Source: Bacteroides uniformis
Lineage (GTDB): Bacteria > Bacteroidota > Bacteroidia > Bacteroidales > Bacteroidaceae
Assembly: GCF_025147485.1 (NCBI RefSeq)
Contig: NZ_CP102263.1
Location: 1,563,501-1,627,500, forward strand
Reading direction: 5' to 3'
DNA: 64,000 bases
A model generated the notes under the pieces. It had not been told where the DNA came from. It did no database searches and saw only the letters and a list, made by a program, of their open reading frames with translations. The translations under genes and the position numbers were made by a program. Each line of letters starts with the position of its first letter. The first letter of the stretch is position 1. This document shows positions 1 through 64,000 of this stretch, one piece after another.

Positions 1-260
1 CTGTGCAGGAACATAGTTGCATCAGGTATGTGGTTGAGGCAGATGATGCGCGTAAGGCACAGCTTCGTACAGTACAGTGGTTTGTGGATTGCGGAGATGA
101 TGACTTTCTGCTGGACCGTAATATAGAGTTTTTCCAAGCGATGCGTAATGCCGGTATCCCTTGCCAGTTCCGTGTGCGGGATGGCGGACATACCAGCGAA
201 TATTGGCATTCGGCACTTTATATGTGCCTGCCTTTTGTAAGTCGCAGCTTTGCTAAATAA
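1..260 (+). CDS. Esterase (alpha/beta hydrolase), C-terminal fragment
   Basis: This is the 3' end of a gene that starts upstream of the window; the reading frame is open from the first base and stops at 258-260. The visible 85 residues match the end of an esterase-D/CE1-type alpha/beta hydrolase: a DCGDDDF segment that probably carries the catalytic Asp, and a DGGHTSEYWHSAL segment whose His is the likely catalytic base. It lies 31 bp before two further esterase genes on the same strand, so it is probably the first of three consecutive esterases in one transcript. The substrate cannot be read from this fragment; deacylation of plant polysaccharide side chains is a reasonable inference from the neighbouring GH3 genes. 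Confidence 0.75.
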   Translation, partial: VQEHSCIRYVVEADDARKAQLRTVQWFVDCGDDDFLLDRNIEFFQAMRNAGIPCQFRVRDGGHTSEYWHSALYMCLPFVSRSFAK

Positions 261-291
261 CAAAAAGCTAATTCATTTAATATAAGAAATT

Positions 292-1497
292 ATGAAAAGA
301 TTATTAAGTTCGGCAGCGATGCTGCTGGTCTGCTGTGTCACCCTTTTTGCACAGCAAGCTCTTTGGGGAGGTGCGGCGGTTGTCTCTCCTGATATTCATG
401 ACGACAACACGGTTACTTTTCGCTTGAAAGCTCCTAAGGCTGTAAGGGTGCAGATTACTGGTGATTTTCTGCCTCCACAAACTATTAAGACTCCTCGTGG
501 CGATTATGATGCACCGGGCATTGCCGATTTGACAGAGGGGAAGGATGGCGTTTGGGAATTTACTACTCCCGAACCATTGAAGCCGGAACTTTATGGATAC
601 TCCTTTATTGTGGATGGATTGAGAATGATGGACCCGAGCAATGTTTACATGATTCGGGATGTGGCTACCGTGACCAATGTATTTATCATCGGTGGTGACC
701 GTGCCGATTTGTATAAAGTGAATAAGGTACCCCATGGAACGGTAAGTCGCATGTGGTACAATAGTCCTTCGCTGGGAATGGACCGCCGTCTGACGATTTA
801 CACTCCGGCTGGTTATGAAACCAGCGGCAAGCGTTATCCGGTATTTTATCTGCTTCATGGTGCAGGTGGTGATGAGGAAGCTTGGATTGCTCTTGGCCGT
901 ACTTCGCAGATATTGGATAATCTCATTGCACAAGGCAAGGCTAAACCTATGATTGTGGTGATGACTAACGGCAATGCTTGGCAAGATGCTGCTGCAGGTG
1001 AATCTCCCAAGGGTTTTGTTGCCCCCTCCATGCGTCCCGACGAAAGAGCGAAGGTGGCGGAAGGTGCTTTTGAACTCTCGTTTCCCGAAATTGTGAAGTT
1101 CGTGGAGAAGAATTTCCGCACTCTTGCCAATAAGAAGAACCGTGCTATTGCCGGGCTTTCTATGGGTAGTTTCCACTCTTGCAATATTTCCAAGTATTAC
1201 CCGGACATGTTCGACTATGTAGGTCTTTTCTCCGGTGCAAGTACCGGAAACGATAAATCGACTTGTCCGGTCTATACCGACTTCGAAGGTAAGCTGAAGA
1301 CTCAGTTTGCCAAGAAACCGGCTCTTTACTTCATCGCATGCGGCAAGACGGACTTTGTTTATAAAGGTGTGGCCGACTTTCGCAAGTTGCTTGACGACAA
1401 TGGTTATAAGTACGAGTATCTTGAAACGGGCGAGGGACATATCTGGAGGAACTGGCGAATCTATCTGACGGAGTTCGCGCCGAAGTTGTTCAAATAA
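292..1497 (+). CDS. Secreted esterase, E-set (CBM48-like) plus esterase-D/CE1 domain
   Basis: The 401-residue protein has a signal peptide (residues 1-20, ending LFAQ), an N-terminal immunoglobulin-like E-set/CBM48-like domain (about 27-135) and an alpha/beta hydrolase domain of the esterase-D/CE1 type (about 150-401). The nucleophile is Ser290 in GLSMG, with Asp354 (GKTDF) and His383 (GEGHIW) as likely triad partners; LLHGAGGDEEAW around 187-198 forms the oxyanion region. Enzymes of this build include feruloyl and acetyl esterases acting on hemicellulose in the periplasm or at the surface. The next gene is a close paralogue of nearly equal length, so the pair arose by tandem duplication. Substrate specificity is inferred, not seen. 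Confidence 0.85.
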   Translation: MKRLLSSAAMLLVCCVTLFAQQALWGGAAVVSPDIHDDNTVTFRLKAPKAVRVQITGDFLPPQTIKTPRGDYDAPGIADLTEGKDGVWEFTTPEPLKPELYGYSFIVDGLRMMDPSNVYMIRDVATVTNVFIIGGDRADLYKVNKVPHGTVSRMWYNSPSLGMDRRLTIYTPAGYETSGKRYPVFYLLHGAGGDEEAWIALGRTSQILDNLIAQGKAKPMIVVMTNGNAWQDAAAGESPKGFVAPSMRPDERAKVAEGAFELSFPEIVKFVEKNFRTLANKKNRAIAGLSMGSFHSCNISKYYPDMFDYVGLFSGASTGNDKSTCPVYTDFEGKLKTQFAKKPALYFIACGKTDFVYKGVADFRKLLDDNGYKYEYLETGEGHIWRNWRIYLTEFAPKLFK

Positions 1498-1524
1498 GAG
1501 GATTTGGTATAACTAATTTAATAA

Positions 1525-2739
<1,215 letters not shown>

Positions 2740-2743
2740 GATT

Positions 2744-5071
2744 ATGAAGAAGAATATCATATCCATGGCAGCAGCAATGGCTGTCTTGTCGGCTTGCGGA
2801 CCGGGTGTGCCGCAGCTTGGAAAGTCCTCTTTGGATGAAGTGATTGGTGCCATGACGCTGGAAGAAAAGGCACATCTGGTAGTAGGTACTGGTATGGCAG
2901 GTTTCTCGGGTGACAGTGCCGTAATCGGTGCGACGAAAAAGCTGGTGCCGGGCGCGGCAGGAACCACCTACCCGATCGAGCGTCTCGGCATTCCCGCCGT
3001 GGTGCTGGCCGATGGTCCCGCCGGACTGCGTATCGACCCCAAGCGTGAGGGGGATTCGGCTACATACTATTGTACTCATTTCCCTATCGGGACTTTGCTC
3101 GCCTCTACCTGGGACCAGGAATTGGTGGAAAGTGTAGGCCGGTCCATCGGTAACGAAGTGCTGGAATACGGTGCGGACGTGCTGTTGGCTCCGGCACTGA
3201 ACATTCACCGTAACCCGCTTTGCGGACGTAACTTCGAGTATTATTCTGAAGACCCGTTGGTGTCGGGTAAGATTGCCGCCGCCTACGTACGTGGTGTGCA
3301 GAGCAACGGTGTGGGTACCAGTATCAAGCACTTTGCTGTGAACAACCAGGAAACCAACCGTATGGCTACGGATGCGCATGTATCTCCACGCGCCTTGCGC
3401 GAAATCTACTTGAAAGGGTTCGAGATTGCCGTGAAGGAATCCGCTCCTTGGACCGTGATGTCCTCATACAACTACCTGAACGGTGTCTACACTTCGGAAA
3501 ACAAGGAGTTGCAGACAACGATGTTGCGCGACGAATGGGGCTTCAAGGGCATGGTGATGACCGACTGGTTTGGCGGCAAGGATGCCGTGGCACAGATGGT
3601 GGCAGGCAACGACATGTTGCAGCCCGGTCTGCCCAAGCAGTACGAAGCCATCGTGAAGGGTGTGCAGGACGGAGCGTTGGACGAAGCCATCCTCAATCAG
3701 AATGTGAAGCGTATTCTGGAGATGATTCTCCAGACTCCCCACTTCAAGGGATATAAATACTCCAACAAGCCTGATTTGAAGGCGCATGCTGCCGTTACTC
3801 GCCAGTCGGCAACGGAAGGCATGGTATTGCTGAAGAACGATAACGGTGCTCTGCCGCTGGCTGCCGACGTGAAGAACGTGGCACTCTTCGGTTGCACTTC
3901 CTACGATTTCATTGCAGGCGGTACAGGTTCGGGCAACGTGAACCGCGCTTATACCGTTTCGCTATTGGACGGCTTGAAGAATGCCGGCTATGTGGTGGAT
4001 GAAGCGCTGAAGAATAGCTATGAAGCTTACCTGAAAACCGAGAAAGAACGTCTGTCCAAAGATAAGAAAGAGTGGTTCATGCCCGATACCCGTCCGGCTG
4101 AGATGGCTGTTTCCGCACAAGTCATCCGCGAGCAGGCTGCCAAGGCCGATGTGGCACTGGTGACGCTGGGACGTACCTCCGGTGAGTTTCTCGACCGTAT
4201 GGTAGCCGACTTCAACCTCACCAAAGAGGAGCAGAGCATGTTGAAAGCAGTGTCCGATGCTTTCCACGCTGCCGGAAAGAAGGTAGTGGTGGTACTTAAT
4301 ATCGGTGGTGTGATTGAAACTGCTTCTTGGAAGTCTGTTCCCGATGCCATCCTTTGTGCATGGCAGGCAGGCCAGGAAGGAGGAAACAGTGTGGCTGACG
4401 TGCTGAGTGGCAAGGCTTCTCCTTCGGGCAAGCTGACAATGACTTTCCCGGTGAAGTTTGAAGATGCCGCTTCTTCCGCCAACTTCCCGATAGACATGCG
4501 TGTGAGCACCGACCTCGTGAACAAGGGCGGGAAGAAGAACGACGTGAAGGATGTGGATTATACCAATTATGAGGAGGATATCTACGTGGGTTACCGTTAC
4601 TTCGATACCTTCGGCAAGCAGGTTTCCTATCCTTTCGGTTACGGTCTTTCCTATACTACTTTTGCTTACGACAAGGCTGCTGTCAAGTCAGACAACGGCG
4701 TCTATACCGTATCTGTAGAGGTGAAGAACACCGGTAAGGTAGCAGGTAAGGAAGTGGTTCAGCTTTATGTATCCGCTCCCGATGCTGCAGACGCCAACAA
4801 ACCCGAAAAGGAACTGAAAGCTTTTGCCAAGACCAAGGAACTGAAACCGGGTGAAGCTACTGTGGTGACGCTGAAAGTGAATGCTGCCGACCTGGCTTCC
4901 TATGATGAGGCTGCATCGGCATGGGTGGTAACTCCCGGAAACTACAAGTTCCTCGTTGGGGCTTCCTCACGCGACATCAAGGCTACGCTGGAGGCTGAAG
5001 TAGCTGCCGCAACGCAGAAGACGAACAACATCTTGAAACTTCAGGAACCGATGAGCCTCTTGAAGAGATGA
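2744..5071 (+). CDS. GH3 family glycosidase, lipoprotein (beta-glucosidase/beta-xylosidase type)
   Basis: The 775-residue protein starts with a lipoprotein signal (VLSAC, lipid-bearing Cys18), so it should be anchored in a membrane, probably facing the periplasm or surface. The GH3 N-terminal barrel spans about 28-330 and contains KHFAVNNQE (195-203) and the nucleophile Asp274 in VMTDWFGG. The GH3 C-terminal alpha/beta sandwich follows (about 355-570), then a fibronectin-III-like domain (about 650-745). Typical activities are removal of beta-linked glucose or xylose from oligosaccharide ends. It follows the esterases with a 4-bp gap. The family and catalytic residue are clear; the sugar specificity is not. 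Confidence 0.9.
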   Translation: MKKNIISMAAAMAVLSACGPGVPQLGKSSLDEVIGAMTLEEKAHLVVGTGMAGFSGDSAVIGATKKLVPGAAGTTYPIERLGIPAVVLADGPAGLRIDPKREGDSATYYCTHFPIGTLLASTWDQELVESVGRSIGNEVLEYGADVLLAPALNIHRNPLCGRNFEYYSEDPLVSGKIAAAYVRGVQSNGVGTSIKHFAVNNQETNRMATDAHVSPRALREIYLKGFEIAVKESAPWTVMSSYNYLNGVYTSENKELQTTMLRDEWGFKGMVMTDWFGGKDAVAQMVAGNDMLQPGLPKQYEAIVKGVQDGALDEAILNQNVKRILEMILQTPHFKGYKYSNKPDLKAHAAVTRQSATEGMVLLKNDNGALPLAADVKNVALFGCTSYDFIAGGTGSGNVNRAYTVSLLDGLKNAGYVVDEALKNSYEAYLKTEKERLSKDKKEWFMPDTRPAEMAVSAQVIREQAAKADVALVTLGRTSGEFLDRMVADFNLTKEEQSMLKAVSDAFHAAGKKVVVVLNIGGVIETASWKSVPDAILCAWQAGQEGGNSVADVLSGKASPSGKLTMTFPVKFEDAASSANFPIDMRVSTDLVNKGGKKNDVKDVDYTNYEEDIYVGYRYFDTFGKQVSYPFGYGLSYTTFAYDKAAVKSDNGVYTVSVEVKNTGKVAGKEVVQLYVSAPDAADANKPEKELKAFAKTKELKPGEATVVTLKVNAADLASYDEAASAWVVTPGNYKFLVGASSRDIKATLEAEVAAATQKTNNILKLQEPMSLLKR

Positions 5072-5129
5072 GAGTAGGATTGTCTGAAAAGATAACAAAT
5101 CATACCCTAAAAAACATCCTGTTGTACCC

Positions 5130-5158
5130 TTTGGTATGGCAGGATGTTCTTATCTTTG
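5130..5158 (+). promoter_or_regulatory. Candidate Bacteroides promoter for the second GH3 gene
   Basis: TTTG at 5130-5133 and TATCTTTG at 5151-5158 match the -33 and -7 (TAnnTTTG) consensus of the Bacteroides primary sigma factor, with 17 bp between them, slightly shorter than the usual 19-21. It lies about 50 bp upstream of the start at 5208, so this gene may be transcribed separately from the esterase operon. Confidence 0.5.
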
Positions 5159-5207
5159 TGCCTCGTATAAACAGATAGTGCAACTATTATAAACCAATAT
5201 CACAACC

Positions 5208-7697
5208 ATGAATAAAAAGTTAATCTTATCTTTAGCCCTATCAGGGTTAGTGCTTACTGCTACGGCGCAGACCACTGTTGCGCCTGCCATTCCAAGAGAC
5301 GAGAAAATAGAACAGCAGATTGAGACTTTGCTGAAGAAGATGACGCTTGACGAGAAAGTCGGTCAGATGTGCGAACTCACTATCGACCTCCTGCAGAAAC
5401 GCGCCAATCCCTTTGCCGGCCTCGACCCGAAGAACATCACGGTGAAGGACCTGCAAAAAATCATCAAGAGATACAAGCTTGAAAAGGAATTCAAGCTGGG
5501 CAAGGAGATGCCTTCGCAGGATGTGATGATGAAGCTCTATATGCGTATCCAAGGCATTGAGAATGCCAAGGGCTTCCAGTTGGATGAGGCGATGCTCGAC
5601 TCTGTCATCGGAAAATACAAAGTAGGCTCCATCTTGAACGTGCCCAACGGTGTGGCACAGAGCGTGGAGAAGTGGCAGGAAATCATCAAACGCATTCAGG
5701 AGAAATCCATGGAGGTGATGGGTATTCCTTGTGTGTACGGTGTAGACCAGATACACGGAACTACCTATACGCTGGGTGGTACTTTCTTCCCGCAAGGCGT
5801 CAATATGGGAGCTACCTTCAACCGTGAACTGACACGTGAAGGTGCACGCATCTCCGCTTATGAAACAAAGGCGGGAAGCATTCCCTGGACGTATGCCCCG
5901 GTGACCGACCTCGGGCGTGACCCGCGCTGGCCGCGTATGTGGGAAAACTATGGTGAAGACGCCTACGTCAATGCCGAAATGGGACGTGAAGCCGTTATCG
6001 GTTTCCAGGGAGAGAACCCCAACCTGATTGGCGGGAACAACGTTGCCGCTTGTATGAAGCATTATATGGGTTATGGTGTCCCCGTTTCCGGTAAGGACCG
6101 TACGCCGTCTTCCATCACCGAGCAGGATATGCGTGAGAAGCATTTTGCTCCTTATCTGGAAATGGTGAAGGCAGGTGCCCTCTCCGTGATGGTGAACTCC
6201 GCCATGAACAACGGCCTGCCTTTCCATGCCAACTATGAGCTGCTGACCAAGTGGCTGAAAGAAGACCTCAACTGGGACGGTATGATCGTGACCGACTGGG
6301 CGGACATCAACAACCTTTATAGCCGCGACCACATTGCCAAGGACAAGAAGGAAGCCATCAAGCTCGCCATCAATGCCGGTATCGACATGTCTATGGACCC
6401 GTACGACTGGAAGTTCTGTACACTCTTGAAGGAGCTGGTGGAAGAAGGTGAAGTTCCCATGAGCCGTATAGACGATGCTGTACGTCGTGTGCTGCGTTTG
6501 AAGTACCGTCTCAACCTATTTGAAAAGCCCTATTATGACTTGAAAGACTTCCCGTTGTTCGGTAGTGCGGAACATGCCGCTGCTGCATTGCAGGCTGCCG
6601 AAGAGTCTTTGGTACTCCTGAAGAATACAGACGGTATATTGCCGTTGGCAAAAGGCAAGAAACTGCTGGTTACCGGTCCGAATGCCAATTCCATGCGTTG
6701 CCTCAACGGTGGCTGGTCCTATTCATGGCAGGGCGACAAGGCCGACGAGCATGCAAGCCAATACAATACGATTCTTGAAGCCTTCACCAATAAATTCGGT
6801 GCGGACAATATCATTTACGAAGCCGGTGTCACTTATAAGCAAGGTGGCAACTGGTGGGAAGAAAACACTCCGGAGATAGAGAAAGCTGTAGCTGCCGCTG
6901 CCGGTGCCGACTACATCGTTGCCTGCATCGGTGAGAACTCTTACTGCGAGACTCCGGGTAACCTGACGAACCTCTTCCTCTCCCAGAACCAGCTCGATTT
7001 GGTGAAGGCTCTTGCCAAGACCGGGAAGCCCATCATTCTGGTGTTGAACGAAGGTCGTCCTCGCCTGATTGCTGACATCGAGCCTTTGGCTAAGGCTGTT
7101 GTCAATACTATGCTTCCGGGCAACTACGGCGGTGATGCGTTGGCAAACCTCATTGCCGGTGACGCCAACTTCAGCGGAAAGATGCCTTTCACTTATCCGA
7201 AGGAAATCAACTCTCTGATTACGTACGACTACAAACCGTGCGAACACATCGGCAAGCAGATGGAAGGTGCTTATAACTACGATGCGCAAGTATCTGTACA
7301 GTGGGCGTTCGGTTATGGATTGAGTTATACTACTTTTGCATACAGTAACCTCAAGGTGGATAAGTCGGACTTTACCGCTGATGATGTGCTTACTTTCACT
7401 GTAGATGTGAAGAATACCGGTGACCGTGTCGGCAAGGAGAGCGTGTTGCTCTTCAGCAGTGACCTCGTTGCCTCCCTTACTCCCGATACCCGCCGTCTTC
7501 GCGCTTTCGAGAAAGTGGAACTGAAACCGGGCGAGACAAAGACCGTGACTCTGAAACTGAAAGGCTCCGACCTTGCTTTCGTAGGCTATGATGGCAAGTG
7601 GATTTTGGAGAAAGGTGACTTCCGCATCCAGACGGGTGACCAAACGGTGAACGTGGTTTGTACGGATACCAAGAAGTGGGAGACTCCGAATAAGTGA
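5208..7697 (+). CDS. GH3 family beta-glucosidase, secreted
   Basis: The 829-residue protein has a Sec signal peptide (1-21, ATAQ) and no lipobox, which suggests a soluble periplasmic enzyme, unlike the preceding lipoprotein GH3. The barrel domain (about 35-425) contains KHYMGYG and the nucleophile Asp363 in MIVTDWADI. The second alpha/beta domain (about 455-680) and an FN3-like domain (about 710-815) follow. Close relatives are exo-acting beta-glucosidases that finish oligosaccharides delivered by SusC/SusD systems. A strong intrinsic terminator lies 36 bp after the stop. Its own candidate promoter lies in the preceding gap. Specificity (glucose or xylose, 1,3/1,4 linkage) is not readable here. 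Confidence 0.9.
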
Positions 7698-7732
7698 TAC
7701 GACAAGGTCTTTTAGACCTTTAGAACCATAGT

Positions 7733-7776
7733 AAAAGGGCCGATAGCATGAAACAAGCTATCGGCCTTTTATTTTT
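7733..7776 (+). terminator. Intrinsic terminator after GH3
   Basis: GCCGATAGC and GCTATCGGC form a 9-bp perfect stem around a 9-base loop, extended by an A-run/T-run pairing and followed by cttttattttt. It closes the esterase/GH3 transcript. Confidence 0.9.
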
Positions 7777-7856
7777 CCGCGTTGTCTTTCAACAGTATCT
7801 TCTTTCCGTTTGTATCTCCTTACTTCTTTTCCTGAAACAATAGAGATTGTATGCTT

Positions 7857-7925
7857 GAGATGTACATCTCATGTTGTCCGAGATGCACATCTCGTTGTGC
7901 TTGACATGTGCATCTCATGCAGTAT
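7857..7925. repeat. Three 23-bp tandem units, each a small palindrome
   Basis: Units start at 7857, 7880 and 7903 with a period of exactly 23 bp. Each contains a near-perfect palindrome of the type GAGATGYACATCTC; the third has one changed base in the left arm. The rest of 7777-8069 holds no gene that can be supported. The array could bind a dimeric regulator or be part of a dispersed repeat family; there are too few copies and no spacer diversity for a CRISPR array. Confidence 0.8.
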
Positions 7926-8069
7926 GGAACGTGATAATTCATTTCATAAAGTATAAGCTTCTGTCTCATAAGATTATATGTTTTACCCCTTATCTTGAAG
8001 TGTTGAAAGGGTGTGTTTGTAATATAATTCCCGTTTGAACCGTTAAATCAATCTTTTTTTCTCTAATAT

Positions 8070-8100
8070 TTTGTAGTCGAACAGATTATTTATATCTTTG
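8070..8100 (+). promoter_or_regulatory. Promoter of the rimP-nusA-infB operon
   Basis: TTTG (8070-8073) and TATCTTTG (8093-8100) are separated by 19 bp, an excellent match to the Bacteroides -33/-7 consensus. Transcription should begin a few bases after 8100 and run through the leader hairpin into rimP. Confidence 0.75.
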
Positions 8101-8123
8101 CAACCGAAAACGGATGAAAGGTG

Positions 8124-8149
8124 GAGGGGCGATTAAGCTCCTCTTTTTT
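8124..8149 (+). terminator. Leader terminator/attenuator between promoter and rimP
   Basis: GAGGGGC and GCTCCTC form a 7-bp stem (one G:U pair) around gattaa and are followed directly by six T residues. It lies about 15-20 nt downstream of the expected transcription start and just before the rimP start at 8168, so it could control read-through into the operon. A comparable leader hairpin precedes greA. Confidence 0.6.
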
Positions 8150-8167
8150 GTTCCTAATGGTTAATCT

Positions 8168-8635
8168 ATGATAGAAAAGAAAACTGTTTGTCAGATTGTT
8201 GACGAGTGGCTGGCAGGAAAGGACTACTTCCTTGTGGAGGTGACAATCAGCCCGGATGACAAGATTTTGGTGGAAATAGACCACAAAGAAGGTGTTTGGA
8301 TTGAGGACTGCGTAGAGCTGAGCCGCTACATCGAGTCCAAGTTGAACCGTGAGGATGAGGATTATGAGTTGGAAGTCGGTTCGGCCGGCATCGGACAGCC
8401 CTTCAAGGTACTGCAGCAGTACATTAACCACATCGGCAAGGAAGTGGAAGTGCTGGCAAAGGACGGCCGCAAGCTCAGCGGCGTGTTGAAGGAAGCCGAC
8501 GAACAGCATTTCGTCGTGACCATTCAGAAGAAAGTGAAAGAGGAAGGTGCCAAGCGTCCCAAGCTGGTGGACGAGGACTTGACCTTTACGTATGAAGAGA
8601 TAAAATACACTAAATACTTAATCAGTTTTAAATAA
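8168..8635 (+). CDS. rimP: Ribosome maturation factor RimP
   Basis: The 155-residue cytoplasmic protein matches the RimP family, needed for 30S subunit maturation. An N-terminal alpha/beta domain (about 10-80) contains the family-typical DCVELSRYIESKL region and GSAGIGQPF; a C-terminal SH3-like domain (about 85-155) follows. It is the first gene of rimP-nusA-infB, an order conserved widely in bacteria, and its stop lies 4 bp before the nusA start. A matched promoter and a leader terminator lie upstream. The length is normal for the family. Confidence 0.95.
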   Translation: MIEKKTVCQIVDEWLAGKDYFLVEVTISPDDKILVEIDHKEGVWIEDCVELSRYIESKLNREDEDYELEVGSAGIGQPFKVLQQYINHIGKEVEVLAKDGRKLSGVLKEADEQHFVVTIQKKVKEEGAKRPKLVDEDLTFTYEEIKYTKYLISFK

Positions 8636-8639
8636 GACT

Positions 8640-9905
8640 ATGGCCAAAAAAGTAGAAACTGTCAGCTTGATAGATACATTTTCGGAATTTAAGGAACTGA
8701 AGAATATCGACAGAACCACGATGGTAAGCGTACTCGAGGAGTCGTTCCGTAGTGTGATTGCGAAAATGTTCGGTACCGATGAGAATTACGACGTAATTGT
8801 AAACCCGGACAAGGGTGACTTCGAAATATGGCGTAACCGTGAGGTAGTGGCAGACGAGGATTTGGAAAACCCGAACCTGCAGATTGCATTGTCCGAAGCA
8901 CAAAAGATTGATGCTTCTTATGAAGTGGGCGAGGAAGTGACGGATGAAGTTATCTTCGCGAACTTCGGTCGCCGTGCCATCTTGAACTTGCGCCAGACAC
9001 TGGCCTCCAAGATATTGGAACTGGAGAAAGATAGTATTTACAACAAATACATTGATAAAGTGGGTACCATCATCAATGCGGAAGTCTACCAGATTTGGAA
9101 GAAAGAGATGCTGCTGCTCGATGATGAAGGCAACGAACTGTTGCTGCCCAAGACCGAACAGATACCGAGTGACTTCTACCGCAAGGGCGAGACCGCCCGC
9201 GCCGTAGTGGCACGTGTGGACAACAAGAATAATAATCCGAAGATTATCCTGAGCCGTACGTCGCCCGTCTTCCTGCAACGTCTGTTCGAAATGGAAGTAC
9301 CCGAAATCAATGACGGACTGATTACCATCAAGAAGATTGCCCGCATCCCCGGCGAGCGTGCCAAGATTGCCGTTGAGAGCTACGATGACCGTATCGATCC
9401 GGTAGGTGCTTGCGTGGGTGTGAAGGGTAGCCGTATTCATGGTATTGTCCGCGAGCTTCGCAACGAGAATATCGACGTTATCAACTATACGTCCAATATC
9501 CAGTTGTTTATACAGCGTGCCTTGAGCCCTGCCAAGATTTCTTCCATCCGCTTGAACGAGGAAGAACGCAAGGCTGAAGTGTTCTTGAAACCCGAAGAGG
9601 TGTCGCTGGCTATCGGTAAAGGCGGTTTGAATATCAAGCTTGCCAGTATGTTGACTGAGTACACCATCGACGTGTTCCGTGAGTTGGATGAGGCCATAGA
9701 GGATGAAGACATCTACTTGGACGAATTCCGTGATGAAATAGACGGTTGGGTTATCGATGCCATCAAGGCTATCGGTATCGATACGGCTAAGGCTGTGTTG
9801 AACGCTCCCCGTGAGATGTTGATTGAGAAGACGGACCTCGAAGAAGAGACGGTGGACGAGGTATTGCGCATTTTGAAACAGGAGTTTGAAGAGGAGGAGC
9901 AGTAA
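8640..9905 (+). CDS. nusA: Transcription termination/antitermination factor NusA
   Basis: The 421-residue protein has the NusA order of domains: N-terminal RNA-polymerase-binding region (about 1-125), S1 domain (about 130-200), then two KH domains (about 225-350) with GVKGSRIHGIVREL and AIGKGGLNIKLASML. A short C-terminal region (about 360-415) ends in an acidic tail. It lacks the long acidic repeats of the E. coli protein, as is usual for this phylum. NusA binds RNA polymerase and nascent RNA to control pausing, termination and antitermination. It sits between rimP and infB, separated from infB by a repeat-rich gap. Confidence 0.96.
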   Translation: MAKKVETVSLIDTFSEFKELKNIDRTTMVSVLEESFRSVIAKMFGTDENYDVIVNPDKGDFEIWRNREVVADEDLENPNLQIALSEAQKIDASYEVGEEVTDEVIFANFGRRAILNLRQTLASKILELEKDSIYNKYIDKVGTIINAEVYQIWKKEMLLLDDEGNELLLPKTEQIPSDFYRKGETARAVVARVDNKNNNPKIILSRTSPVFLQRLFEMEVPEINDGLITIKKIARIPGERAKIAVESYDDRIDPVGACVGVKGSRIHGIVRELRNENIDVINYTSNIQLFIQRALSPAKISSIRLNEEERKAEVFLKPEEVSLAIGKGGLNIKLASMLTEYTIDVFRELDEAIEDEDIYLDEFRDEIDGWVIDAIKAIGIDTAKAVLNAPREMLIEKTDLEEETVDEVLRILKQEFEEEEQ

Positions 9906-9920
9906 TGTGGTAATGTGGGT

Positions 9921-10014
9921 AATATGCTAATGTGCCAATGCAGATAGCATATCGGATGAAGTGCACACTCCTTTTTTCTCAGCCAATTAGCACATTAGCA
10001 TATTGGCACATTAA
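9921..10014. repeat. Inverted repeat in the nusA-infB gap
   Basis: A copy of the motif ATATGCTAATGTGCCAAT (about 9922-9939) faces an imperfect inverted copy around 9983-10014 (TTAGCACATTAGCATATTGG and flank), so the transcript can fold into a long hairpin. The same motif recurs between infB and the CvpA-like gene, which marks it as a dispersed repeat family in this genome. Confidence 0.75.
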
Positions 10015-10028
10015 TTCATTAAATTAGT

Positions 10029-13000
10029 ATGACGATAAGGTTAAACAAAGTAACAAGAGATTTAAATGTAGGGATTACGACGGCTGTCGAGTTCCTGCAA
10101 AAGAAGGGATTTACCGTTGAGGCAAATCCGAACACAAAAATTACGGATGAACAGTTCGAACTGCTCAAAAAGGAGTTTAGTACAGATAAGGACCTTAAGA
10201 TAAAGTCGGAGCGTTTCAGCCAGGAACGTCAGAGCAAGGACCGCAACAAGGCGTCCGTGTCTATTGACGGCTATAGGGAAACGCAGGAGAAAGCGAAGCC
10301 CGAGGAGATTAAGACGGTTGTTCCGGAAGACGCACGTCCGAAGTTCAAGCCGGTAGGCAAGATTGATTTGGACAAACTGAACCGTAGACCTGCTCCTGCT
10401 CAGGAAAAAGAGAAAGAAGCGGAAAAAGCGGTAGAGGAGAAGAAGGTGGAGGAACCGGCAGTTGTAGAAACGCCGAAACCGGAACCTGCTCCTGCTCCCC
10501 AACCGGAACCACAGCCGCAACCGGAGGTACAGCCGGCATCTGAGTCCGAGCCGCAGCCCGTTTCGGAACCGCAGCCACAACCCGTTGTCAAGGAAGAGCC
10601 TGCTCCGGTTGTAGAGGCTCAACAAGAATCTAAAAAGGAAGAAATGATAGAAGCGCCTGCTCCCGTACCGGTGGCTGAAGAAGCACCGGTTGAAAAAGAG
10701 GGGAAAGAAGAAGGAGAAGAAATCTTCAAGATACATCAGCCTGAGTTTGTTTCGAAGATTAATGTCATCGGACAGATAGACCTGGCGGCTCTGAACCAAT
10801 CCACACGCCCGAAGAAGAAATCGAAAGAGGAGAAACGCAAGGAGCGTGAAGAGAAGGAAAAGATTCGCCAGGATCAGAAGAAGCAGATGAAGGAAGCTAT
10901 CATCAAGGAAATCCGCCGTGATGACAGCAAGTTGAAGGATACCGCTGCCGGCGATGCCAACGGCAAGAAGAAACGTGTCCGTATCAATAAGGAGAAAGTG
11001 GACATCAACAATGCTTCCAACTTCCAGCGTGGTGGCAACGACCGTGGACACGCTGGTGCCCAGCAAGGTCAGGGTGCCCGCCCGCAAGGTGGAAACCAGC
11101 CTGGTGGAAACAATGCCAATAATAACCGCAACCGCAATAAGGACCGCTTCAAGAAGCCGGTCATCAAGCAGGAGGTTAGCGAGGAAGATGTAGCAAAGCA
11201 GGTAAAGGAAACTTTGGCACGCCTCACTTCCAAAGGAAAGAACAAAGGTGCCAAGTATCGTAAGGAAAAACGTGACATGGCTTCCAGCCGTATGCAGGAA
11301 TTGGAAGACATGGAAATGGCAGAAAGCAAGGTACTGAAGATTACGGAATTCGTGACGGCCAACGAGTTGGCAAGCATGATGGATGTTTCTGTTACTCAGG
11401 TCATCGCCACTTGTATGAGCATTGGTATGATGGTATCCATCAACCAGCGTCTGGATGCCGAGACCATCAACTTGGTGGCTGAGGAATTCGGCTTCAAGAC
11501 AGAATATGTAAGCGCAGAAGTGGCGCAGGCCATCGTAGAGGAAGAGGATGATGAGGAAGATTTGGAACCTCGCGCTCCGATTGTAACGGTGATGGGTCAC
11601 GTAGACCACGGTAAGACTTCATTGCTCGACTATATCCGTAAGGCGAATGTGATTGCCGGTGAAGCGGGTGGTATCACACAGCACATCGGTGCCTACCACG
11701 TGTCGCTGGACGACGGACGTAAGATTACATTCCTCGATACTCCGGGCCACGAGGCGTTTACCGCCATGCGTGCCCGTGGTGCCAAAGCTACGGATATTGC
11801 CATCATCATTGTGGCTGCTGACGACAACGTGATGCCGCAGACAAAGGAAGCCATCAACCATGCCATGGCTGCGGGTGTTCCTATTGTATTTGCAATCAAT
11901 AAGATTGATAAACCGACTGCCAACCCCGACAAGATTAAGGAAGAGCTGGCTGCCATGAACTTCTTGGTGGAAGAGTGGGGCGGTAAGTATCAGTCGCAAG
12001 ATATCTCTGCCAAAAAGGGTATCGGTGTACCCGAGTTGATGGAGAAAGTGCTGCTCGAAGCAGAAATGCTGGAGTTGAAAGCAAACCCGAACCGCCGTGC
12101 TACCGGTTCCATTATCGAGTCCTCATTGGATAAGGGTCGTGGCTATGTGGCTACGGTACTCGTTTCCAACGGTACCTTGAAAATGGGCGACATCGTGCTG
12201 GCGGGTACCAGCTACGGTAAGGTGAAGGCTATGTTCAATGAGCGTAACCAACGCATGCAGGAGGCTGGTCCTTCTACACCTGCCCTGATATTGGGCTTGA
12301 ACGGTGCACCTGCTGCTGGCGACACGTTCCACGTAATCGAAACGGAGCAGGAAGCACGCGAGATTGCCAACAAACGCGAACAGTTGCAGCGTGAACAAGG
12401 TTTGCGTACGCAGAAGATGCTGACGCTCGACGAAGTGGGCCGCCGTCTGGCGCTGGGTGACTTCCATGAGCTGAACGTGATTGTGAAGGGTGACGTGGAC
12501 GGTTCTGTGGAAGCGTTGAGCGACTCTTTAATCAAGCTGTCTACGGAGCAGGTGCAGGTAAACGTAATCCACAAGGGTGTCGGTCAGATTTCCGAATCGG
12601 ATGTCTCGCTGGCTGCCGCTTCGGATGCGATTATCGTCGGTTTCCAAGTACGTCCTTCGGGTGCTGCCGCCAAGATGGCAGAGCAGGAGGGTGTGGATAT
12701 CCGCAAGTACTCCGTCATCTACGATGCCATCGAAGAGGTGAAGGCTGCCATGGAAGGTATGCTGGCACCGACATTGAAGGAGCAGATAACGGCAACCATC
12801 GAGGTGCGCGAAGTGTTCAACATCACGAAGGTGGGACTGGTGGCAGGTGCCATGGTCAAGACCGGAAAGGTGAAACGCAGCGACAAGGCCCGTTTGATAC
12901 GCGACGGTATCGTAATCTTTACGGGTGCCATCAATGCCCTGAAGCGCTTCAAGGACGACGTGAAGGAGGTAGGTACCAATTTCGAGTGCGGTATCAGCCT

Positions 13001-13076
13001 GACAAACTGCAACGACATCAAGGTGGGCGATATTATCGAATCTTACGAAGAAATAGAAGTGAAGCAAACATTATAA
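10029..13076 (+). CDS. infB: Translation initiation factor IF-2
   Basis: The 1015-residue GTPase delivers initiator fMet-tRNA to the 30S subunit. The N-terminal domain starts [15 protein letters not shown]; residues about 120-225 are a low-complexity Pro/Glu/Gln/Val-rich linker, followed by a Lys/Glu/Arg-rich region (about 255-310) and an Asn/Gly/Arg-rich stretch (about 335-375). The second IF2_N domain lies around 435-490. The G domain carries GHVDHGKTS (G1), DTPGHEAF (G3) and NKIDK (G4), followed by IF2 domains II-IV to the end. The long N-terminal extension is typical for Bacteroides IF-2. The linker is repetitive enough to vary in length between strains. Confidence 0.97.
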
Positions 13077-13090
13077 TTGAATAATGTACA

Positions 13091-13225
13091 AATATGCTAA
13101 TGTGCCAATTGGCTGCGCGTACAGAAAATGCCGCAGGGCAATTGGCACATTTTGCATATTAGTTATTTGCTCATTGACCCATTAGCATATTGGCACATTA
13201 GCATATTGTCACATTGGTACATTAA
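13091..13225. repeat. Inverted and direct repeats in the infB-CvpA gap
   Basis: AATATGCTAATGTGCCAATTG (13091-13111, 21 bp written here as two parts: AATATGCTAA then TGTGCCAATTG) pairs with CAATTGGCACA...GCATATT (13139-13160). An inner gctgcg/cgcag arm extends the pairing. Direct copies of the unit CATTAGCATATTGGCACATT follow at about 13179-13225. It is the same family as the nusA-infB repeat. A hairpin here could stabilise or partly terminate the infB transcript. Confidence 0.75.
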
Positions 13226-13229
13226 TTTT

Positions 13230-13742
13230 ATGGCAATTATAGATATCATCATATTGGCTGCTTTCGGCTTGGGCGCAATCATCGGCTTCATGAAAGGTTT
13301 TGTGAAGCAATTGGCCTCTCTGCTGGGGCTGATTGTCGGTCTGCTGGCGGCAAAGGCTTTGTATGCCTCGTTGGCAGTGAAGCTGTGCCCCATGTTGACA
13401 GACTCTATGACAGTGGCGCAAGTACTGGCATTTGTCTTCATCTGGCTGGCTGTTCCTTTGCTCTTCTCCCTGGTGGCTTCTCTGCTGACCCGGGCAATGG
13501 AGGCCGTCTCGCTGGGCTGGCTCAATCATTGGTTGGGGGCTGGTCTAGGGGCTTTGAAGTACCTCCTGCTGACGAGCCTGCTGATTGGTGTCATCGAATT
13601 TATAGACGGAGACAATACGCTGATTAGCAAAACAAAAAAGAAAGAATCAGTGTTATATTATCCTATGGAAGAGTTTGCCGGGATATTCTTTCCCGCAGCA
13701 AAGGCGGTTACGGAGCAGATTGTAAACGGAGACTTTGACTGA
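13230..13742 (+). CDS. CvpA family membrane protein
   Basis: The protein from ATG at 13230 has 170 residues and four predicted membrane segments (about 5-22, 28-48, 66-88 and 105-125), with a C-terminal cytoplasmic tail. This matches the CvpA family, named for colicin V production but with a general role in envelope homeostasis. The open frame extends upstream to 13128, but that extension translates the intergenic repeat, so the start MAIIDIIIL at 13230 is preferred. It lies between infB and the suf genes on the same strand. The family call rests on topology and the GFMKGFVKQ region; confidence is good but not absolute. Confidence 0.8.
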   Translation: MAIIDIIILAAFGLGAIIGFMKGFVKQLASLLGLIVGLLAAKALYASLAVKLCPMLTDSMTVAQVLAFVFIWLAVPLLFSLVASLLTRAMEAVSLGWLNHWLGAGLGALKYLLLTSLLIGVIEFIDGDNTLISKTKKKESVLYYPMEEFAGIFFPAAKAVTEQIVNGDFD

Positions 13743-13790
13743 TACCGTGAACCGTGATTTTGTAATTCATAATTTGTAATTATAGAAGTG

Positions 13791-15245
13791 ATGCAACAAG
13801 AAGAACCCAATAAATATGTAAAGGAACTCACTCAGGAGAAGTATAAGTACGGTTTCACGACCGACGTGCATACAGACATCATTGAGCGCGGGCTGAATGA
13901 AGATGTAGTGCGGCTTATCTCTGAGAAGAAGGGAGAACCGGAATGGTTGCTGGAGTTCCGCCTGAAGGCATATCGCCACTGGCTGACATTGGAGATGCCT
14001 ACATGGGCACATCTCCGCATTCCCGAAATAGATTATCAGGCCATATCCTACTATGCCGACCCTACGAAGAAGAAGGAAGGACCGAAAAGCATGGATGAGG
14101 TGGACCCTGAGTTGATAAAGACTTTCAATAAGCTGGGCATTCCGCTGGAAGAACAGATGGCGTTAAGCGGTATGGCTGTGGATGCCGTTATGGACTCGGT
14201 GTCTGTAAAGACTACCTTCAAGGAGACGCTGATGGAGAAAGGAATCATCTTCTGCTCGTTCAGCGAGGCTGTACGCGAGCATCCCGACTTGGTACAGAAA
14301 TATCTCGGTTCGGTGGTGCCTTATCGTGACAACTTCTTTGCGGCACTGAACTCGGCGGTGTTCTCCGACGGTTCTTTTGTCTATATCCCGAAGGGGGTAC
14401 GTTGTCCGATGGAGTTGTCCACCTATTTCCGCATCAATGCCCGCAATACGGGGCAGTTCGAAAGAACCTTGATTGTGGCGGATGATGATTCGTACGTTTC
14501 TTATCTGGAAGGGTGTACGGCTCCGATGCGTGACGAGAACCAGTTGCACGCGGCCATTGTGGAAATTGTGGTGCACGACCGTGCAGAAGTGAAATACAGC
14601 ACCGTGCAGAACTGGTATCCCGGTGATGCCGAGGGCCGGGGTGGTGTCTATAACTTTGTGACGAAGCGTGGCCATTGTAAAGGGGTGGACAGTAAACTGT
14701 CTTGGACGCAAGTGGAAACAGGTTCGGCCATTACCTGGAAGTATCCGTCTTGCATCCTTTCCGGCGACAATTCGACAGCGGAGTTCTATAGTGTGGCAGT
14801 AACCAATAACCATCAGCAGGCAGACACGGGAACAAAGATGATTCATCTGGGCAAGAATACCCGGAGCACCATTGTGAGCAAAGGCATTTCTGCCGGAAAG
14901 AGCGAAAACTCTTACCGCGGCTTGGTGCGCGTGGCACAGAAAGCGGACAATGCTCGTAATTACAGCCAGTGCGACTCCTTGCTACTTGGTGACAAATGCG
15001 GCGCGCATACTTTCCCCTACATGGATATTCACAATGAAACGGCCATCGTGGAGCATGAGGCCACTACCAGCAAAATCAGTGAGGACCAGATATTCTACTG
15101 CAATCAGCGCGGTATTTCTACGGAAGATGCCGTGGGGCTGATTGTGAACGGTTATGCCAAAGAAGTTTTGAATAAACTTCCGATGGAGTTTGCCGTAGAA
15201 GCGCAGAAGTTGCTTGCCATTTCGCTGGAAGGAAGTGTGGGGTGA
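13791..15245 (+). CDS. sufB: Fe-S cluster assembly protein SufB
   Basis: The 484-residue protein (ATG at 13791; an in-frame GTG lies 3 bases earlier) is the SufB scaffold subunit of the SufBC2D complex, which builds Fe-S clusters in the cytoplasm. It carries the family-typical segments [19 protein letters not shown], the CTAPM region, and [18 protein letters not shown] with the conserved Cys near the C-terminal third, then NQRGIST. It heads the order sufB-sufC-sufD-sufS. A 118-bp gap with a perfect 18-bp inverted repeat separates it from sufC. No sufE, sufU or sufA lies in this cluster. Confidence 0.96.
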
Positions 15246-15261
15246 TTGGACGATTAGACGA

Positions 15262-15341
15262 TTTACGATTTACGATTGAAGTTTGATTGTAGATGTGAAT
15301 CGTTTAATATTTAAGGGGTAATATCAATCGTAAATCGTAAA
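15262..15341. repeat. Perfect 18-bp inverted repeat between sufB and sufC
   Basis: TTTACGATTTACGATTGA (15262-15279) and its exact complement TCAATCGTAAATCGTAAA (15324-15341) can form a stem around 44 bases. Each arm is itself built from repeated ATTTACG units, and further single copies occur at both edges. No T-run follows, so this is not a standard terminator; it may modulate sufB/sufC stoichiometry through mRNA processing. Confidence 0.8.
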
Positions 15342-15363
15342 TAATAAAATCGTAAATATAAAG

Positions 15364-16119
15364 ATGTTAGAGATAAAAGACCTGCATGCCAGCATCAATG
15401 GCAAAGAGATATTGAAAGGCATTAACTTGACTATCCGTGACGGTGAAGTACATGCGCTGATGGGACAGAACGGTGCCGGTAAAAGTACGTTGAGTAACGT
15501 GTTGGTGGGACATCCGGCTTATGAAGTGACGCGCGGCTCCATCACCTTTAATGGCAAGGACTTGCTTGCCATGAGTCCTGAGGACCGTGCACATGAAGGA
15601 ATCTTTCTTTCTTTCCAGGCTCCGGTAGAGATTCCGGGCGTGTCGATGGTGAACTTCATGCGTGCTGCCGTGAATGAGCAACGCAAGTACCGCCATCTGC
15701 CTGCCTTGTCCGCCAGCGAGTTCCTGAAGCTGATGCGCGAGAAGCGCGCCATTGTGGAACTGGATAACAAGCTTGCCAACCGCAGCGTGAACGAAGGTTT
15801 CAGTGGCGGTGAGAAGAAGCGTAACGAGATATTCCAGATGGCGATGTTGGAACCGACTTTCGCCATTCTGGACGAGACGGATTCCGGATTGGATGTGGAT
15901 GCCCTGCGTATTGTGGCCGACGGTTTCAACAAACTCAAGACTGCGGAAACCAGTGCCATGGTCATCACCCACTACCAGCGCTTGTTGGACTATATCAAAC
16001 CCGATACGGTACATGTACTGCTGGGCGGACGCATCGTAAAAACCGGTGGACCGGAATTGGCGAAGGAGATTGAAACACGTGGCTTCGATTGGATAAGGAA
16101 AGAAGCAGGTGAATTATAA
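15364..16119 (+). CDS. sufC: Fe-S cluster assembly ATPase SufC
   Basis: The 251-residue protein is an ABC-type ATPase without membrane domains. It has Walker A GQNGAGKST (about 36-44), signature NEGFSGGEKKRNE (about 144-156), Walker B FAILDETDSGLD (about 166-177) and the switch His in VITHYQRL. SufC works with SufB and SufD as the energy-coupling subunit of the scaffold complex. The stop lies 17 bp before the sufD start, so the two are co-transcribed. Length and motifs are fully typical. Confidence 0.97.
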   Translation: MLEIKDLHASINGKEILKGINLTIRDGEVHALMGQNGAGKSTLSNVLVGHPAYEVTRGSITFNGKDLLAMSPEDRAHEGIFLSFQAPVEIPGVSMVNFMRAAVNEQRKYRHLPALSASEFLKLMREKRAIVELDNKLANRSVNEGFSGGEKKRNEIFQMAMLEPTFAILDETDSGLDVDALRIVADGFNKLKTAETSAMVITHYQRLLDYIKPDTVHVLLGGRIVKTGGPELAKEIETRGFDWIRKEAGEL

Positions 16120-16136
16120 ACTCATAATCTGAAAAC

Positions 16137-17480
16137 ATGAGTGTAGAGCAACAATACATAGACCTTTTCTCCCAAACGGAGGCGATGATATGCCGGCATA
16201 GTGCCGAGGTGCTGAATGCGCCGCGTGCCGCTGCTTTTGCTGACTTTGAGCGCTTGGGCTTTCCCACCCGTAAGGAGGAGAAATACAAATATACGGATAT
16301 CAGCAAGTTCTTTGAGCCGGATTATGGCTTGAACTTGAACCGGTTGGAAATTCCGGTGAATCCTTATGAAGTGTTCAAGTGCGATGTTCCCAATATGAGC
16401 ACTGCTCTTTATTTTGTGGTGAACGATGCTTTTTATGGCAGGGCTTTGCCTAAGTCCCATCTGCCTGAAGGGGTTATCTTCGGCAGCCTGAAGGAGGTGG
16501 CCGAGAAACATCCCGATTTGGTGAAGAAATATTATGGCAAGTTGGCTGATACGGCAGAGGATGGGGTGACGGCGTTCAACACCGCTTTTGCACAAGACGG
16601 CGTTCTGTTTTATGTTCCTAAGAACGTGGTGGTAGAGAAACCTATTCAGCTGGTGAATATCCTGCGTGGTGACGTCAATTTTATGGTGAACCGCCGTGTG
16701 CTGATTATTCTGGAGGAGGGTGCACAAGCCCGCTTGTTGGTGTGTGACCATGCGATGGACGGCGTGAACTTCCTGGCAACGCAGGTGATAGAAATCTTTG
16801 CCGGTGAGAATGCCATTTTCGATTTTTATGAACTCGAAGAGACACACACCAGTACGGTACGTATCAGCAATATGTATGTAAGGCAGGAAGCCAATAGTAA
16901 TGTATTGCTGAATGGTATGACCTTGCACAACGGAACTACACGGAATACAACCTGTGTGACGCTTGCCGGTGAACATGCGGAGCTGAATCTGTGCGGTATG
17001 GCCATTGCAGACAAGAATCAGCATGTGGACAATCATACGACAATCGACCATGCCGTGCCCAACTGTACCAGCAATGAGCTTTATAAGTATGTCCTTGACG
17101 AGCAGGCTGTAGGTGCCTTTGCCGGTCTGGTTTTAGTGCGCCCTGACGCACAGCACACCAGTTCGCAACAGACCAACCGCAATCTTTGTGCCACCCGAGA
17201 TGCACATATGTACACCCAGCCTCAGCTGGAGATTTATGCAGATGACGTGAAGTGCAGTCACGGCGCTACGGTGGGGCAGCTCGATGAAAGCGCTCTCTTC
17301 TATATGCGGCAGCGTGGTATCCCGGTGCGCGAGGCGCGCCTGCTGCTGATGTTCGCTTTTGTCAACGAAGTTATCGACACCATCCGTTTGGATGCTTTGA
17401 AAGACCGTCTGCATCTGCTGGTAGAGAAGCGTTTCCGGGGGGAACTGAACAAATGCCAGGGGTGCGCCATCTGCAAGTGA
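16137..17480 (+). CDS. sufD: Fe-S cluster assembly protein SufD
   Basis: The 447-residue protein is the SufD partner of SufB, a right-handed beta-helix scaffold subunit. The region about 350-420 carries ADDVKCSHGATVGQLDESAL and FYMRQRGIP, which are diagnostic of SufD, including the conserved His after CS. The N-terminal helical region contains the FPTRKEEKYKYTD segment typical of the family. It ends with three Cys residues (KCQGCAICK), a tail not needed for the family call. It lies between sufC and sufS, with 22 bp to the latter. Confidence 0.95.
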   Translation: MSVEQQYIDLFSQTEAMICRHSAEVLNAPRAAAFADFERLGFPTRKEEKYKYTDISKFFEPDYGLNLNRLEIPVNPYEVFKCDVPNMSTALYFVVNDAFYGRALPKSHLPEGVIFGSLKEVAEKHPDLVKKYYGKLADTAEDGVTAFNTAFAQDGVLFYVPKNVVVEKPIQLVNILRGDVNFMVNRRVLIILEEGAQARLLVCDHAMDGVNFLATQVIEIFAGENAIFDFYELEETHTSTVRISNMYVRQEANSNVLLNGMTLHNGTTRNTTCVTLAGEHAELNLCGMAIADKNQHVDNHTTIDHAVPNCTSNELYKYVLDEQAVGAFAGLVLVRPDAQHTSSQQTNRNLCATRDAHMYTQPQLEIYADDVKCSHGATVGQLDESALFYMRQRGIPVREARLLLMFAFVNEVIDTIRLDALKDRLHLLVEKRFRGELNKCQGCAICK

Positions 17481-17502
17481 TAGCTTATAATTTCGATTCA
17501 TT

Positions 17503-18768
17503 ATGAACAACGATATAAATAAGAGTAGTATCTTGGCTCCCCTCCCTATGGGAGAGGGGCTGGGGGAGAGGCTTCGAGCTGATTTCCCTATCCTTTCCCG
17601 TGAGGTATATGGCAAGCCGTTGGTCTATCTGGACAACGGCGCGACTACGCAGAAACCTCGCCAGGTAGTAAATGCCATTACGGACGAATATTATTCGGTG
17701 AATGCCAATGTGCATCGCGGAGTGCACTTCCTGTCGCAGCAGGCTACAGAGCTGCACGAGGCCTCGCGTGAGACGGTGAGACGTTTCATCAATGCTCGCA
17801 GCACGAATGAGATTGTCTTCACCCGTGGTACGACGGAGAGTATCAACCTGCTTGTCTCCAGCTTTGGTGAGGAATTTATGCAGGAGGGGGATGAGGTGAT
17901 TCTTTCTGTGATGGAACACCATAGCAACATTGTTCCCTGGCAGCTGCTTGCCGCCAAGCGTGGAATTACCATCAAGGTGATTCCGATGAATGACAAGGGC
18001 GAACTCTTATTGGACGAATATAGGCAGTTGTTCTCCGAACGTACCAGGATTGTCAGTGTGGCGCATGTTTCCAATGTGCTGGGTACGGTCAATCCCGTCA
18101 AGGAGATGATTGCTTTTGCCCATGAGCAGGGTGTTCCGGTGCTTGTGGACGGTGCCCAGTCCATTCCCCACATGCCGGTAGATGTGCAGGATCTGGATGC
18201 CGATTTCTTCGTTTTCTCCGCGCACAAGGTGTATGGTCCTACGGGGGTAGGGGTGCTTTATGGTAAAGAGGGGTGGCTGGATAGGATACCTCCCTATCAG
18301 GGCGGTGGAGAGATGATTCAGCATGTATCTTTTGAAAAGACTACCTTCAATGAATTGCCCTTCAAGTTTGAAGCCGGTACGCCGGATTATATCGGTACTA
18401 CCGGACTTGCCAAAGCTTTGGACTACGTTTCGTTGGTTGGGATGGACAAGATTGCCGCCTATGAACACGAATTGACCCAGTATGCCATGCAACGGCTGAA
18501 AGAGATTCCCGGTATGCGTATCTTCGGCGAGGCAGAAGACAAGGGTAGTGTCATATCGTTTCTGGTAGGTGATATCCATCATTTTGATATGGGTACATTG
18601 CTCGACCGTCTTGGCATTGCCGTACGCACGGGACATCACTGTGCCCAACCATTGATGCAGCGTCTTGGCATCGAAGGAACAGTGCGTGCATCTTTCGGGC
18701 TTTACAATACCCGGGAGGAGATAGATGTGCTGGTGGCAGGTATAGTTCGTGTCAGCCGGATGTTCTGA
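17503..18768 (+). CDS. sufS: Cysteine desulfurase SufS, with an in-frame palindromic insertion
   Basis: The 421-residue PLP enzyme releases sulfur from cysteine for Fe-S assembly. PLP-binding Lys lies in FSAHKVYGPTG, and the catalytic Cys in TGHHCAQPL; GNTT-like and HHSNIVPWQ segments complete the class V aminotransferase fold of the SufS group. Residues about 12-24 (LAPLPMGEGLGER) are encoded by a GC-rich palindromic sequence at 17537-17573 that is not part of the enzyme; the normal protein begins near LRADFPILSREVYGK. The upstream ATG at 17503 is the only good start before the insertion. It is the last gene of the suf cluster. Confidence 0.95.
   Translation: MNNDINKSSILAPLPMGEGLGERLRADFPILSREVYGKPLVYLDNGATTQKPRQVVNAITDEYYSVNANVHRGVHFLSQQATELHEASRETVRRFINARSTNEIVFTRGTTESINLLVSSFGEEFMQEGDEVILSVMEHHSNIVPWQLLAAKRGITIKVIPMNDKGELLLDEYRQLFSERTRIVSVAHVSNVLGTVNPVKEMIAFAHEQGVPVLVDGAQSIPHMPVDVQDLDADFFVFSAHKVYGPTGVGVLYGKEGWLDRIPPYQGGGEMIQHVSFEKTTFNELPFKFEAGTPDYIGTTGLAKALDYVSLVGMDKIAAYEHELTQYAMQRLKEIPGMRIFGEAEDKGSVISFLVGDIHHFDMGTLLDRLGIAVRTGHHCAQPLMQRLGIEGTVRASFGLYNTREEIDVLVAGIVRVSRMF
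17537..17573. repeat. GC-rich palindromic repeat inserted in the 5' end of sufS
   Basis: CCCCTCCC (17539-17546) and GGGAGAGGGG (17550-17559) pair with one bulge, followed by a second G-rich half (ctgggggagaggc). The sequence keeps the reading frame open and gives the peptide APLPMGEGLGER, a product I recognise from palindromic repeat sequences in many bacterial genomes. It resembles protein-coding palindromic elements rather than native sufS sequence. Confidence 0.75.
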
Positions 18769-18838
18769 CCAAAGCAAAGCTTTGCAACCTTTCTTTCATT
18801 CCTTGCGTCTAATATGTCAACAACTAAAAAAATGAATT

Positions 18839-19159
18839 ATGTTAGTAACAACAACCCCGACTATTGAGGGTGGACGTATCACCCGCTATTATGGCATCGT
18901 TTCCGGTGAAACGATTATCGGTGCCAATGTATTCCGCGATTTCTTTGCCAGCATCCGCGACGTGGTGGGTGGGCGAAGTGGCTCTTATGAAGAAGTGCTG
19001 CGCGAAGCTAAAGATATAGCCTTGCGCGAGATGCAAGAACATGCCCGTGCTATGGGTGCCAATGCCGTGATTGGTGTAGACTTGGACTATGAAACGGTAG
19101 GAGGCAGTGGCAGCATGTTGATGGTTACGGCATGCGGTACGGCTGTAACGGTGGAATAA
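18839..19159 (+). CDS. YbjQ/UPF0145 family protein
   Basis: The 106-residue protein matches the YbjQ (UPF0145) family, a small cytoplasmic protein proposed to form pentamers and sometimes annotated as heavy-metal binding; its function is not established. Typical segments are the [19 protein letters not shown] start, the central helix with [19 protein letters not shown], and the [15 protein letters not shown] strand near the end. It stands alone: 70 bp after sufS, and followed by an intrinsic terminator before the convergent LruC gene. Confidence 0.88.
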
Positions 19160-19196
19160 GTTCGCTCTACTATATTACAACATAGGAAGATATAAG

Positions 19197-19230
19197 AAAT
19201 GGCAACCCTGTGAATGGTTGCCATTTTCTT
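19197..19230 (+). terminator. Intrinsic terminator after the YbjQ-like gene
   Basis: AAATGGCAACC (19197-19207) and GGTTGCCATTT (19216-19226) form an 11-bp perfect stem with an 8-base loop, followed by T-rich sequence on the + strand. With A-rich sequence on the other side it may also serve the convergent gene ending at 19253. Confidence 0.85.
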
Positions 19231-19252
19231 TATAAGGAGTATCTTTTATCGG

Positions 19253-21157
19253 TTATTTGTACCAATCCTTATAATCTGTTCCATTGGAATTGACCCAATC
19301 CATAAAATGTTCAAAGCTCTTGTCTATCGGCTGGGTTTCAGGAGTATTGAAGTTTGTGGCTCCACTTAGATGAATGGCAAAAGGATAGTTGCCATTGGCT
19401 ACATAATAGCTTGTCGGTACAGAGGACAAATCCTCTTCGGTATGGAATAGAGCCATGTCTGCCTTTTCAGTAGGAGGATAGTTGACCAAATGCACTTCGA
19501 TGCGTGATTCTTTCAATTCGTCATGTACCATGATGAATGGATTATAAGGGGGAATTCCAAGCGTTTCGTGTGATAGTGGAGTCTTGAAGGTGTTCTTTAT
19601 CTTATATGTAGCGGTTTTTGTATTTCTCTCTGTTACATCGAGCGCACTTAGAAATACATTGACGGTAGCTTTGGAAAGGTCTGTATCCAGTCCTTGTCCG
19701 TTGAAACTTGTGGGGGCTTCCAATATTTCAGTTGACATATTGCTGCGTTCTGTATTCAGTTGGTAAGCGAAACCATTTTTGAAAGTGGCACCGGACCAAA
19801 GCAACTCATAGGTGTCTTCTGTAGAAAGGGCCTGATTGGCATCATTGAAGTTCAATACGGACTGGTATTTTACAATAACATCATTCAAGTCATAGTCACC
19901 CTTTCTGGGCCAATTATCTTCGAAAGCGATGATTCCTTTGTATTCCAGACTGTATTTCTTATCCTCGTTGCCACCGTCAGGTTTGATATCAGGAATATCC
20001 GGATTGATGATGGCTTCGATGGGGTTGGACCATACGTTGAATTGTATATCATTATAGTCTTGGTCTGTCCAATCTTCAAAGGACAATACGACAAAATCAT
20101 CGATGCGGAATGCGGCTGTATGTGTACGGCCGTCCCCATTCAGCTTTGTAGTAGAGTAGAAAGGCTTATTGTTTCCGCCATAGAAGCTGTCATTCAATAG
20201 GAACCATCCGATTTTTACTCCATTGGGAAATACGGTGCCTTGGTCCACTCCGTCGGGGTCTATGTAATGAAGCTTTACACTTTCACCGCCTTGTAGTCCG
20301 GAAGCCTTTTTATTATAATAATTATCCATCAGAGTGTTTGGAAAAACAATGCATTTGGGGGCTTTTTTAATTTCACTTAAAGATGCGTCTGCCCTATAGC
20401 AATAATAGCCAAAGGCGCTCGCTGCACCGCTGGTTCCTCCAATTATCCGGATGGATACTTCCGCATTGCGCCCTTCCGGATCATTGATTTCAAAATCTAT
20501 GGCTTGTCGGTATTGCTTAGGGCATGTGCCTCCTTCCTTCAAGGTCGTATTGATGATTGTCAATACATCACCGGGAATTGTGATTTTGTTGTCTGTGTCT
20601 AAATAATGAGGATATCCTTTGGAGCTCCATGTTCCTAATACATGGTATCCTTTGGGTGCCTGCCATCCCTCCGCCCGTGTTTGCGGATTATCATCGGTGG
20701 AATCCCATTTGATGTCGGCAGTAATGGCATCTCCTGCAATAACTGTTTTGAAGAGGGTGGGGACCCCTATATAAGAAGTATAGATATATGCTTCGTCCCC
20801 ATGGTCCGAATTGATGATTTCCTTGCCGCTATATGCACCGTTACCGTCTGTCATGCGTCTGATGACCGGTTCCAGGTCTGTGCGTTTTATAATCTGGCCA
20901 TCTTTGTCAATCGTGAACGGGTCTTCAAGATAGATTTCAAAAAGTACTTTATAGCCTTCGGGGACATCATACTTTACGTTTACTTGGATGGAAGATGTCG
21001 TAGAAAAATCAAAAGAGTTGGGAGTCTTCTCATCGTCTTTTCCATTATCGGGATTGTAGACGTCATGTTCGCATCCTATGGATAGGAATGCCAGCATAAT
21101 GCTGCATAATGTCAAAGCCAGCATCTTGCATGTCAGGTTAGAATAGATTGGTTTCAT
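19253..21157 (-). CDS. LruC-domain (DUF4842/DUF4114-like) lipoprotein
   Basis: The protein from ATG at 21157 has 634 residues, with a lipobox LSIGC (Cys29), so it is a lipoprotein. Two repeats of an acidic, Asp/Asn-rich motif occur: FEDWTDQDYNDIQFNVW (about residue 388-404) and FEDNWPRKGDYDLNDVIV (about 432-449). This pattern marks the LruC-domain proteins of Bacteroidetes, whose role is not known; Ca2+ binding at the DxDxND clusters is plausible. The frame extends upstream to 21352 but that part translates AT-rich promoter-like DNA, so the lipoprotein start is preferred. A -7-like box (TACCTTTG on the minus strand) lies at 21190-21197. Confidence 0.8.
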   Translation of the reverse strand: MKPIYSNLTCKMLALTLCSIMLAFLSIGCEHDVYNPDNGKDDEKTPNSFDFSTTSSIQVNVKYDVPEGYKVLFEIYLEDPFTIDKDGQIIKRTDLEPVIRRMTDGNGAYSGKEIINSDHGDEAYIYTSYIGVPTLFKTVIAGDAITADIKWDSTDDNPQTRAEGWQAPKGYHVLGTWSSKGYPHYLDTDNKITIPGDVLTIINTTLKEGGTCPKQYRQAIDFEINDPEGRNAEVSIRIIGGTSGAASAFGYYCYRADASLSEIKKAPKCIVFPNTLMDNYYNKKASGLQGGESVKLHYIDPDGVDQGTVFPNGVKIGWFLLNDSFYGGNNKPFYSTTKLNGDGRTHTAAFRIDDFVVLSFEDWTDQDYNDIQFNVWSNPIEAIINPDIPDIKPDGGNEDKKYSLEYKGIIAFEDNWPRKGDYDLNDVIVKYQSVLNFNDANQALSTEDTYELLWSGATFKNGFAYQLNTERSNMSTEILEAPTSFNGQGLDTDLSKATVNVFLSALDVTERNTKTATYKIKNTFKTPLSHETLGIPPYNPFIMVHDELKESRIEVHLVNYPPTEKADMALFHTEEDLSSVPTSYYVANGNYPFAIHLSGATNFNTPETQPIDKSFEHFMDWVNSNGTDYKDWYK

Positions 21158-21400
21158 AATGCCTTTGTTTTTAGCTTGTTTACTTGTTGCAAAGGTATTA
21201 TAAAAGTTGTAATATATATCTATATGTGCTCTATTCTTCTCATTAAATACAAAAAATAGGTAAAAAAGGGTACTGCTTGTTGTTTTATTCGCCAGTATAA
21301 ATACATGCTTGCTTGGATTTCTTTTCTTTTTCATTTGCTTATTTCGTTTCAAATCAATATTTTTAGGCTTTCGTTCAACCTTTTAATACGAATAAATGCT

Positions 21401-23605
21401 ATGGACCAAATCCTATTCTGGCTGGTTCCAGCCGCTTCTATTATGGCACTTTGTTTTGCCTGGTATTTCCATCGTCAGATGATGAAAGAGAGTGAGGGTA
21501 CGCCTCAGATGATTAAGATTGCCGCTGCTGTGCGCAAAGGTGCTATGTCTTACCTTCGCCAACAATACAAGATTGTGGGCTGGGTATTTCTGGGGCTGGT
21601 TATCCTTTTCTCCATTATGGCATACGGTTTCGGAGTGCAGAACTCCTGGGTGCCGATTGCTTTCCTTACCGGAGGATTCTTTTCCGGACTTTCCGGCTTT
21701 TTGGGTATGAAGACGGCCACCTACGCATCGGCTCGCACTGCCAATGCGGCACGCACATCGCTGAATGCCGGACTACGCGTGGCTTTCCGTAGCGGTGCGG
21801 TGATGGGACTGGTAGTGGTTGGCCTTGGCTTGCTTGATATATCTTTCTGGTATCTGTTGCTGAATGCTGTAATTCCGGAAGATGTAATGACTCCCACCCA
21901 TAAACTCTGCATCATTACCACTACCATGCTGACTTTCGGTATGGGCGCTTCCACGCAGGCATTGTTTGCACGCGTAGGTGGCGGTATCTATACAAAAGCT
22001 GCCGATGTAGGTGCCGACCTTGTGGGAAAGGTGGAAGCCGGTATTCCCGAAGACGACCCGCGTAATCCTGCCACGATTGCGGATAATGTAGGCGACAATG
22101 TAGGCGACGTGGCAGGTATGGGGGCTGATTTGTACGAAAGTTATTGCGGTTCTATCCTTGCTACGGCTGCCCTCGGTGCTGCGGCTTTTATCCACTCGGG
22201 TGATACGCTGATGCAGTTCAAGGCCGTAATCGCCCCGATGCTGATTGCAGCCGTCGGAATATTGCTTTCCATTATCGGTATCTTCTCCGTGCGTACCAAA
22301 GAGAATGCGAAGATGAAGGACTTGCTGAACTCACTGGCTTTCGGTACTAATCTCAGCTCTATTTTGATAGTTGTCGCCACTTTCTTTATCCTGTGGCTGC
22401 TGAAGTTGGACAACTGGCTGTGGATTTCCTGCTCCGTGATAGTGGGTTTGATAGTAGGTATCATCATCGGGCGGTCTACGGAGTACTATACTTCCCAATC
22501 CTACCGTCCTACCCAAAAGCTGAGTGAAAGCGGAAAGACCGGTCCGGCGACAGTCATAATTTCCGGTATAGGCTTGGGAATGCTTTCTACGGCTATTCCG
22601 GTGATTGCCGTGGTGATAGGTATCATTGCTTCTTATCTCTTTGCTTCGGGCTTCGACTTCTCTAATGTGGGTCTGGGGCTCTATGGTATTGGCATTGCCG
22701 CAGTAGGTATGCTTTCTACATTGGGCATCACGCTTGCTACAGATGCTTACGGACCGATAGCTGACAACGCGGGTGGCAATGCGGAAATGTCCGGTCTGGG
22801 TGAAGAGGTGCGTAAGCGTACCGATGCGCTTGACTCCTTGGGCAATACTACAGCCGCTACGGGCAAAGGCTTTGCCATCGGTTCCGCCGCTTTGACGGGA
22901 TTGGCTTTGCTGGCCTCTTATGTCGAGGAAATCCGTATCGGGCTGACCCGCCTCGGGACTACCGAACTGTCGCTTCCTCATGGCGATGCCGTGGCTCTTC
23001 AAGATGCCACTTTCTTCGACTTTATGCATCACTACGATGTGACGCTGATGAATCCGAAAGTTCTTTCCGGTATGTTTCTGGGCTCGATGATGGCATTTCT
23101 TTTCTGTGGATTGACGATGAATGCGGTAGGGCGTGCAGCGGCCCATATGGTAGACGAAGTGCGCCGCCAGTTCCGCGAAATCAAGGGAATCCTTACGGGA
23201 GAAACGGAGCCTGATTATGAGCGTTGTGTGGCAATCTCGACGAAAGGGGCGCAACGCGAGATGGTGATTCCGTCACTGATAGCTATCATTGCTCCGATTG
23301 CGACGGGACTTATTTTCGGTGTTCCCGGTGTGCTCGGCCTGCTGATTGGCGGATTGAGCAGTGGTTTCGTGCTTGCCATCTTCATGGCAAATGCCGGTGG
23401 TGCATGGGATAATGCCAAAAAGTATGTGGAAGAAGGCAACTTTGGCGGCAAAGGCAGTGAAGTCCACAAGGCTACAGTCGTGGGTGACACCGTAGGAGAC
23501 CCGTTCAAGGACACATCCGGTCCGAGCTTGAATATCCTAATCAAGCTGATGAGCATGGTAGCCATTGTGATGGCAGGGCTTACGGTTGCGTGGAGTCTGT
23601 TCTAG
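21401..23605 (+). CDS. hppA: Membrane-bound ion-translocating pyrophosphatase (K+-dependent type)
   Basis: The 734-residue integral membrane enzyme (about 16 helices) couples PPi hydrolysis to ion export. Substrate-binding acidic motifs lie at about 202-248 ([13 protein letters not shown], then [20 protein letters not shown]) and again near the C terminus ([15 protein letters not shown]). The [11 protein letters not shown] segment has Ala where K+-independent enzymes have Lys, so the protein falls in the K+-dependent group, which includes Na+-pumping and Na+/H+-pumping members known from Bacteroides vulgatus. Which ion is moved is inferred. ATG at 21401 is chosen over an in-frame upstream start because the extension translates AT-rich DNA. 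Its stop overlaps the convergent susD stop by 2 bp. Confidence 0.94.
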
Positions 23606-25203
23606 AAAGAGTTTTTCCCCGTATCCCACCAAAGGCGGGTGGCGCCGTTATCTGCGCCACCCAGTTTTTCCGTGAGGGTGGCGTATTGTGCCGGGTCGGC
23701 AGTGGCAGCGTCCGTCGAGAACGGAAGGCGGCGGATCATGATATCCGTATCAATCACTTTTCCGGTGTTGTTTTGGACCTTGAAAAGTTTGGGGTATCCG
23801 GTACGGCGTTGCTCAGCCCATGCCTCATAACTTTCGGGCCAGCATGCCAGCCACTTCTGGGTAATAATCTTTTCGAGTTTCGTCTCTATGTCTGCATCTT
23901 CTTCCCATTTGGGGGATATGGTAATCAAGGCTTTCATGTCCTTGCCTACCTTGCCGCCCGAGACTACATCTTTATAATCGGCAGGGGTTTTGTCGCTTTC
24001 CAGATATTCGGAGGCACCAGCACAGTCCCACTGTGTAAATGAAGTACTTACCCCGTATTCATAGCATGTGCGGGGATTCTCTTTGGTATAGCCACGGAGG
24101 GCTGCTTCGGCCCTGAGCAGCCAGACTTCTGCCGCACTCATCAATACGGCTCCGGTCTTTTCGCCGATGGTACTTGTGTTGAGGGAAGAGCAAAAACTGT
24201 AAATGTTGGCGTCACCGTCTTTCATGGGTAACCCGATGGGAATGCCTAACAACTGTTTTTGATAACCTTCGAGAAGGGCGGTGTTATACCATTTCTTGCC
24301 ACGCGGGTCCTCATAACCGTTGACAATGGATTCCATCGAGGCATTCATGTAGACTTCACCCCAACCGGCAACGGCACACAAAGGATTGATATAGTTCTTG
24401 CCCATTACAGCGATGGTTTCCCTTGCACCTTCCAGTACACCTTGATTGTCATTCAGTGCTTTGGTTGCTTGGTCTTTGGCAAGTGTTGCATCTACATTGG
24501 AGATGCGCATGGCAAGGCGCAAACGTAGTGAGTTGGCAAACTTTAACCACTCCTTCAAGGTCTTGCCGTTGGTCAGCATATCATACTCTTTGAATTTGTT
24601 GTTGTCACCGCCCTCGTCCAGGTATTCCCTTATCAATTGCTGCCCTTCGTCCAGGTCTGCAAAGAAGCGTGTATAGGCTTCTTGCTGTCCGTAAACCCGG
24701 GGTGTCTCACCCAGTTGATGGTAGACCAGCGGACCGTATGTATCGGCAATGCGGTGCATCAGTTCCACTTTCAAAATTTCGGTAATGCCGAGGTAGCCTT
24801 TCAAGTTGTCATTGCCATAAAAGTTCTTTTCTGCCTTCTGCACCTCCGTGTAGACATATCCGTAAGTACATTGCCATGCGGCATTGGTCCAGCCTGAGTT
24901 CAGGTTGTAGCAGGCGTTGGATTTCATGAATTTAGGAATAGGGTCCATGAAGTAGCCGGAGAACATGTCATGGTTCAGGGATTGTGTCATCTGCCATACC
25001 CAATTTAAGCCAACAGAACCTATATTGAAGTAGATACCCGACTGTATGGGTTCGAATGGAGCAGTTAGGTTCTGGAAATCTATTTCCTTTTTGTCGTCCG
25101 AGAAACCTCCCTTGATTTCGTTGTCGTTCTCAAAACCGCCGGTGCAAGCTGCAAGCAGCAATATGCTATGGCAGAAAAGGAATATGATGCACTTGTTTTT
25201 CAT
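23602..25203 (-). CDS. SusD/RagB family outer membrane lipoprotein (SusD-like_2 type)
   Basis: The 533-residue protein has a lipobox LLAAC (Cys20) and the helical TPR-like SusD fold: the family-typical RIADTYGPLVYHQLGE, KFANSLRLRLAMRI and AAEVWLLRAEAAL segments, and a C-terminal QKWLACWPESYEAWAEQRRTG region (shown here in part). Such proteins sit at the cell surface as the lid and ligand-binding partner of a SusC channel. It is 12 bp downstream of the susC-like gene on the minus strand, and is the last gene of the sigma/anti-sigma/SusC/SusD locus. No enzyme gene accompanies the pair, so the ligand cannot be predicted. Confidence 0.92.
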   Translation of the reverse strand: MKNKCIIFLFCHSILLLAACTGGFENDNEIKGGFSDDKKEIDFQNLTAPFEPIQSGIYFNIGSVGLNWVWQMTQSLNHDMFSGYFMDPIPKFMKSNACYNLNSGWTNAAWQCTYGYVYTEVQKAEKNFYGNDNLKGYLGITEILKVELMHRIADTYGPLVYHQLGETPRVYGQQEAYTRFFADLDEGQQLIREYLDEGGDNNKFKEYDMLTNGKTLKEWLKFANSLRLRLAMRISNVDATLAKDQATKALNDNQGVLEGARETIAVMGKNYINPLCAVAGWGEVYMNASMESIVNGYEDPRGKKWYNTALLEGYQKQLLGIPIGLPMKDGDANIYSFCSSLNTSTIGEKTGAVLMSAAEVWLLRAEAALRGYTKENPRTCYEYGVSTSFTQWDCAGASEYLESDKTPADYKDVVSGGKVGKDMKALITISPKWEEDADIETKLEKIITQKWLACWPESYEAWAEQRRTGYPKLFKVQNNTGKVIDTDIMIRRLPFSTDAATADPAQYATLTEKLGGADNGATRLWWDTGKNSF

Positions 25204-25215
25204 AAGGTATTCATT

Positions 25216-28200
25216 TTAAAAGGTTAATCTTAGGTTAAAGCCGATATTCCGGGTAGTAGGCATGCCAAACACGTCTACTCCTTGATTGTTGTTGCCTACG
25301 GACATTACTGCATCGGGGTCGAACGGTGCTTCCTTCTTTAAGAAACACAAGTTGCGCGCTGCCAATGATACGTCGATTCCCTTTATGAATCTACTGTTTT
25401 CCAGTATCGTTTTCGGGAAAGAATAGCTCAGTGATACTTCACGGAGTCTGATGCAGGTTGCGTCGTACATATAATATTCGGAGATGGCATTTCTGCCGCC
25501 TACTGCGCTGTAGAATGCTCTCGGGTCGTTGAACTTCTGTCCCTGGTATTCTACATATCCTCGGGCGCGGGCATCTTCGGTGACTTTGGTCACGCCGTTG
25601 GCATCCAACTCAGACTGTGTCAGTGACATGACTTCGCCGCCAAAGCGGAAATCTATCAGGAAATAGAGCTCCAGGTCCTTGTAGGTAAGTGTGTTGCTCC
25701 ATCCCATCGTGAAGTCAGGATTGGCATTCCCAAGCAAATCCTTGTTTCCGGTATTTCCCAAAGGCCTTTTGCTGGTTTCATCAACCATGATGCTGCCATC
25801 CTCGTTACGGCGGAAAGCATTTCCATAAATATCCCCCAGGCTGCCTCCTTCTTTGACACGCATCTGATAGCCTGCGTTGAAACCTTCTTCGTAGTAGGAA
25901 AATTCCGGATAGTCAGGATGCAGGGTCACTACTTTGTTCTTGTTGGCGGACATGTTGATGAGACTCTTCCACGAAAAGTTTCTGTATAGTAGCGGAGTGG
26001 CGTCTACCGTCAGCTCAAAACCCTGGTTACGTATTTTTCCGGCATTGACATACCGGTATTTATAGGTGGAGCCCGTAGGATTGTCCATTCTCAACAACTG
26101 GTTCTTGGTATTGGTCTGATACCAAGTGAAGTCTATCCCGAAGCGGTGATGGAAGAAGCGCCATTCTGTACCGAATTCGATGGAGCTGCTGATTTCCGGT
26201 TTTAGGTCACCGCGCTGTTCTACGGTATTTACATTGATACTGCCGCCTACCATGATGATGTCTACCGGATTGGTGATTCCTATCGGGAGGTCATTACCGA
26301 CTTCCGCCCATGAAGCGCGCACTTTTGCAAAACTTATCCATTTGGGCAGGGAGCAGGTTTTGTTAAGAATCCAGGTAGCTCCTATGGAGGGATAGAAGAA
26401 TCCGGTATTCTTGCTGTCTGTGTGGGCTAATGTGGATGACCAGTCGTTACGTGCGGTAATGTCCAAGTATAGTAGTCCTTTCCAGCCCCACTGCATGGTG
26501 GCAAATACTGATTGGAGCGTGCGTTTGCTGTCGATGCTCTGATTTACGGCTGCTTTGGAGTCCATCACTACATTGGGGACGGTAAATACATTCGGTTTGT
26601 AGAGGGAAGCAAGCCTTGAGTCTATTGTCAGTGAATTGACTTTACTCATGTTGATGCTGGCTCCCAGTGCCGTATTGAGGGAAAAGTCATCAAATTCCTT
26701 GTTGAACAAGACCATTGCGTCACCGTAGACTTGGATTTCCTGGCTGTCCGACCAGATGTAACGTCCGTTTTCCTTGTCCTCGTATTTGCCGGCGATGTTG
26801 GGAGCTGTAGTGGCATACATCTTATTGTCGAATTTATCACTGATATAATCCACATTACCCCGTACCTGCAGGTTGAAGTAGTCCGTAATGTGCAGATTGG
26901 CTCTGGCCGATGCCACAGCGCGATAACGCTTGTAGCCACTGAGCACGCGTTTTTTCAGCCAGTAGGGATTCTGTCCCCATTCACTGACGGTACCATCTCC
27001 ATTCTTTTCAATCCAGTTTTGTGTCATCATATTGCGGTCGGCATTCCACGTTTCAAAGTTTTCTCTGTAAGTGCTCATGTCTACGCCACGTGGGAAACTG
27101 TACAAGCTGACCAGCGGATTCAGATAATAGCCGCCGGTAGCAGGGGAGTTCTTGACGGTTTGGGTCATTAGTGTTGCAATGCCGTCCAGTTTCAGCTTGT
27201 TGTTGAAGAGGCTGGCCGTTTCGTGTAGGTTCAGGTTATTCTTCTGTAGTTTGTTATTGTCCACAATTCCTTTAGCCGTGGTGTTGGCGTATGAGAAATA
27301 AGTTTGTACCTTTTCATTTCCGGTAGTGATGGCCAGCGAATTGAAAGTGGTGATGCCATTGCTGAAGAATTCGCCTATGTTGTCATAGTCCGTTACATTG
27401 CCTTTTGTACCCCAGCTTGCCGTACCGCCATCTTCGTTCCGGCCGTATGTATTTTGGAATTCGGGGGTACTGATGGCGTGACTTACGGTCAGGTTGGAGG
27501 AGAATGTAACGCGCTGCAGTCCGGCCTTTCCCTTTTTAGTGGTGATCAGAATGACGCCATTAGCTGCCTGCGAACCATAAAGCGCGGCGGCAGAAGAACC
27601 TTTCAGGATGTTGATGCTTTCTATGTCGTCCGGATTCAGGTTGGAAATCCCGTCACCGGCATCACGGTTCAATCCATCGTAGTTACCGCCGATTACGGTG
27701 GAGGTGGATTCTGTTGAGCTGTTCAGCATAGGAACACCGTCAATTACGTACAAGGGCTGGTTGTTGCCGCTGGCAAATGCAGAGCGTGCACCGCGAATGA
27801 CGACTTTGGCAGAACCTCCTAAATTGGCGGTTTTATTGATTTGTACTCCGGCCGTCTTTCCTGCCAGTGTATTAATCATGTTCGGCTCTTTGGCACGGGT
27901 CAGCTCATTGCTGCTTATCTGTTGGGTAGAATAGGTCAATGAGGACATTTTCTTCTGGATACCCATGGCGGTTACCACTACTTGCTCCAGGGCGAGGTTC
28001 TTTTCTTCCATCCGGATGTGGAGATTATTTCTACCGTTCAGGGCAATGGTTTGCGGCTCATAACTGATGTAGGATACGACAATAGTGGCATAAGGAGGGA
28101 TATTCATACTAAATTCTCCTTCGGTATTGGTGATAACACCATTGGCGGTCCCTTTTTCAAGAATGTTGGCACCGATAATCGGTTCGCCTTTGGAGTCCGT

Positions 28201-28563
28201 CACCTTTCCTCTTACAGTAGCCATTTCCTGCAGAGTGTCTGTCTTATCCTCAGCACTCCTGCTGTTTTTGGTTAAAACGATGTTTTTGCCTTCCATCACA
28301 TACTTGATGTCTGTCCCTTTGAACATTTGGTCAAGTACTTCGGAAACAGTTTGGTTGCTTGCATTGATGTCGACGGTACGGCGTACATCGACGTTCTGTT
28401 TGTTATATACAAATAAGTATTCTGTTTGCGATTCAATTTGCTCGAGAACTTGCCCTACCCTCAGCCGGGCATTTTGAATGCTGACCCTGGCATTCTGAGA
28501 GTAGCAGTTCCCGCTGTACACCTGAAATATAACAAGCAGGAGAAGGAATAATGTGATTTTCAT
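25216..28563 (-). CDS. SusC/RagA family TonB-dependent receptor with STN signalling domain
   Basis: The 1115-residue outer membrane protein has a signal peptide (1-22), an STN (secretin/TonB N-terminal) domain at about 35-95, a carboxypeptidase-D-like regulatory domain (about 112-190), a plug (about 200-340, with VIRGARSAFASGNNQPLYVI) and a 22-strand barrel ending in the aromatic FNLRLTF. The STN domain is the part that contacts a FecR-type anti-sigma factor, matching the fecR gene just upstream. The system should sense its ligand during import and activate the ECF sigma factor. A candidate antisense RNA covers its leader. Ligand unknown. Confidence 0.95.
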   Translation of the reverse strand: MKITLFLLLLVIFQVYSGNCYSQNARVSIQNARLRVGQVLEQIESQTEYLFVYNKQNVDVRRTVDINASNQTVSEVLDQMFKGTDIKYVMEGKNIVLTKNSRSAEDKTDTLQEMATVRGKVTDSKGEPIIGANILEKGTANGVITNTEGEFSMNIPPYATIVVSYISYEPQTIALNGRNNLHIRMEEKNLALEQVVVTAMGIQKKMSSLTYSTQQISSNELTRAKEPNMINTLAGKTAGVQINKTANLGGSAKVVIRGARSAFASGNNQPLYVIDGVPMLNSSTESTSTVIGGNYDGLNRDAGDGISNLNPDDIESINILKGSSAAALYGSQAANGVILITTKKGKAGLQRVTFSSNLTVSHAISTPEFQNTYGRNEDGGTASWGTKGNVTDYDNIGEFFSNGITTFNSLAITTGNEKVQTYFSYANTTAKGIVDNNKLQKNNLNLHETASLFNNKLKLDGIATLMTQTVKNSPATGGYYLNPLVSLYSFPRGVDMSTYRENFETWNADRNMMTQNWIEKNGDGTVSEWGQNPYWLKKRVLSGYKRYRAVASARANLHITDYFNLQVRGNVDYISDKFDNKMYATTAPNIAGKYEDKENGRYIWSDSQEIQVYGDAMVLFNKEFDDFSLNTALGASINMSKVNSLTIDSRLASLYKPNVFTVPNVVMDSKAAVNQSIDSKRTLQSVFATMQWGWKGLLYLDITARNDWSSTLAHTDSKNTGFFYPSIGATWILNKTCSLPKWISFAKVRASWAEVGNDLPIGITNPVDIIMVGGSINVNTVEQRGDLKPEISSSIEFGTEWRFFHHRFGIDFTWYQTNTKNQLLRMDNPTGSTYKYRYVNAGKIRNQGFELTVDATPLLYRNFSWKSLINMSANKNKVVTLHPDYPEFSYYEEGFNAGYQMRVKEGGSLGDIYGNAFRRNEDGSIMVDETSKRPLGNTGNKDLLGNANPDFTMGWSNTLTYKDLELYFLIDFRFGGEVMSLTQSELDANGVTKVTEDARARGYVEYQGQKFNDPRAFYSAVGGRNAISEYYMYDATCIRLREVSLSYSFPKTILENSRFIKGIDVSLAARNLCFLKKEAPFDPDAVMSVGNNNQGVDVFGMPTTRNIGFNLRLTF

Positions 28564-28632
28564 AGGTTTGCAATAATTGCTTAAAATCTAATTTTTTTAG
28601 ATAAAAAAGCCTCATCAACAAAATTTTTCTCA

Positions 28633-28640
28633 TATCTTTG
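28633..28640 (+). promoter_or_regulatory. -7 box of the candidate antisense RNA
   Basis: TATCTTTG at 28633-28640 on the + strand is a perfect TAnnTTTG -7 element. No clear TTG at -33 is visible, so the promoter is judged on the -7 box and on the terminator that follows about 85 bp later. Confidence 0.5.
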
Positions 28641-28646
28641 TCACTG

Positions 28647-28727
28647 TGTTAAGTTAATAAATTGATTAAGGTCGATTTTTGACTGTTTCGGATCGGAAAG
28701 TATGGGGGTACTTTCCGATCTTTTTTT
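28647..28727 (+). ncRNA. Candidate antisense small RNA opposite the susC leader (DonS-like)
   Basis: A + strand -7 box at 28633-28640 and a strong + strand terminator at 28691-28727 frame an RNA of about 80 nt inside the fecR-susC gap, where no + strand protein gene exists. The RNA would be perfectly complementary to the 5' leader of the leftward susC mRNA. Cis-antisense RNAs of this size and position (DonS type) repress SusC/SusD loci that have ECF sigma/anti-sigma regulators in Bacteroides. The exact start is inferred from box spacing; no sequence comparison with DonS was possible. Confidence 0.6.
28691..28727 (+). terminator. Intrinsic terminator of the candidate antisense RNA
   Basis: GATCGGAAAGTA (28691-28702) and TACTTTCCGATC (28709-28720) form a 12-bp perfect stem with a 6-base G-rich loop, followed by seven T residues on the + strand. 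On the minus strand no T-run follows, so it is oriented against fecR and susC. Confidence 0.85.
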
Positions 28728-28728
28728 C

Positions 28729-29670
28729 TTACTCATATATAACAATTGAATCCTTTTCTTCGTTGATGCGGAACTTGAAAGGATGGTCTTTCGAGATGGT
28801 CCGCAGTATATGTTCGATGCCGTCCTGCTCTCTGAACTTGCCGGTAAAGCTGCCGTAGTTCAGCAGTTGAGGACTGGCAACGGTTATCTTTACATTATAG
28901 TATTTCTCCAGTCTACCGAGGATACCGCTGAATGGAGCGTCGTCAAAACAGTATAGTCCCTCTTTCCAGCGTAGATATTCATAGGAAGGAAGGACGGCCT
29001 TTCTACATTTTCCGTTTTCATTGAGAAATACCTCGTCTTTCTGCAACCTGGTGATTATCTGGCTGCTGTTGGCCGGATAGATATCGACGATACCTTCCAC
29101 CAATGTGGTTCCGAACTCATGGCTCCCACTGTAGGCACAGACGTTGAAACTCGTTCCTACAACTTTTACCTTGTTCGTTTCTGTATGTACATAGAATGGG
29201 ATATTCTTGTTTTTGGCTACTTCAAAGTAGGCCTCTCCGTCCAATTCCACATTTCGTTCGTTGCGTCCGAAGTTGGCGGCATATTTCATGGTGGACTTGG
29301 AGTTCAGCCATACGCGTGTTCCATCGGCAAGGATAATTTGGGCCCGTTGTCCGGCAGGCACAGTGACTGTTTGCAACTGCACCTCCTTGTTATATAAAAA
29401 GTCGGAGGTGATGAAATAACCGGCAATGGCGACAATGGTGACGGCGGCTATACGGGCCGCCCAGCGGAGCATCGGCATGATGTGCACCGTTTTCTTTTCA
29501 TTGTTTCCCTGCTTGTCCGAGAACAAGGAAATGTCGTATATCATGCGCTCTTTCAGGAAGATGTCCCGGTTTTCATCCGAGGCGTCTATCCAGTCGAGTA
29601 TCATCTTTTCTTCTTCAACGGAAGTAATACCTTTGAAATATTTATATAATAGCTCTTGGTTCATTGTCAA
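28729..29670 (-). CDS. FecR family anti-sigma factor (DUF4974 C-terminus)
   Basis: The 313-residue inner membrane protein has a cytoplasmic N-terminal region (about 1-68) that would hold the sigma factor, one membrane segment (about 71-92, containing AAVTIVAIAGYF), a periplasmic FecR domain (about 97-200, with GQRAQIILADGTRVWLNSKS) and a C-terminal DUF4974 domain (about 235-313) that contacts the STN domain of the receptor. It lies between the sigma gene and the STN-containing susC gene. It should transmit ligand occupancy from the outer membrane to the sigma factor. The gap to susC holds the candidate antisense RNA. Confidence 0.93.
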   Translation of the reverse strand: MTMNQELLYKYFKGITSVEEEKMILDWIDASDENRDIFLKERMIYDISLFSDKQGNNEKKTVHIMPMLRWAARIAAVTIVAIAGYFITSDFLYNKEVQLQTVTVPAGQRAQIILADGTRVWLNSKSTMKYAANFGRNERNVELDGEAYFEVAKNKNIPFYVHTETNKVKVVGTSFNVCAYSGSHEFGTTLVEGIVDIYPANSSQIITRLQKDEVFLNENGKCRKAVLPSYEYLRWKEGLYCFDDAPFSGILGRLEKYYNVKITVASPQLLNYGSFTGKFREQDGIEHILRTISKDHPFKFRINEEKDSIVIYE

Positions 29671-29760
29671 TAATTTATTTCTTTTCTAAAACGTGCTCTT
29701 TTTACCTTTTGTATATATAACCGGAAAGTGGGCGGTAACCCTATTCCGTAGAAGCATTTT

Positions 29761-30306
29761 TTAGGATATTAATATTATGAGTATGGTAACAAGATAATCT
29801 TTCAGTCTCAGCCGGAGAATCCGCAGCACTTTGGTGATGTGTGCCTCTACGGTTTTAAGTGATATGTCCAGACTATCGGCAATCTGCTTGTTTGCCAGGT
29901 TCTGGTATCGGCTCAACATGAATATCTTCCGGCTTTGCTCGGGCATTTCCTGTAAGGTCTTATTTACGATATGCTGTATTTCCGTGTTGAATATCTGGTC
30001 CGGTTCGCAGGCTTTCAAGGTGGAGATGCGTAAGTCCAGTTCGCGCAGGTTGTGGCTGCTGATGGTTTCTTCCGCTCGCAGACGCACCTGCTTGTGCTCG
30101 AGTACGTGCAGGGCTTTGTTCTTTATGATGGTCAGCAGCAGGGCATGCAGGTTACTGTTTTCTTCCCAGCGGTCTCGGTTTTCCCATAAGGCAATCATGG
30201 ATTCCATCACAACGTCTTCCGCTTCTGCTTTATCCCTGAGATAAGAATAAGCAAAAGCCAAAAACTTTTCTTGGTTTTCCTGGAAAAAGCGTGAGAAAAG
30301 ATTCAT
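29761..30306 (-). CDS. ECF RNA polymerase sigma factor (Bacteroidetes FecI-like)
   Basis: The protein from ATG at 30306 (MNLFSRFFQ) has 181 residues; a GTG/ATG extension to 30333 is possible. Region 2 spans about 10-75 (FAFAYSYLRDKAEAEDVVME pattern, shown in part as SYLRDKAEAEDVV), and region 4 about 110-170, with the helix-turn-helix NKQIADSLDISLKTVEAHITKV in the -35 reading position. This is the family of ECF factors paired with FecR anti-sigma factors in Bacteroidetes. It heads the leftward order sigma-fecR-susC-susD and should direct transcription of the SusC/SusD pair when the ligand is present. Confidence 0.93.
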   Translation of the reverse strand: MNLFSRFFQENQEKFLAFAYSYLRDKAEAEDVVMESMIALWENRDRWEENSNLHALLLTIIKNKALHVLEHKQVRLRAEETISSHNLRELDLRISTLKACEPDQIFNTEIQHIVNKTLQEMPEQSRKIFMLSRYQNLANKQIADSLDISLKTVEAHITKVLRILRLRLKDYLVTILIILIS

Positions 30307-30439
30307 AGTATGTAGGCTCCTTAAACCGGACATTAATTGAGGTTCTTTATGGAATATAAGGCTTTACATAGCAAAAAAACATAATCTTTTTGGAATATGC
30401 AAGCATTATGCCTTGTTTTTTCAGAGCCATTTCTGGCAG

Positions 30440-30481
30440 TATTGACAAAAAGAAAGCCTGATGGGGTTCCACCAGGCTTTA
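30440..30481 (-). terminator. Intrinsic terminator after pnp
   Basis: AAAGCCTG.TGG and CCA.CAGGCTTT (30453-30480) form a stem of about 12 bp with one mismatch around a short GGTT-type loop. Read on the minus strand it is followed by ttctttttg, so it ends the leftward pnp transcript 25 bp after the stop. Confidence 0.85.
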
Positions 30482-30505
30482 TATACTTAAAGAATAAGAA
30501 ATTTC

Positions 30506-32650
30506 TTATTTCTTTTCCGGTCTTTCTTGTCTTTCCGGTCTCGGAAGCAATACTTTGCGTGACAGCTTAAATTTTCCGGTCTTCGGGTCGATGTCGAGAA
30601 GTTTTACGTCAATTTCATCACCTTCCTTGATACCGGCTTCTTCTACTGTTTCCAGACGTTTCCAGTCGATTTCGGAGATATGGAGCAAGCCGTCCTTACC
30701 CGGCAGGAATTCAACGAATGCACCGTAAGGCATAATGGAGCGTACCTTGCCTTTGTAGACTTCGCCTACTTCGGGGACAGCTACAATCCCTTTGATGATA
30801 CGCATAGCATCATCGATGCTCTTCTTGTTGGTACCGGCGATTTCGATTCTACCGATGTTGTCCACTTCTTCAATAGTAATGGTAGCACCGGTTTCTTCCT
30901 GCATACCTTGGATAATCTTTCCACCAGGGCCGATGACAGCACCGATGAATTCCTTGGGAATGGTCATTGTCTCGATACGCGGAGCGTGAGGTTTCAGGTC
31001 TTCGCGAGGCTCGGCAATGCACTCGGTGATTTTGCCCAAGATATATTCACGGCCTTCTTTAGCCTGCAGCAATGCCTTTTCGAGGATTTCGTATGACAGA
31101 CCGTCCACTTTGATGTCCATCTGAGTGGCGGTGATACCGTCTTTTGTTCCGGTCACCTTGAAGTCCATGTCGCCCAAGTGGTCCTCATCACCGAGGATAT
31201 CGGACAATACGGCATATTTGTCTTCGCCTGCATTCTTAATCAATCCCATGGCGATACCTGATACCGGTTTCTTGATTTTCACACCTGCATCCATCAATGC
31301 CAGAGTTCCGGCACATACGGTAGCCATGGAAGAAGAACCGTTTGATTCGAGGATATCGGATACCACGCGTACTACATACGGATAGTTTGCAGGAATCTGA
31401 CCCTTCAATGCACGCCATGCCAGATGGCCGTGGCCGATTTCACGACGGCCTACACCGCGCTGTGCCTTGGCTTCGCCCGTAGAGAACGGAGGGAAGTTGT
31501 AGTGCAGAAGGAAACGTTCTTTTCCGTGTTCCAATACGTCGTCGATAATCTTCTCGTCCAACTTGGTGCCTAAAGTCACAGTAGACAAAGACTGTGTTTC
31601 GCCACGTGTAAAGATAGCGGAACCGTGAGGGCCGGGCAGGTAGCTGGTCTCACACCAGATAGGACGGATTTCGGTCGTCTTACGTCCGTCAAGGCGCTTG
31701 CCTTCGTCCAGAATGGAACGGCGCATCGCCTCTTTTTCCACATCGTGATAGTAACGGTCGATGAGGGCTGCCTTTTCTTCCAGTTCTTCTTCGGAGAACT
31801 GTGCCTTGAATTCTTCGCGGATGGCATCGAAAGCATCCATGCGTTCGTGCTTGTTCTTGTTTCCGGAAGCGGCAATGGCATAAGCCTTGTCGTAGCAAGC
31901 GTCGTGAACGGCCTTACGGAGTTCTTCGTCGTTCACTTCGTGGCAATATTCGCGTTTCACGGTAGAGCCTACTTCTTCTGCCAGTTCCATCTGTGCCTTG
32001 CACTGAATCTTAATGGCTTCGTGTGCGGCCTTCATCGCTTCCAGCAAGTCCTGCTCGGAAACCTCGTCCATTTCGCCTTCCACCATCATGATGTTTTCGT
32101 AAGTGGCGCCCACCATCAAGTCCATATCGGCTTGTTCTAGTTGTTCGAAGGTAGGGTTGATGACGAATTGTCCGTTGATGCGTGCTACGCGTACTTCGGA
32201 AATAGGTCCGTTGAAGGGGATATCTGAAACTGCAAGTGCGGCAGAAGCTGCGAGTCCGGCCAGAGCGTCGGGCATATCTACGCCGTCTGCTGAGAAAAGA
32301 ATGATGTTTACGTATACCTCTGCATGGAAATTATCAGGGAATAAGGGGCGGAGAGCACGGTCAACGAGGCGGCAAGTGAGGATTTCGTAGTCAGAAGCGC
32401 GTCCTTCGCGCTTTGTGAAACCGCCGGGGAAACGTCCGAATGCGGAGAATTTTTCTTTGTACTCTACCTGTAATGGCATGAAATCTGTTCCGGGAACTGC
32501 GTCCTTGGCGGCACAAACAGTAGCTAAAAGCATGGTGTTGCCCATACGAAGCATTACAGAACCGTCTGCCTGTTTTGCCAGCTTTCCCGTTTCGAGCGTG
32601 ATGGTTCTGCCATCAGGAAGCTCGATCGTCTTAACAATTGGGTTAATCAT
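30506..32650 (-). CDS. pnp: Polyribonucleotide nucleotidyltransferase (PNPase)
   Basis: The 714-residue enzyme degrades RNA phosphorolytically 3' to 5'. Two RNase PH domains are present: about 10-225, with [18 protein letters not shown], and about 320-540, with [10 protein letters not shown] and the catalytic [11 protein letters not shown] region ([17 protein letters not shown]). A KH domain with [11 protein letters not shown] (about 570-620) and an S1 domain (about 635-705, [15 protein letters not shown]) complete the usual order. It is a single-gene unit with its own terminator; a TATCTTTG-type -7 box lies on the minus strand at 32690-32697. Length and motifs are normal. Confidence 0.97.
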
Positions 32651-32689
32651 AAAAAATGTTTTATATCTAATTTTCTTTCAAAATTCGTG

Positions 32690-32697
32690 CAAAGATA
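32690..32697 (-). promoter_or_regulatory. -7 box upstream of pnp
   Basis: Read on the minus strand this is TATCTTTG, a perfect TAnnTTTG box about 40 bp before the pnp start. No convincing TTG lies 19-21 bp further upstream. Confidence 0.5.
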
Positions 32698-32792
32698 CAT
32701 AATTTATTCATGTAAAATGGTGGGAATGAGATAAAAAGTTTGTATTTAGTTGTTTTTTGCAGTTTTCTATATGGAAGAACGAGGGAAAATGC

Positions 32793-32822
32793 TTTGACTG
32801 AACTTGAAAAGAAGTATATTTG
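32793..32822 (+). promoter_or_regulatory. Promoter of the thioredoxin-like lipoprotein gene
   Basis: TTTG (32793-32796) and TATATTTG (32815-32822) lie 18 bp apart, 35 bp before the start codon, and fit the Bacteroides -33/-7 pattern. Confidence 0.6.
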
Positions 32823-32857
32823 CAGGCACGTTTGCAAAACAAAACTGAAGATACGAT

Positions 32858-34009
32858 ATGAAGAAAATCTTTTTTATGGCACTTGCTGCAATAGCATTGG
32901 GTGCATGTAATTCCGAACCGAAATTCAAAGTAGAGGGTGAAGTGTCTGGTGCCGACGGCAAGATGCTTTATTTGGAAGCCTCGGCATTGGAAGGTATTGT
33001 TCCTTTGGATTCTGTAAAACTGGAAGGGGATGGCTCTTTCCACTTCAAGCAGGTACGTCCGGTGTCTCCGGAATTTTACCGTCTGCGGGTAGACGACAAG
33101 GTTATTAATTTCTCGGTAGATTCGACGGAAACGGTTTTGGTAAAGGCACCTTATACCGATTTCGCCACTGCCTATACAGTGGAAGGTTCTCCGAATAGCT
33201 CGAAGATAAAGGACTTGACGCTGAAGCAGATGAAGCTTCAGGATAATGTGAATGCATTGCTGCAGTCGGTGCAGGCACATAAGATAGGTGCCGATGTTTT
33301 TGAGGACAGTCTTGCCTCTTTATTGAAGAACTATAAGGATGAAGTGAAAATCAGCTATATTTTTGCCGCTCCCAATACGGCTGCTGCCTATTTCGCCTTG
33401 TTCCAGAAGTTGAATAATTATTTGATTTTCGACCCTCTGAACAATAAGGAAGACATTAAGTGTTTTGCAGCCGTGGCAACCAGCCTGAACAATTATTATC
33501 CGGATGCCGACCGCTCCAAGAACCTCTACAATATTGTGATAAAGGGAATGAAGAATACCCGTACTCCGCAGCAGAAGGTGGTGGAAATCCCCGAAGAGGC
33601 AATTTCCGAAACCGGCATCATCGACATTAACCTGCGTGACATGAAGGGCAATACACGTAAGTTGAGCGAACTGAAGGGCAAGGCTGTTATTGTGGACTTC
33701 ACTGTTTATCAGAGTGCCGTTTCTGCTACACATAATTATATGTTGCGCGACTTGTACGACAAGTATGCCGCCCAGGGATTGGAAATCTATCAGGTTTCTC
33801 TGGATGCAGACGAGCACTATTGGAAAACAACTGCCGACAATCTGCCTTGGATTTGTGTGCGCGACGGCAATGGAATTTATTCGTCTATAGCGGCTTCTTA
33901 TAATGTGAAGAATGTGCCTTCTGTGTTCCTGGTCAACAAGAACAATGAGTTGAGTGCCCGTGGAGAGAGCATTAAAGACCTGGAGGCGGCAGTGAAAGCA
34001 TTGCTGTAA
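32858..34009 (+). CDS. DUF4369/thioredoxin-like (AhpC/TSA-TlpA) lipoprotein lacking the CXXC motif
   Basis: The 383-residue protein has a lipobox LGAC (Cys17), an N-terminal DUF4369 beta-rich domain (about 24-120), a helical middle region and a C-terminal thioredoxin-like domain (about 245-383). The position where TlpA-type proteins have WCxxC reads VDFTVYQSAVSATHNYML, with no Cys at all, so the usual disulfide redox chemistry is not possible. The cis-Pro region (NVPSVFLVNKN) is kept. It may act in binding rather than in electron transfer. It has its own promoter and is followed by the greA promoter region. The precise role is unknown. Confidence 0.85.
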   Translation: MKKIFFMALAAIALGACNSEPKFKVEGEVSGADGKMLYLEASALEGIVPLDSVKLEGDGSFHFKQVRPVSPEFYRLRVDDKVINFSVDSTETVLVKAPYTDFATAYTVEGSPNSSKIKDLTLKQMKLQDNVNALLQSVQAHKIGADVFEDSLASLLKNYKDEVKISYIFAAPNTAAAYFALFQKLNNYLIFDPLNNKEDIKCFAAVATSLNNYYPDADRSKNLYNIVIKGMKNTRTPQQKVVEIPEEAISETGIIDINLRDMKGNTRKLSELKGKAVIVDFTVYQSAVSATHNYMLRDLYDKYAAQGLEIYQVSLDADEHYWKTTADNLPWICVRDGNGIYSSIAASYNVKNVPSVFLVNKNNELSARGESIKDLEAAVKALL

Positions 34010-34052
34010 CATGTTATAAATAAGAAGTTTTCGTTTAAATATGTTACAAAGC

Positions 34053-34088
34053 AGCCTTTTATGCTTGACACGCATTGTATAAAAGGCT
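34053..34088. repeat. Perfect 10-bp inverted repeat overlapping the greA promoter
   Basis: AGCCTTTTAT (34053-34062) and ATAAAAGGCT (34079-34088) are exact complements around 16 bases that include the -33 TTG. The right arm touches the -7 box. It could be the terminator of the upstream gene or an operator for greA; no T-run follows, which favours the operator reading. Confidence 0.65.
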
Positions 34089-34095
34089 ATCTTTG
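34065..34095 (+). promoter_or_regulatory. Promoter of greA
   Basis: TTG (34065-34067) and TATCTTTG (34088-34095) are 20 bp apart, matching the Bacteroides consensus. Confidence 0.7.
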
Positions 34096-34117
34096 CAAAG
34101 GAAAATCGGAAAGAGGG

Positions 34118-34151
34118 TTCCAGCATGCTGACCATGTTGGAATTCTTTTTT
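34118..34151 (+). terminator. Leader terminator between the greA promoter and greA
   Basis: TTCCAGCATG (34118-34127) and CATGTTGGAA (34133-34142) form a 10-bp stem with one G:U pair and a 5-base loop, followed by ttctttttt. It lies downstream of the promoter but 49 bp before the start codon, so it should act on the leader transcript rather than end the previous gene. Confidence 0.65.
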
Positions 34152-34185
34152 GTTTATAGTACCATTAAAAACTAACATAACATTT

Positions 34186-34192
34186 AAGGAGG
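34186..34192 (+). promoter_or_regulatory. Strong Shine-Dalgarno sequence before greA
   Basis: AAGGAGG lies 7 bases before the ATG. Most genes here have no such site, as usual for Bacteroidetes, so a consensus ribosome-binding site stands out and fixes the greA start at 34200. Confidence 0.75.
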
Positions 34193-34199
34193 AAAAAGT

Positions 34200-34664
34200 A
34201 TGGCTTATATGTCAGAAGACGGCTACAAGAAATTGATGGCCGAATTGAAACACCTGGAGACGGTGGAACGTCCCAAAATATCGGCTGCCATTGCCGAAGC
34301 GCGTGACAAAGGTGATTTGTCGGAAAATGCAGAGTATGACGCTGCCAAGGAAGCTCAAGGTATGCTTGAGATGAAAATTAACAACTTGAAGCTGACCATT
34401 GCCGACGCTAAGATTATTGATGAGTCGAAGTTGAAAACCGATTCTGTACAGATTCTCAATAAGGTAGAGCTTAAGAACGTGAAGAATGGCATGAAGATGG
34501 TTTATACTATCGTTTCCGAAAGTGAAGCCAATCTGAAGGAAGGAAAGATTTCCGTCAATACTCCGATTGCACAAGGTCTGCTTGGCAAGAAAGTAGGTGA
34601 CATCGCAGAAATTAAAGTTCCGCAGGGCATGATTAACCTGGAAGTAGTGAACATATCCTTTTAA
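34200..34664 (+). CDS. greA: Transcript cleavage/elongation factor GreA
   Basis: The 154-residue protein rescues backtracked RNA polymerase by stimulating transcript cleavage. The N-terminal coiled coil (about 5-75) has the acidic tip pattern RDKGDLSENAEYDAAKEAQG with the conserved Asp/Glu residues; the C-terminal globular domain (about 85-154) includes the SPIAQGLLGKKVGD-type segment (here TPIAQGLLGKKVGD). Length is typical. Expression appears controlled by a promoter with an overlapping inverted repeat, a leader terminator and a consensus ribosome-binding site. Confidence 0.96.
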   Translation: MAYMSEDGYKKLMAELKHLETVERPKISAAIAEARDKGDLSENAEYDAAKEAQGMLEMKINNLKLTIADAKIIDESKLKTDSVQILNKVELKNVKNGMKMVYTIVSESEANLKEGKISVNTPIAQGLLGKKVGDIAEIKVPQGMINLEVVNISF

Positions 34665-34668
34665 AGGA

Positions 34669-34705
34669 AGGCAGGTCCGCATACGGGCTTGCCTTATTTT
34701 ATAAT
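34669..34705 (+). terminator. Weak hairpin/terminator between greA and the HIT gene
   Basis: AAGGCA (34669-34674) and TGCCTT (34690-34695) pair around a loop that can extend the stem through GG/CC-type pairs, followed by attttataattt. The stem is short, so partial read-through into the HIT gene is likely. Confidence 0.5.
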
Positions 34706-34713
34706 TTATAGCT

Positions 34714-35106
34714 ATGGCAACAATATTCAGTAGAATTATCGCAGGTGAAATACCTTGCTACAAGGTGGCGGAGGATGACAGATTCTTTGCGTTCCTTGAC
34801 ATCAATCCGTTGGTAAAAGGTCATACATTGGTCATTCCCAAGCAGGAAGTGGATTATATCTTCGATTTGAACGATGAGGATTTGGCGGCGATGCATGTTT
34901 TCGCCAAGAGAGTGGCACTTGCCATCGGCAAGGCCTTTCCGTGTAGAAAGGTAGGAGAAGCGGTATTGGGGCTGGAAGTGCCTCATGCGCACATACATTT
35001 GATTCCTATGCAGAACGAAAAAGATATGCTTTTCTCCAATCCCAAACTGAAACTGACGGACGAAGAATTCAAGGCTGTGGCAGAAGCTATCCGTGCAGTG
35101 CTTTAA
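34714..35106 (+). CDS. HIT family protein (histidine triad nucleotide-binding)
   Basis: The 130-residue protein is a histidine triad hydrolase of the Hint/HinT or Fhit-like group, acting on nucleotide phosphoramidates or dinucleoside polyphosphates in the cytoplasm. The triad PHAHIHLIP lies at about 92-100 and the N-terminal half has the FSRIIAGEIPCYKVAED start and DINPLVKGHTLVIPK strand typical of the family. It follows greA by 49 bp and is closed by a strong terminator. Confidence 0.92.
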   Translation: MATIFSRIIAGEIPCYKVAEDDRFFAFLDINPLVKGHTLVIPKQEVDYIFDLNDEDLAAMHVFAKRVALAIGKAFPCRKVGEAVLGLEVPHAHIHLIPMQNEKDMLFSNPKLKLTDEEFKAVAEAIRAVL

Positions 35107-35137
35107 TCGGTTTATTTTCCTCCCCTAAATAAACGGA

Positions 35138-35175
35138 AGCGGGAGTTGGACTTCATCCAGCTCCCGCTATTTTTT
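35138..35175 (+). terminator. Intrinsic terminator after the HIT gene
   Basis: AGCGGGAGTTGGA (35138-35150) and TCCAGCTCCCGCT (35156-35168) form a 13-bp stem with one G:U-type mismatch, followed by attttttt. Confidence 0.9.
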
Positions 35176-35206
35176 TGCCTTCGGCACCTATCCTTTAATT
35201 TTTAAT

Positions 35207-36292
35207 TTAAATGTATTCCTCTCCCAGTTTTATCTGGGCATCATTCACATATTTGCGGATGGTATGTTCTTCATCTTTCTTGCAAATCAGTAATACATTG
35301 TCCGACTCGGCTATGAGATAACCTTCCAAACCGTCGATAACTGCAAGTTTGTTGTCGGGCAGCACCACGATATTGTCTTTGCTATTATAGATGAGGGATT
35401 TACATTTTAAGGCTACATTGCCTGCTTCATCTTTGGGAGACAAATCATACAAAGACCCCCAGGTTCCTAAATCAGACCAGCCGAAATCGCCTAATGACAC
35501 ATATACATTGTCTGCCTTTTCCATGATGCCGAAGTCTATGGAGACATTGGGGCAAGCAGGGAAGTTCTCATCAATGAATTGTTTCTCTTGGACTGTTCCA
35601 TACACATCTTTGCCGGGGGCCAGTTTGGAAGTCAGCTCGGGCAGCAGGGCTTCGTTTGCCTTGATGATGGTATTTACGTTCCACATGAACAGACCAGAGT
35701 TCCAATAGAATTCTCCACTTTCCACGAATACTTTTGCCAGTTCCAGTTCGGGCTTTTCAGTGAAGGTTTTTACCTTGTAGAAATTATCACCGGCGGCTTC
35801 GGCTATTTGTATATAGCCATATCCGGTTTCCGGACGGTTGGGCTTGATGCCGAGTGTCAGCAGATTGTCCGATTGGGAAACGAAGTCCAGCCCTTTTTCG
35901 ATAGCTGCCAGAAATTCGCCTTCCTTCAGGATTAAGTGGTCCGAAGGAGCTACCACTATATTGGCGTTCGGATTCAAGGCGCGGATATGATAGGAAGCCC
36001 ACGCAATGCAGGGGGCTGTATTCCTGCGTGTCGGCTCCAGTAGAATCTGTTCGGGTTTAAGTTCGGGAAGCTGTTCTTTTACAAGGTCGGCATACAAGTC
36101 ATTTGTTACGATAAGTATATTTTCCATGGGGATTACCTGCTTGAAGCGGTCGAAGGTTTGCTGCAGCAAGGAACGTCCTGTACCGAAGAAATCCAGAAAC
36201 TGTTTTGGAAGTGTCTTGCGGCTGAATGGCCAGAAACGGCTGCCGATTCCTCCGCCCATAATTACACAGAAATTATCCTTATTGGTTACCAT
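35207..36292 (-). CDS. manC: Mannose-1-phosphate guanylyltransferase
   Basis: The 361-residue cytoplasmic enzyme makes GDP-mannose from mannose-1-phosphate and GTP, for fucose and mannose incorporation into capsule, LPS and glycoproteins. The nucleotide-binding signature MGGGIGSRFWPFSR (about 12-25) and the KTLPKQFLDF that follows, the FTEKPELELA segment and FYWNSGLFMWN are all typical. It lacks the C-terminal isomerase domain of bifunctional enzymes. The leftward gene is divergent from tRNA-Leu. The family is certain; manC is used by analogy. Confidence 0.92.
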   Translation of the reverse strand: MVTNKDNFCVIMGGGIGSRFWPFSRKTLPKQFLDFFGTGRSLLQQTFDRFKQVIPMENILIVTNDLYADLVKEQLPELKPEQILLEPTRRNTAPCIAWASYHIRALNPNANIVVAPSDHLILKEGEFLAAIEKGLDFVSQSDNLLTLGIKPNRPETGYGYIQIAEAAGDNFYKVKTFTEKPELELAKVFVESGEFYWNSGLFMWNVNTIIKANEALLPELTSKLAPGKDVYGTVQEKQFIDENFPACPNVSIDFGIMEKADNVYVSLGDFGWSDLGTWGSLYDLSPKDEAGNVALKCKSLIYNSKDNIVVLPDNKLAVIDGLEGYLIAESDNVLLICKKDEEHTIRKYVNDAQIKLGEEYI

Positions 36293-36395
36293 GCTATTGA
36301 TTTTAAAAGTTTCTGCTAATGTACTGCATATTTTACAAACAAGGAATGATTCAAGCAGGTTTTATCGTTTTTTTCGCCTTTTTTTAGGAAAAGTA

Positions 36396-36425
36396 TTGCA
36401 GGTTTAGAAAAAAGCTGTATCTTTG
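36396..36425 (+). promoter_or_regulatory. Promoter of tRNA-Leu
   Basis: TTG (36396-36398) and TATCTTTG (36418-36425) are 19 bp apart, 24 bp before the tRNA 5' end. Confidence 0.7.
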
Positions 36426-36449
36426 CACCGCATTTGAGAAGTCAAACAT

Positions 36450-36533
36450 GCCCAGATGGCGGAATCGGTAGACGCGCTGGTCTCAAACACCAGTGGATTC
36501 ACTTCCATCCCGGTTCGACCCCGGGTCTGGGTA
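36450..36533 (+). tRNA. tRNA-Leu (anticodon CAA)
   Basis: GCCCAGA at the 5' end pairs with TCTGGGT near the 3' end (first pair G:U), with discriminator A at 36533. The anticodon stem CTGGT/ACCAG holds the loop CTCAAAC, giving anticodon CAA. The T arm has CCCGG.TTCGACC.CCGGG, and a long variable arm (class II) fits leucine. CCA is not encoded. The last 12 bases form part of the attachment core of the integrated element, so the 3' end has been rebuilt by integration. Confidence 0.93.
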
Positions 36534-36534
36534 C
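36522..36534. other. Left attachment core (attL) of the integrated element
   Basis: CGGGTCTGGGTAC covers the T-arm/acceptor end of tRNA-Leu and is repeated exactly at 46802-46814. The sequences diverge immediately after the core. Confidence 0.88.
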
Positions 36535-36541
36535 AAGAAAG

Positions 36542-36582
36542 AAAGCTAAGTATTTGATAGTTCAATACTTAGCTTTTTCTTT
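36542..36582 (+). terminator. Terminator supplied by the element behind tRNA-Leu
   Basis: AAAGCTAAGTATT (36542-36554) and AATACTTAGCTTT (36564-36576) form a 13-bp perfect stem with a 9-base loop and a T-rich tail. It replaces the original tRNA terminator displaced to 46824-46861. Confidence 0.88.
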
Positions 36583-36590
36583 TGCTTGAA

Positions 36591-36612
36591 TTTTCCCCAC
36601 ATTTTCCCCACA
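36591..36612. repeat. Candidate integrase arm-site repeat, left copy
   Basis: A 22-bp sequence built from two TTTTCCCCACA units in direct order lies 57 bp inside attL. An identical copy occurs at 46641-46662 near the other end, and a partial one at 46769-46784. Such end-flanking direct repeats suit integrase arm-binding sites. Confidence 0.65.
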
Positions 36613-36646
36613 CGTGCAAAAAATATAGCAGTAAGTCATTATTTCT

Positions 36647-36678
36647 TTTGGTTGAACGTAGTAAATAAGTTACCTTTG
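36647..36678 (+). promoter_or_regulatory. Promoter of the element-borne fic gene
   Basis: TTTG (36647-36650) and TACCTTTG (36671-36678) lie 20 bp apart, 30 bp before the start codon at 36709. Confidence 0.65.
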
Positions 36679-36708
36679 AAAAGAAATAAAGCCTATTAAA
36701 TAAAAGTA

Positions 36709-37518
36709 ATGGAACAAGGTGTTTGGCAAGAAATAGAACTGTTGTACCAGAAGTTTCAAAAACTTGGTATCAGTGAAGCGGTGGACTATGACAAGTACTA
36801 CCTTTATTCTCTCATTACCCATTCCACAGCCATAGAAGGCTCAACGTTGACCGAACTTGATACGCAGCTTCTCTTTGACGAGGGAGTAACAGCGAAAGGG
36901 AAACCGCTTGTACATCATCTGATGAATGAAGATTTGAAGCAAGCGTATGAACTTGCCAAAACTGAATCAGGCAGTCTTGTACCTATAACTCCTGCTTTTC
37001 TGAAAAGGTTGAATGCAATGTTGATGCGTACTACTGGCAGCGTTCACAGTGTGTTGGGCGGCTCTTTTGATTCTTCTAAAGGAGAGTTCCGTCTATGTGG
37101 TGTTACGGCTGGTGTTGGTGGACATTCTTATATGAACTATTTGAAAGTTCCTGCTAAGGTGGATGAACTTTGTGCGATTCTTCAAGAGAAGCAAAAAAAA
37201 ATGGGAACACTTCGAGAACAATACGAATTGAGCTTTAATGCCCACCTTAATTTAGTAACTATTCATCCGTGGGTGGATGGCAACGGAAGAACGGCTCGAT
37301 TACTGATGAACTACATCCAATTTTGTTATCACCTTTTTCCGACCAAAATATTTAAAGAAGATAGAGAAGAATATATTCTTTCCCTGCGCCAATGTCAGAA
37401 TGAAGAAACTAATCAGCCGTTTTTGGACTTTATGGCAAGGCAGTTGAAGAAATCACTTTCTATAGAAATTGAACGATTCAATGTATCACGAAAGAAAGGG
37501 TTTAGTTTTATGTTCTGA
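36709..37518 (+). CDS. Fic family protein (AMPylation domain), element-borne copy
   Basis: The 269-residue protein carries the complete Fic active site HPWVDGNGRTAR (His186), for transfer of AMP or another nucleotide to a Ser, Thr or Tyr of a target. Residues 39-44 (STAIEG) match the inhibitory [S/T]xxxE[G/N] helix placed N-terminal to the core, so it should be a self-inhibited class II Fic. The flap region (about 125-145) and the substrate-loop GGSFDSSKGEFR are present. It is the only gene on the + strand inside the element, has a good promoter, and has a close paralogue just outside attR (46889-47698). The target is unknown; cargo roles as toxin, stress or phage-defence factor are conjecture. 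Confidence 0.9.
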   Translation: MEQGVWQEIELLYQKFQKLGISEAVDYDKYYLYSLITHSTAIEGSTLTELDTQLLFDEGVTAKGKPLVHHLMNEDLKQAYELAKTESGSLVPITPAFLKRLNAMLMRTTGSVHSVLGGSFDSSKGEFRLCGVTAGVGGHSYMNYLKVPAKVDELCAILQEKQKKMGTLREQYELSFNAHLNLVTIHPWVDGNGRTARLLMNYIQFCYHLFPTKIFKEDREEYILSLRQCQNEETNQPFLDFMARQLKKSLSIEIERFNVSRKKGFSFMF

Positions 37519-37543
37519 TACTATATAAAACAAGGATTGCTAT

Positions 37544-38284
37544 TTATGAGTTTATGGTAAACTTGCATGTGGGAAAGTTTGAACATCCATAGAAAGTGCC
37601 GTACTTGCCTTTCCTCAAAATGAGATGTCCTCCGCATTGAGGACAAACACCTTGATTTATTAGGCGTGAACTTCTGTATTGCCGAGCCTTTGCGTTATGC
37701 TTATGCTGTTTTAGTTTCTCTTTATCAGCGATTATGCGATTCTGGTTAATTGTCTGTATTATCCAATTTATGGTCTCCTGATTAAGAACAGCAGTTCTGT
37801 ATTGTAATATAGCACGTTTTAGATTATATCTGTTTACAACTATGTTATTGTCAGCATGCACTTTTAATTCCGCACTGTTATTGAAAACGACAATTGGAAT
37901 AAAAAGTATATCCGTTGAACATTTGAGCAAATGATGCAAAAATCTTACATGTCCAGCGTTTTGTTTTATCGGATTGTAAAATTGATGTTTACTTTTATAG
38001 ATGGTTTGCGTCCAGTATTCACCGTTCTCTCTGCCCAAAATCCAACCTTTATATCCCTTTGTTTCAATTACAAAGACACCATAAGGTGAAACTACAATAT
38101 GGTCAATTTGTGTTGAATATCCGTTACTTTCGAATAGTAAATCATTAAAAACAACATACTCTTCTGGTAACTCTTGAATCTTGTTATTCACAAGTTTTTC
38201 AGAATACTTGCCTTTCCACATTGGCATCTTCAATTTAATAAAGATTACCACTGCAAAAAAGATAACGGTGATGGCAATATGCAT
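37544..38284 (-). CDS. NERD-domain protein with C-terminal topoisomerase-type zinc finger
   Basis: The 246-residue protein has one N-terminal membrane segment (about 2-18), a NERD domain (about 28-140) and a C4 zinc finger (about 212-242, CPQCGG and YGCSNFPTCKF). The QIDHIVVSPYGVFVIETKG segment has the D...ExK pattern of PD-(D/E)xK nucleases, to which NERD is related, so DNA cleavage or processing is possible. It is convergent with fic and 9 bp downstream of the 147-aa gene, so it may be co-expressed with the two exported proteins. NERD proteins are common in cargo and defence regions; the role here is not known. Confidence 0.85.
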   Translation of the reverse strand: MHIAITVIFFAVVIFIKLKMPMWKGKYSEKLVNNKIQELPEEYVVFNDLLFESNGYSTQIDHIVVSPYGVFVIETKGYKGWILGRENGEYWTQTIYKSKHQFYNPIKQNAGHVRFLHHLLKCSTDILFIPIVVFNNSAELKVHADNNIVVNRYNLKRAILQYRTAVLNQETINWIIQTINQNRIIADKEKLKQHKHNAKARQYRSSRLINQGVCPQCGGHLILRKGKYGTFYGCSNFPTCKFTINS

Positions 38285-38293
38285 ATTACTGAT

Positions 38294-38737
38294 TTAATAG
38301 ATTCTTTTTATCCATCTTTTACTTGATTCAAATCCCCATTGAACATGCCATCTTCTTCCTGTTACTTTATCTAACAAAAGAAATTGATATATATTTTTTG
38401 TTGGATATAATTCAAATGTTCCACAGCCTGTACCAAGAGATAGGTCTTCGTTATTAAGGGTTGCAGAACCTTCTTTATCATCATCCAAAGACCATTGTAC
38501 AATTTCTATTTTCCCTGTCATTGTATCTAATTGCAGAAAATTATATATATTTTCTGTTGGATATAGCTTGTATCTATCAAGTCCATGCATACGAAAATCT
38601 ATATCTTCTACAATAGCATGTATTTTAATCAAAGTAGAATCATTAACTGTTTTGGTATGTGAAATGGAACTTTCATTTTGTGCAAAAACACATAATGGAA
38701 TTAAAAATAAATAAAAAATAATCGTAAGTTTCTTCAT
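38294..38737 (-). CDS. Exported protein with two LYPT-x-NIY repeats, function unknown
   Basis: The 147-residue protein has a signal peptide (1-19, CVFAQ). Two copies of one motif follow: LYPTENIYNFLQLDTMTG...VQWS (about 60-86) and LYPTKNIYQFLLLDKVTGRRWHVQWG (second copy, about 112-137; shown in full length but read as two parts LYPTKNIYQFLLLDKVTG and RRWHVQWG). The repeats suggest a small beta-structured, propeller-like or beta-hairpin unit. I do not recognise a function. It lies between the NERD gene and the 239-aa exported protein on the same strand. Confidence 0.75.
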   Translation of the reverse strand: MKKLTIIFYLFLIPLCVFAQNESSISHTKTVNDSTLIKIHAIVEDIDFRMHGLDRYKLYPTENIYNFLQLDTMTGKIEIVQWSLDDDKEGSATLNNEDLSLGTGCGTFELYPTKNIYQFLLLDKVTGRRWHVQWGFESSKRWIKRIY

Positions 38738-38792
38738 AGGTAAATCATTTAAGTGATTAAAATTAAGGGTAATAGTATAGCTATTACTGTAT

Positions 38793-39512
38793 TTATTTCT
38801 TCCTATTTACATCCCATTTGAAAGTATAAATATAATCTCCGATGGGAATGTTTACAATCAAAATCTTACCTTTTTTCCTTTTAATATTCATATAGCCAAT
38901 AATAGCTTCATCGGGATAAATAGTTGTGGTTTTTAAATATCCTTGTTCACGTATAGTTCGGTCATTATCCATCATTTGTCCTAATGTAAGCATTTGATTG
39001 GTAGATGCGACATTTGCTTGGTATGCTGCATTAGCGTCATAATGATTGGTTATGGTAGTGTAAGCATAACCATTAGAAGAATAAGACGTAGAATAGGATG
39101 TTGAATATCCTGCTGTTCCTGCATTAATGCCGGCAGAGATTCCATATAATGCCATAGCCCATGCTTGTGAGCGTTTTATTTTTTTTTGATATTCTTCATT
39201 TGTATATACTTCAAGTTTTAAAGTATCATCTTTTTTTGTTAGTAGATTAGAGTGTACGCTATCAGGTTGGAATACAATTGGGGTTTCACTTAAATTCTTG
39301 ATAAAAATATCCAAGTGATAGTATTTTCCATAATCATCTTTTTCCTCAAAGCATGAAAGACCTACAACAAAATCATTTTTGTTTAAATAAGCCCAAAATT
39401 TTCCATCATTATATTCTGTCAGGATAGAATCGTTTTGGGGGTATATGAATGTTTGGGCTTTACATATGGTTGAAAGCAATAAAAATATTACCACGCATAT
39501 ATTCTGTTTCAT
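38793..39512 (-). CDS. Exported protein, function unknown
   Basis: The 239-residue protein has a clear signal peptide (1-19, ICKA|Q) and no lipobox. The middle holds an alanine/glycine/tyrosine/serine-rich stretch (about 120-165, with repeated YSTSYSTSYSS and YAYTTI). The C-terminal part (about 200-239, IIGYMNIKRKKGKILIV) looks like an all-beta domain. No family is recognised. It is the most upstream of the three leftward cargo genes; a 318-bp gap with a nested inverted repeat separates it from mob. It may form a secreted or periplasmic module with its 147-aa neighbour. Confidence 0.7.
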   Translation of the reverse strand: MKQNICVVIFLLLSTICKAQTFIYPQNDSILTEYNDGKFWAYLNKNDFVVGLSCFEEKDDYGKYYHLDIFIKNLSETPIVFQPDSVHSNLLTKKDDTLKLEVYTNEEYQKKIKRSQAWAMALYGISAGINAGTAGYSTSYSTSYSSNGYAYTTITNHYDANAAYQANVASTNQMLTLGQMMDNDRTIREQGYLKTTTIYPDEAIIGYMNIKRKKGKILIVNIPIGDYIYTFKWDVNRKK

Positions 39513-39599
39513 ATCAACTAACTGTTTTAATTATACACCTCCAGCTGCCACAAGGACTTTATAATATCACGAAGCGTGGAACTGTAATGCCACGTCTTT

Positions 39600-39716
39600 G
39601 AATGAAGGTCCTGAGAAAACCTTTGTGTACAGATGTAACAATAGCAGCCCACGCTATAGCGTGAGAACCACTATGCTATTCTTGTACACGTTTGAAAGTT
39701 TCTCAGGTTTTCATTC
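39600..39716. repeat. 117-bp nested inverted-repeat structure between mob and the cargo
   Basis: Five symmetric pairs are nested around one centre: GAATGA/TCATTC, CCTGAGAAA/TTTCTCAGG, TGTACA/TGTACA, AATAGCA/TGCTATT, and the perfect 14-bp palindrome CACGCTATAGCGTG at 39650-39663. The rest of the gap 39513-39830 has no supported gene; a smaller CGTGG/CCACG pair lies at about 39575-39595. It could be a structured RNA, a replication or transfer site, or a MITE-like unit. Confidence 0.75.
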
Positions 39717-39830
39717 GCAAGAAATAAGCATAACGCTTCTTCTAAATTCTAATATGTCTTGGATAGAGTAGCCTCAATCCGCTTACAAAGATATTTAATT
39801 TTATTGAGATACAATCAAATACTATCATAA

Positions 39831-41234
39831 TTACATTCTGAATCCTCTACTTTTTCTTGGTTCTTCTGCTAATTGTCGCAAACCTTGCCTTAATTTTTCC
39901 CATTGCTCCTTAAACCATTCGCCTATCGGCTGTCTGTTTATGGTCAGTATCAGTTTGCTATCATCGGTTGGATTCTTTTCCACCTTGAAAATATCATTCT
40001 TGATGTCAAACTTACGTTTGTGTTCTTCGGAATAAATCCTACCATTGCATCTGATAGCTTCCTTTTTTGTCAAAAGACTGTTTATCATATCTTTGGTAAA
40101 TCCGATGGCATAGCAGAGCTTTTCCATTCTCAACATTTCTTTGAGCAATGGGAACCAGTTGAACGCTTTTTCAAGAATGGCGTTCAATCGTGAAATTTCC
40201 TTGTCTTTGGCTTCAAGTTCTTGATTATGTATTCCTTGCAGGTTACGAATCTGCTTACTATGCTGTTCCTGCATTTGTTGCATCTTGGCTTTTAATTCAT
40301 CAATGCCCTTGTCACGTTTGGCAATTTCATGACGTAAATTCTCGTTAGATTGTTCTAAATCTTTCAACTTTCCACTTCCGAAAAGAGAACCTACACCACT
40401 GGTTATGGCAGTGGCTACATCGGTAGCTGCACTTTTGAGTTTGTCCGTGCGTATCTCTGCTTTTACTTGTTTGAGTTCTTGCTCGGCAAGGCTTACCTGT
40501 TGCTCCTTGTGTCGTTTGGTTTCCTCTATACGTTGCAGTTCGGCTTTCTGTTTTTTTATGATGAAATCGTTTCGCTCCAAGTGCTCCTTACCAGTGACAG
40601 CTTTTGCCTGCCCACGTTCCATCAGAAGTATATTGGAAGCCAAGGTCTGCATGGCTGCCATATCCTCGTCATTGAGCTTTCTGCTCTTTCCGGTTTCGTG
40701 GTTCATCCAGTCGAAAACGATATGGGCATGATAGTTCGGCTTGAACCATCTGTTCCCGACCTTGAAGCTTTCCCTGTCTTCCGCTTCCGGTTGACCGTTC
40801 AGCCAATGCCCTTCATCCTTGTGCAGGAAGATTTGCAACGGTGTGATGCCCCAGCGTCTTTGACACTCTTCACCGAATTTGCGTACATCAGCCAGTGTGG
40901 TATCCGGTCTGATGAGCAATACTCCTTCACGAATGGGTGAACATCCCGCCACCTTGATAATTTTTCCATTCTTTCCCTTGCGTTCCCTTTCCTTTTCCTG
41001 CATGGCACGTCCGGTCTTTTCCTTGACCATTTGCTTGATATTGTCATAATGAGTTCGCAGTTCGGGAGTGCCGAAGTCGGGATTTATCCACTGTTCGTTG
41101 TTGGTGGAGAGTTCGGGAACGACATAGATTCTGGACTCCCCGATGTTACGCATATATTCGGCAGTCCTTCGGTTGTGTACCTCGCTCGATGCGATGTTGC
41201 AAGGCTTGATGTGTATGCTTGATTTTGTTGCCAT
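39831..41234 (-). CDS. MobV/Pre-type relaxase (mobilization protein)
   Basis: The 467-residue protein matches the MobV (Pre/Mob) relaxases that nick oriT and lead the strand into a recipient. The N-terminal domain (about 1-200) has the metal-binding His motif in two parts, HKDEGHW (138-144) and NYHAHIVFDW (167-176). Residues about 225-365 form a long coiled coil rich in Gln, Glu and Lys, and the C-terminal part is basic. It follows a hairpin-rich region that is the likely oriT. In NBU1 the corresponding gene is mobN1. Without own secretion genes it needs a helper's coupling and T4SS proteins. Confidence 0.9.
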   Translation of the reverse strand: MATKSSIHIKPCNIASSEVHNRRTAEYMRNIGESRIYVVPELSTNNEQWINPDFGTPELRTHYDNIKQMVKEKTGRAMQEKERERKGKNGKIIKVAGCSPIREGVLLIRPDTTLADVRKFGEECQRRWGITPLQIFLHKDEGHWLNGQPEAEDRESFKVGNRWFKPNYHAHIVFDWMNHETGKSRKLNDEDMAAMQTLASNILLMERGQAKAVTGKEHLERNDFIIKKQKAELQRIEETKRHKEQQVSLAEQELKQVKAEIRTDKLKSAATDVATAITSGVGSLFGSGKLKDLEQSNENLRHEIAKRDKGIDELKAKMQQMQEQHSKQIRNLQGIHNQELEAKDKEISRLNAILEKAFNWFPLLKEMLRMEKLCYAIGFTKDMINSLLTKKEAIRCNGRIYSEEHKRKFDIKNDIFKVEKNPTDDSKLILTINRQPIGEWFKEQWEKLRQGLRQLAEEPRKSRGFRM

Positions 41235-41280
41235 AGCTTCTTTTCTTTGTTTACAATTGATTTACTTTGCTCGCTTTCGC

Positions 41281-41447
41281 AGAGGGGTTCTTAGGGGTAA
41301 CCCATAAGCGGAGATTGCAAAGAGAGGGTCACTCTTTGCTCGGGGTTCTCAGGGGTGAAACGCCCTGAGTGGGTTATTAGGGCAAAGTCCTAATCCCCTC
41401 GGGAGAGCCCACAACTACGAAAGCGGAGCGTGTAGTTATAGTGGGCT
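41281..41447. other. Likely oriT: cluster of hairpins upstream of mob
   Basis: Four inverted repeats lie in 167 bp: GGGTT/AACCC (41285-41303), GCAAAGAG/CTCTTTGC (41317-41339), CTCAGGG/CCCTGAG (41348-41369) and AGCCCAC-AACTAC/GTAGTT-ata-GTGGGCT (41406-41447). The last overlaps the 3' end of the primase gene. Position between prm and mob equals that of oriT in NBU1-type elements. No nick site can be read directly. Confidence 0.7.
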
Positions 41448-42402
41448 ATAACCGAAAGCCGTTTTTCTTTTTCGGTGACTGGCTGCTCATCCCTTTGACG
41501 GATTGGACTTGCCTTTTTCTTTCAACCTGTTTCTGTAAGTATTCGTTCAAGTCCTTGCATCCGCTGTAAATCTGTGAAGCGTCACGGATGTATCGGTCTC
41601 TGCTGTATTCCTTGCGGATTTGTTGGAGAGCTTCTATGCCTGCATGGTCGTTGTCAAAAAAGCAGTGGATGCGTTCGTAATTGCCCAACGGATAGAGAGC
41701 CTTGTTTACATTCGATACGGAGTTTAATACGATGTAGTCCTGTCCGTCCAACTCCGGATAATTCGGGCAGCTCTCCTGTCTCAATGTCAGAAAGGAAAGG
41801 TAGTCCATGAAACCCTCGAACACATAACAAGTGTTCCTCGCTTTCCCCGATTGTCTGATGTGGGAGATTTCCTTTGGGGCGATGCAGCCCTTGAAATAGC
41901 GGTTGCGAACCTCAAACCCACCAGAACCATTGGGAAAGGCGATGGCAAAGTATCGCTTGCCGTTGTGGGTGAAACGTGCTTCACTACATTCTCTTTTCGC
42001 CAGTTCTATGTTAATTCCTCTACCTTGCAAGTAGGCAAGCAGGGCAGGAGATGACAGCGGAACAATCTCCAACTGTTGGAAGCTCGGCTCAGAAGAGCTT
42101 TGCTTTCCAAAAGAGAAAGATACCGGGCGCACGTGCGGTGTCTGCTCTGCTATCCGTTTCAAGATGTAAGGTACATGGTCGGTAGCGTACAGATGTGCAG
42201 CCAGTGCAATGATGTTTCCGCCCTTTCCCAAACCGAAGTCATACCATTGTTCACGTTCGGTATTCACTTTGAACGATGCTTCACTCTCTTCCCGAAACGG
42301 AGATTTGTACCAAAGGTTGATACCTTGTTGTTTTACTGGTGAATAACCCAAGCTGTGCAGGTAGTCGGCTATTCGTATGCTTTTAGCTTCTTCTATTGTC
42401 AT
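41446..42402 (-). CDS. Element primase (Toprim domain), with a CHC2-like region lacking Cys
   Basis: The protein from ATG at 42402 (MTIEEAKSIRIAD) has 318 residues; an extension to 42462 is open but unneeded. Residues about 15-80 align in pattern with the DnaG zinc-ribbon domain (YKSPFREESEASFKV and WYDFGLGKGGNIIALA), but the metal-binding Cys/His residues are replaced, so no zinc site is visible. The Toprim domain (about 195-280) keeps the catalytic pattern FEGFMDY (Glu) and CFFDNDHAG (DxD). Its match in NBU1 is prmN1, involved in excision and transfer. It lies next to the likely oriT. Confidence 0.85.
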   Translation of the reverse strand: MTIEEAKSIRIADYLHSLGYSPVKQQGINLWYKSPFREESEASFKVNTEREQWYDFGLGKGGNIIALAAHLYATDHVPYILKRIAEQTPHVRPVSFSFGKQSSSEPSFQQLEIVPLSSPALLAYLQGRGINIELAKRECSEARFTHNGKRYFAIAFPNGSGGFEVRNRYFKGCIAPKEISHIRQSGKARNTCYVFEGFMDYLSFLTLRQESCPNYPELDGQDYIVLNSVSNVNKALYPLGNYERIHCFFDNDHAGIEALQQIRKEYSRDRYIRDASQIYSGCKDLNEYLQKQVERKRQVQSVKGMSSQSPKKKNGFRL

Positions 42403-42633
42403 TTTCTTGCGGATTTGTTGGTGAATGAAAAATGATGATTTGATGAATTTGGAATTTAACACACTGTTAAACAGCGTTATATCGGCTCATCTTTTTCTCA
42501 TCAGATTGCTTGCCAAAAGAGAAATGATGTTTTCTTTTTTCATCAGCAATCGTTGTTGATGAGTGTTTGATGAATACATATCTATCTGTAAGGCAATATA
42601 TTACTTCCCTTATTCATCATTTCATCAAAATAA

Positions 42634-43824
42634 TTAGATAGCGGTCAGTTGTTCTTTCGTTACCGTATAAAACCGACCAGTTTTCCTTTTCGGCTCATAG
42701 TGGCACTCACGATGGGGTGCGAACTCATAAGCGGTGTAGGATAGCGAATTGTGTGCAGAAGTAAGTTTCCATACTTCCTGCACAACTTTCCTCACTTGAT
42801 ACTTTTCAACCTTGACCTGTGAATAGAGTAGCAAGGTTACAAGGTCGTTCAGGCAGAATGATACGCTTTCCACGTTCATGTTCGACATGATGTCAAGCAA
42901 CAACTCGGTCATTTCTATTTCCAGTCGGTTGCGGTTGCTTCGGATTATTTTCTGCAAGGCTGCGGTATGTGTCAGTCTTGGGTTGAACCACATACGGCTT
43001 TCCTGTGTTGTGGATAGTTCCCTTTGGGTCAGGAAATAAAGAAATGCGGGTATTTCCGCTTTTAGCTTTTGCAGAAAGTTGGTATCATCACTCTGCAACG
43101 GCATTATCTTCCGCACCCAGTAGCGTGTTTCTCCTGCGTCTATGAGTATAGGCAGATATTCGTTGTTGGAACATAGCACGAACTTGGCGAAGAAAGCAAT
43201 CTCCGTTCGGTCTTTGCCTTTGGCTTCCACCTTGTAGGTGAAAGTGGTGCTCAGGTTTTTCAACCGTTCGCTGTCTTCCCTGCGGTTGAGCAAAACTTCG
43301 TCCACAACGATTAGTAGCTTTCCTGCCCAGTCGGAATTGAACTGGCTGCGGAAATCTTCGTTGGTGTTGAAAGTCACGTTGTTCTCAAACACGGCTTTCA
43401 GGAAGTTCAAGAACGTGCTTTTGCCTGTGTTGCGTTCTTCTGAAACAAGTAGGACAATAGGCAGCTTCTGTGTCGGCTGTAGATACAGCAGTTGCATATA
43501 GTCCATACCCAGCTCGTATTGTTCCCCGAAGATGTGCCGCATCAAGGATTGGATGTGGGAGAAGTCCCCCTGCTGCGGTTTATGCTCTATAGGCTCGTAA
43601 AGGTTCAGAAATCCCTCAATCTCCTTTTGGTAGTTCAAATGGTTGGGAACGGTGCAAAAGCCGTCATACTTGGGGACGGTGGCAAGATAATTCTTTCCAT
43701 AGTCCTGCCGTAATGTGCTGTTGTTCCATACGACACGTTTCTTCTCATAACCGCCATTGGCGCATGGCTGATTGACCACCTTGTACAAAGTTGTTCCTAC
43801 GCGCATATATTCTTCCTCCTTCAT
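42634..43824 (-). CDS. P4/SF3-type helicase (primase-helicase family)
   Basis: The 396-residue protein has the ATPase core of phage/plasmid SF3-type helicases: Walker A SEERNTGKST (about 128-137), Walker B KLLIVVDEVL (about 168-177) and the SF3 motif C region with FAKFVLCSNNEYLP. The C-terminal winged-helix-like part (about 330-395) resembles DNA-binding domains of P4-type proteins. It should unwind DNA at the element's origin or during excision and transfer. It is separated by 4 bp from the HTH gene upstream, so the two are co-transcribed. The position matches orf3 of NBU1. Confidence 0.85.
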   Translation of the reverse strand: MKEEEYMRVGTTLYKVVNQPCANGGYEKKRVVWNNSTLRQDYGKNYLATVPKYDGFCTVPNHLNYQKEIEGFLNLYEPIEHKPQQGDFSHIQSLMRHIFGEQYELGMDYMQLLYLQPTQKLPIVLLVSEERNTGKSTFLNFLKAVFENNVTFNTNEDFRSQFNSDWAGKLLIVVDEVLLNRREDSERLKNLSTTFTYKVEAKGKDRTEIAFFAKFVLCSNNEYLPILIDAGETRYWVRKIMPLQSDDTNFLQKLKAEIPAFLYFLTQRELSTTQESRMWFNPRLTHTAALQKIIRSNRNRLEIEMTELLLDIMSNMNVESVSFCLNDLVTLLLYSQVKVEKYQVRKVVQEVWKLTSAHNSLSYTAYEFAPHRECHYEPKRKTGRFYTVTKEQLTAI

Positions 43825-43828
43825 AGGC

Positions 43829-44143
43829 TTAGATTAAAGGATTGTGTTCACCTAAAATTCTCTGAATGTCGGATTGTCGGTATCTGACCTTGTTTCCAAC
43901 CTTTACAGGCTTCAGATAGTTTTTCTTAGACCAGTGCCAGAGTGTGGTATCACAAACACCGCACATCTTTTTCACTTCCTCTTTGGTTAGATACTTCTCC
44001 TTTCTTGCTTCCGCAATGGCGGTAGAAAGTTCATGCTTCGCACGGCTGATTAACTGGTTGGAGAATAATAGCAAATCTTCTCCTGTTACTTCCAACTTGA
44101 TGTTGCCGTTTCCGTTTTGGATAATTGCCAATATGTCTGTCAT
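43829..44143 (-). CDS. Helix-turn-helix protein, excisionase-like
   Basis: The 104-residue protein has a MerR/excisionase-type winged HTH at about 50-101: YLTKEEVKKMCGVCDTTLWHW, then YLKPVKVGNKVRYRQSDIQ (each shown in part of 20 residues or less: LTKEEVKKMCGVCDTTLWHW). The N-terminal half is a helical region that may dimerise. In NBU-type elements a small HTH protein at this position (orf2x-like) takes part in excision. It may also control its own operon with the helicase. Evidence for the DNA-binding fold is strong; the excision role is inferred. Confidence 0.82.
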   Translation of the reverse strand: MTDILAIIQNGNGNIKLEVTGEDLLLFSNQLISRAKHELSTAIAEARKEKYLTKEEVKKMCGVCDTTLWHWSKKNYLKPVKVGNKVRYRQSDIQRILGEHNPLI

Positions 44144-44312
44144 AGGCTTCTTGAAACTGCCGGTTGTAAGACTTCCCGTTTCGGCAGTATTATAAACGAA
44201 AAGCCACTACCCCGATTAGGATAGTGGCGCAAATATATAATGAAAATCAATCGTAAAACAATGATATTCAATTCGTTAAATTCGTAAAAACGAAAAGCGA
44301 ATTAAACGAACT

Positions 44313-45254
44313 TCAATTGGATAGATAGGCTTTCAATTCCTCGATGGCTTCATGGTCTTCACCAATGTCTTTTACCAGTTTCTTGCTGTTTCCAAACGGA
44401 GAAGTGAGATTTCTGTATGCTTTCTGGATGCCTCTTTCGTGGACGATTTCTTGTTCCTTGAACTGCTCGTACAGTGCGTTTCTGAAAGTCTTGATGGGAC
44501 ACTTCCGCATGAATCGGTATTCCACCAGTGCGATAAACAGTCGTGCTATATCTGTTTCCGTAGCATGGGTTTTCAATCGTGTGCCAATTCTTTCAATCAG
44601 TATGTCATGCCTTTCTATCAGAAGTTCTGGCAACGTGCGTGTGTCGGCTTTGCGTCCTGCGGTCTTTGGCTGTTCTTCCTGCAGCATATCTGTTTCTTCC
44701 TCGTCCATGTCTTCATCTTCTTCTATTGCCCATTCCACGAGAGAGTTTTCCTCAATGGCTTTCTGTTGCTTCCTGAATACTTGCCAGTCCTCTTTGGTTC
44801 TCATGCCATTGGCGATGCTTTTTCTGATAATGAATTTGACCATGCCGGAAACAAGCCATTTGTATAAGGTGGGAATATCCTTTCTTTTGGTCAGTTCCTC
44901 ACCCTGTTCCACCATGCACTCATAGCTTCGTCCGTAATAGAGCCATGCAAGCATGGCAGGAACAATACTTCTCTTGTTCGGGGTATGAAACTCATTCACT
45001 ATCTTCTCGGCAAGGTCTGATTGTAAAAGAACATTTTCCAGTTCCTCGAAATCAGGGTTTCTATCATCGCCTATTCTCTTGCGTGCTGCTTCTTTATATT
45101 TCGGAACAAGCCTTACAGCCGTATTGAAAATATTGAAGAACCCTTTGAACTTCTTGTCGTTCATTTCTTCTACAAAATCGGCATATTCATTCGGATGGCT
45201 GTCGAGCCATTCCTTTATCAGTCTTTTGAAATTATCATATTCCTGTTGTCCCAT
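44313..45254 (-). CDS. Element protein next to the integrase, function unknown
   Basis: The 313-residue cytoplasmic protein is helical and rich in charged residues, with a strongly acidic segment at about 175-195 (EEDEDMDEEETDMLQEE). No known catalytic motif is visible. Proteins at this location, directly downstream of integrases of NBU-type elements (orf2-like), are required for excision in NBU1, so a similar role is plausible here. It starts 7 bp after the integrase stop and is surely co-transcribed. The 169-bp gap to the HTH gene holds no recognised feature. Confidence 0.78.
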   Translation of the reverse strand: MGQQEYDNFKRLIKEWLDSHPNEYADFVEEMNDKKFKGFFNIFNTAVRLVPKYKEAARKRIGDDRNPDFEELENVLLQSDLAEKIVNEFHTPNKRSIVPAMLAWLYYGRSYECMVEQGEELTKRKDIPTLYKWLVSGMVKFIIRKSIANGMRTKEDWQVFRKQQKAIEENSLVEWAIEEDEDMDEEETDMLQEEQPKTAGRKADTRTLPELLIERHDILIERIGTRLKTHATETDIARLFIALVEYRFMRKCPIKTFRNALYEQFKEQEIVHERGIQKAYRNLTSPFGNSKKLVKDIGEDHEAIEELKAYLSN

Positions 45255-45261
45255 ACAAGTA

Positions 45262-46599
45262 TCAGTCTAATAGTTTTACAAGGTCTTTCTTCATTTCTTC
45301 GTCAATATCCCTGTATCGTCTGAAAGCTTTGCTTCCCTCCTTGTGTCCCGACAGTGCGGAAACAAGGTTCGGGTCTTTCACTTTTTTATAGATATTGCCG
45401 ATAAACGTACGTCTTGCCAGATGGCTGCTTGCCACTTCATAAATAGGTCGTTTGATTTCGTTGTGCGTCAACGGGTCTAAGATTGTTACGATGCGGTCAA
45501 CTCCAGCTAATTTGAATATCTTTTTTATGGCATCATTGTACTTTTGCTCGGATATGAACGGCAACAGTTTTCCCTCATATTCTTTGTAGCGTTCAAGGAT
45601 TTCTTTCGCTTTGTCGTTAAGTGGAACACGTACCGTAACCGGATTCCCCTCTTTGGTTTTCTTGGGAATATATTCTATGGCTTCATTGACCACATTTAGT
45701 TTGGTCATTCGGTACAGGTCGCTCACCCTGCATCCTATCAGTGTCTGAAATATGAATATATCCCTCTGTATTGCCAGTTGTGGGGTGGCAGAAAGGTCTG
45801 CATTAAAAATCCTGTCCCTTTCTTCGAGTGTTATATAATAAGGTGTACCATATGTACACTCCTCTATCGGAAACTTGTCGAAAGGTCTGTTTGTGGTGCG
45901 TTTGTTATCGAAGCACCACAGGAAGAATGTGCGTATTCTTGAAAAACAGTCTATCAGCGTGTTTTTGCTTCTGGGCTGTGGTGTCCTCTTTTCGGGAATG
46001 GCTTCATAAATGCTCGGGTAAAGTTCATAATACTGGTATTCGTTCTGAAAGAAATCCCACATATCCCGAAGCGTGTCAGGTGTTACCAAATCCACATCAA
46101 GGATAAAGCCCTTTTGTCCTCTCTTTGTAGCCCTTACATATAGTTCATAACGCAGTAAGGCTCTTTTGACAACCCGGAAATTTTTCTTTCGTACTTCCGA
46201 CAAAGGGTGCTTGTTTAGAAATTCATCGAATAGTTCTCCAATGGTAGGCTTGATAACCACTTCCTCCGGCAAAAAATATTTTTCAGGATGGTAAAATTTA
46301 TCAAGTGTTGTTTTTAGCCATTCTTTGTCTATTGCTTCCTTTTCTTGTTGATATACCTTCTCGATATAGGTTTTCAACTGGCGTATCTCTTCATTTATAT
46401 GGGTACGCATTTCTTCATTGCAGACAGCTTTCGTTTTTACACATTCGTCTTTATCATCCCATAGATTGGGATTGATGGCTAACTGAGTAGGAGCAACGGA
46501 GTCTAACTGCCTTCCGTTTCTAAAACGGACATAGATTGTAGCCATGGATTCTGTATCATATCGTTTGGCTGCTTTTTTAATGATAAAGGTTACTTTCAT
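45262..46599 (-). CDS. Tyrosine site-specific integrase
   Basis: The 445-residue recombinase integrates the element at tRNA-Leu. Domains in order: an arm-binding N-terminal domain (about 1-95), SAM-like core-binding domain (about 115-235) and catalytic domain (about 255-445). The tetrad/hexad residues are Arg291 (GCRVSD), Lys near 316, His393 and Arg396 (HLARR), His419 (LSGHKE) and nucleophile Tyr429 (FRRYRD). The gene lies next to attR and reads inward. Candidate arm sites occur at both element ends. It is the counterpart of intN1. Confidence 0.95.
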   Translation of the reverse strand: MKVTFIIKKAAKRYDTESMATIYVRFRNGRQLDSVAPTQLAINPNLWDDKDECVKTKAVCNEEMRTHINEEIRQLKTYIEKVYQQEKEAIDKEWLKTTLDKFYHPEKYFLPEEVVIKPTIGELFDEFLNKHPLSEVRKKNFRVVKRALLRYELYVRATKRGQKGFILDVDLVTPDTLRDMWDFFQNEYQYYELYPSIYEAIPEKRTPQPRSKNTLIDCFSRIRTFFLWCFDNKRTTNRPFDKFPIEECTYGTPYYITLEERDRIFNADLSATPQLAIQRDIFIFQTLIGCRVSDLYRMTKLNVVNEAIEYIPKKTKEGNPVTVRVPLNDKAKEILERYKEYEGKLLPFISEQKYNDAIKKIFKLAGVDRIVTILDPLTHNEIKRPIYEVASSHLARRTFIGNIYKKVKDPNLVSALSGHKEGSKAFRRYRDIDEEMKKDLVKLLD

Positions 46600-46640
46600 A
46601 GACTTTCAGGTTGAATTTTACTCTGCTGCAAATATAAATA

Positions 46641-46662
46641 TTTTCCCCACATTTTCCCCACA
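46641..46662. repeat. Candidate integrase arm-site repeat, right copy
   Basis: Exact 22-bp copy of 36591-36612, with two TTTTCCCCACA units, lying between the integrase start and attR. Confidence 0.65.
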
Positions 46663-46768
46663 TCTGCTAAATATTTTGCAATTCGATTAACTTGGATTAA
46701 AATTTAATAGGATTATAACATATTGAAATACAGTGTAATTGTGGCGTTTTTCCGCATTTTTCTTTTTA

Positions 46769-46784
46769 CCCACATTTTCCCCAC
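46769..46784. repeat. Partial arm-site repeat next to attR
   Basis: CCCACATTTTCCCCAC matches the central 16 bp of the 22-bp repeat and lies 18 bp inside attR. Confidence 0.55.
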
Positions 46785-46801
46785 TTTAATTATTTCAAAT
46801 G

Positions 46802-46814
46802 CGGGTCTGGGTAC
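46802..46814. other. Right attachment core (attR)
   Basis: CGGGTCTGGGTAC, identical to the core in tRNA-Leu at 36522-36534. It marks the former 3' end of the chromosomal tRNA-Leu gene and is followed by its displaced terminator. Confidence 0.88.
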
Positions 46815-46823
46815 GAAATAAAG

Positions 46824-46861
46824 AAGCGGGGAAAGTTTTAATGCTTTTCCCGCTTTCTTTT
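46824..46861 (+). terminator. Displaced original tRNA-Leu terminator
   Basis: AAGCGGGGAAAG (46824-46835) and CTTTTCCCGCTT (46844-46855) form a 12-bp stem (one wobble) with an 8-base loop and a T-rich tail, placed 9 bp after attR just as the element's own hairpin is placed behind tRNA-Leu. Confidence 0.85.
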
Positions 46862-46888
46862 TATACTTATCTTTTATGCCCTTTGCTC

Positions 46889-47698
46889 ATGGGAACAGAT
46901 ATCTGGCAAGAGATAGAAGTACTGAATCAAGAATTTGTGAGGCTTGGTATCAGTCAGTCGGTAGACTATGAAAAGTACTACCTCTATTCGCTTATTACCC
47001 ATTCTACTGCTATTGAGGGCTCTACACTTACCGAATTGGATACCCAGTTGCTTTTTGATGAGGGGGTAACAGCCAAAGGAAAGCCGTTGGTCTATCATCT
47101 GATGAATGAGGATTTGAAGAAGGCATACGAACTCGCCAAAGAAGAAAGTGCACAAAATGCGGAAATTACGCCTGTTTTCTTACAAAAATTGAATGCTGCT
47201 CTAATGCGTACTACTGGGAGTGTATATAATGTAATGGGCGGTTCTTTTGATTCTTCTAAAGGTGAATTTCGTTTGTGCGGCGTTACTGCTGGGGTGGGCG
47301 GGTGTTCTTATATGAGCTATCCTAAAGTTCCCGCTAAAGTAGAAGAACTTTGTTCTATATTGAGAGAAAAGCAAAAGAATATGGAAACATTTCGGGAACG
47401 ATATGAATTGAGTTTCAATGCTCATCTCAATTTGGTAACCGTTCATCCGTGGGTAGATGGCAATGGGAGAACGGCTCGTTTGTTGATGAACTATATCCAG
47501 TTCTGCCATCATCTTTTTCCGACGAAAATCTTTAAAGAAGATAGGGGCGACTATATTCTTTCTTTGCGGCAGTCGCAAGAAGATGAGAACAGTCAGCCTT
47601 TCTTGGACTTTATGGCAGCGCAGCTGAAAAAATCATTTGCGTCAGAGATTGAGAAATACAATACTGGACGTAAAAAAGGTTTTAATCTCATGTTTTGA
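46889..47698 (+). CDS. Fic family protein, chromosomal paralogue outside attR
   Basis: The 269-residue protein from ATG at 46889 has exactly the length of the element-borne Fic and is highly similar over its full length. HPWVDGNGRTAR (His186) and the inhibitory STAIEG helix (39-44) are intact, so it should be an active, self-inhibited class II Fic. The frame extends upstream to 46799 through the attR core and terminator; that part is not gene sequence. No TAnnTTTG promoter is visible between the displaced tRNA terminator and the start, unlike the element copy. It is probably a remnant of an earlier, related integration. Confidence 0.9.
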   Translation: MGTDIWQEIEVLNQEFVRLGISQSVDYEKYYLYSLITHSTAIEGSTLTELDTQLLFDEGVTAKGKPLVYHLMNEDLKKAYELAKEESAQNAEITPVFLQKLNAALMRTTGSVYNVMGGSFDSSKGEFRLCGVTAGVGGCSYMSYPKVPAKVEELCSILREKQKNMETFRERYELSFNAHLNLVTVHPWVDGNGRTARLLMNYIQFCHHLFPTKIFKEDRGDYILSLRQSQEDENSQPFLDFMAAQLKKSFASEIEKYNTGRKKGFNLMF

Positions 47699-47869
47699 AA
47701 AGCGACGATTCCTTCCTGATAAGCTCATATAGGCATTAGCTGATTGTGCTGTATCATCCTTTTGTATTGGGTTATTCTCAAAATATTCTCTTCTCGGCAT
47801 TAAATACAAAATAATGGGTGTAAAATGCAAATTTATTTCGTAGATACTGTTTTCGCATTTATTTTTTTC

Positions 47870-47877
47870 TAAATTTG
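47870..47877 (+). promoter_or_regulatory. -7 box upstream of the histidine kinase
   Basis: TAAATTTG fits TAnnTTTG, 50 bp before the start at 47928. The -33 region is T-rich without a clear TTG. Confidence 0.45.
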
Positions 47878-47927
47878 CAGTAGCTGGAATCTTATCTAAC
47901 TATTTAATTATTAAATGTTTGCCAATT

Positions 47928-49316
47928 ATGACAAAACATGTTCCTCTTTTTTTACCTCTCGGAAGTATTCGGTTACTGACGATATTCTTCTCTTTTTGTA
48001 TAATCTTTGTTCATCCGGCATTGGCTGACAAAATGGCTGAAAGCCCCGAACTTTTCGATACTGCTTTCACCTTGCAGGAAAGGCTTGATATTCCCGACGG
48101 GTTTGTTCAAAGAGAGATGGTCTATATTTCCATTCTTTTAGGTACATTGGTGCTGTGCCTCTTCTTTTTCTTCATGCAGAGGCGGATGAAGAAATTGAGG
48201 GAAAGGGACCGGGAGAGGTATCTGCAACTGTTGGAAGGCATTCTTGATAATCTTCCCATTGCGGCAAAAGTGAAGGATGTGAATGATGGGATGCGCTATA
48301 CTTTTTGGAATAAAAAGGCAGAGGAACTCTTTGAATGTTCGGCCAGAGAGGCTATAGGCAAGACGGATTTTGAAACAATGCCAGAGGCTGCGGCTTTAAT
48401 TAGGAAGGAGGATGAAGAGTTGGTCAAGACGGGGATTCCACAAGAAGGTATACGACGTTTTTTTACCAAGAAGAACGAGGAGCGGTTTACCTTCCAGAAC
48501 AATAATTTTATAAAGCTTTCTGATGGTCGCAAGTGGATTGTTTATACTGCTTGGGACATTACTGATTTGAAAATCATGGAGCGCAAACTACGTCTGGCCA
48601 AAGAGGAGGCTGAGGAGTCCAACCGGATAAAATCGGCTTTCCTGGCCAATATGAGTCATGAGATACGTACTCCGCTCAATGCAATAGTTGGTTTTTCGAG
48701 TATTTTGGCCACGGAAGTGTCTGAGGAAGAACGGGTGGAGTATCTCGATATTATAGAGCGGAATAATGAACTGCTGTTGCAGCTCATCAATGACATTCTG
48801 GATTTGTCGAAGATAGAAGCCGGTACATTGGAGTATGTCTATGCTAACGTGGATATCAATAAAATGGTGTCCGAGATAGAGCAGGCTACAAGTATCAGGC
48901 TGACCAATAAAGACGTGCGTCTGGTCACGGTTACGCCATTGCCCGGTTTGCTGCTGTATACCGATCAGCGCAGAATTACTCAGGTATTCAATAACTTCAT
49001 CAGTAATGCGCTGAAGTTTACTGCTGCCGGTAGCATTACCATTGGTTACGGAATGCCCGAAAATAGCTATATCCGTTTTTATGTCACCGATACCGGGACG
49101 GGGATATCATCTGAGAATGCGCAGGGGATTTTTAACCGCTTTGTGAAGCTGGATTCCTTTAAGCAAGGTACCGGACTGGGACTGGCCATTTCGCAAAACA
49201 TTGTGAAGGAACTGAAAGGAGAGATAGGGGTGGAGTCACAGTTGAGCAAGGGCTCCACTTTCTGGTTCACGTTGCCTTTTTATAAGATGGACGCGCACCG
49301 TTCTATCTTTCCTTGA
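47928..49316 (+). CDS. PAS-containing sensor histidine kinase
   Basis: The protein from ATG at 47928 has 462 residues. Two membrane segments (about 13-33 and 65-83) enclose a periplasmic loop of only about 30 residues; a PAS domain (about 100-215), HisKA domain with His244 ([11 protein letters not shown]) and HATPase domain follow (N box [12 protein letters not shown]1 DTGTGIS, G2 [10 protein letters not shown]). It has no receiver domain and no response-regulator gene next to it, so it is an orphan kinase whose partner is elsewhere. The short loop suggests sensing in or near the membrane, or through the cytoplasmic PAS domain. An in-frame TTG 9 bases upstream is a less likely start. Confidence 0.92.
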
Positions 49317-49326
49317 TGCTGCAAGC

Positions 49327-50286
49327 TCAATCCAATGAAGGGACATCGATTGTCTGGCTTTCCTCGTTCCAGTTGTCAAGGGTGAATTCTCCGGATGATT
49401 CTTCGGAAAAGATGTCTCCCAGAGTGAGGGTCAGGGTCAGTTTGGAGTTTGCTTCCAAAGGTCCGTTCAATGTTTGCTTGAAACTTTTCACGTTTCCATT
49501 TTTCAGTATGATGCTCATCTGGAATTCCGGTTTCCCGAAAGAAGGGAAGAGCATGACGGTGGCGTTGCTCATTTGTGTACCGTCGACGGAACGGACCAGA
49601 GGGAAGGCTACTGTGCGTGGGCTTCCTTGAGGAGCGGCGGTGTAGAAATTCAGTTCTCCAGCAATATTGGTGATGCGCACCACCATGCTGTCGATGCTCG
49701 AACTGAGGATGCCGTTGTTCTTGTCCTTGATGATTACTTTCAGCCCGGTCACTACCCGTTTGAGAGATGCTTTCAGGTCCTCACTTCCAATGTTGGCAGG
49801 CTGGACGGCGTGTACCAGGTCGAATACCGGATAATAGGTTGTGTCCGCTTCCATTTTGAATAGGGAGAAGTGTTGCTGGGACATGTCTTCGCCTAAGATG
49901 TAGACCGGGTCCCTCATGAGAGGATGTGCATAAATCGGCTCCTCGTATTTAGGGGTTCCCCAATAAATCATGTTATAGGGACCTGCGGGTAAGGATAACT
50001 CTCGATTGACGCCATCGTTATAGAAAGCTCCGTCTTTAACTTGGTAGTAACCGTAAAAAGGTGTCAGCTTCCGGTTTATGTAGTTTCCATAATAAATAGA
50101 GGTGCCCGCCTTGCAGGGCATGATGGTCAGTATACCGGTCAGCGGGCTTTGTCCGCTTTCTGTGGACACGTCCATCAAAAGTCGTGGCGATACCAACTCA
50201 CTGCTTTTTTCTATCTGGGGCAGATTGTCATCGGCGCAGCTTGCCACGATTGCGGCAAGTACTGCAAATACTACTAATTTTTTCAT
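49327..50286 (-). CDS. FimB/Mfa2-like fimbrial family lipoprotein
   Basis: The 319-residue protein has a lipobox IVASC (Cys17). The LPAGPYNMIYWG segment (about 98-109) and the two-domain beta-rich layout ending FTLDNWNEES resemble the Mfa2/FimB fimbrial-anchor families and related DUF5119 proteins of Bacteroidetes. These are surface lipoproteins exported through the outer membrane; anchor proteins lack the processing that main fimbrillins undergo. No other fimbrial genes lie in this window, so it may be a lone surface lipoprotein. It is convergent with the histidine kinase, 10 bp away. Family assignment is moderate. Confidence 0.6.
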   Translation of the reverse strand: MKKLVVFAVLAAIVASCADDNLPQIEKSSELVSPRLLMDVSTESGQSPLTGILTIMPCKAGTSIYYGNYINRKLTPFYGYYQVKDGAFYNDGVNRELSLPAGPYNMIYWGTPKYEEPIYAHPLMRDPVYILGEDMSQQHFSLFKMEADTTYYPVFDLVHAVQPANIGSEDLKASLKRVVTGLKVIIKDKNNGILSSSIDSMVVRITNIAGELNFYTAAPQGSPRTVAFPLVRSVDGTQMSNATVMLFPSFGKPEFQMSIILKNGNVKSFKQTLNGPLEANSKLTLTLTLGDIFSEESSGEFTLDNWNEESQTIDVPSLD

Positions 50287-50634
50287 TATCTGTTAAGCTT
50301 TAGGTTGTTCTTCCTTGAGAACGTTTTTAGAAAGAAATGGTTCTTTGTACTCCGGAGAAAGTATATTGGGGATGGAAAAGTGAGGTGAAACCAATCCCGG
50401 CATTGAGGGGAATGGAAAGAATAACCCCTCTTCAAAAGGCTTAGAGAAGGGATGGAAAACAAATTATACCTTTTTTAGTAACATTTTAGAAGCCTTGATT
50501 AACGAAATCATATACTCTTCATAACAATTTCTCGACACTCTTTTTCTTGTTCCTTCATACATTTGCATCCGAGTTCTTTGGTATTAATTGAAGAACACAA
50601 TGAATCTTTGATATTAACCATTAAATAATGTACA
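50287..50634. promoter_or_regulatory. Divergent control region before the glycan uptake operon
   Basis: No gene is supported in this gap. A TACATTTG -7 box lies on the + strand at 50558-50565, 70 bp before susC, without a good -33 match. GAGGGG/CCCCTC (50405-50430) and AAGGCTT/AAGCCTT (about 50436-50498) are short inverted repeats that might be regulator targets. Confidence 0.45.
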
Positions 50635-53600
50635 ATGAGAAAAACATTCTTGGAAAAGTGCATAAATCTGCGTTTATGCCGTGTTGCATTGGTACTTTTG
50701 TTTCTTGTACCTGCAATCAGTAGCCTGCAGGCTAATCCTTCTCAAAACAAGACCATTTCGGGTGTTGTGACATCGGCTACGGATAGTGAGCCGTTGATAG
50801 GTGTCAGCGTGCAGGTGAGAGAAACCGCTACGGGTGGAATTACCGACATTGATGGCCGGTATTCGGTAAGTGCCCAACAAGGACAGACACTGGTGTTTTC
50901 TTACATCGGTTATCAATCACAGGAAATCAAGGTAGGTACTTCTTCCGTCATCAATGTGGTGCTGAAGGAGGACACGGAAATGTTGGATGAAGTGGTTGTA
51001 GTGGGCTATGGTGTCCAGAAGAAGAAATTGGTGACGGGTGCCACTGTTCAGGTGAAGGGTGACGAAATAGCCAAGATGAATACAACCAATCCCTTGCAGG
51101 CTATGCAGGGACAGACACCGGGTGTAAGTATTGCTTCGACTTCCGGTCAACCGGGTGCTGACATGAAAGTGAGTATCCGTGGTCTTGGTACCGTGGGAAA
51201 TAGTGCTCCTCTTTATCTGATTGATGGTGTGGGTGGTGATATTTCTACTTTGAATCCTGCCGATATTGAAAGTATAGATGTACTGAAAGATGCGGCTAGT
51301 GCGGCTATCTACGGTTCGGCCGGTGCTAATGGTGTAGTGCTTATTACTACCAAGCAAGGGCGCGAAGGTAAAGCGCAGATTAGTTTCGATGCTTATTATG
51401 GAATACAGAATGTAGCTCGTAAGGCTAATATGCTGAATGCAAAAGAGTATATGGCCATTATGGATGAGCAGGCTTTGAATAGCGGACTTTCGGCTTACGA
51501 TTGGAGCCAATACCAGTCTATTTACGATGCCAATGGCAATGTGTATGATACGGATTGGGTAGATACTATGTTCAAAGATAATGCCACAACGGAGAGCTAT
51601 ACGCTGGGTGTCACTGGTGGAAGCGCAACTTCCACTTATGCCCTTTCGTTAGGATATATGAGTCAGGAAGGTATTGTCGGCGGTTCGGATGTGTCTAACT
51701 ATTCGCGTTACAATTTCCGTGTGAACAGCGAGCACAAACTTTTCAAGGATATTTTGAAAGTGGGCGAGCAGGTGAGTTTTGTATATAAGATGAATAACGG
51801 TATCAGTGTAGGCAACCAATATAATAATACCTTACGCGGTGCATTCGGAACATCGCCTATCGCTCCTGTCTATAGCGATAATAATCTTTATGATTCGCCT
51901 TACAATGACACCAGTACCAGTGACTGGAATAAAGGTGATGGAAACCCTTATGGTTTAATGATGACCGACAGCAACAATGAGAACAAAACGGCTACTTTTT
52001 CCGGTAATGTTTATGCTGAATTGCAGCCTGTCAAGAATTTGAAGATAAAGTCTGTATTCGGTGTGGTTTATGGTTCCAGCGAATACCGTAGTTTCAAGCC
52101 TCTCTACAAGTTCAGCCAATATATATATAATGAAGAACGTACTACCGTATCTCAAAATGCCAATCACTCTTTGGGTATGACATGGACCAATACGGCTTCT
52201 TATGACTGGACTATGGGAGAACATTCGTTCAACGCCTTGCTGGGTATGGAAGCCTATCGTTACGAGGGCACTTATATCGAAGCTAAAAATGGTATGTTGA
52301 AAGAAGGTTTTGATGATTGGGAGCATGCTTTTGTGGGCAACGGAACGGCCTCCGATTCGACCAACGGCTTGGGTGCCAGTGGCAATCCGCATACCGAGAG
52401 CCGCAAGGTGTCCTATTTCGGCCGATTGGGTTGGAACTGGAAAGAAACTTATATGGTCAATGCTACTTTGCGTGCAGACGGTTCGAGCAACTTTGCCAAA
52501 GGCAACCGTTTTGGTTACTTCCCTTCGGTATCGGCAGGATGGACCATTACTAACGAAAAATTCATGGAAAGTACGCAAAACTGGCTCGACTTCCTGAAAA
52601 TACGTGCCAGCTGGGGACAAGTGGGTAATGCCAACATTGACGCATTCCAATATCTGGCTCCTATCAAGAGTACCAATACACACTATCTTTTCGGCAGCGG
52701 TTACGGCGACTCGGATGCTGCGGCACAGCTCGGAACCAACTGGGGAGCTTACCCTAGTCGTCTGGCTAATGCTGACATCAAGTGGGAGACTTCACAGCAG
52801 ACCAATATCGGTCTTGATGCCCGATTCCTCAACAGTCGCCTGGGTGTTAATTTCGATTTCTACATTAAAGATACTAAAGACTGGCTCGTGGTGGCTCCTA
52901 TTCTTGCTACTGCCGGAGCAGGTGCTCCTTATATTAATGGCGGTGGAGTGAAAAACACCGGTGTGGAACTCAATCTTACTTGGAATGACCAAATAGGCAA
53001 AGACTTTAGTTACAATATCGGTATCAACGGTGCCTACAATAAGAATAAGGTCGGAGAGATTCCTAACGACGATGGTATCATTCATGGCTCTACCAACCAG
53101 TTGTATGACAATACTCCTGAATTCTATCGTGCCGAGAATGGTAAGCCTATCGGTTATTTCTATGGTTTCAAGACAGCAGGCATATTCCAAAACAATCAAG
53201 AAATAGAGGATTGGATTAAGGCTGGTAACGGTGTGCTGCAAGCTGACGTACAACCAGGTGACGTGAAGTTTGTGGACATCAACCATGACGGACGGGTGAA
53301 CGAGCTTGACAAGACCGATCTTGGTAACGGTATTCCTGATTTCACTATGGGCTTCAATCTCGGTTTCAACTGGAAAGGACTTGATTTCTCTGTAGTGGCC
53401 AACGGTGCTTTCGGACAGCAGATTGTCCAGAGCTATCGTAACCATACCTCCAAGCAAGCCAATTATACTACTGCAATTTTAGGACGTTGGACAGGAGAGG
53501 GAACCAGCAATCGCATACCTCGTGTCACAGACCAGAATCTCAACTGGCAGTTCTCAGACCTCTATGTGCAGGATGGTGATTACCTGCGAATCAGTAACAT

Positions 53601-53829
53601 TACTTTGGGCTACGACTTTGCCAAGCTACTGAGATGTAAGGTCATCAGCCAGTGCCGTATCTATGCTCAGGTACAGAATGCGTTCACATTTACCAAATAT
53701 GACGGCATGGATCCGGAAATAGGTTATGGTCCCGAAGGAGATAACGGACAAGGTTGGGTATCGGGCGTTGATTTAGGTTATTACCCCCGTCCCCGTACCG
53801 TATTGTTTGGTGTTAACTTGAAATTTTAA
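50635..53829 (+). CDS. SusC/RagA family TonB-dependent transporter
   Basis: The 1064-residue outer membrane protein starts with a signal peptide (about 1-33), then a carboxypeptidase-D-like domain (about 40-115, ISGVVTSATDSEPLIGVSV), a TonB-box-like VVVVGYGVQKKK (about 120-131), the plug (about 130-245, with PLYLIDGVGG and SAAIYGSAGANGVVLI), and a 22-strand barrel that ends VLFGVNLKF. It has no STN domain, so unlike the other SusC it should not signal to a FecR factor. It is 13 bp upstream of the SusD gene and imports oligosaccharides bound at the surface. It is the first gene of a four-gene operon. Confidence 0.95.
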   Translation: MRKTFLEKCINLRLCRVALVLLFLVPAISSLQANPSQNKTISGVVTSATDSEPLIGVSVQVRETATGGITDIDGRYSVSAQQGQTLVFSYIGYQSQEIKVGTSSVINVVLKEDTEMLDEVVVVGYGVQKKKLVTGATVQVKGDEIAKMNTTNPLQAMQGQTPGVSIASTSGQPGADMKVSIRGLGTVGNSAPLYLIDGVGGDISTLNPADIESIDVLKDAASAAIYGSAGANGVVLITTKQGREGKAQISFDAYYGIQNVARKANMLNAKEYMAIMDEQALNSGLSAYDWSQYQSIYDANGNVYDTDWVDTMFKDNATTESYTLGVTGGSATSTYALSLGYMSQEGIVGGSDVSNYSRYNFRVNSEHKLFKDILKVGEQVSFVYKMNNGISVGNQYNNTLRGAFGTSPIAPVYSDNNLYDSPYNDTSTSDWNKGDGNPYGLMMTDSNNENKTATFSGNVYAELQPVKNLKIKSVFGVVYGSSEYRSFKPLYKFSQYIYNEERTTVSQNANHSLGMTWTNTASYDWTMGEHSFNALLGMEAYRYEGTYIEAKNGMLKEGFDDWEHAFVGNGTASDSTNGLGASGNPHTESRKVSYFGRLGWNWKETYMVNATLRADGSSNFAKGNRFGYFPSVSAGWTITNEKFMESTQNWLDFLKIRASWGQVGNANIDAFQYLAPIKSTNTHYLFGSGYGDSDAAAQLGTNWGAYPSRLANADIKWETSQQTNIGLDARFLNSRLGVNFDFYIKDTKDWLVVAPILATAGAGAPYINGGGVKNTGVELNLTWNDQIGKDFSYNIGINGAYNKNKVGEIPNDDGIIHGSTNQLYDNTPEFYRAENGKPIGYFYGFKTAGIFQNNQEIEDWIKAGNGVLQADVQPGDVKFVDINHDGRVNELDKTDLGNGIPDFTMGFNLGFNWKGLDFSVVANGAFGQQIVQSYRNHTSKQANYTTAILGRWTGEGTSNRIPRVTDQNLNWQFSDLYVQDGDYLRISNITLGYDFAKLLRCKVISQCRIYAQVQNAFTFTKYDGMDPEIGYGPEGDNGQGWVSGVDLGYYPRPRTVLFGVNLKF

Positions 53830-53842
53830 AATATAGACTGAT

Positions 53843-55522
53843 ATGAAGAAAAACAAAAATATATTTATGGCAAGTGTCCTGCTCCTGAGTTTGGGACTGG
53901 CTTCGTGTACCGACAGTTTTCTCGATGTTACGTCGAAGACTGAATCTTCAACCGGTACATTCTATAAGACTGAAAAAGATGCTTATCGTGCTCTGATAGG
54001 TTGTTATGATGGTTGGCGCCAGACTTCATCAGCCATGATGGTAGGGTTTTATATGGCTTCCGAGGTGATGAGTGCCGAGTGTTTTGGCGCTACCGGAAAT
54101 GCCGATGGACGTGGCTATCAGGCCATTGACCGTTTTGACATCTCCCAATCGCCGGCTGACCTCAACCTATACGAAGGTGACTGGAAAAATTATTATGCGG
54201 GCGTCTATCGTTGCAACGAGCTGATAGCTCATGAAGAGCAGATTGTATGGAATGAATCGGATAGCAAACGTGGTATCTATATGGGCGAATGTCGTACGTT
54301 GCGTGCATTGCTTTATCTGGATATGGTTCGTTTATGGGGGAATATCCCACTCTTTCTGGAACCGGTAAACGAAAATCGCGCTCCTTCACCTGCCAAAGAG
54401 GTGTTCAGTGCCATATTTACTGACTTAAAATATGCTATCGAGAATATTCCCGGTGACGCTTATCCCAAGGCCGACTATACCAAGAACGACGGACATATTA
54501 CAAAATATGCCGCCGAGGCTTTGCTGGCACGTGCCTATCTTTTCTATACCGGATATTACGGTGAAGAACCTGCAGAGGTGACTCGTGCCGAAGCTTTGGC
54601 TGCTGTAGAAGACGTAATCGCTTCAGGAGAATATGGTTTGGTACCGCAATTCAAGAATTTATGGCCGGCTTCTTCTGCAAAAGTGGCCGAAAAAGGAGAC
54701 TATGAAACTTTGAAGGGTACATATGCCGGTGATGGAAACAAGGAAACCATTCTTGCGTTGAAATTTACCGCTACTCAGGATTATAACGGGAATAATGACT
54801 CCAACCGTTGGCAGGTGATGTTGGGTATGCGCCAGCTTAATGCTGCTCCCTATTGCAAGGGATGGGGCGCATTGACGGTAAATCCTGATTTTGTGGAAGC
54901 GTTTCCCACTGGTGACCTCCGCCGTTCGGCTTCTATCATTGATTTGGTAGGGGAAGGAATCACCGGTTCGGCCGACTTTACCACCAGTTTTAATGACTGG
55001 CGTGAATATACCGGCTATGCTGTGAAGAAGTATGCTCCCCTTTGCTATGCCGATGGAAGCCATGCCGGTAAGCAGGATGGTAGCGGTGACTTCCAGACAC
55101 AGAACCGCCAAGACTACGTTATTATCCGTTATGCCGACGTATTGTTGATGGCCGCAGAACTGGGTAGCCCCAATGCGCAAACTTATTTCGACCAAGTGCG
55201 TAAGCGTGCTTATCAGGTTGATGACAACGGAACAGTATCGGCCAACTATCAAGCTAAGAGTGTGTCTCAACAAGCTATTATGGAAGAACGTCGTCTTGAA
55301 TTTGCTTTTGAAAGCATTAATTATTGGGATCTCCTGCGTCAAGGTATAGACGTGGCAGCCGAGAAGCTCGCCTTGAATGGTGTCAAGGTGAAGAGTGGAG
55401 GCGCTGATGATGCAATAACCATACGGGCCGACCGTGTGAAAGCCACCAAAGGCTTGAGCCAGATTCCTTATAATCAAATTAACCTTTCACAGAGTGTACT
55501 TGTGCAGAATCCCGGATGGTGA
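53843..55522 (+). CDS. SusD/RagB family surface glycan-binding lipoprotein
   Basis: The 559-residue protein has a lipobox GLASC (Cys22) and the canonical SusD start DSFLDVTSKTESSTGTFYKTE (shown in part as SFLDVTSKTE). Typical segments are YRCNELIAHEEQI, MGECRTLRALLYLDMVRLWG and the late NRQDYVIIRYADVLLMAAEL and ERRLEFAFESINYWDLLRQG (each 20 residues or less). It binds glycan at the surface and closes the SusC channel. The adjoining genes place it in a beta-glucan/hemicellulose utilization locus. Confidence 0.95.
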   Translation: MKKNKNIFMASVLLLSLGLASCTDSFLDVTSKTESSTGTFYKTEKDAYRALIGCYDGWRQTSSAMMVGFYMASEVMSAECFGATGNADGRGYQAIDRFDISQSPADLNLYEGDWKNYYAGVYRCNELIAHEEQIVWNESDSKRGIYMGECRTLRALLYLDMVRLWGNIPLFLEPVNENRAPSPAKEVFSAIFTDLKYAIENIPGDAYPKADYTKNDGHITKYAAEALLARAYLFYTGYYGEEPAEVTRAEALAAVEDVIASGEYGLVPQFKNLWPASSAKVAEKGDYETLKGTYAGDGNKETILALKFTATQDYNGNNDSNRWQVMLGMRQLNAAPYCKGWGALTVNPDFVEAFPTGDLRRSASIIDLVGEGITGSADFTTSFNDWREYTGYAVKKYAPLCYADGSHAGKQDGSGDFQTQNRQDYVIIRYADVLLMAAELGSPNAQTYFDQVRKRAYQVDDNGTVSANYQAKSVSQQAIMEERRLEFAFESINYWDLLRQGIDVAAEKLALNGVKVKSGGADDAITIRADRVKATKGLSQIPYNQINLSQSVLVQNPGW

Positions 55523-55563
55523 GTACCATTAATAGAGTAAATAAAAAATAAAAACAATAAGAT

Positions 55564-57534
55564 ATGAGACTTAAATCATTCTTTTCCATATTGGCAGGAG
55601 CGGCTTTGATATTTTCCGCTTGCTCGCCCGAAGAGTACGAGATGGGGGCAAAAACCTATGTTTCCGATGATTTGGTGGAAGGTATCGCCTATACGGTGAC
55701 CCCTGATGCCAATGATCCTAATACGATTCATCTGACTTCGCTCATCAAGGGAGCCACTCCCTTGTGGGTCACTCCAAGCGGTCCTTCTCAAAAGACCACT
55801 CTTGACTTGGCACTTCCTTTTGCCGGAGAATATAGCGTGACTTTCGGCGCTTCCACACCGGCAGGTCCGGTATATGGCGAACCATATACCTTCAAGGTAG
55901 AGACCAATAACTTTGCCATGCTCGAAGACCCTATCTGGGCTAACCTTGCAGGTGGAGTGGGCAAGAGCCGTAAGTGGGTTCCCATTGACAAGAACTTTGG
56001 TATTGGCCGTTGTTCGGGACCGGTGATGTACATGAGCCACACTGATGTGAAAAATGATGGAAGCAATATTACCGACCTTATGATTGGTAGCGCTAATTGG
56101 GCTCCCAACTGGGATCCGGGTATCCAATCGTGGCTCATTCCGGCAGACGACCCCTATTTCCAGTCGTACATCACTTTCGGCCTGGATGCTGTGAAAGGCT
56201 GTACGGTGGAACTTCATCGGGTGGCTGCTTCGGGCACGACGGATGCCACCGGAACTTTCAACTTGAATGTGTCTGACCCGAAACGCCCTGTCATATCTTT
56301 CTATGGCGGTACCTATTCATTGCATAACGAGGGTTTTGATGATGTCTGTTCCAACTATACCAACGACATCAAGATTATAGAATGTACTCCTTATCTGCTG
56401 CAGGTAGCTACGATGCGTACCAATAGCGAAGGTCCGTGGTGGCTGGTGTGGAACTTCATTTCCGAAGAGGCTTATAATGACCCCAGTATCATACCGACTG
56501 AAGATCCGGGTTTGCTTCAGCCTGCCGAAGTACAACAGCCTGCCATTGAAGATTTGGCAACCAAACTGTTCACTACTGAAATCAACGGTGTCACCTATGT
56601 GGGCAATGAGGCACGCTTCCTCATCAATGATGAAGAACCTTATGACTGGACATGGTGGAATGGTGGCTCTGCTGCTTGGGAAAGCGTAGTGAAGGGACAG
56701 TACGGTTCTTCATGGGCACCTGTGGCCGATGCTTCCATTGCCGACTATGAGCTGGTATTGAGCAGCACGGCCGATGGCTACAAATGGGATGACGGTACCA
56801 ATGCCGGTAAGCTTGCCATTGAAGACGGCAAATTGAAATTTATGGATGCCGACGGCAATCCGGTTGAGATAACCGTCCTCACCGCTACCGGTGATAAGCG
56901 CACGGTGGAAGTGAAGGGAAGCGAGTTTACCGTAATGGCTTGCGATGTCACCAGCTCTTTCCAGATGGGTGTGCCTGCAACGACCAATGACAAGGGAGCC
57001 GTGGATTCTTATCTTTGTGCCAACCTCAACTACAAACCTATCGCTACCGGACCTACCGGGCCTACTGAAATCAAGGTAGACAACAGCAAGGTACAAATTC
57101 TTTTCGGTGACGGAAATCCCGATCGTTTGCGCTTGCAGTTCTACAATCCTTGGGGCGGTGGTGACGCGGGATGGCCGATCGACATCACGAAGGTGAAGTT
57201 GAAAAAGAACCAGACGCTGAAGATACAGTACAAAGTGCTGAGTGGAATCACTTGGAACGAGGGCGCGACTCCTAAGACCGTGATTATGGACAATAACATC
57301 GGAAATGCTTGGGAAGATGACTGCTACAACCTGGCTCATGCCGTGGCCTTTGATACTGCCGAAGGAGCTGTACAGACTGTGTCCGTGACCAATACCACCG
57401 GTGCCACTGTGACTTACGAAGGAAGCAGTTGTATCTGTATCGGTATCCAGAATAAGGGACTTGCTACTGTGGCTGCCACCGAAGACGGACAGCCGGATGT
57501 GAAGGTTGAGATAATTTCGATGACCATTGAATAA
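55564..57534 (+). CDS. Surface glycan-binding lipoprotein (SGBP), PKD-like N-terminus
   Basis: The 656-residue lipoprotein (lipobox IFSAC, Cys20) has a PKD/Ig-like domain at about 28-115 (SLIKGATPLWVTPSG, then SVTFGASTPAGPVYG), followed by a long beta-rich region (about 120-460) and a C-terminal module (about 505-656). The latter has LRLQFYNPWGGG, resembling the LFNAYGAG and LWNCYGAT segments in the next gene, so it is probably a shared carbohydrate-binding jelly-roll. By position after SusD it is a surface glycan-binding protein. Ligand type is inferred from GH5/GH43 nearby. It is separated by 41 bp from susD. Confidence 0.8.
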   Translation: MRLKSFFSILAGAALIFSACSPEEYEMGAKTYVSDDLVEGIAYTVTPDANDPNTIHLTSLIKGATPLWVTPSGPSQKTTLDLALPFAGEYSVTFGASTPAGPVYGEPYTFKVETNNFAMLEDPIWANLAGGVGKSRKWVPIDKNFGIGRCSGPVMYMSHTDVKNDGSNITDLMIGSANWAPNWDPGIQSWLIPADDPYFQSYITFGLDAVKGCTVELHRVAASGTTDATGTFNLNVSDPKRPVISFYGGTYSLHNEGFDDVCSNYTNDIKIIECTPYLLQVATMRTNSEGPWWLVWNFISEEAYNDPSIIPTEDPGLLQPAEVQQPAIEDLATKLFTTEINGVTYVGNEARFLINDEEPYDWTWWNGGSAAWESVVKGQYGSSWAPVADASIADYELVLSSTADGYKWDDGTNAGKLAIEDGKLKFMDADGNPVEITVLTATGDKRTVEVKGSEFTVMACDVTSSFQMGVPATTNDKGAVDSYLCANLNYKPIATGPTGPTEIKVDNSKVQILFGDGNPDRLRLQFYNPWGGGDAGWPIDITKVKLKKNQTLKIQYKVLSGITWNEGATPKTVIMDNNIGNAWEDDCYNLAHAVAFDTAEGAVQTVSVTNTTGATVTYEGSSCICIGIQNKGLATVAATEDGQPDVKVEIISMTIE

Positions 57535-57557
57535 CCACTTAAATGAATTTAGTATAT

Positions 57558-60164
57558 ATGAAGACAAAGATATATTTAGGAATACTTTCACTTGTACTGG
57601 GTCTTTCGCTGGCTTCGTGCAGTGAAGATGACGACTATACTATCCACACCACCCCGATTCTGAACGAATCGTCGGTGGTGACGGGGTCGTCCGATGTGAC
57701 CGCCACTACCGCTACACTCCATGCCACGCTCTCCGGGTTGGATGGCATGGATGCCGGAAGCTATAAGACCGGCTTCTTCTATGGTTTTGCGCAAGACAAC
57801 CTGCCCGAGGACGTGCAGGCTGCTTATGACGGCAGCGCCTTCAGTGCTCAGTTGAACGGGTTGAACAATAACTCTACGCTCTATTATCAGGCTTATGTAT
57901 GCTTGCAGGGTAAGGTGTATTACAAAGGTGAGGTGAAAAGCTTGCTCACCACCGATGCCAAGGTGGCTACTGCCGATGCCGCATCTGTCGACTTCGCCTC
58001 GGCTGTATTGGGTGGGACATTGACCGATGCTACGGCCGATGCTACTTGTGGTGTTGTTATCTCTACTTCATCCGATGTAGAAGCGGTTCGTGCAGGCCTT
58101 ATAGTGAAGAGTGAGGAACTTAAGGACAGCTATTCATTCGTCCATGAAGGGTTGGTGCCCGAAACGCAATACTATTATGCGGCTTACCTCAATCTGGGTA
58201 GCGGCATTGTGTATGGTGAGGTGAAGAGCTTCACTACTCCTGCCTATGACTTCGATCTCGACAATGACCTTGTCGACCTGGGACTCTCCGTGAAGTGGGC
58301 TCGCTTCAATGTGGGTGCCAAGAGCGAGACTGGACTGGGTGGCCTTTTCGGATTCGGTGACCTGACCGGATGCAACAATAGCATCGACCCTGCCGACTAT
58401 GCTTCGGCCGATACTTATAAAACGGCTTCCGACTTGGCTTTCCGTGCATTTCAAGGGCGTGCCACACTGCCTACTGCCGATGATTTCGAGGAACTCTTCA
58501 CGTTGTGCCAGAAAGAGTGGACTGAGCAGAATGGAGTGACAGGTTTCAAGTTCACCGGTCCTAATGGTAATTCCATCTTCCTGCCTGCAGCCGGTACGCG
58601 TGTGGCAAACGATGTGACGGCGCTGGGTACTGAAGGATATTACCTCACCGGTACTGTCAACTCTTCCAATACAGAATTTGCGGTAGGTTACCAGTTTGCA
58701 GCTTCTGTCAATCACCGTATCACTGCCGCAGTTTATCAAGGTATGGCTGTACGCGCTGTTTCCACAGCCAAGAACGTACCGTTCAACAAGGCTCTGCTCT
58801 ATCAGAAGTGGTATCTTGACAATGGCCAGGACGGTAAGCAGCACGTGTTTGAAGGACCTTTCACGCAGTGGGGTGTTACGGACAACTGGAGCACAGTTTC
58901 CAACGGACAACCCAACATTGAACAGCAGATTCATTGGGAGATGGGTACAGATAATGGCTGGATAGGTTATACCTACGGAAAGGACTACGGCTATATGGAA
59001 CTCAAGGAAGACGGTACGGTGAACATTCATCGCATTGCCGAAGACGGCACCGTGACCGATGAAACCGGTAAGTTTACGATTGACGAGGCGAATAAAGTGA
59101 TTGACATCGACATAGATGTGCTTTGTGCCAATACTTGGATTGGCACGAAGAGTGGTAAGCTGAACATTCTGTCGTTGACTGCCGACGGCTTGCAGATTGC
59201 CCTGCCCGATGGCGACTATGGCTATTCGTTGAACTATTACAGCCAGGCCAAGGCCGATGCCGATGCGCAGGTTCCTGTATTGCTCAATATCGCCGATTCA
59301 TCATGGGCAGGAAGTTGGGATGCACTGCTTGTAGCCATTTCACCCGAAGACTTGGCTGGACAGCACACGTTTGTTTTCGAGGGAGCTTGTACCGATGCCA
59401 TGGTGTTTACGCTTGACTTTGCCGGTATGGCGAAGCGCTATCCCAATTCGTTTGTACGCATTGACGAGATTAAGCTGGACGGTACTTCCATTCGGTTTGA
59501 TGCCAACCGCTTCTATTATGGCGACATTGAAGGAAACGGTAAGTACCGTGTTCAGTTGTTCAATGCTTATGGGGCTGGTTCTGTAGGCAATGCAGTTCCC
59601 CTCAGTCCGTTCAGCAATGTAGAAAATCAAGGTACCGAGCCTGCCATCCATTTCAAGGAGAAGCTTGAGATTGTCTGCACCGTCATTACCGACGGTACCG
59701 GTGCAGGTATTTATACGCCCAATCTGGTTACTGTCAATCCGGATTGGGGAAGTGCATGGGGATATAACGCAGGAGCTGCGTTCGAGGTGAAATACGAGAA
59801 CTTCCAGTACAGCCTTGTGGCTTCTCAATTCGACATTAAGTACGAATCTGCCGACTATGCGGCAGGTTCCATCATGACCTTCGTTGAAGTGGCTGACATC
59901 TACAAGTATTTCCCCGGTTTGCATGCCACGCTTGACAACCTCTATCTGGATGGCAAGGAAGTGACATTTGATGCATCCAAAGTGCTCGATGCCAATGAAT
60001 CCCCGAAGTATCGTCTGGAACTTTGGAATTGCTATGGGGCAACAAAGGATAAAGGGTGCGCTTTCGGTACTCCTGATGGTGATGTTATCAAGGAACTTGG
60101 TTTCAGCAGTTCTATGGAAGTGAAGTTCACGTTCCACACTCTTTTCTCTGTTCCTGAATGGTAA
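57558..60164 (+). CDS. Multimodular surface glycan-binding lipoprotein with duplicated C-terminal module
   Basis: The protein from ATG at 57558 has 868 residues and a lipobox SLASC (Cys21). Modules in order: two FN3/Ig-like repeats (about 35-225), a Fib_succ_major-like domain (about 236-405, VDLGLSVKWARFNVGA and RATLPTADDFEELF), a lipocalin-like beta region (about 410-575) and two related jelly-roll-type modules (about 580-730 and 745-868). The two modules share the pattern LDGTSIRFDANRF...YRVQLFNAYGAG and LDGKEVTFDASKV...YRLELWNCYGAT. It is the last gene of the uptake operon and is closed by a terminator. A tandem binding module suggests avidity for a long polymer at the cell surface. Confidence 0.8.
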   Translation: MKTKIYLGILSLVLGLSLASCSEDDDYTIHTTPILNESSVVTGSSDVTATTATLHATLSGLDGMDAGSYKTGFFYGFAQDNLPEDVQAAYDGSAFSAQLNGLNNNSTLYYQAYVCLQGKVYYKGEVKSLLTTDAKVATADAASVDFASAVLGGTLTDATADATCGVVISTSSDVEAVRAGLIVKSEELKDSYSFVHEGLVPETQYYYAAYLNLGSGIVYGEVKSFTTPAYDFDLDNDLVDLGLSVKWARFNVGAKSETGLGGLFGFGDLTGCNNSIDPADYASADTYKTASDLAFRAFQGRATLPTADDFEELFTLCQKEWTEQNGVTGFKFTGPNGNSIFLPAAGTRVANDVTALGTEGYYLTGTVNSSNTEFAVGYQFAASVNHRITAAVYQGMAVRAVSTAKNVPFNKALLYQKWYLDNGQDGKQHVFEGPFTQWGVTDNWSTVSNGQPNIEQQIHWEMGTDNGWIGYTYGKDYGYMELKEDGTVNIHRIAEDGTVTDETGKFTIDEANKVIDIDIDVLCANTWIGTKSGKLNILSLTADGLQIALPDGDYGYSLNYYSQAKADADAQVPVLLNIADSSWAGSWDALLVAISPEDLAGQHTFVFEGACTDAMVFTLDFAGMAKRYPNSFVRIDEIKLDGTSIRFDANRFYYGDIEGNGKYRVQLFNAYGAGSVGNAVPLSPFSNVENQGTEPAIHFKEKLEIVCTVITDGTGAGIYTPNLVTVNPDWGSAWGYNAGAAFEVKYENFQYSLVASQFDIKYESADYAAGSIMTFVEVADIYKYFPGLHATLDNLYLDGKEVTFDASKVLDANESPKYRLELWNCYGATKDKGCAFGTPDGDVIKELGFSSSMEVKFTFHTLFSVPEW

Positions 60165-60198
60165 GAGGGATAGACGGAAATATACTGGTTAGATAGGA

Positions 60199-60236
60199 AA
60201 TCCGGGATGCAGGCCATCCCGGATTTTTTGTTTTGC
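60199..60236 (+). terminator. Intrinsic terminator after the SusC/SusD/SGBP operon
   Basis: AATCCGGGATG (60199-60209) and CATCCCGGATT (60215-60225) form an 11-bp perfect stem with a 5-base loop and are followed by a T-run and ttttg. Confidence 0.92.
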
Positions 60237-60415
60237 CCTCACCGGTGTGCATCGTTCTGATATAGATTGAAGAACCATAGAGAGAATAAAATAAAGGAGG
60301 TGGTCCGTAAGGCGGCGCTTTGATAGCTCTTTGCCTTGTACTTTGTTCGGACGGGATGGGTACTTATTGCGATAAACATAGTGATTTTATGGTATCTCCA
60401 CTAAAGTGGTCCGCC

Positions 60416-60477
60416 TTGTTCATAGTAGTGAACAAATCAGCCCACTTAGGTGAACAAACTTGTTCACCTAAGTGGGC
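60416..60477. repeat. Perfect 18-bp palindrome plus an adjacent hairpin
   Basis: GCCCACTTAGGTGAACAA (60440-60457) is followed after two bases by its exact complement (60460-60477). A smaller TTGTTCA/TGAACAA pair lies directly upstream (60416-60435), and CCAC/GTGG at about 60398-60409. There is no T-run on either side. The rest of the gap 60237-60558 holds no supported gene. Confidence 0.85.
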
Positions 60478-60558
60478 CGTTCATGAATCTTTGTACTGAA
60501 CCGGACAGACAAAAGGGCGGAAGCGGAGAAAAGCAGGGGCTTTCTCTAAGATTGGCTG

Positions 60559-62169
<1,611 letters not shown>

Positions 62170-62196
62170 TCAGTAGTTGAAGGAAGTATTTATACG

Positions 62197-62224
62197 CAAA
62201 AATAAAGTATTCCTTCGGTTCAAA
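62197..62224 (-). promoter_or_regulatory. Candidate promoter of the GH43 gene
   Basis: Read leftward, TTTG (62224-62221) and TATTTTTG (62204-62197) are 16 bp apart, a little short of the usual spacing. The -33 element overlaps the left arm of an inverted repeat in the divergent control region. Confidence 0.45.
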
Positions 62225-62268
62225 CAAGCCGGATGTGTCCGATGTCATTCAATGATTACTTTTGAACC
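62217..62268. promoter_or_regulatory. Inverted repeat in the GH43/GH5 divergent control region
   Basis: GGTTCAAA (62217-62224) and TTTGAACC (62261-62268) are exact complements 36 bp apart, placed between the two divergent genes. It could be bound by a common regulator, such as a hybrid two-component or SusR-like protein, not encoded in this window. Confidence 0.5.
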
Positions 62269-62380
62269 CTATTCGGAAACAAATGATACCGTTGCAGATA
62301 ACATGACATCGGTGTGTTTTCCGCCTTTTCCGTTACTTTTGCTTTCACTGATTTAACCATTATTTTTAATACGTAAAGAC

Positions 62381-64000
62381 ATGATGAAGAATATCATTGA
62401 AAAATTCCAAATTTGCCTGGTGCTGTCGGCACTGCTTTTCTCTTCTTTCGTTGCCGCATGTTCCGGCAATGATGATACTGTGACTCCGGAAATAACGATT
62501 CCCGCGAACATTCTGACAGATGGAATGACTTTCTCCAAGACCGGAGGAACAAGTACGCTGAACATCAAGTCGAACGTTGCATTGGAAGTTACCAGCAGTG
62601 CACCGGAGTGGTGCAAGGTTACTGCCGAAAGTTCTGCTTCGAGTAGCATTTTGAAGTATACCGTTATGGCAGAAGTCAATACGGACACGAGCGACCGTGA
62701 AGCCAGGGTAACGGTGAAAGCCGGAGGCAGCGAAGTAGGGAGCTTCACAGTGAAACAGACGGCTGCGGACGGACTAATCATATCCAACTCTACCTCTTTC
62801 GACCTGCCAGCTGTGGGAGGAGATGTTTCTGTGGTGGTGGAAACCAATGGTGACGTACAGGCCGTTTCTGATGTTTCTTGGATAAAGGCGGTCAATACCC
62901 GTGCCATGGAAGACAAGATTTTCAAGTTTACCGTCTCTTCCAATCCTCTGGGAGCGCGCGAAGGCCATATCACTTTTACTTTGGGTAGCCTGACGGAGAC
63001 TGTGACCGTAAAGCAGGGTGCGGGCGAAACCGGCAATATGGAAAGCGATGCCAGGACACTTGCCGCCAAGATGTATGCAGGTATCAATATCGGCAACACG
63101 CTGGAAGCTTGTGATAACAAGAACAAGATAGCGGGCGAAACGTTATGGGGAAATCCTAAAGTGAGCGAGGCATATATCAAAGGGCTGAAGGCATTGGGAT
63201 TTAATGCGGTGCGCATCCCTTGCGCGTGGGATTACTACATTGTGAATCCATCGACCTATGAGATAGATGCTGCATGGCTCGACCGGGTGAGCGAAGTGGT
63301 GGGCTACTGTGTAGCCAATGATATGTATGCCATTGTCAATATCCATTGGGATGGCGGTTGGCTTGAAGAGAGTATCACCCATGGTTACAGCAGCGAAGTA
63401 GATGCCAAGCAGAAAGCTATCTGGACACAGATTGCCAATAAACTGAATGCTTATGACGAACACCTGCTCTTTGCCGGATGTAACGAACCCGGACAGCAAG
63501 ACCAGGGGAACGTTGGCACATCGGCCATAGATGTCATCTTGAAATACGAACAGACCTTCATTGATGCCGTGCGTGCCACCGGAGGAAATAATGCGAGCCG
63601 TTGTCTGATTGTGCAAGGTCCTTATACCAATATTGACAAGACGGTGAATGACTACACGATGCCCAAGGATGAGGTACCCGACCGTCTGATGGTGGAAGTT
63701 CACTTCTATGATCCCTATCAGTTCACCATGATGAACCATGACGAAACCTGGAGCAATGTATTCCTTTATTGGGGTAAGGATAATCATGTATCCGGTTCCA
63801 TTCATAATGCCACCGGTTACGAAGAAGATTATGTGAAGCAGCAATTCCAGAAGATGAAAACGGCCTATGCAGATAAGGGAATTCCTGTGATTGTAGGCGA
63901 GTATAGTGCCATGAAGCGGGCAAAAGAAGACAAGATAGAGGGGACTTCTGAACTTGCCTATCCTGATATTGACCAGGAGATGCATAACAAGAGCCGCTCC
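62381..64000 (+). CDS. BACON-BACON-GH5 endo-glycanase lipoprotein, 3' end cut by the window
   Basis: The visible 540 residues start at ATG 62381 (a second ATG follows directly) and the frame stays open to the last base. A lipobox VAAC (Cys27) suggests a surface lipoprotein. Two BACON domains (about 50-135 and 140-225; APEWCKV and VSWIKAV) precede a GH5 barrel that resembles subfamily 4: NIGNTLEA, FNAVRIPCAWDYY, IVNIHWDGGW, acid/base Glu in GCNEPG and nucleophile Glu in IVGEYSA. This build matches the endo-xyloglucanase BoGH5A type and related endo-glucanases. It would cut the polymer at the surface for the SusC/SusD system upstream. The substrate is inferred. Confidence 0.92.
   Translation, partial: MMKNIIEKFQICLVLSALLFSSFVAACSGNDDTVTPEITIPANILTDGMTFSKTGGTSTLNIKSNVALEVTSSAPEWCKVTAESSASSSILKYTVMAEVNTDTSDREARVTVKAGGSEVGSFTVKQTAADGLIISNSTSFDLPAVGGDVSVVVETNGDVQAVSDVSWIKAVNTRAMEDKIFKFTVSSNPLGAREGHITFTLGSLTETVTVKQGAGETGNMESDARTLAAKMYAGINIGNTLEACDNKNKIAGETLWGNPKVSEAYIKGLKALGFNAVRIPCAWDYYIVNPSTYEIDAAWLDRVSEVVGYCVANDMYAIVNIHWDGGWLEESITHGYSSEVDAKQKAIWTQIANKLNAYDEHLLFAGCNEPGQQDQGNVGTSAIDVILKYEQTFIDAVRATGGNNASRCLIVQGPYTNIDKTVNDYTMPKDEVPDRLMVEVHFYDPYQFTMMNHDETWSNVFLYWGKDNHVSGSIHNATGYEEDYVKQQFQKMKTAYADKGIPVIVGEYSAMKRAKEDKIEGTSELAYPDIDQEMHNKSRS

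Follow-up and report, generated by a model that had tools for sequence, protein, structure and literature searches.

The window analysed here, a 64,000-nt stretch of the Bacteroides uniformis contig NZ_CP102263.1, carries what appears to be an intact member of the NBU1 class of integrative and mobilizable elements, inserted in a tRNA-Leu gene. The fic gene at its left end appears to be of a kind that is retained after such elements decay, the present element having landed beside a fic gene already resident at the site; a probability of roughly 0.85 is given to this reading. The element adds one more member to an established class; what makes it interesting is the Fic gene linked to its attachment site. 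It spans positions 36522-46814 (10,293 bp counting both cores). The features of the locus, with the method by which each was recognized, are as follows:

36450..36534, +, tRNA-Leu(CAA), the integration target, whose 3' end gives the left core (ARAGORN)
36522..36534, +, left attachment core (attL) CGGGTCTGGGTAC (repeat scans of window and genome)
36534..36584, +, hairpin directly inside attL, followed by T-rich DNA (inverted repeat)
36590..36612, +, left arm-type repeat ATTTTCCCCACATTTTCCCCACA (repeat scan)
36647..36678, +, fic promoter pattern of Bacteroides type, TTTG ... TACCTTTG (regular-expression scan)
36709..37518, +, element-borne fic, Fic/DOC, 269 aa (Pfam, motif scan, PADLOC)
37544..38284, -, protein with a NERD domain and a topoisomerase-type zinc ribbon, in the cargo slot (Pfam)
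38294..38737, -, EXP1, export-type N-terminus by eye, no family match, cargo slot (ORF list, Pfam)
38793..39512, -, EXP2, export-type N-terminus by eye, weak DUF6705 match below cut-off (ORF list, profile search)
39831..41234, -, mobilization protein and putative relaxase, 467 aa (77% aa identity to the CP103138.1 mobilization protein)
41235..41445, no strand, mob-primase intergenic stretch with short inverted repeats, oriT candidate (inverted-repeat scan)
41446..42462, -, primase, CHC2 zinc finger and Toprim (profile search)
42634..43824, -, DUF5906, primase-helicase type ATPase (profile search)
43829..44143, -, HTH_17 protein, excisionase-like (profile search)
44313..45254, -, DUF6043 protein (Pfam)
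45262..46599, -, tyrosine integrase, 445 aa, Arm-DNA-bind_5 and Phage_integrase (Pfam)
46640..46662, +, right arm-type repeat, identical to that on the left (repeat scan)
46763..46785, +, third arm-type repeat, degenerate, 3 mismatches (repeat scan)
46802..46814, +, right attachment core (attR) (repeat scans of window and genome)
46889..47698, +, second fic (fic_c), 269 aa, outside the element, about 80% aa identity to the element fic (ORF list, comparison)

The ends of the element are sharply defined. The 13-bp direct repeat CGGGTCTGGGTAC lies at 36522-36534, in the 3' end of the tRNA-Leu(CAA) gene that ARAGORN places at the insertion site, and again at 46802-46814; the cores, target and size of about 10.3 kb proposed in the preliminary description are thus borne out by the repeat scans and ARAGORN. 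With up to one mismatch, the repeat has two matches in the 64-kb window against 0.03 expected (two were found in 0 of 100 shuffles), and the whole 4.63-Mb genome holds exactly two exact copies. The 64 kb contain three occurrences of the arm-type repeat, two of them exact and the third with 3 mismatches; all lie at the element ends and are probably arm sites of the integrase. The hairpin on the attL side may serve as a replacement terminator for the tRNA gene.

From left to right, the ORF list and Pfam scan give fic (on the plus strand), the NERD/Top1 zinc ribbon gene, two genes for exported-type proteins, mob, primase, DUF5906, HTH_17, DUF6043 and integrase, an order already described correctly. 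By position, the primase is presumably PrmN1-like, the DUF5906 protein Orf3-like, the HTH_17 protein Orf2x-like and the DUF6043 protein Orf2-like. The integrase is a single tyrosine recombinase with an arm-binding domain; its reading frame is open and an arginine is present in GCRVSD. This residue, on our own reading of the sequence, would be the box-I arginine, as in NBU1, for whose integrase such a residue is reported in PMC8138268.

The mobilization protein is named after its homologue in CP103138.1, which carries that annotation. It has an HxDE...HxH-like motif at 138 and 167, which we count as support of the relaxase type. The earlier label 'MobV' was not confirmed: the protein has no Pfam match, Mob_Pre (PF01076) included, and PF01076 was not found in a genome-wide search that likewise gave hits in 0 of 14 controls. 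When PDB profiles were searched using the protein's alignment, eight weak matches were returned, none of them relaxases, and neither Pfam, NCBIfam, this search nor structure confirmed a relaxase class; the AlphaFold model (pLDDT 47) was unusable and was kept out of fold searches. As for the 'oriT-like hairpins' noted previously, short inverted repeats of 7-11 nt do lie within 41264-41459, and the stretch is retained as an oriT candidate.

The linkage of fic to the attachment core was examined in a sample of one genome per species, comprising 158 genomes of the genus (denoted by G numbers). Full-length fic genes of the element type were present in only 25 of these, giving 28 loci at ≥70% aa identity; fragments in G011, G044, G108, G182 and on contig 26 of G024 were excluded from the counts. 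A core with at most one mismatch lies 68-176 bp upstream of fic in 23 of the 28 loci (exact in 19) and is absent upstream at the other five; in G111, a one-mismatch core sits 1.6 kb to the right of fic. Chance positioning was rejected, as 300 shuffled cores gave 0 placements within 400 bp upstream of fic. Outside the genus, fic is preceded by an exact core, at a distance of 163-178 bp, in eight of nine further loci. Thus, fic, treated before as free cargo, is mostly tied to the attachment site, and its status as ordinary variable cargo is rejected on the 23 of 28 loci at a core. For 18 of these 23 loci, no linked NBU1-type integrase was found among matches at E≤1e-100; within the 18, integrases elsewhere were seen in G183 (100%) and G056 (44%), each on another contig, and in G012 (55%), to the left of the fic core. 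Conversely, among 53 loci fetched by integrase, many of which end at contig ends, fic of this type occurs only in L009 and L010; the complete loci L012 and L014 have none.

Solitary core-linked fic loci are read by us as left ends at which fic would have outlived its element, because some of them keep arm repeats or gene fragments. The strict arm motif is found at 4 of 10 solitary tRNA-Leu loci and at 4 of 8 loci to the right of a second core. Fragments of the HTH, DUF6043 and Int genes lie near the solitary fic of G113, DUF6043 and Int fragments near those of G014 and G109, and Mob fragments near fic in G127 and G300, while G209 keeps NERD and part of EXP1. In addition, OY726010.1 has a 1,225-bp left end at 99.6%. 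Two of the 28 loci (G109 and G183) are pseudogenes with four stops, and the promoter pattern is missing at six. The median dN/dS of fic was 0.093 over the 116 of 406 pairs that were usable at dS 0.05-1.5, and 0.27 for the close pairs G026/G191 and G014/G113; the 12 pairs classed as 'solitary' include one with G123, which sits between two cores with an integrase. The branches behind the average of about 0.1 may represent time during which the gene was carried on mobile elements. The Fic gene seems to outlive its carriers, so that the domestication of a gene beside a tRNA attachment site can be put to the test in gut bacteria.

Two accounts of the resident gene were weighed. The first is a local form of the preferred explanation, in which fic_c is the left end of an older second element in a former tandem (accretion) array, the right part of which was deleted. 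The core-fic order on both sides fits such a history, as do two identical tandem copies of 11,973 bp in Bacteroides bouchesdurhonensis (G030). However, the 74-bp spacer before fic_c has neither an arm motif nor a promoter pattern (the regular-expression scan found no match upstream), its hairpin is unlike that of the element, and the match to the G129 flank resumes at 47796, 97 bp past fic_c, with no element gene between. Such an array is a plausible local history, though less likely than not. The second account, which we consider improbable, holds that fic has long been a host gene of Bacteroidaceae, located beside the tRNA-Leu attachment site, and that the element took up a copy of it through imprecise excision or recombination between tandem elements. 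Since the strict arm motif is missing at 6 of 10 solitary loci (G056, G028, G135, G110, G164 and G026, with degenerate look-alikes by eye in G164 and G026) and at fic_c itself, a host-gene origin is conceivable there. A terminator-like hairpin, with no arm repeats, precedes both fic_c and the G056 fic, and these two genes share a supported clade (96/95) with the outer G030 copy; moreover, G026/G191, G014/G113 and G007/G127 agree between the fic tree and a weakly resolved marker tree. Against such an origin speak solitary loci elsewhere, whose left ends resemble those of elements in carrying arm motifs along with remnants of backbone genes, and the presence of a full-length gene in only 25 of the 158 genomes. 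Furthermore, the right flank of G129 is 93% identical to the window over 994 bp, yet the fic there belongs to another clade, and G151, which joins G007/G127 in the fic tree, is placed apart from them by the marker tree.

Returning to the preferred reading of a recently arrived element beside a resident fic, movement is documented by G103, another species of the genus, in which the element occupies the same site with 10,292 of 10,293 positions identical, one substitution and no gap. In the flank directly to the left, identity falls to 81.5% over 1,243 bp with 26 gap columns, and no blastn match was obtained across the 3.5 kb examined to the right of attR. Because one substitution in 10,293 bp stands against 18.5% divergence in the left flank, the element has evidently undergone recent interspecies transfer with exact ends, so that the movement of an NBU1-class element from one species to another is documented at base resolution. 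Just beyond the right core sits fic_c. Descent as a non-mobile genomic island, for which it could be cited that several relatives share the site and resemble one another in gene order, is rejected on this disparity between element and flank and, given the open integrase frame and exact repeats, has almost no likelihood left. Nor is the DNA present in all relatives without an empty site, the pattern named in the preliminary description as speaking against such an element: G056, a different species in this sample of one genome per species, has an unoccupied site (GreA-HIT-MPG-tRNA-core-fic) that aligns with window positions 46900-47766, with one exact core in the genome.

Assignment to the NBU1 class, in which the element is set against NBU1 by description rather than by sequence, is well supported because of the target and integrase type, the exact cores, the unoccupied G056 site and the interspecies transfer; the earlier reading stands for site and integrase type, and the gene order would fit, within that comparison by description. 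We take NBU1 to be about 10.3 kb with the order int-orf2-orf2x-orf3-prm-mob, which the domains and order found here would fit. NBU1, an element of B. uniformis, likewise integrates at the 3' end of tRNA-Leu by means of one tyrosine recombinase, which belongs to the IntCTnDOT/NBU1 group (PMC5704250, with target and integrase type in Table 1, and PMC8138268); it differs in that its relaxase is named MobP (PMC5704250). In the same source, the entry for NBU1 includes a toxin-antitoxin ('TA') gene, and NBU1 may therefore also carry a gene of Fic/Doc type. NBU1 is mentioned in PMC6764341 and PMC4755523 as well. In a comparison by sequence, an element of Bacteroides fluxus YIT 12057 (L012) shows Int 89%, DUF6043 78%, HTH 91%, helicase 89%, primase 79% and Mob 77% and has a 12-bp core at both ends; it differs in lacking fic and in bearing a CfxA beta-lactamase gene in the cargo slot (NF033100, 713 bits against a cut-off of 625). 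The cfxA-bearing record CP103138.1 of Bacteroides fragilis BFG-403, which we presume to be Tn4555-like, shares Mob at 77% aa and one 12-bp core but has another annotated integrase and replication-type genes and was deposited as a circular plasmid. A phage or satellite was rejected as well; scans of the viral collection, with six short peptide patterns each, yielded a single contig bearing fic and a single one bearing a 40% integrase.

The cargo slot is variable among relatives, holding CfxA beta-lactamase or Abi_2, for example; that of G030 has four ORFs (Pfam scan without the 186-aa ORF). The left third does vary as claimed, but its 'new cargo set' recurs in G103, and fic-NERD with a piece of EXP1 is found at 83% in G209. 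Its content of fic, NERD and two export-type proteins was listed correctly, the second fic outside attR having been missed. A single backbone thus carries interchangeable cargo: a CfxA beta-lactamase, proteins that may be toxins or serve defence, and exported unknowns.

The element Fic scores 55.6 bits in Pfam against a cut-off of 24, with the catalytic HPWVDGNGRTAR at 186 and the inhibitory-type STAIEG at 39. Both HPx..GNGR..R and (S/T)xxxE(G/N) occur in 31 of 31 rows of a table (two rows with stops elsewhere) that adds to the 28 loci G146 (56% aa) and two P. massiliensis plasmid-collection rows. We take the former motif as catalytic and the latter as the in-cis inhibitory type, and the TTTG ... 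TACCTTTG pattern as the Bacteroides-type promoter consensus. PADLOC matched the protein to the single-gene defence candidates PDC-S04 (6.3e-21) and SoFic (1.9e-16), with which it shares Fic profile similarity. It differs from SoFic in length (269 aa against a 361-position profile) and falls far under the NCBIfam equivalog cut-off (20.6 bits against 550). In abortive infection, Sofic works through AMPylation (PMC12249575). A defence role is suggested by profile similarity, and tentatively the protein could be an autoinhibited AMPylase acting as a single-gene stress or anti-phage module to the host's benefit. Our literature search found no paper pairing NBU1 with Fic and, judged by titles and the opening of abstracts, none on Bacteroides Fic with integrative elements or in a conjugative and tRNA context.

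In the proposed mechanism, the integrase would join the 13-bp core of the excised circle to the same core in tRNA-Leu(CAA), restoring the tRNA 3' end, with arm-type repeats at both ends probably bound by the integrase and the HTH protein probably acting as directionality factor. As the first gene inside attL, with its own promoter pattern, fic would be part of the left end; decay of class members at tRNA-Leu would often leave that end with fic kept, and the window's element would have inserted next to such a resident, fic_c. More doubtfully, an autoinhibited Fic AMPylase could ride the attachment end of NBU1-class elements, be deposited at tRNA-Leu with each insertion and be domesticated after element death, which would make this Bacteroidaceae site a renewable slot for Fic variants serving host defence or competition between same-site elements. 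The mobilization protein and putative oriT would let a helper conjugative element carry the element to new hosts. In the host genome, four TraG genes scored above the TIGR03783 cut-off, compared with 0 of 14 controls.

The element belongs to a known class and is unremarkable within it, though its cargo is partly new. The less ordinary finding is a fic gene tied to the attachment end and apparently retained once the element is gone. An element between core repeats in tRNA-Leu, as first proposed for this DNA, is real: the 13-base 3' end of tRNA-Leu(CAA), CGGGTCTGGGTAC, has only two exact copies in the entire host genome (one contig, 4.63 Mb), both at the element ends, and ten genes lie between them. 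With up to one mismatch allowed, the core occurs twice in the window against 0.03 expected. A 23-bp arm-like repeat, ATTTTCCCCACATTTTCCCCACA, is exact at 36590 and 46640 and has a third copy with three mismatches at 46763, with none elsewhere within the window.

Features of the element, from left to right
36450-36534: tRNA-Leu(CAA), the integration target
36522-36534: left core (attL)
36709-37518, plus strand: fic, directly inside the left core
37544-38284, minus strand: NERD-domain/zinc-ribbon protein (NERD), next after fic
38294-38737, minus strand: EXP1, no family match; export-type N-terminus judged by eye
38793-39512, minus strand: EXP2, likewise
After EXP1 and EXP2, minus strand: mobilization-type protein, 467 aa
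After the mobilization-type gene, minus strand: CHC2/Toprim primase
After the primase, minus strand: DUF5906 helicase-like ATPase
After the DUF5906 gene, minus strand: HTH_17 protein
After the HTH_17 gene, minus strand: DUF6043 protein
Last of the ten genes, minus strand: tyrosine integrase, 445 aa
46802-46814: right core (attR)

Inverted repeats at 44203-44228 and 44272-44310, between the HTH and DUF6043 genes, are possibly a terminator and a regulator site.

The element is likened to NBU1 by description, through the tRNA-Leu 3' end and tyrosine integrase found in both; the gene order and length attributed to NBU1 would also fit. According to PMC5704250, NBU1 uses a tyrosine recombinase, sits in the tRNA-Leu 3' end, has a relaxase of the MobP type and carries a toxin-antitoxin gene for maintenance; PMC8138268 places its integrase in the IntCTnDOT group, with the box-I arginine kept. 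The window integrase carries an Arm-DNA-bind_5 domain and GCRVSD at 289, which we read as a putative box I. The 467-aa protein, a candidate relaxase, has no Pfam match and is 77% identical to a protein annotated as a mobilization protein.

Comparison of genomes indicates that the element is almost certainly mobile. Another genome of the genus (G103) holds it in the same tRNA gene with one substitution and no gaps over 10,293 bp core to core; left of the tRNA the two genomes share 81.5% identity over 1,243 bp (26 gap columns), and right of attR there is no blastn match within 3.5 kb. Site-specific horizontal transfer explains this far better than any alternative. Bacteroides bouchesdurhonensis (G030) carries an 11,973-bp relative as two identical head-to-tail copies; identity to the window element is 97.1% from int to mob and 93.8% in the leftmost 1 kb, and the cargo between these parts is different. 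In genome G056 the site is unoccupied (GreA-HIT-MPG-tRNA-core-fic), and the genome as a whole contains a single exact core; the DNA around its fic can be aligned with window 46900-47766. Four TraG-type genes of the host genome score above the TIGR03783 cut-off and could belong to helper elements.

The cargo slot, on the left-core side of the mobilization gene, holds different genes in different relatives.

Content of the cargo slot
Window: NERD, EXP1, EXP2
Bacteroides fluxus: CfxA beta-lactamase (left core seen)
B. propionicigenes: Abi_2 protein (left core seen)
B. bouchesdurhonensis: four unknown ORFs (left core seen)
Avimuribaculum MAG: DarT-domain protein, above the Pfam and below the NCBIfam cut-off (left core not seen)
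Phocaeicola intestinalis: zinc-ribbon/PNPOx protein (left core not seen)
P. massiliensis contig: aspartyl-protease/TPR and DUF2971 proteins (left core not seen)

In B. fluxus YIT 12057 (locus L012), a close named relative of the window backbone, the CfxA-family gene lies at 7209-8174. The preliminary description spoke of a new cargo set; the slot does vary, but the set is not unique, because EXP1 and EXP2 again adjoin a fic in G024, close to integrase genes with identities of 43% and 36%, and in G209 fic is again followed by NERD together with part of EXP1.

Outside the element, separated from attR by 74 bp on its right, is a second, resident fic (fic_c, 46889-47698), with about 80% amino acid identity to the element fic. 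Full-length loci with at least 70% amino acid identity were sought in 158 genomes of the genus, the host included; 28 were found, in 25 genomes. For 23 of these loci the 400 bp upstream contain a core with at most one mismatch, at a distance of 68-176 bp (none from 300 shuffled cores), and the tRNA-Leu end pattern is present in 132 of the 158 genomes. Five core-linked copies are flanked by a core on each side and share this interval with an NBU1-type integrase (G000, the host; G103; G030, twice; G123). The G123 cores are 42.7 kb apart (C1 410398-453130; loci L186, L214, L215); fic marks the left end of this interval and an integrase of 78% identity the right end, and the stretch is a large or composite relative. 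Ten follow tRNA-Leu immediately (G113, G028, G128, G111, G056, G127, G135, G164, G026, G110), and no integrase linked to these solitary copies was found in the stretches of 2 to 16 kb examined beyond fic on its right. The remaining eight, fic_c included, stand behind a second core; six of them, fic_c among them, share a contig with tRNA-Leu and lie to its right, and in G129 and G183 the tRNA-Leu pattern was not found on their contigs. Whole-genome integrase searches (E<=1e-100) added matches in G012, one left of the core of fic, and on other contigs in G056 (44%) and G183 (100%). In G111 (L177) fic is followed, 1.6 kb to the right (1584 bp from its start), by a core with one mismatch, possibly forming a mini-element core-fic-core without integrase. 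The spacer before fic_c (46815-46888) is 74 bp long; most other core-linked copies have a spacer of 140-178 bp, and that of G135 (68 bp) resembles the one of fic_c.

Five loci fall outside the core linkage: G024, G151, G196, G197 and the outer copy of G030. In G196 and G197 only a partial core is present (three and two mismatches, respectively), away from tRNA-Leu, and these may be secondary-site insertions; at both (L184 and L182) an element-like hairpin accompanies fic behind the partial core. Outside the genus, 251 genomes sampled from the family (E<=1e-90) gave nine further fic loci, eight with an exact core 163-178 bp upstream and one (G387) with none. Among 53 named loci retrieved by integrase, many cut by contig ends, only those of B. 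bouchesdurhonensis (L009/L010) hold a fic of this type; it is lacking in the complete loci L012 and L014.

Several observations favour reading the core-linked fic genes as probable element ends left behind. The strict arm motif precedes four of the ten solitary and four of the eight second-core copies. Broken backbone genes follow fic in G113 (HTH, DUF6043 and integrase pieces) and in G014 and G109 (DUF6043 and integrase pieces), and mob pieces do so in G127 and G300. P. massiliensis OY726010.1 keeps a left end of 1,225 bp, made up of fic and a truncated NERD gene, at 99.6% identity to the window, and G273 shows the same arrangement. G129, whose right flank matches window 49308-50300 at 93% over 994 bp, has a fic from another clade at that place. 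On the other side, the fic of G056, fic_c and the outer copy of G030 group together in one clade (96/95), none of them with an arm motif, so that for this lineage a host origin is possible. Elsewhere, in G047 (L217, from 454 in the reversed locus), the core is followed by an element-type hairpin, a partial arm repeat and a different gene, with no fic; this is another kind of left-end relic.

The fic copies have a median pairwise dN/dS (NG86) of 0.093, with 116 of 406 pairs usable. Twelve pairs then counted as solitary, one involving G123, average 0.097, and the seven of 13 chosen pairs with dS <0.5 range from 0.10 to 0.27. Catalytic and inhibitory-type motifs occur in 31 of 31 fic rows, and two of the 28 genus copies are pseudogenes. 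FICD proteins are the closest solved relatives of the product by sequence; the PADLOC profiles PDC-S04 and SoFic match it, and the curated SoFic cut-off is not reached. PMC12249575 presents Sofic as an AMPylase acting in abortive infection. On account of these matches, this report, the FICD kinship and the motifs, host defence or stress control would be the likeliest role, at somewhat less than even odds. Six of the 28 copies, fic_c among them, lack the promoter pattern, while the element fic has it, as do the two clade-mates of fic_c; the resident gene may be silent while the element fic has its own promoter.

The same tRNA-Leu core also serves a different 11.4-kb insertion in G014 (L130 3227-14693). 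This stretch encodes a separate tyrosine recombinase, a YhcG-type nuclease and an AAA protein, together with a primase that shows 61% identity. Loci L128, L135, L175, L194 and L209 have primases of 62-67% identity close to the core. Pieces of these elements are also held by three P. massiliensis TSDC17.2-1.1 records deposited as circular plasmids, OY726032.1, OY726010.1 and OY725987.1 (L193, L194, L195), which look like chromosome contigs; OY725987.1 carries tRNA-Leu with greA/hit/mpg homologues.
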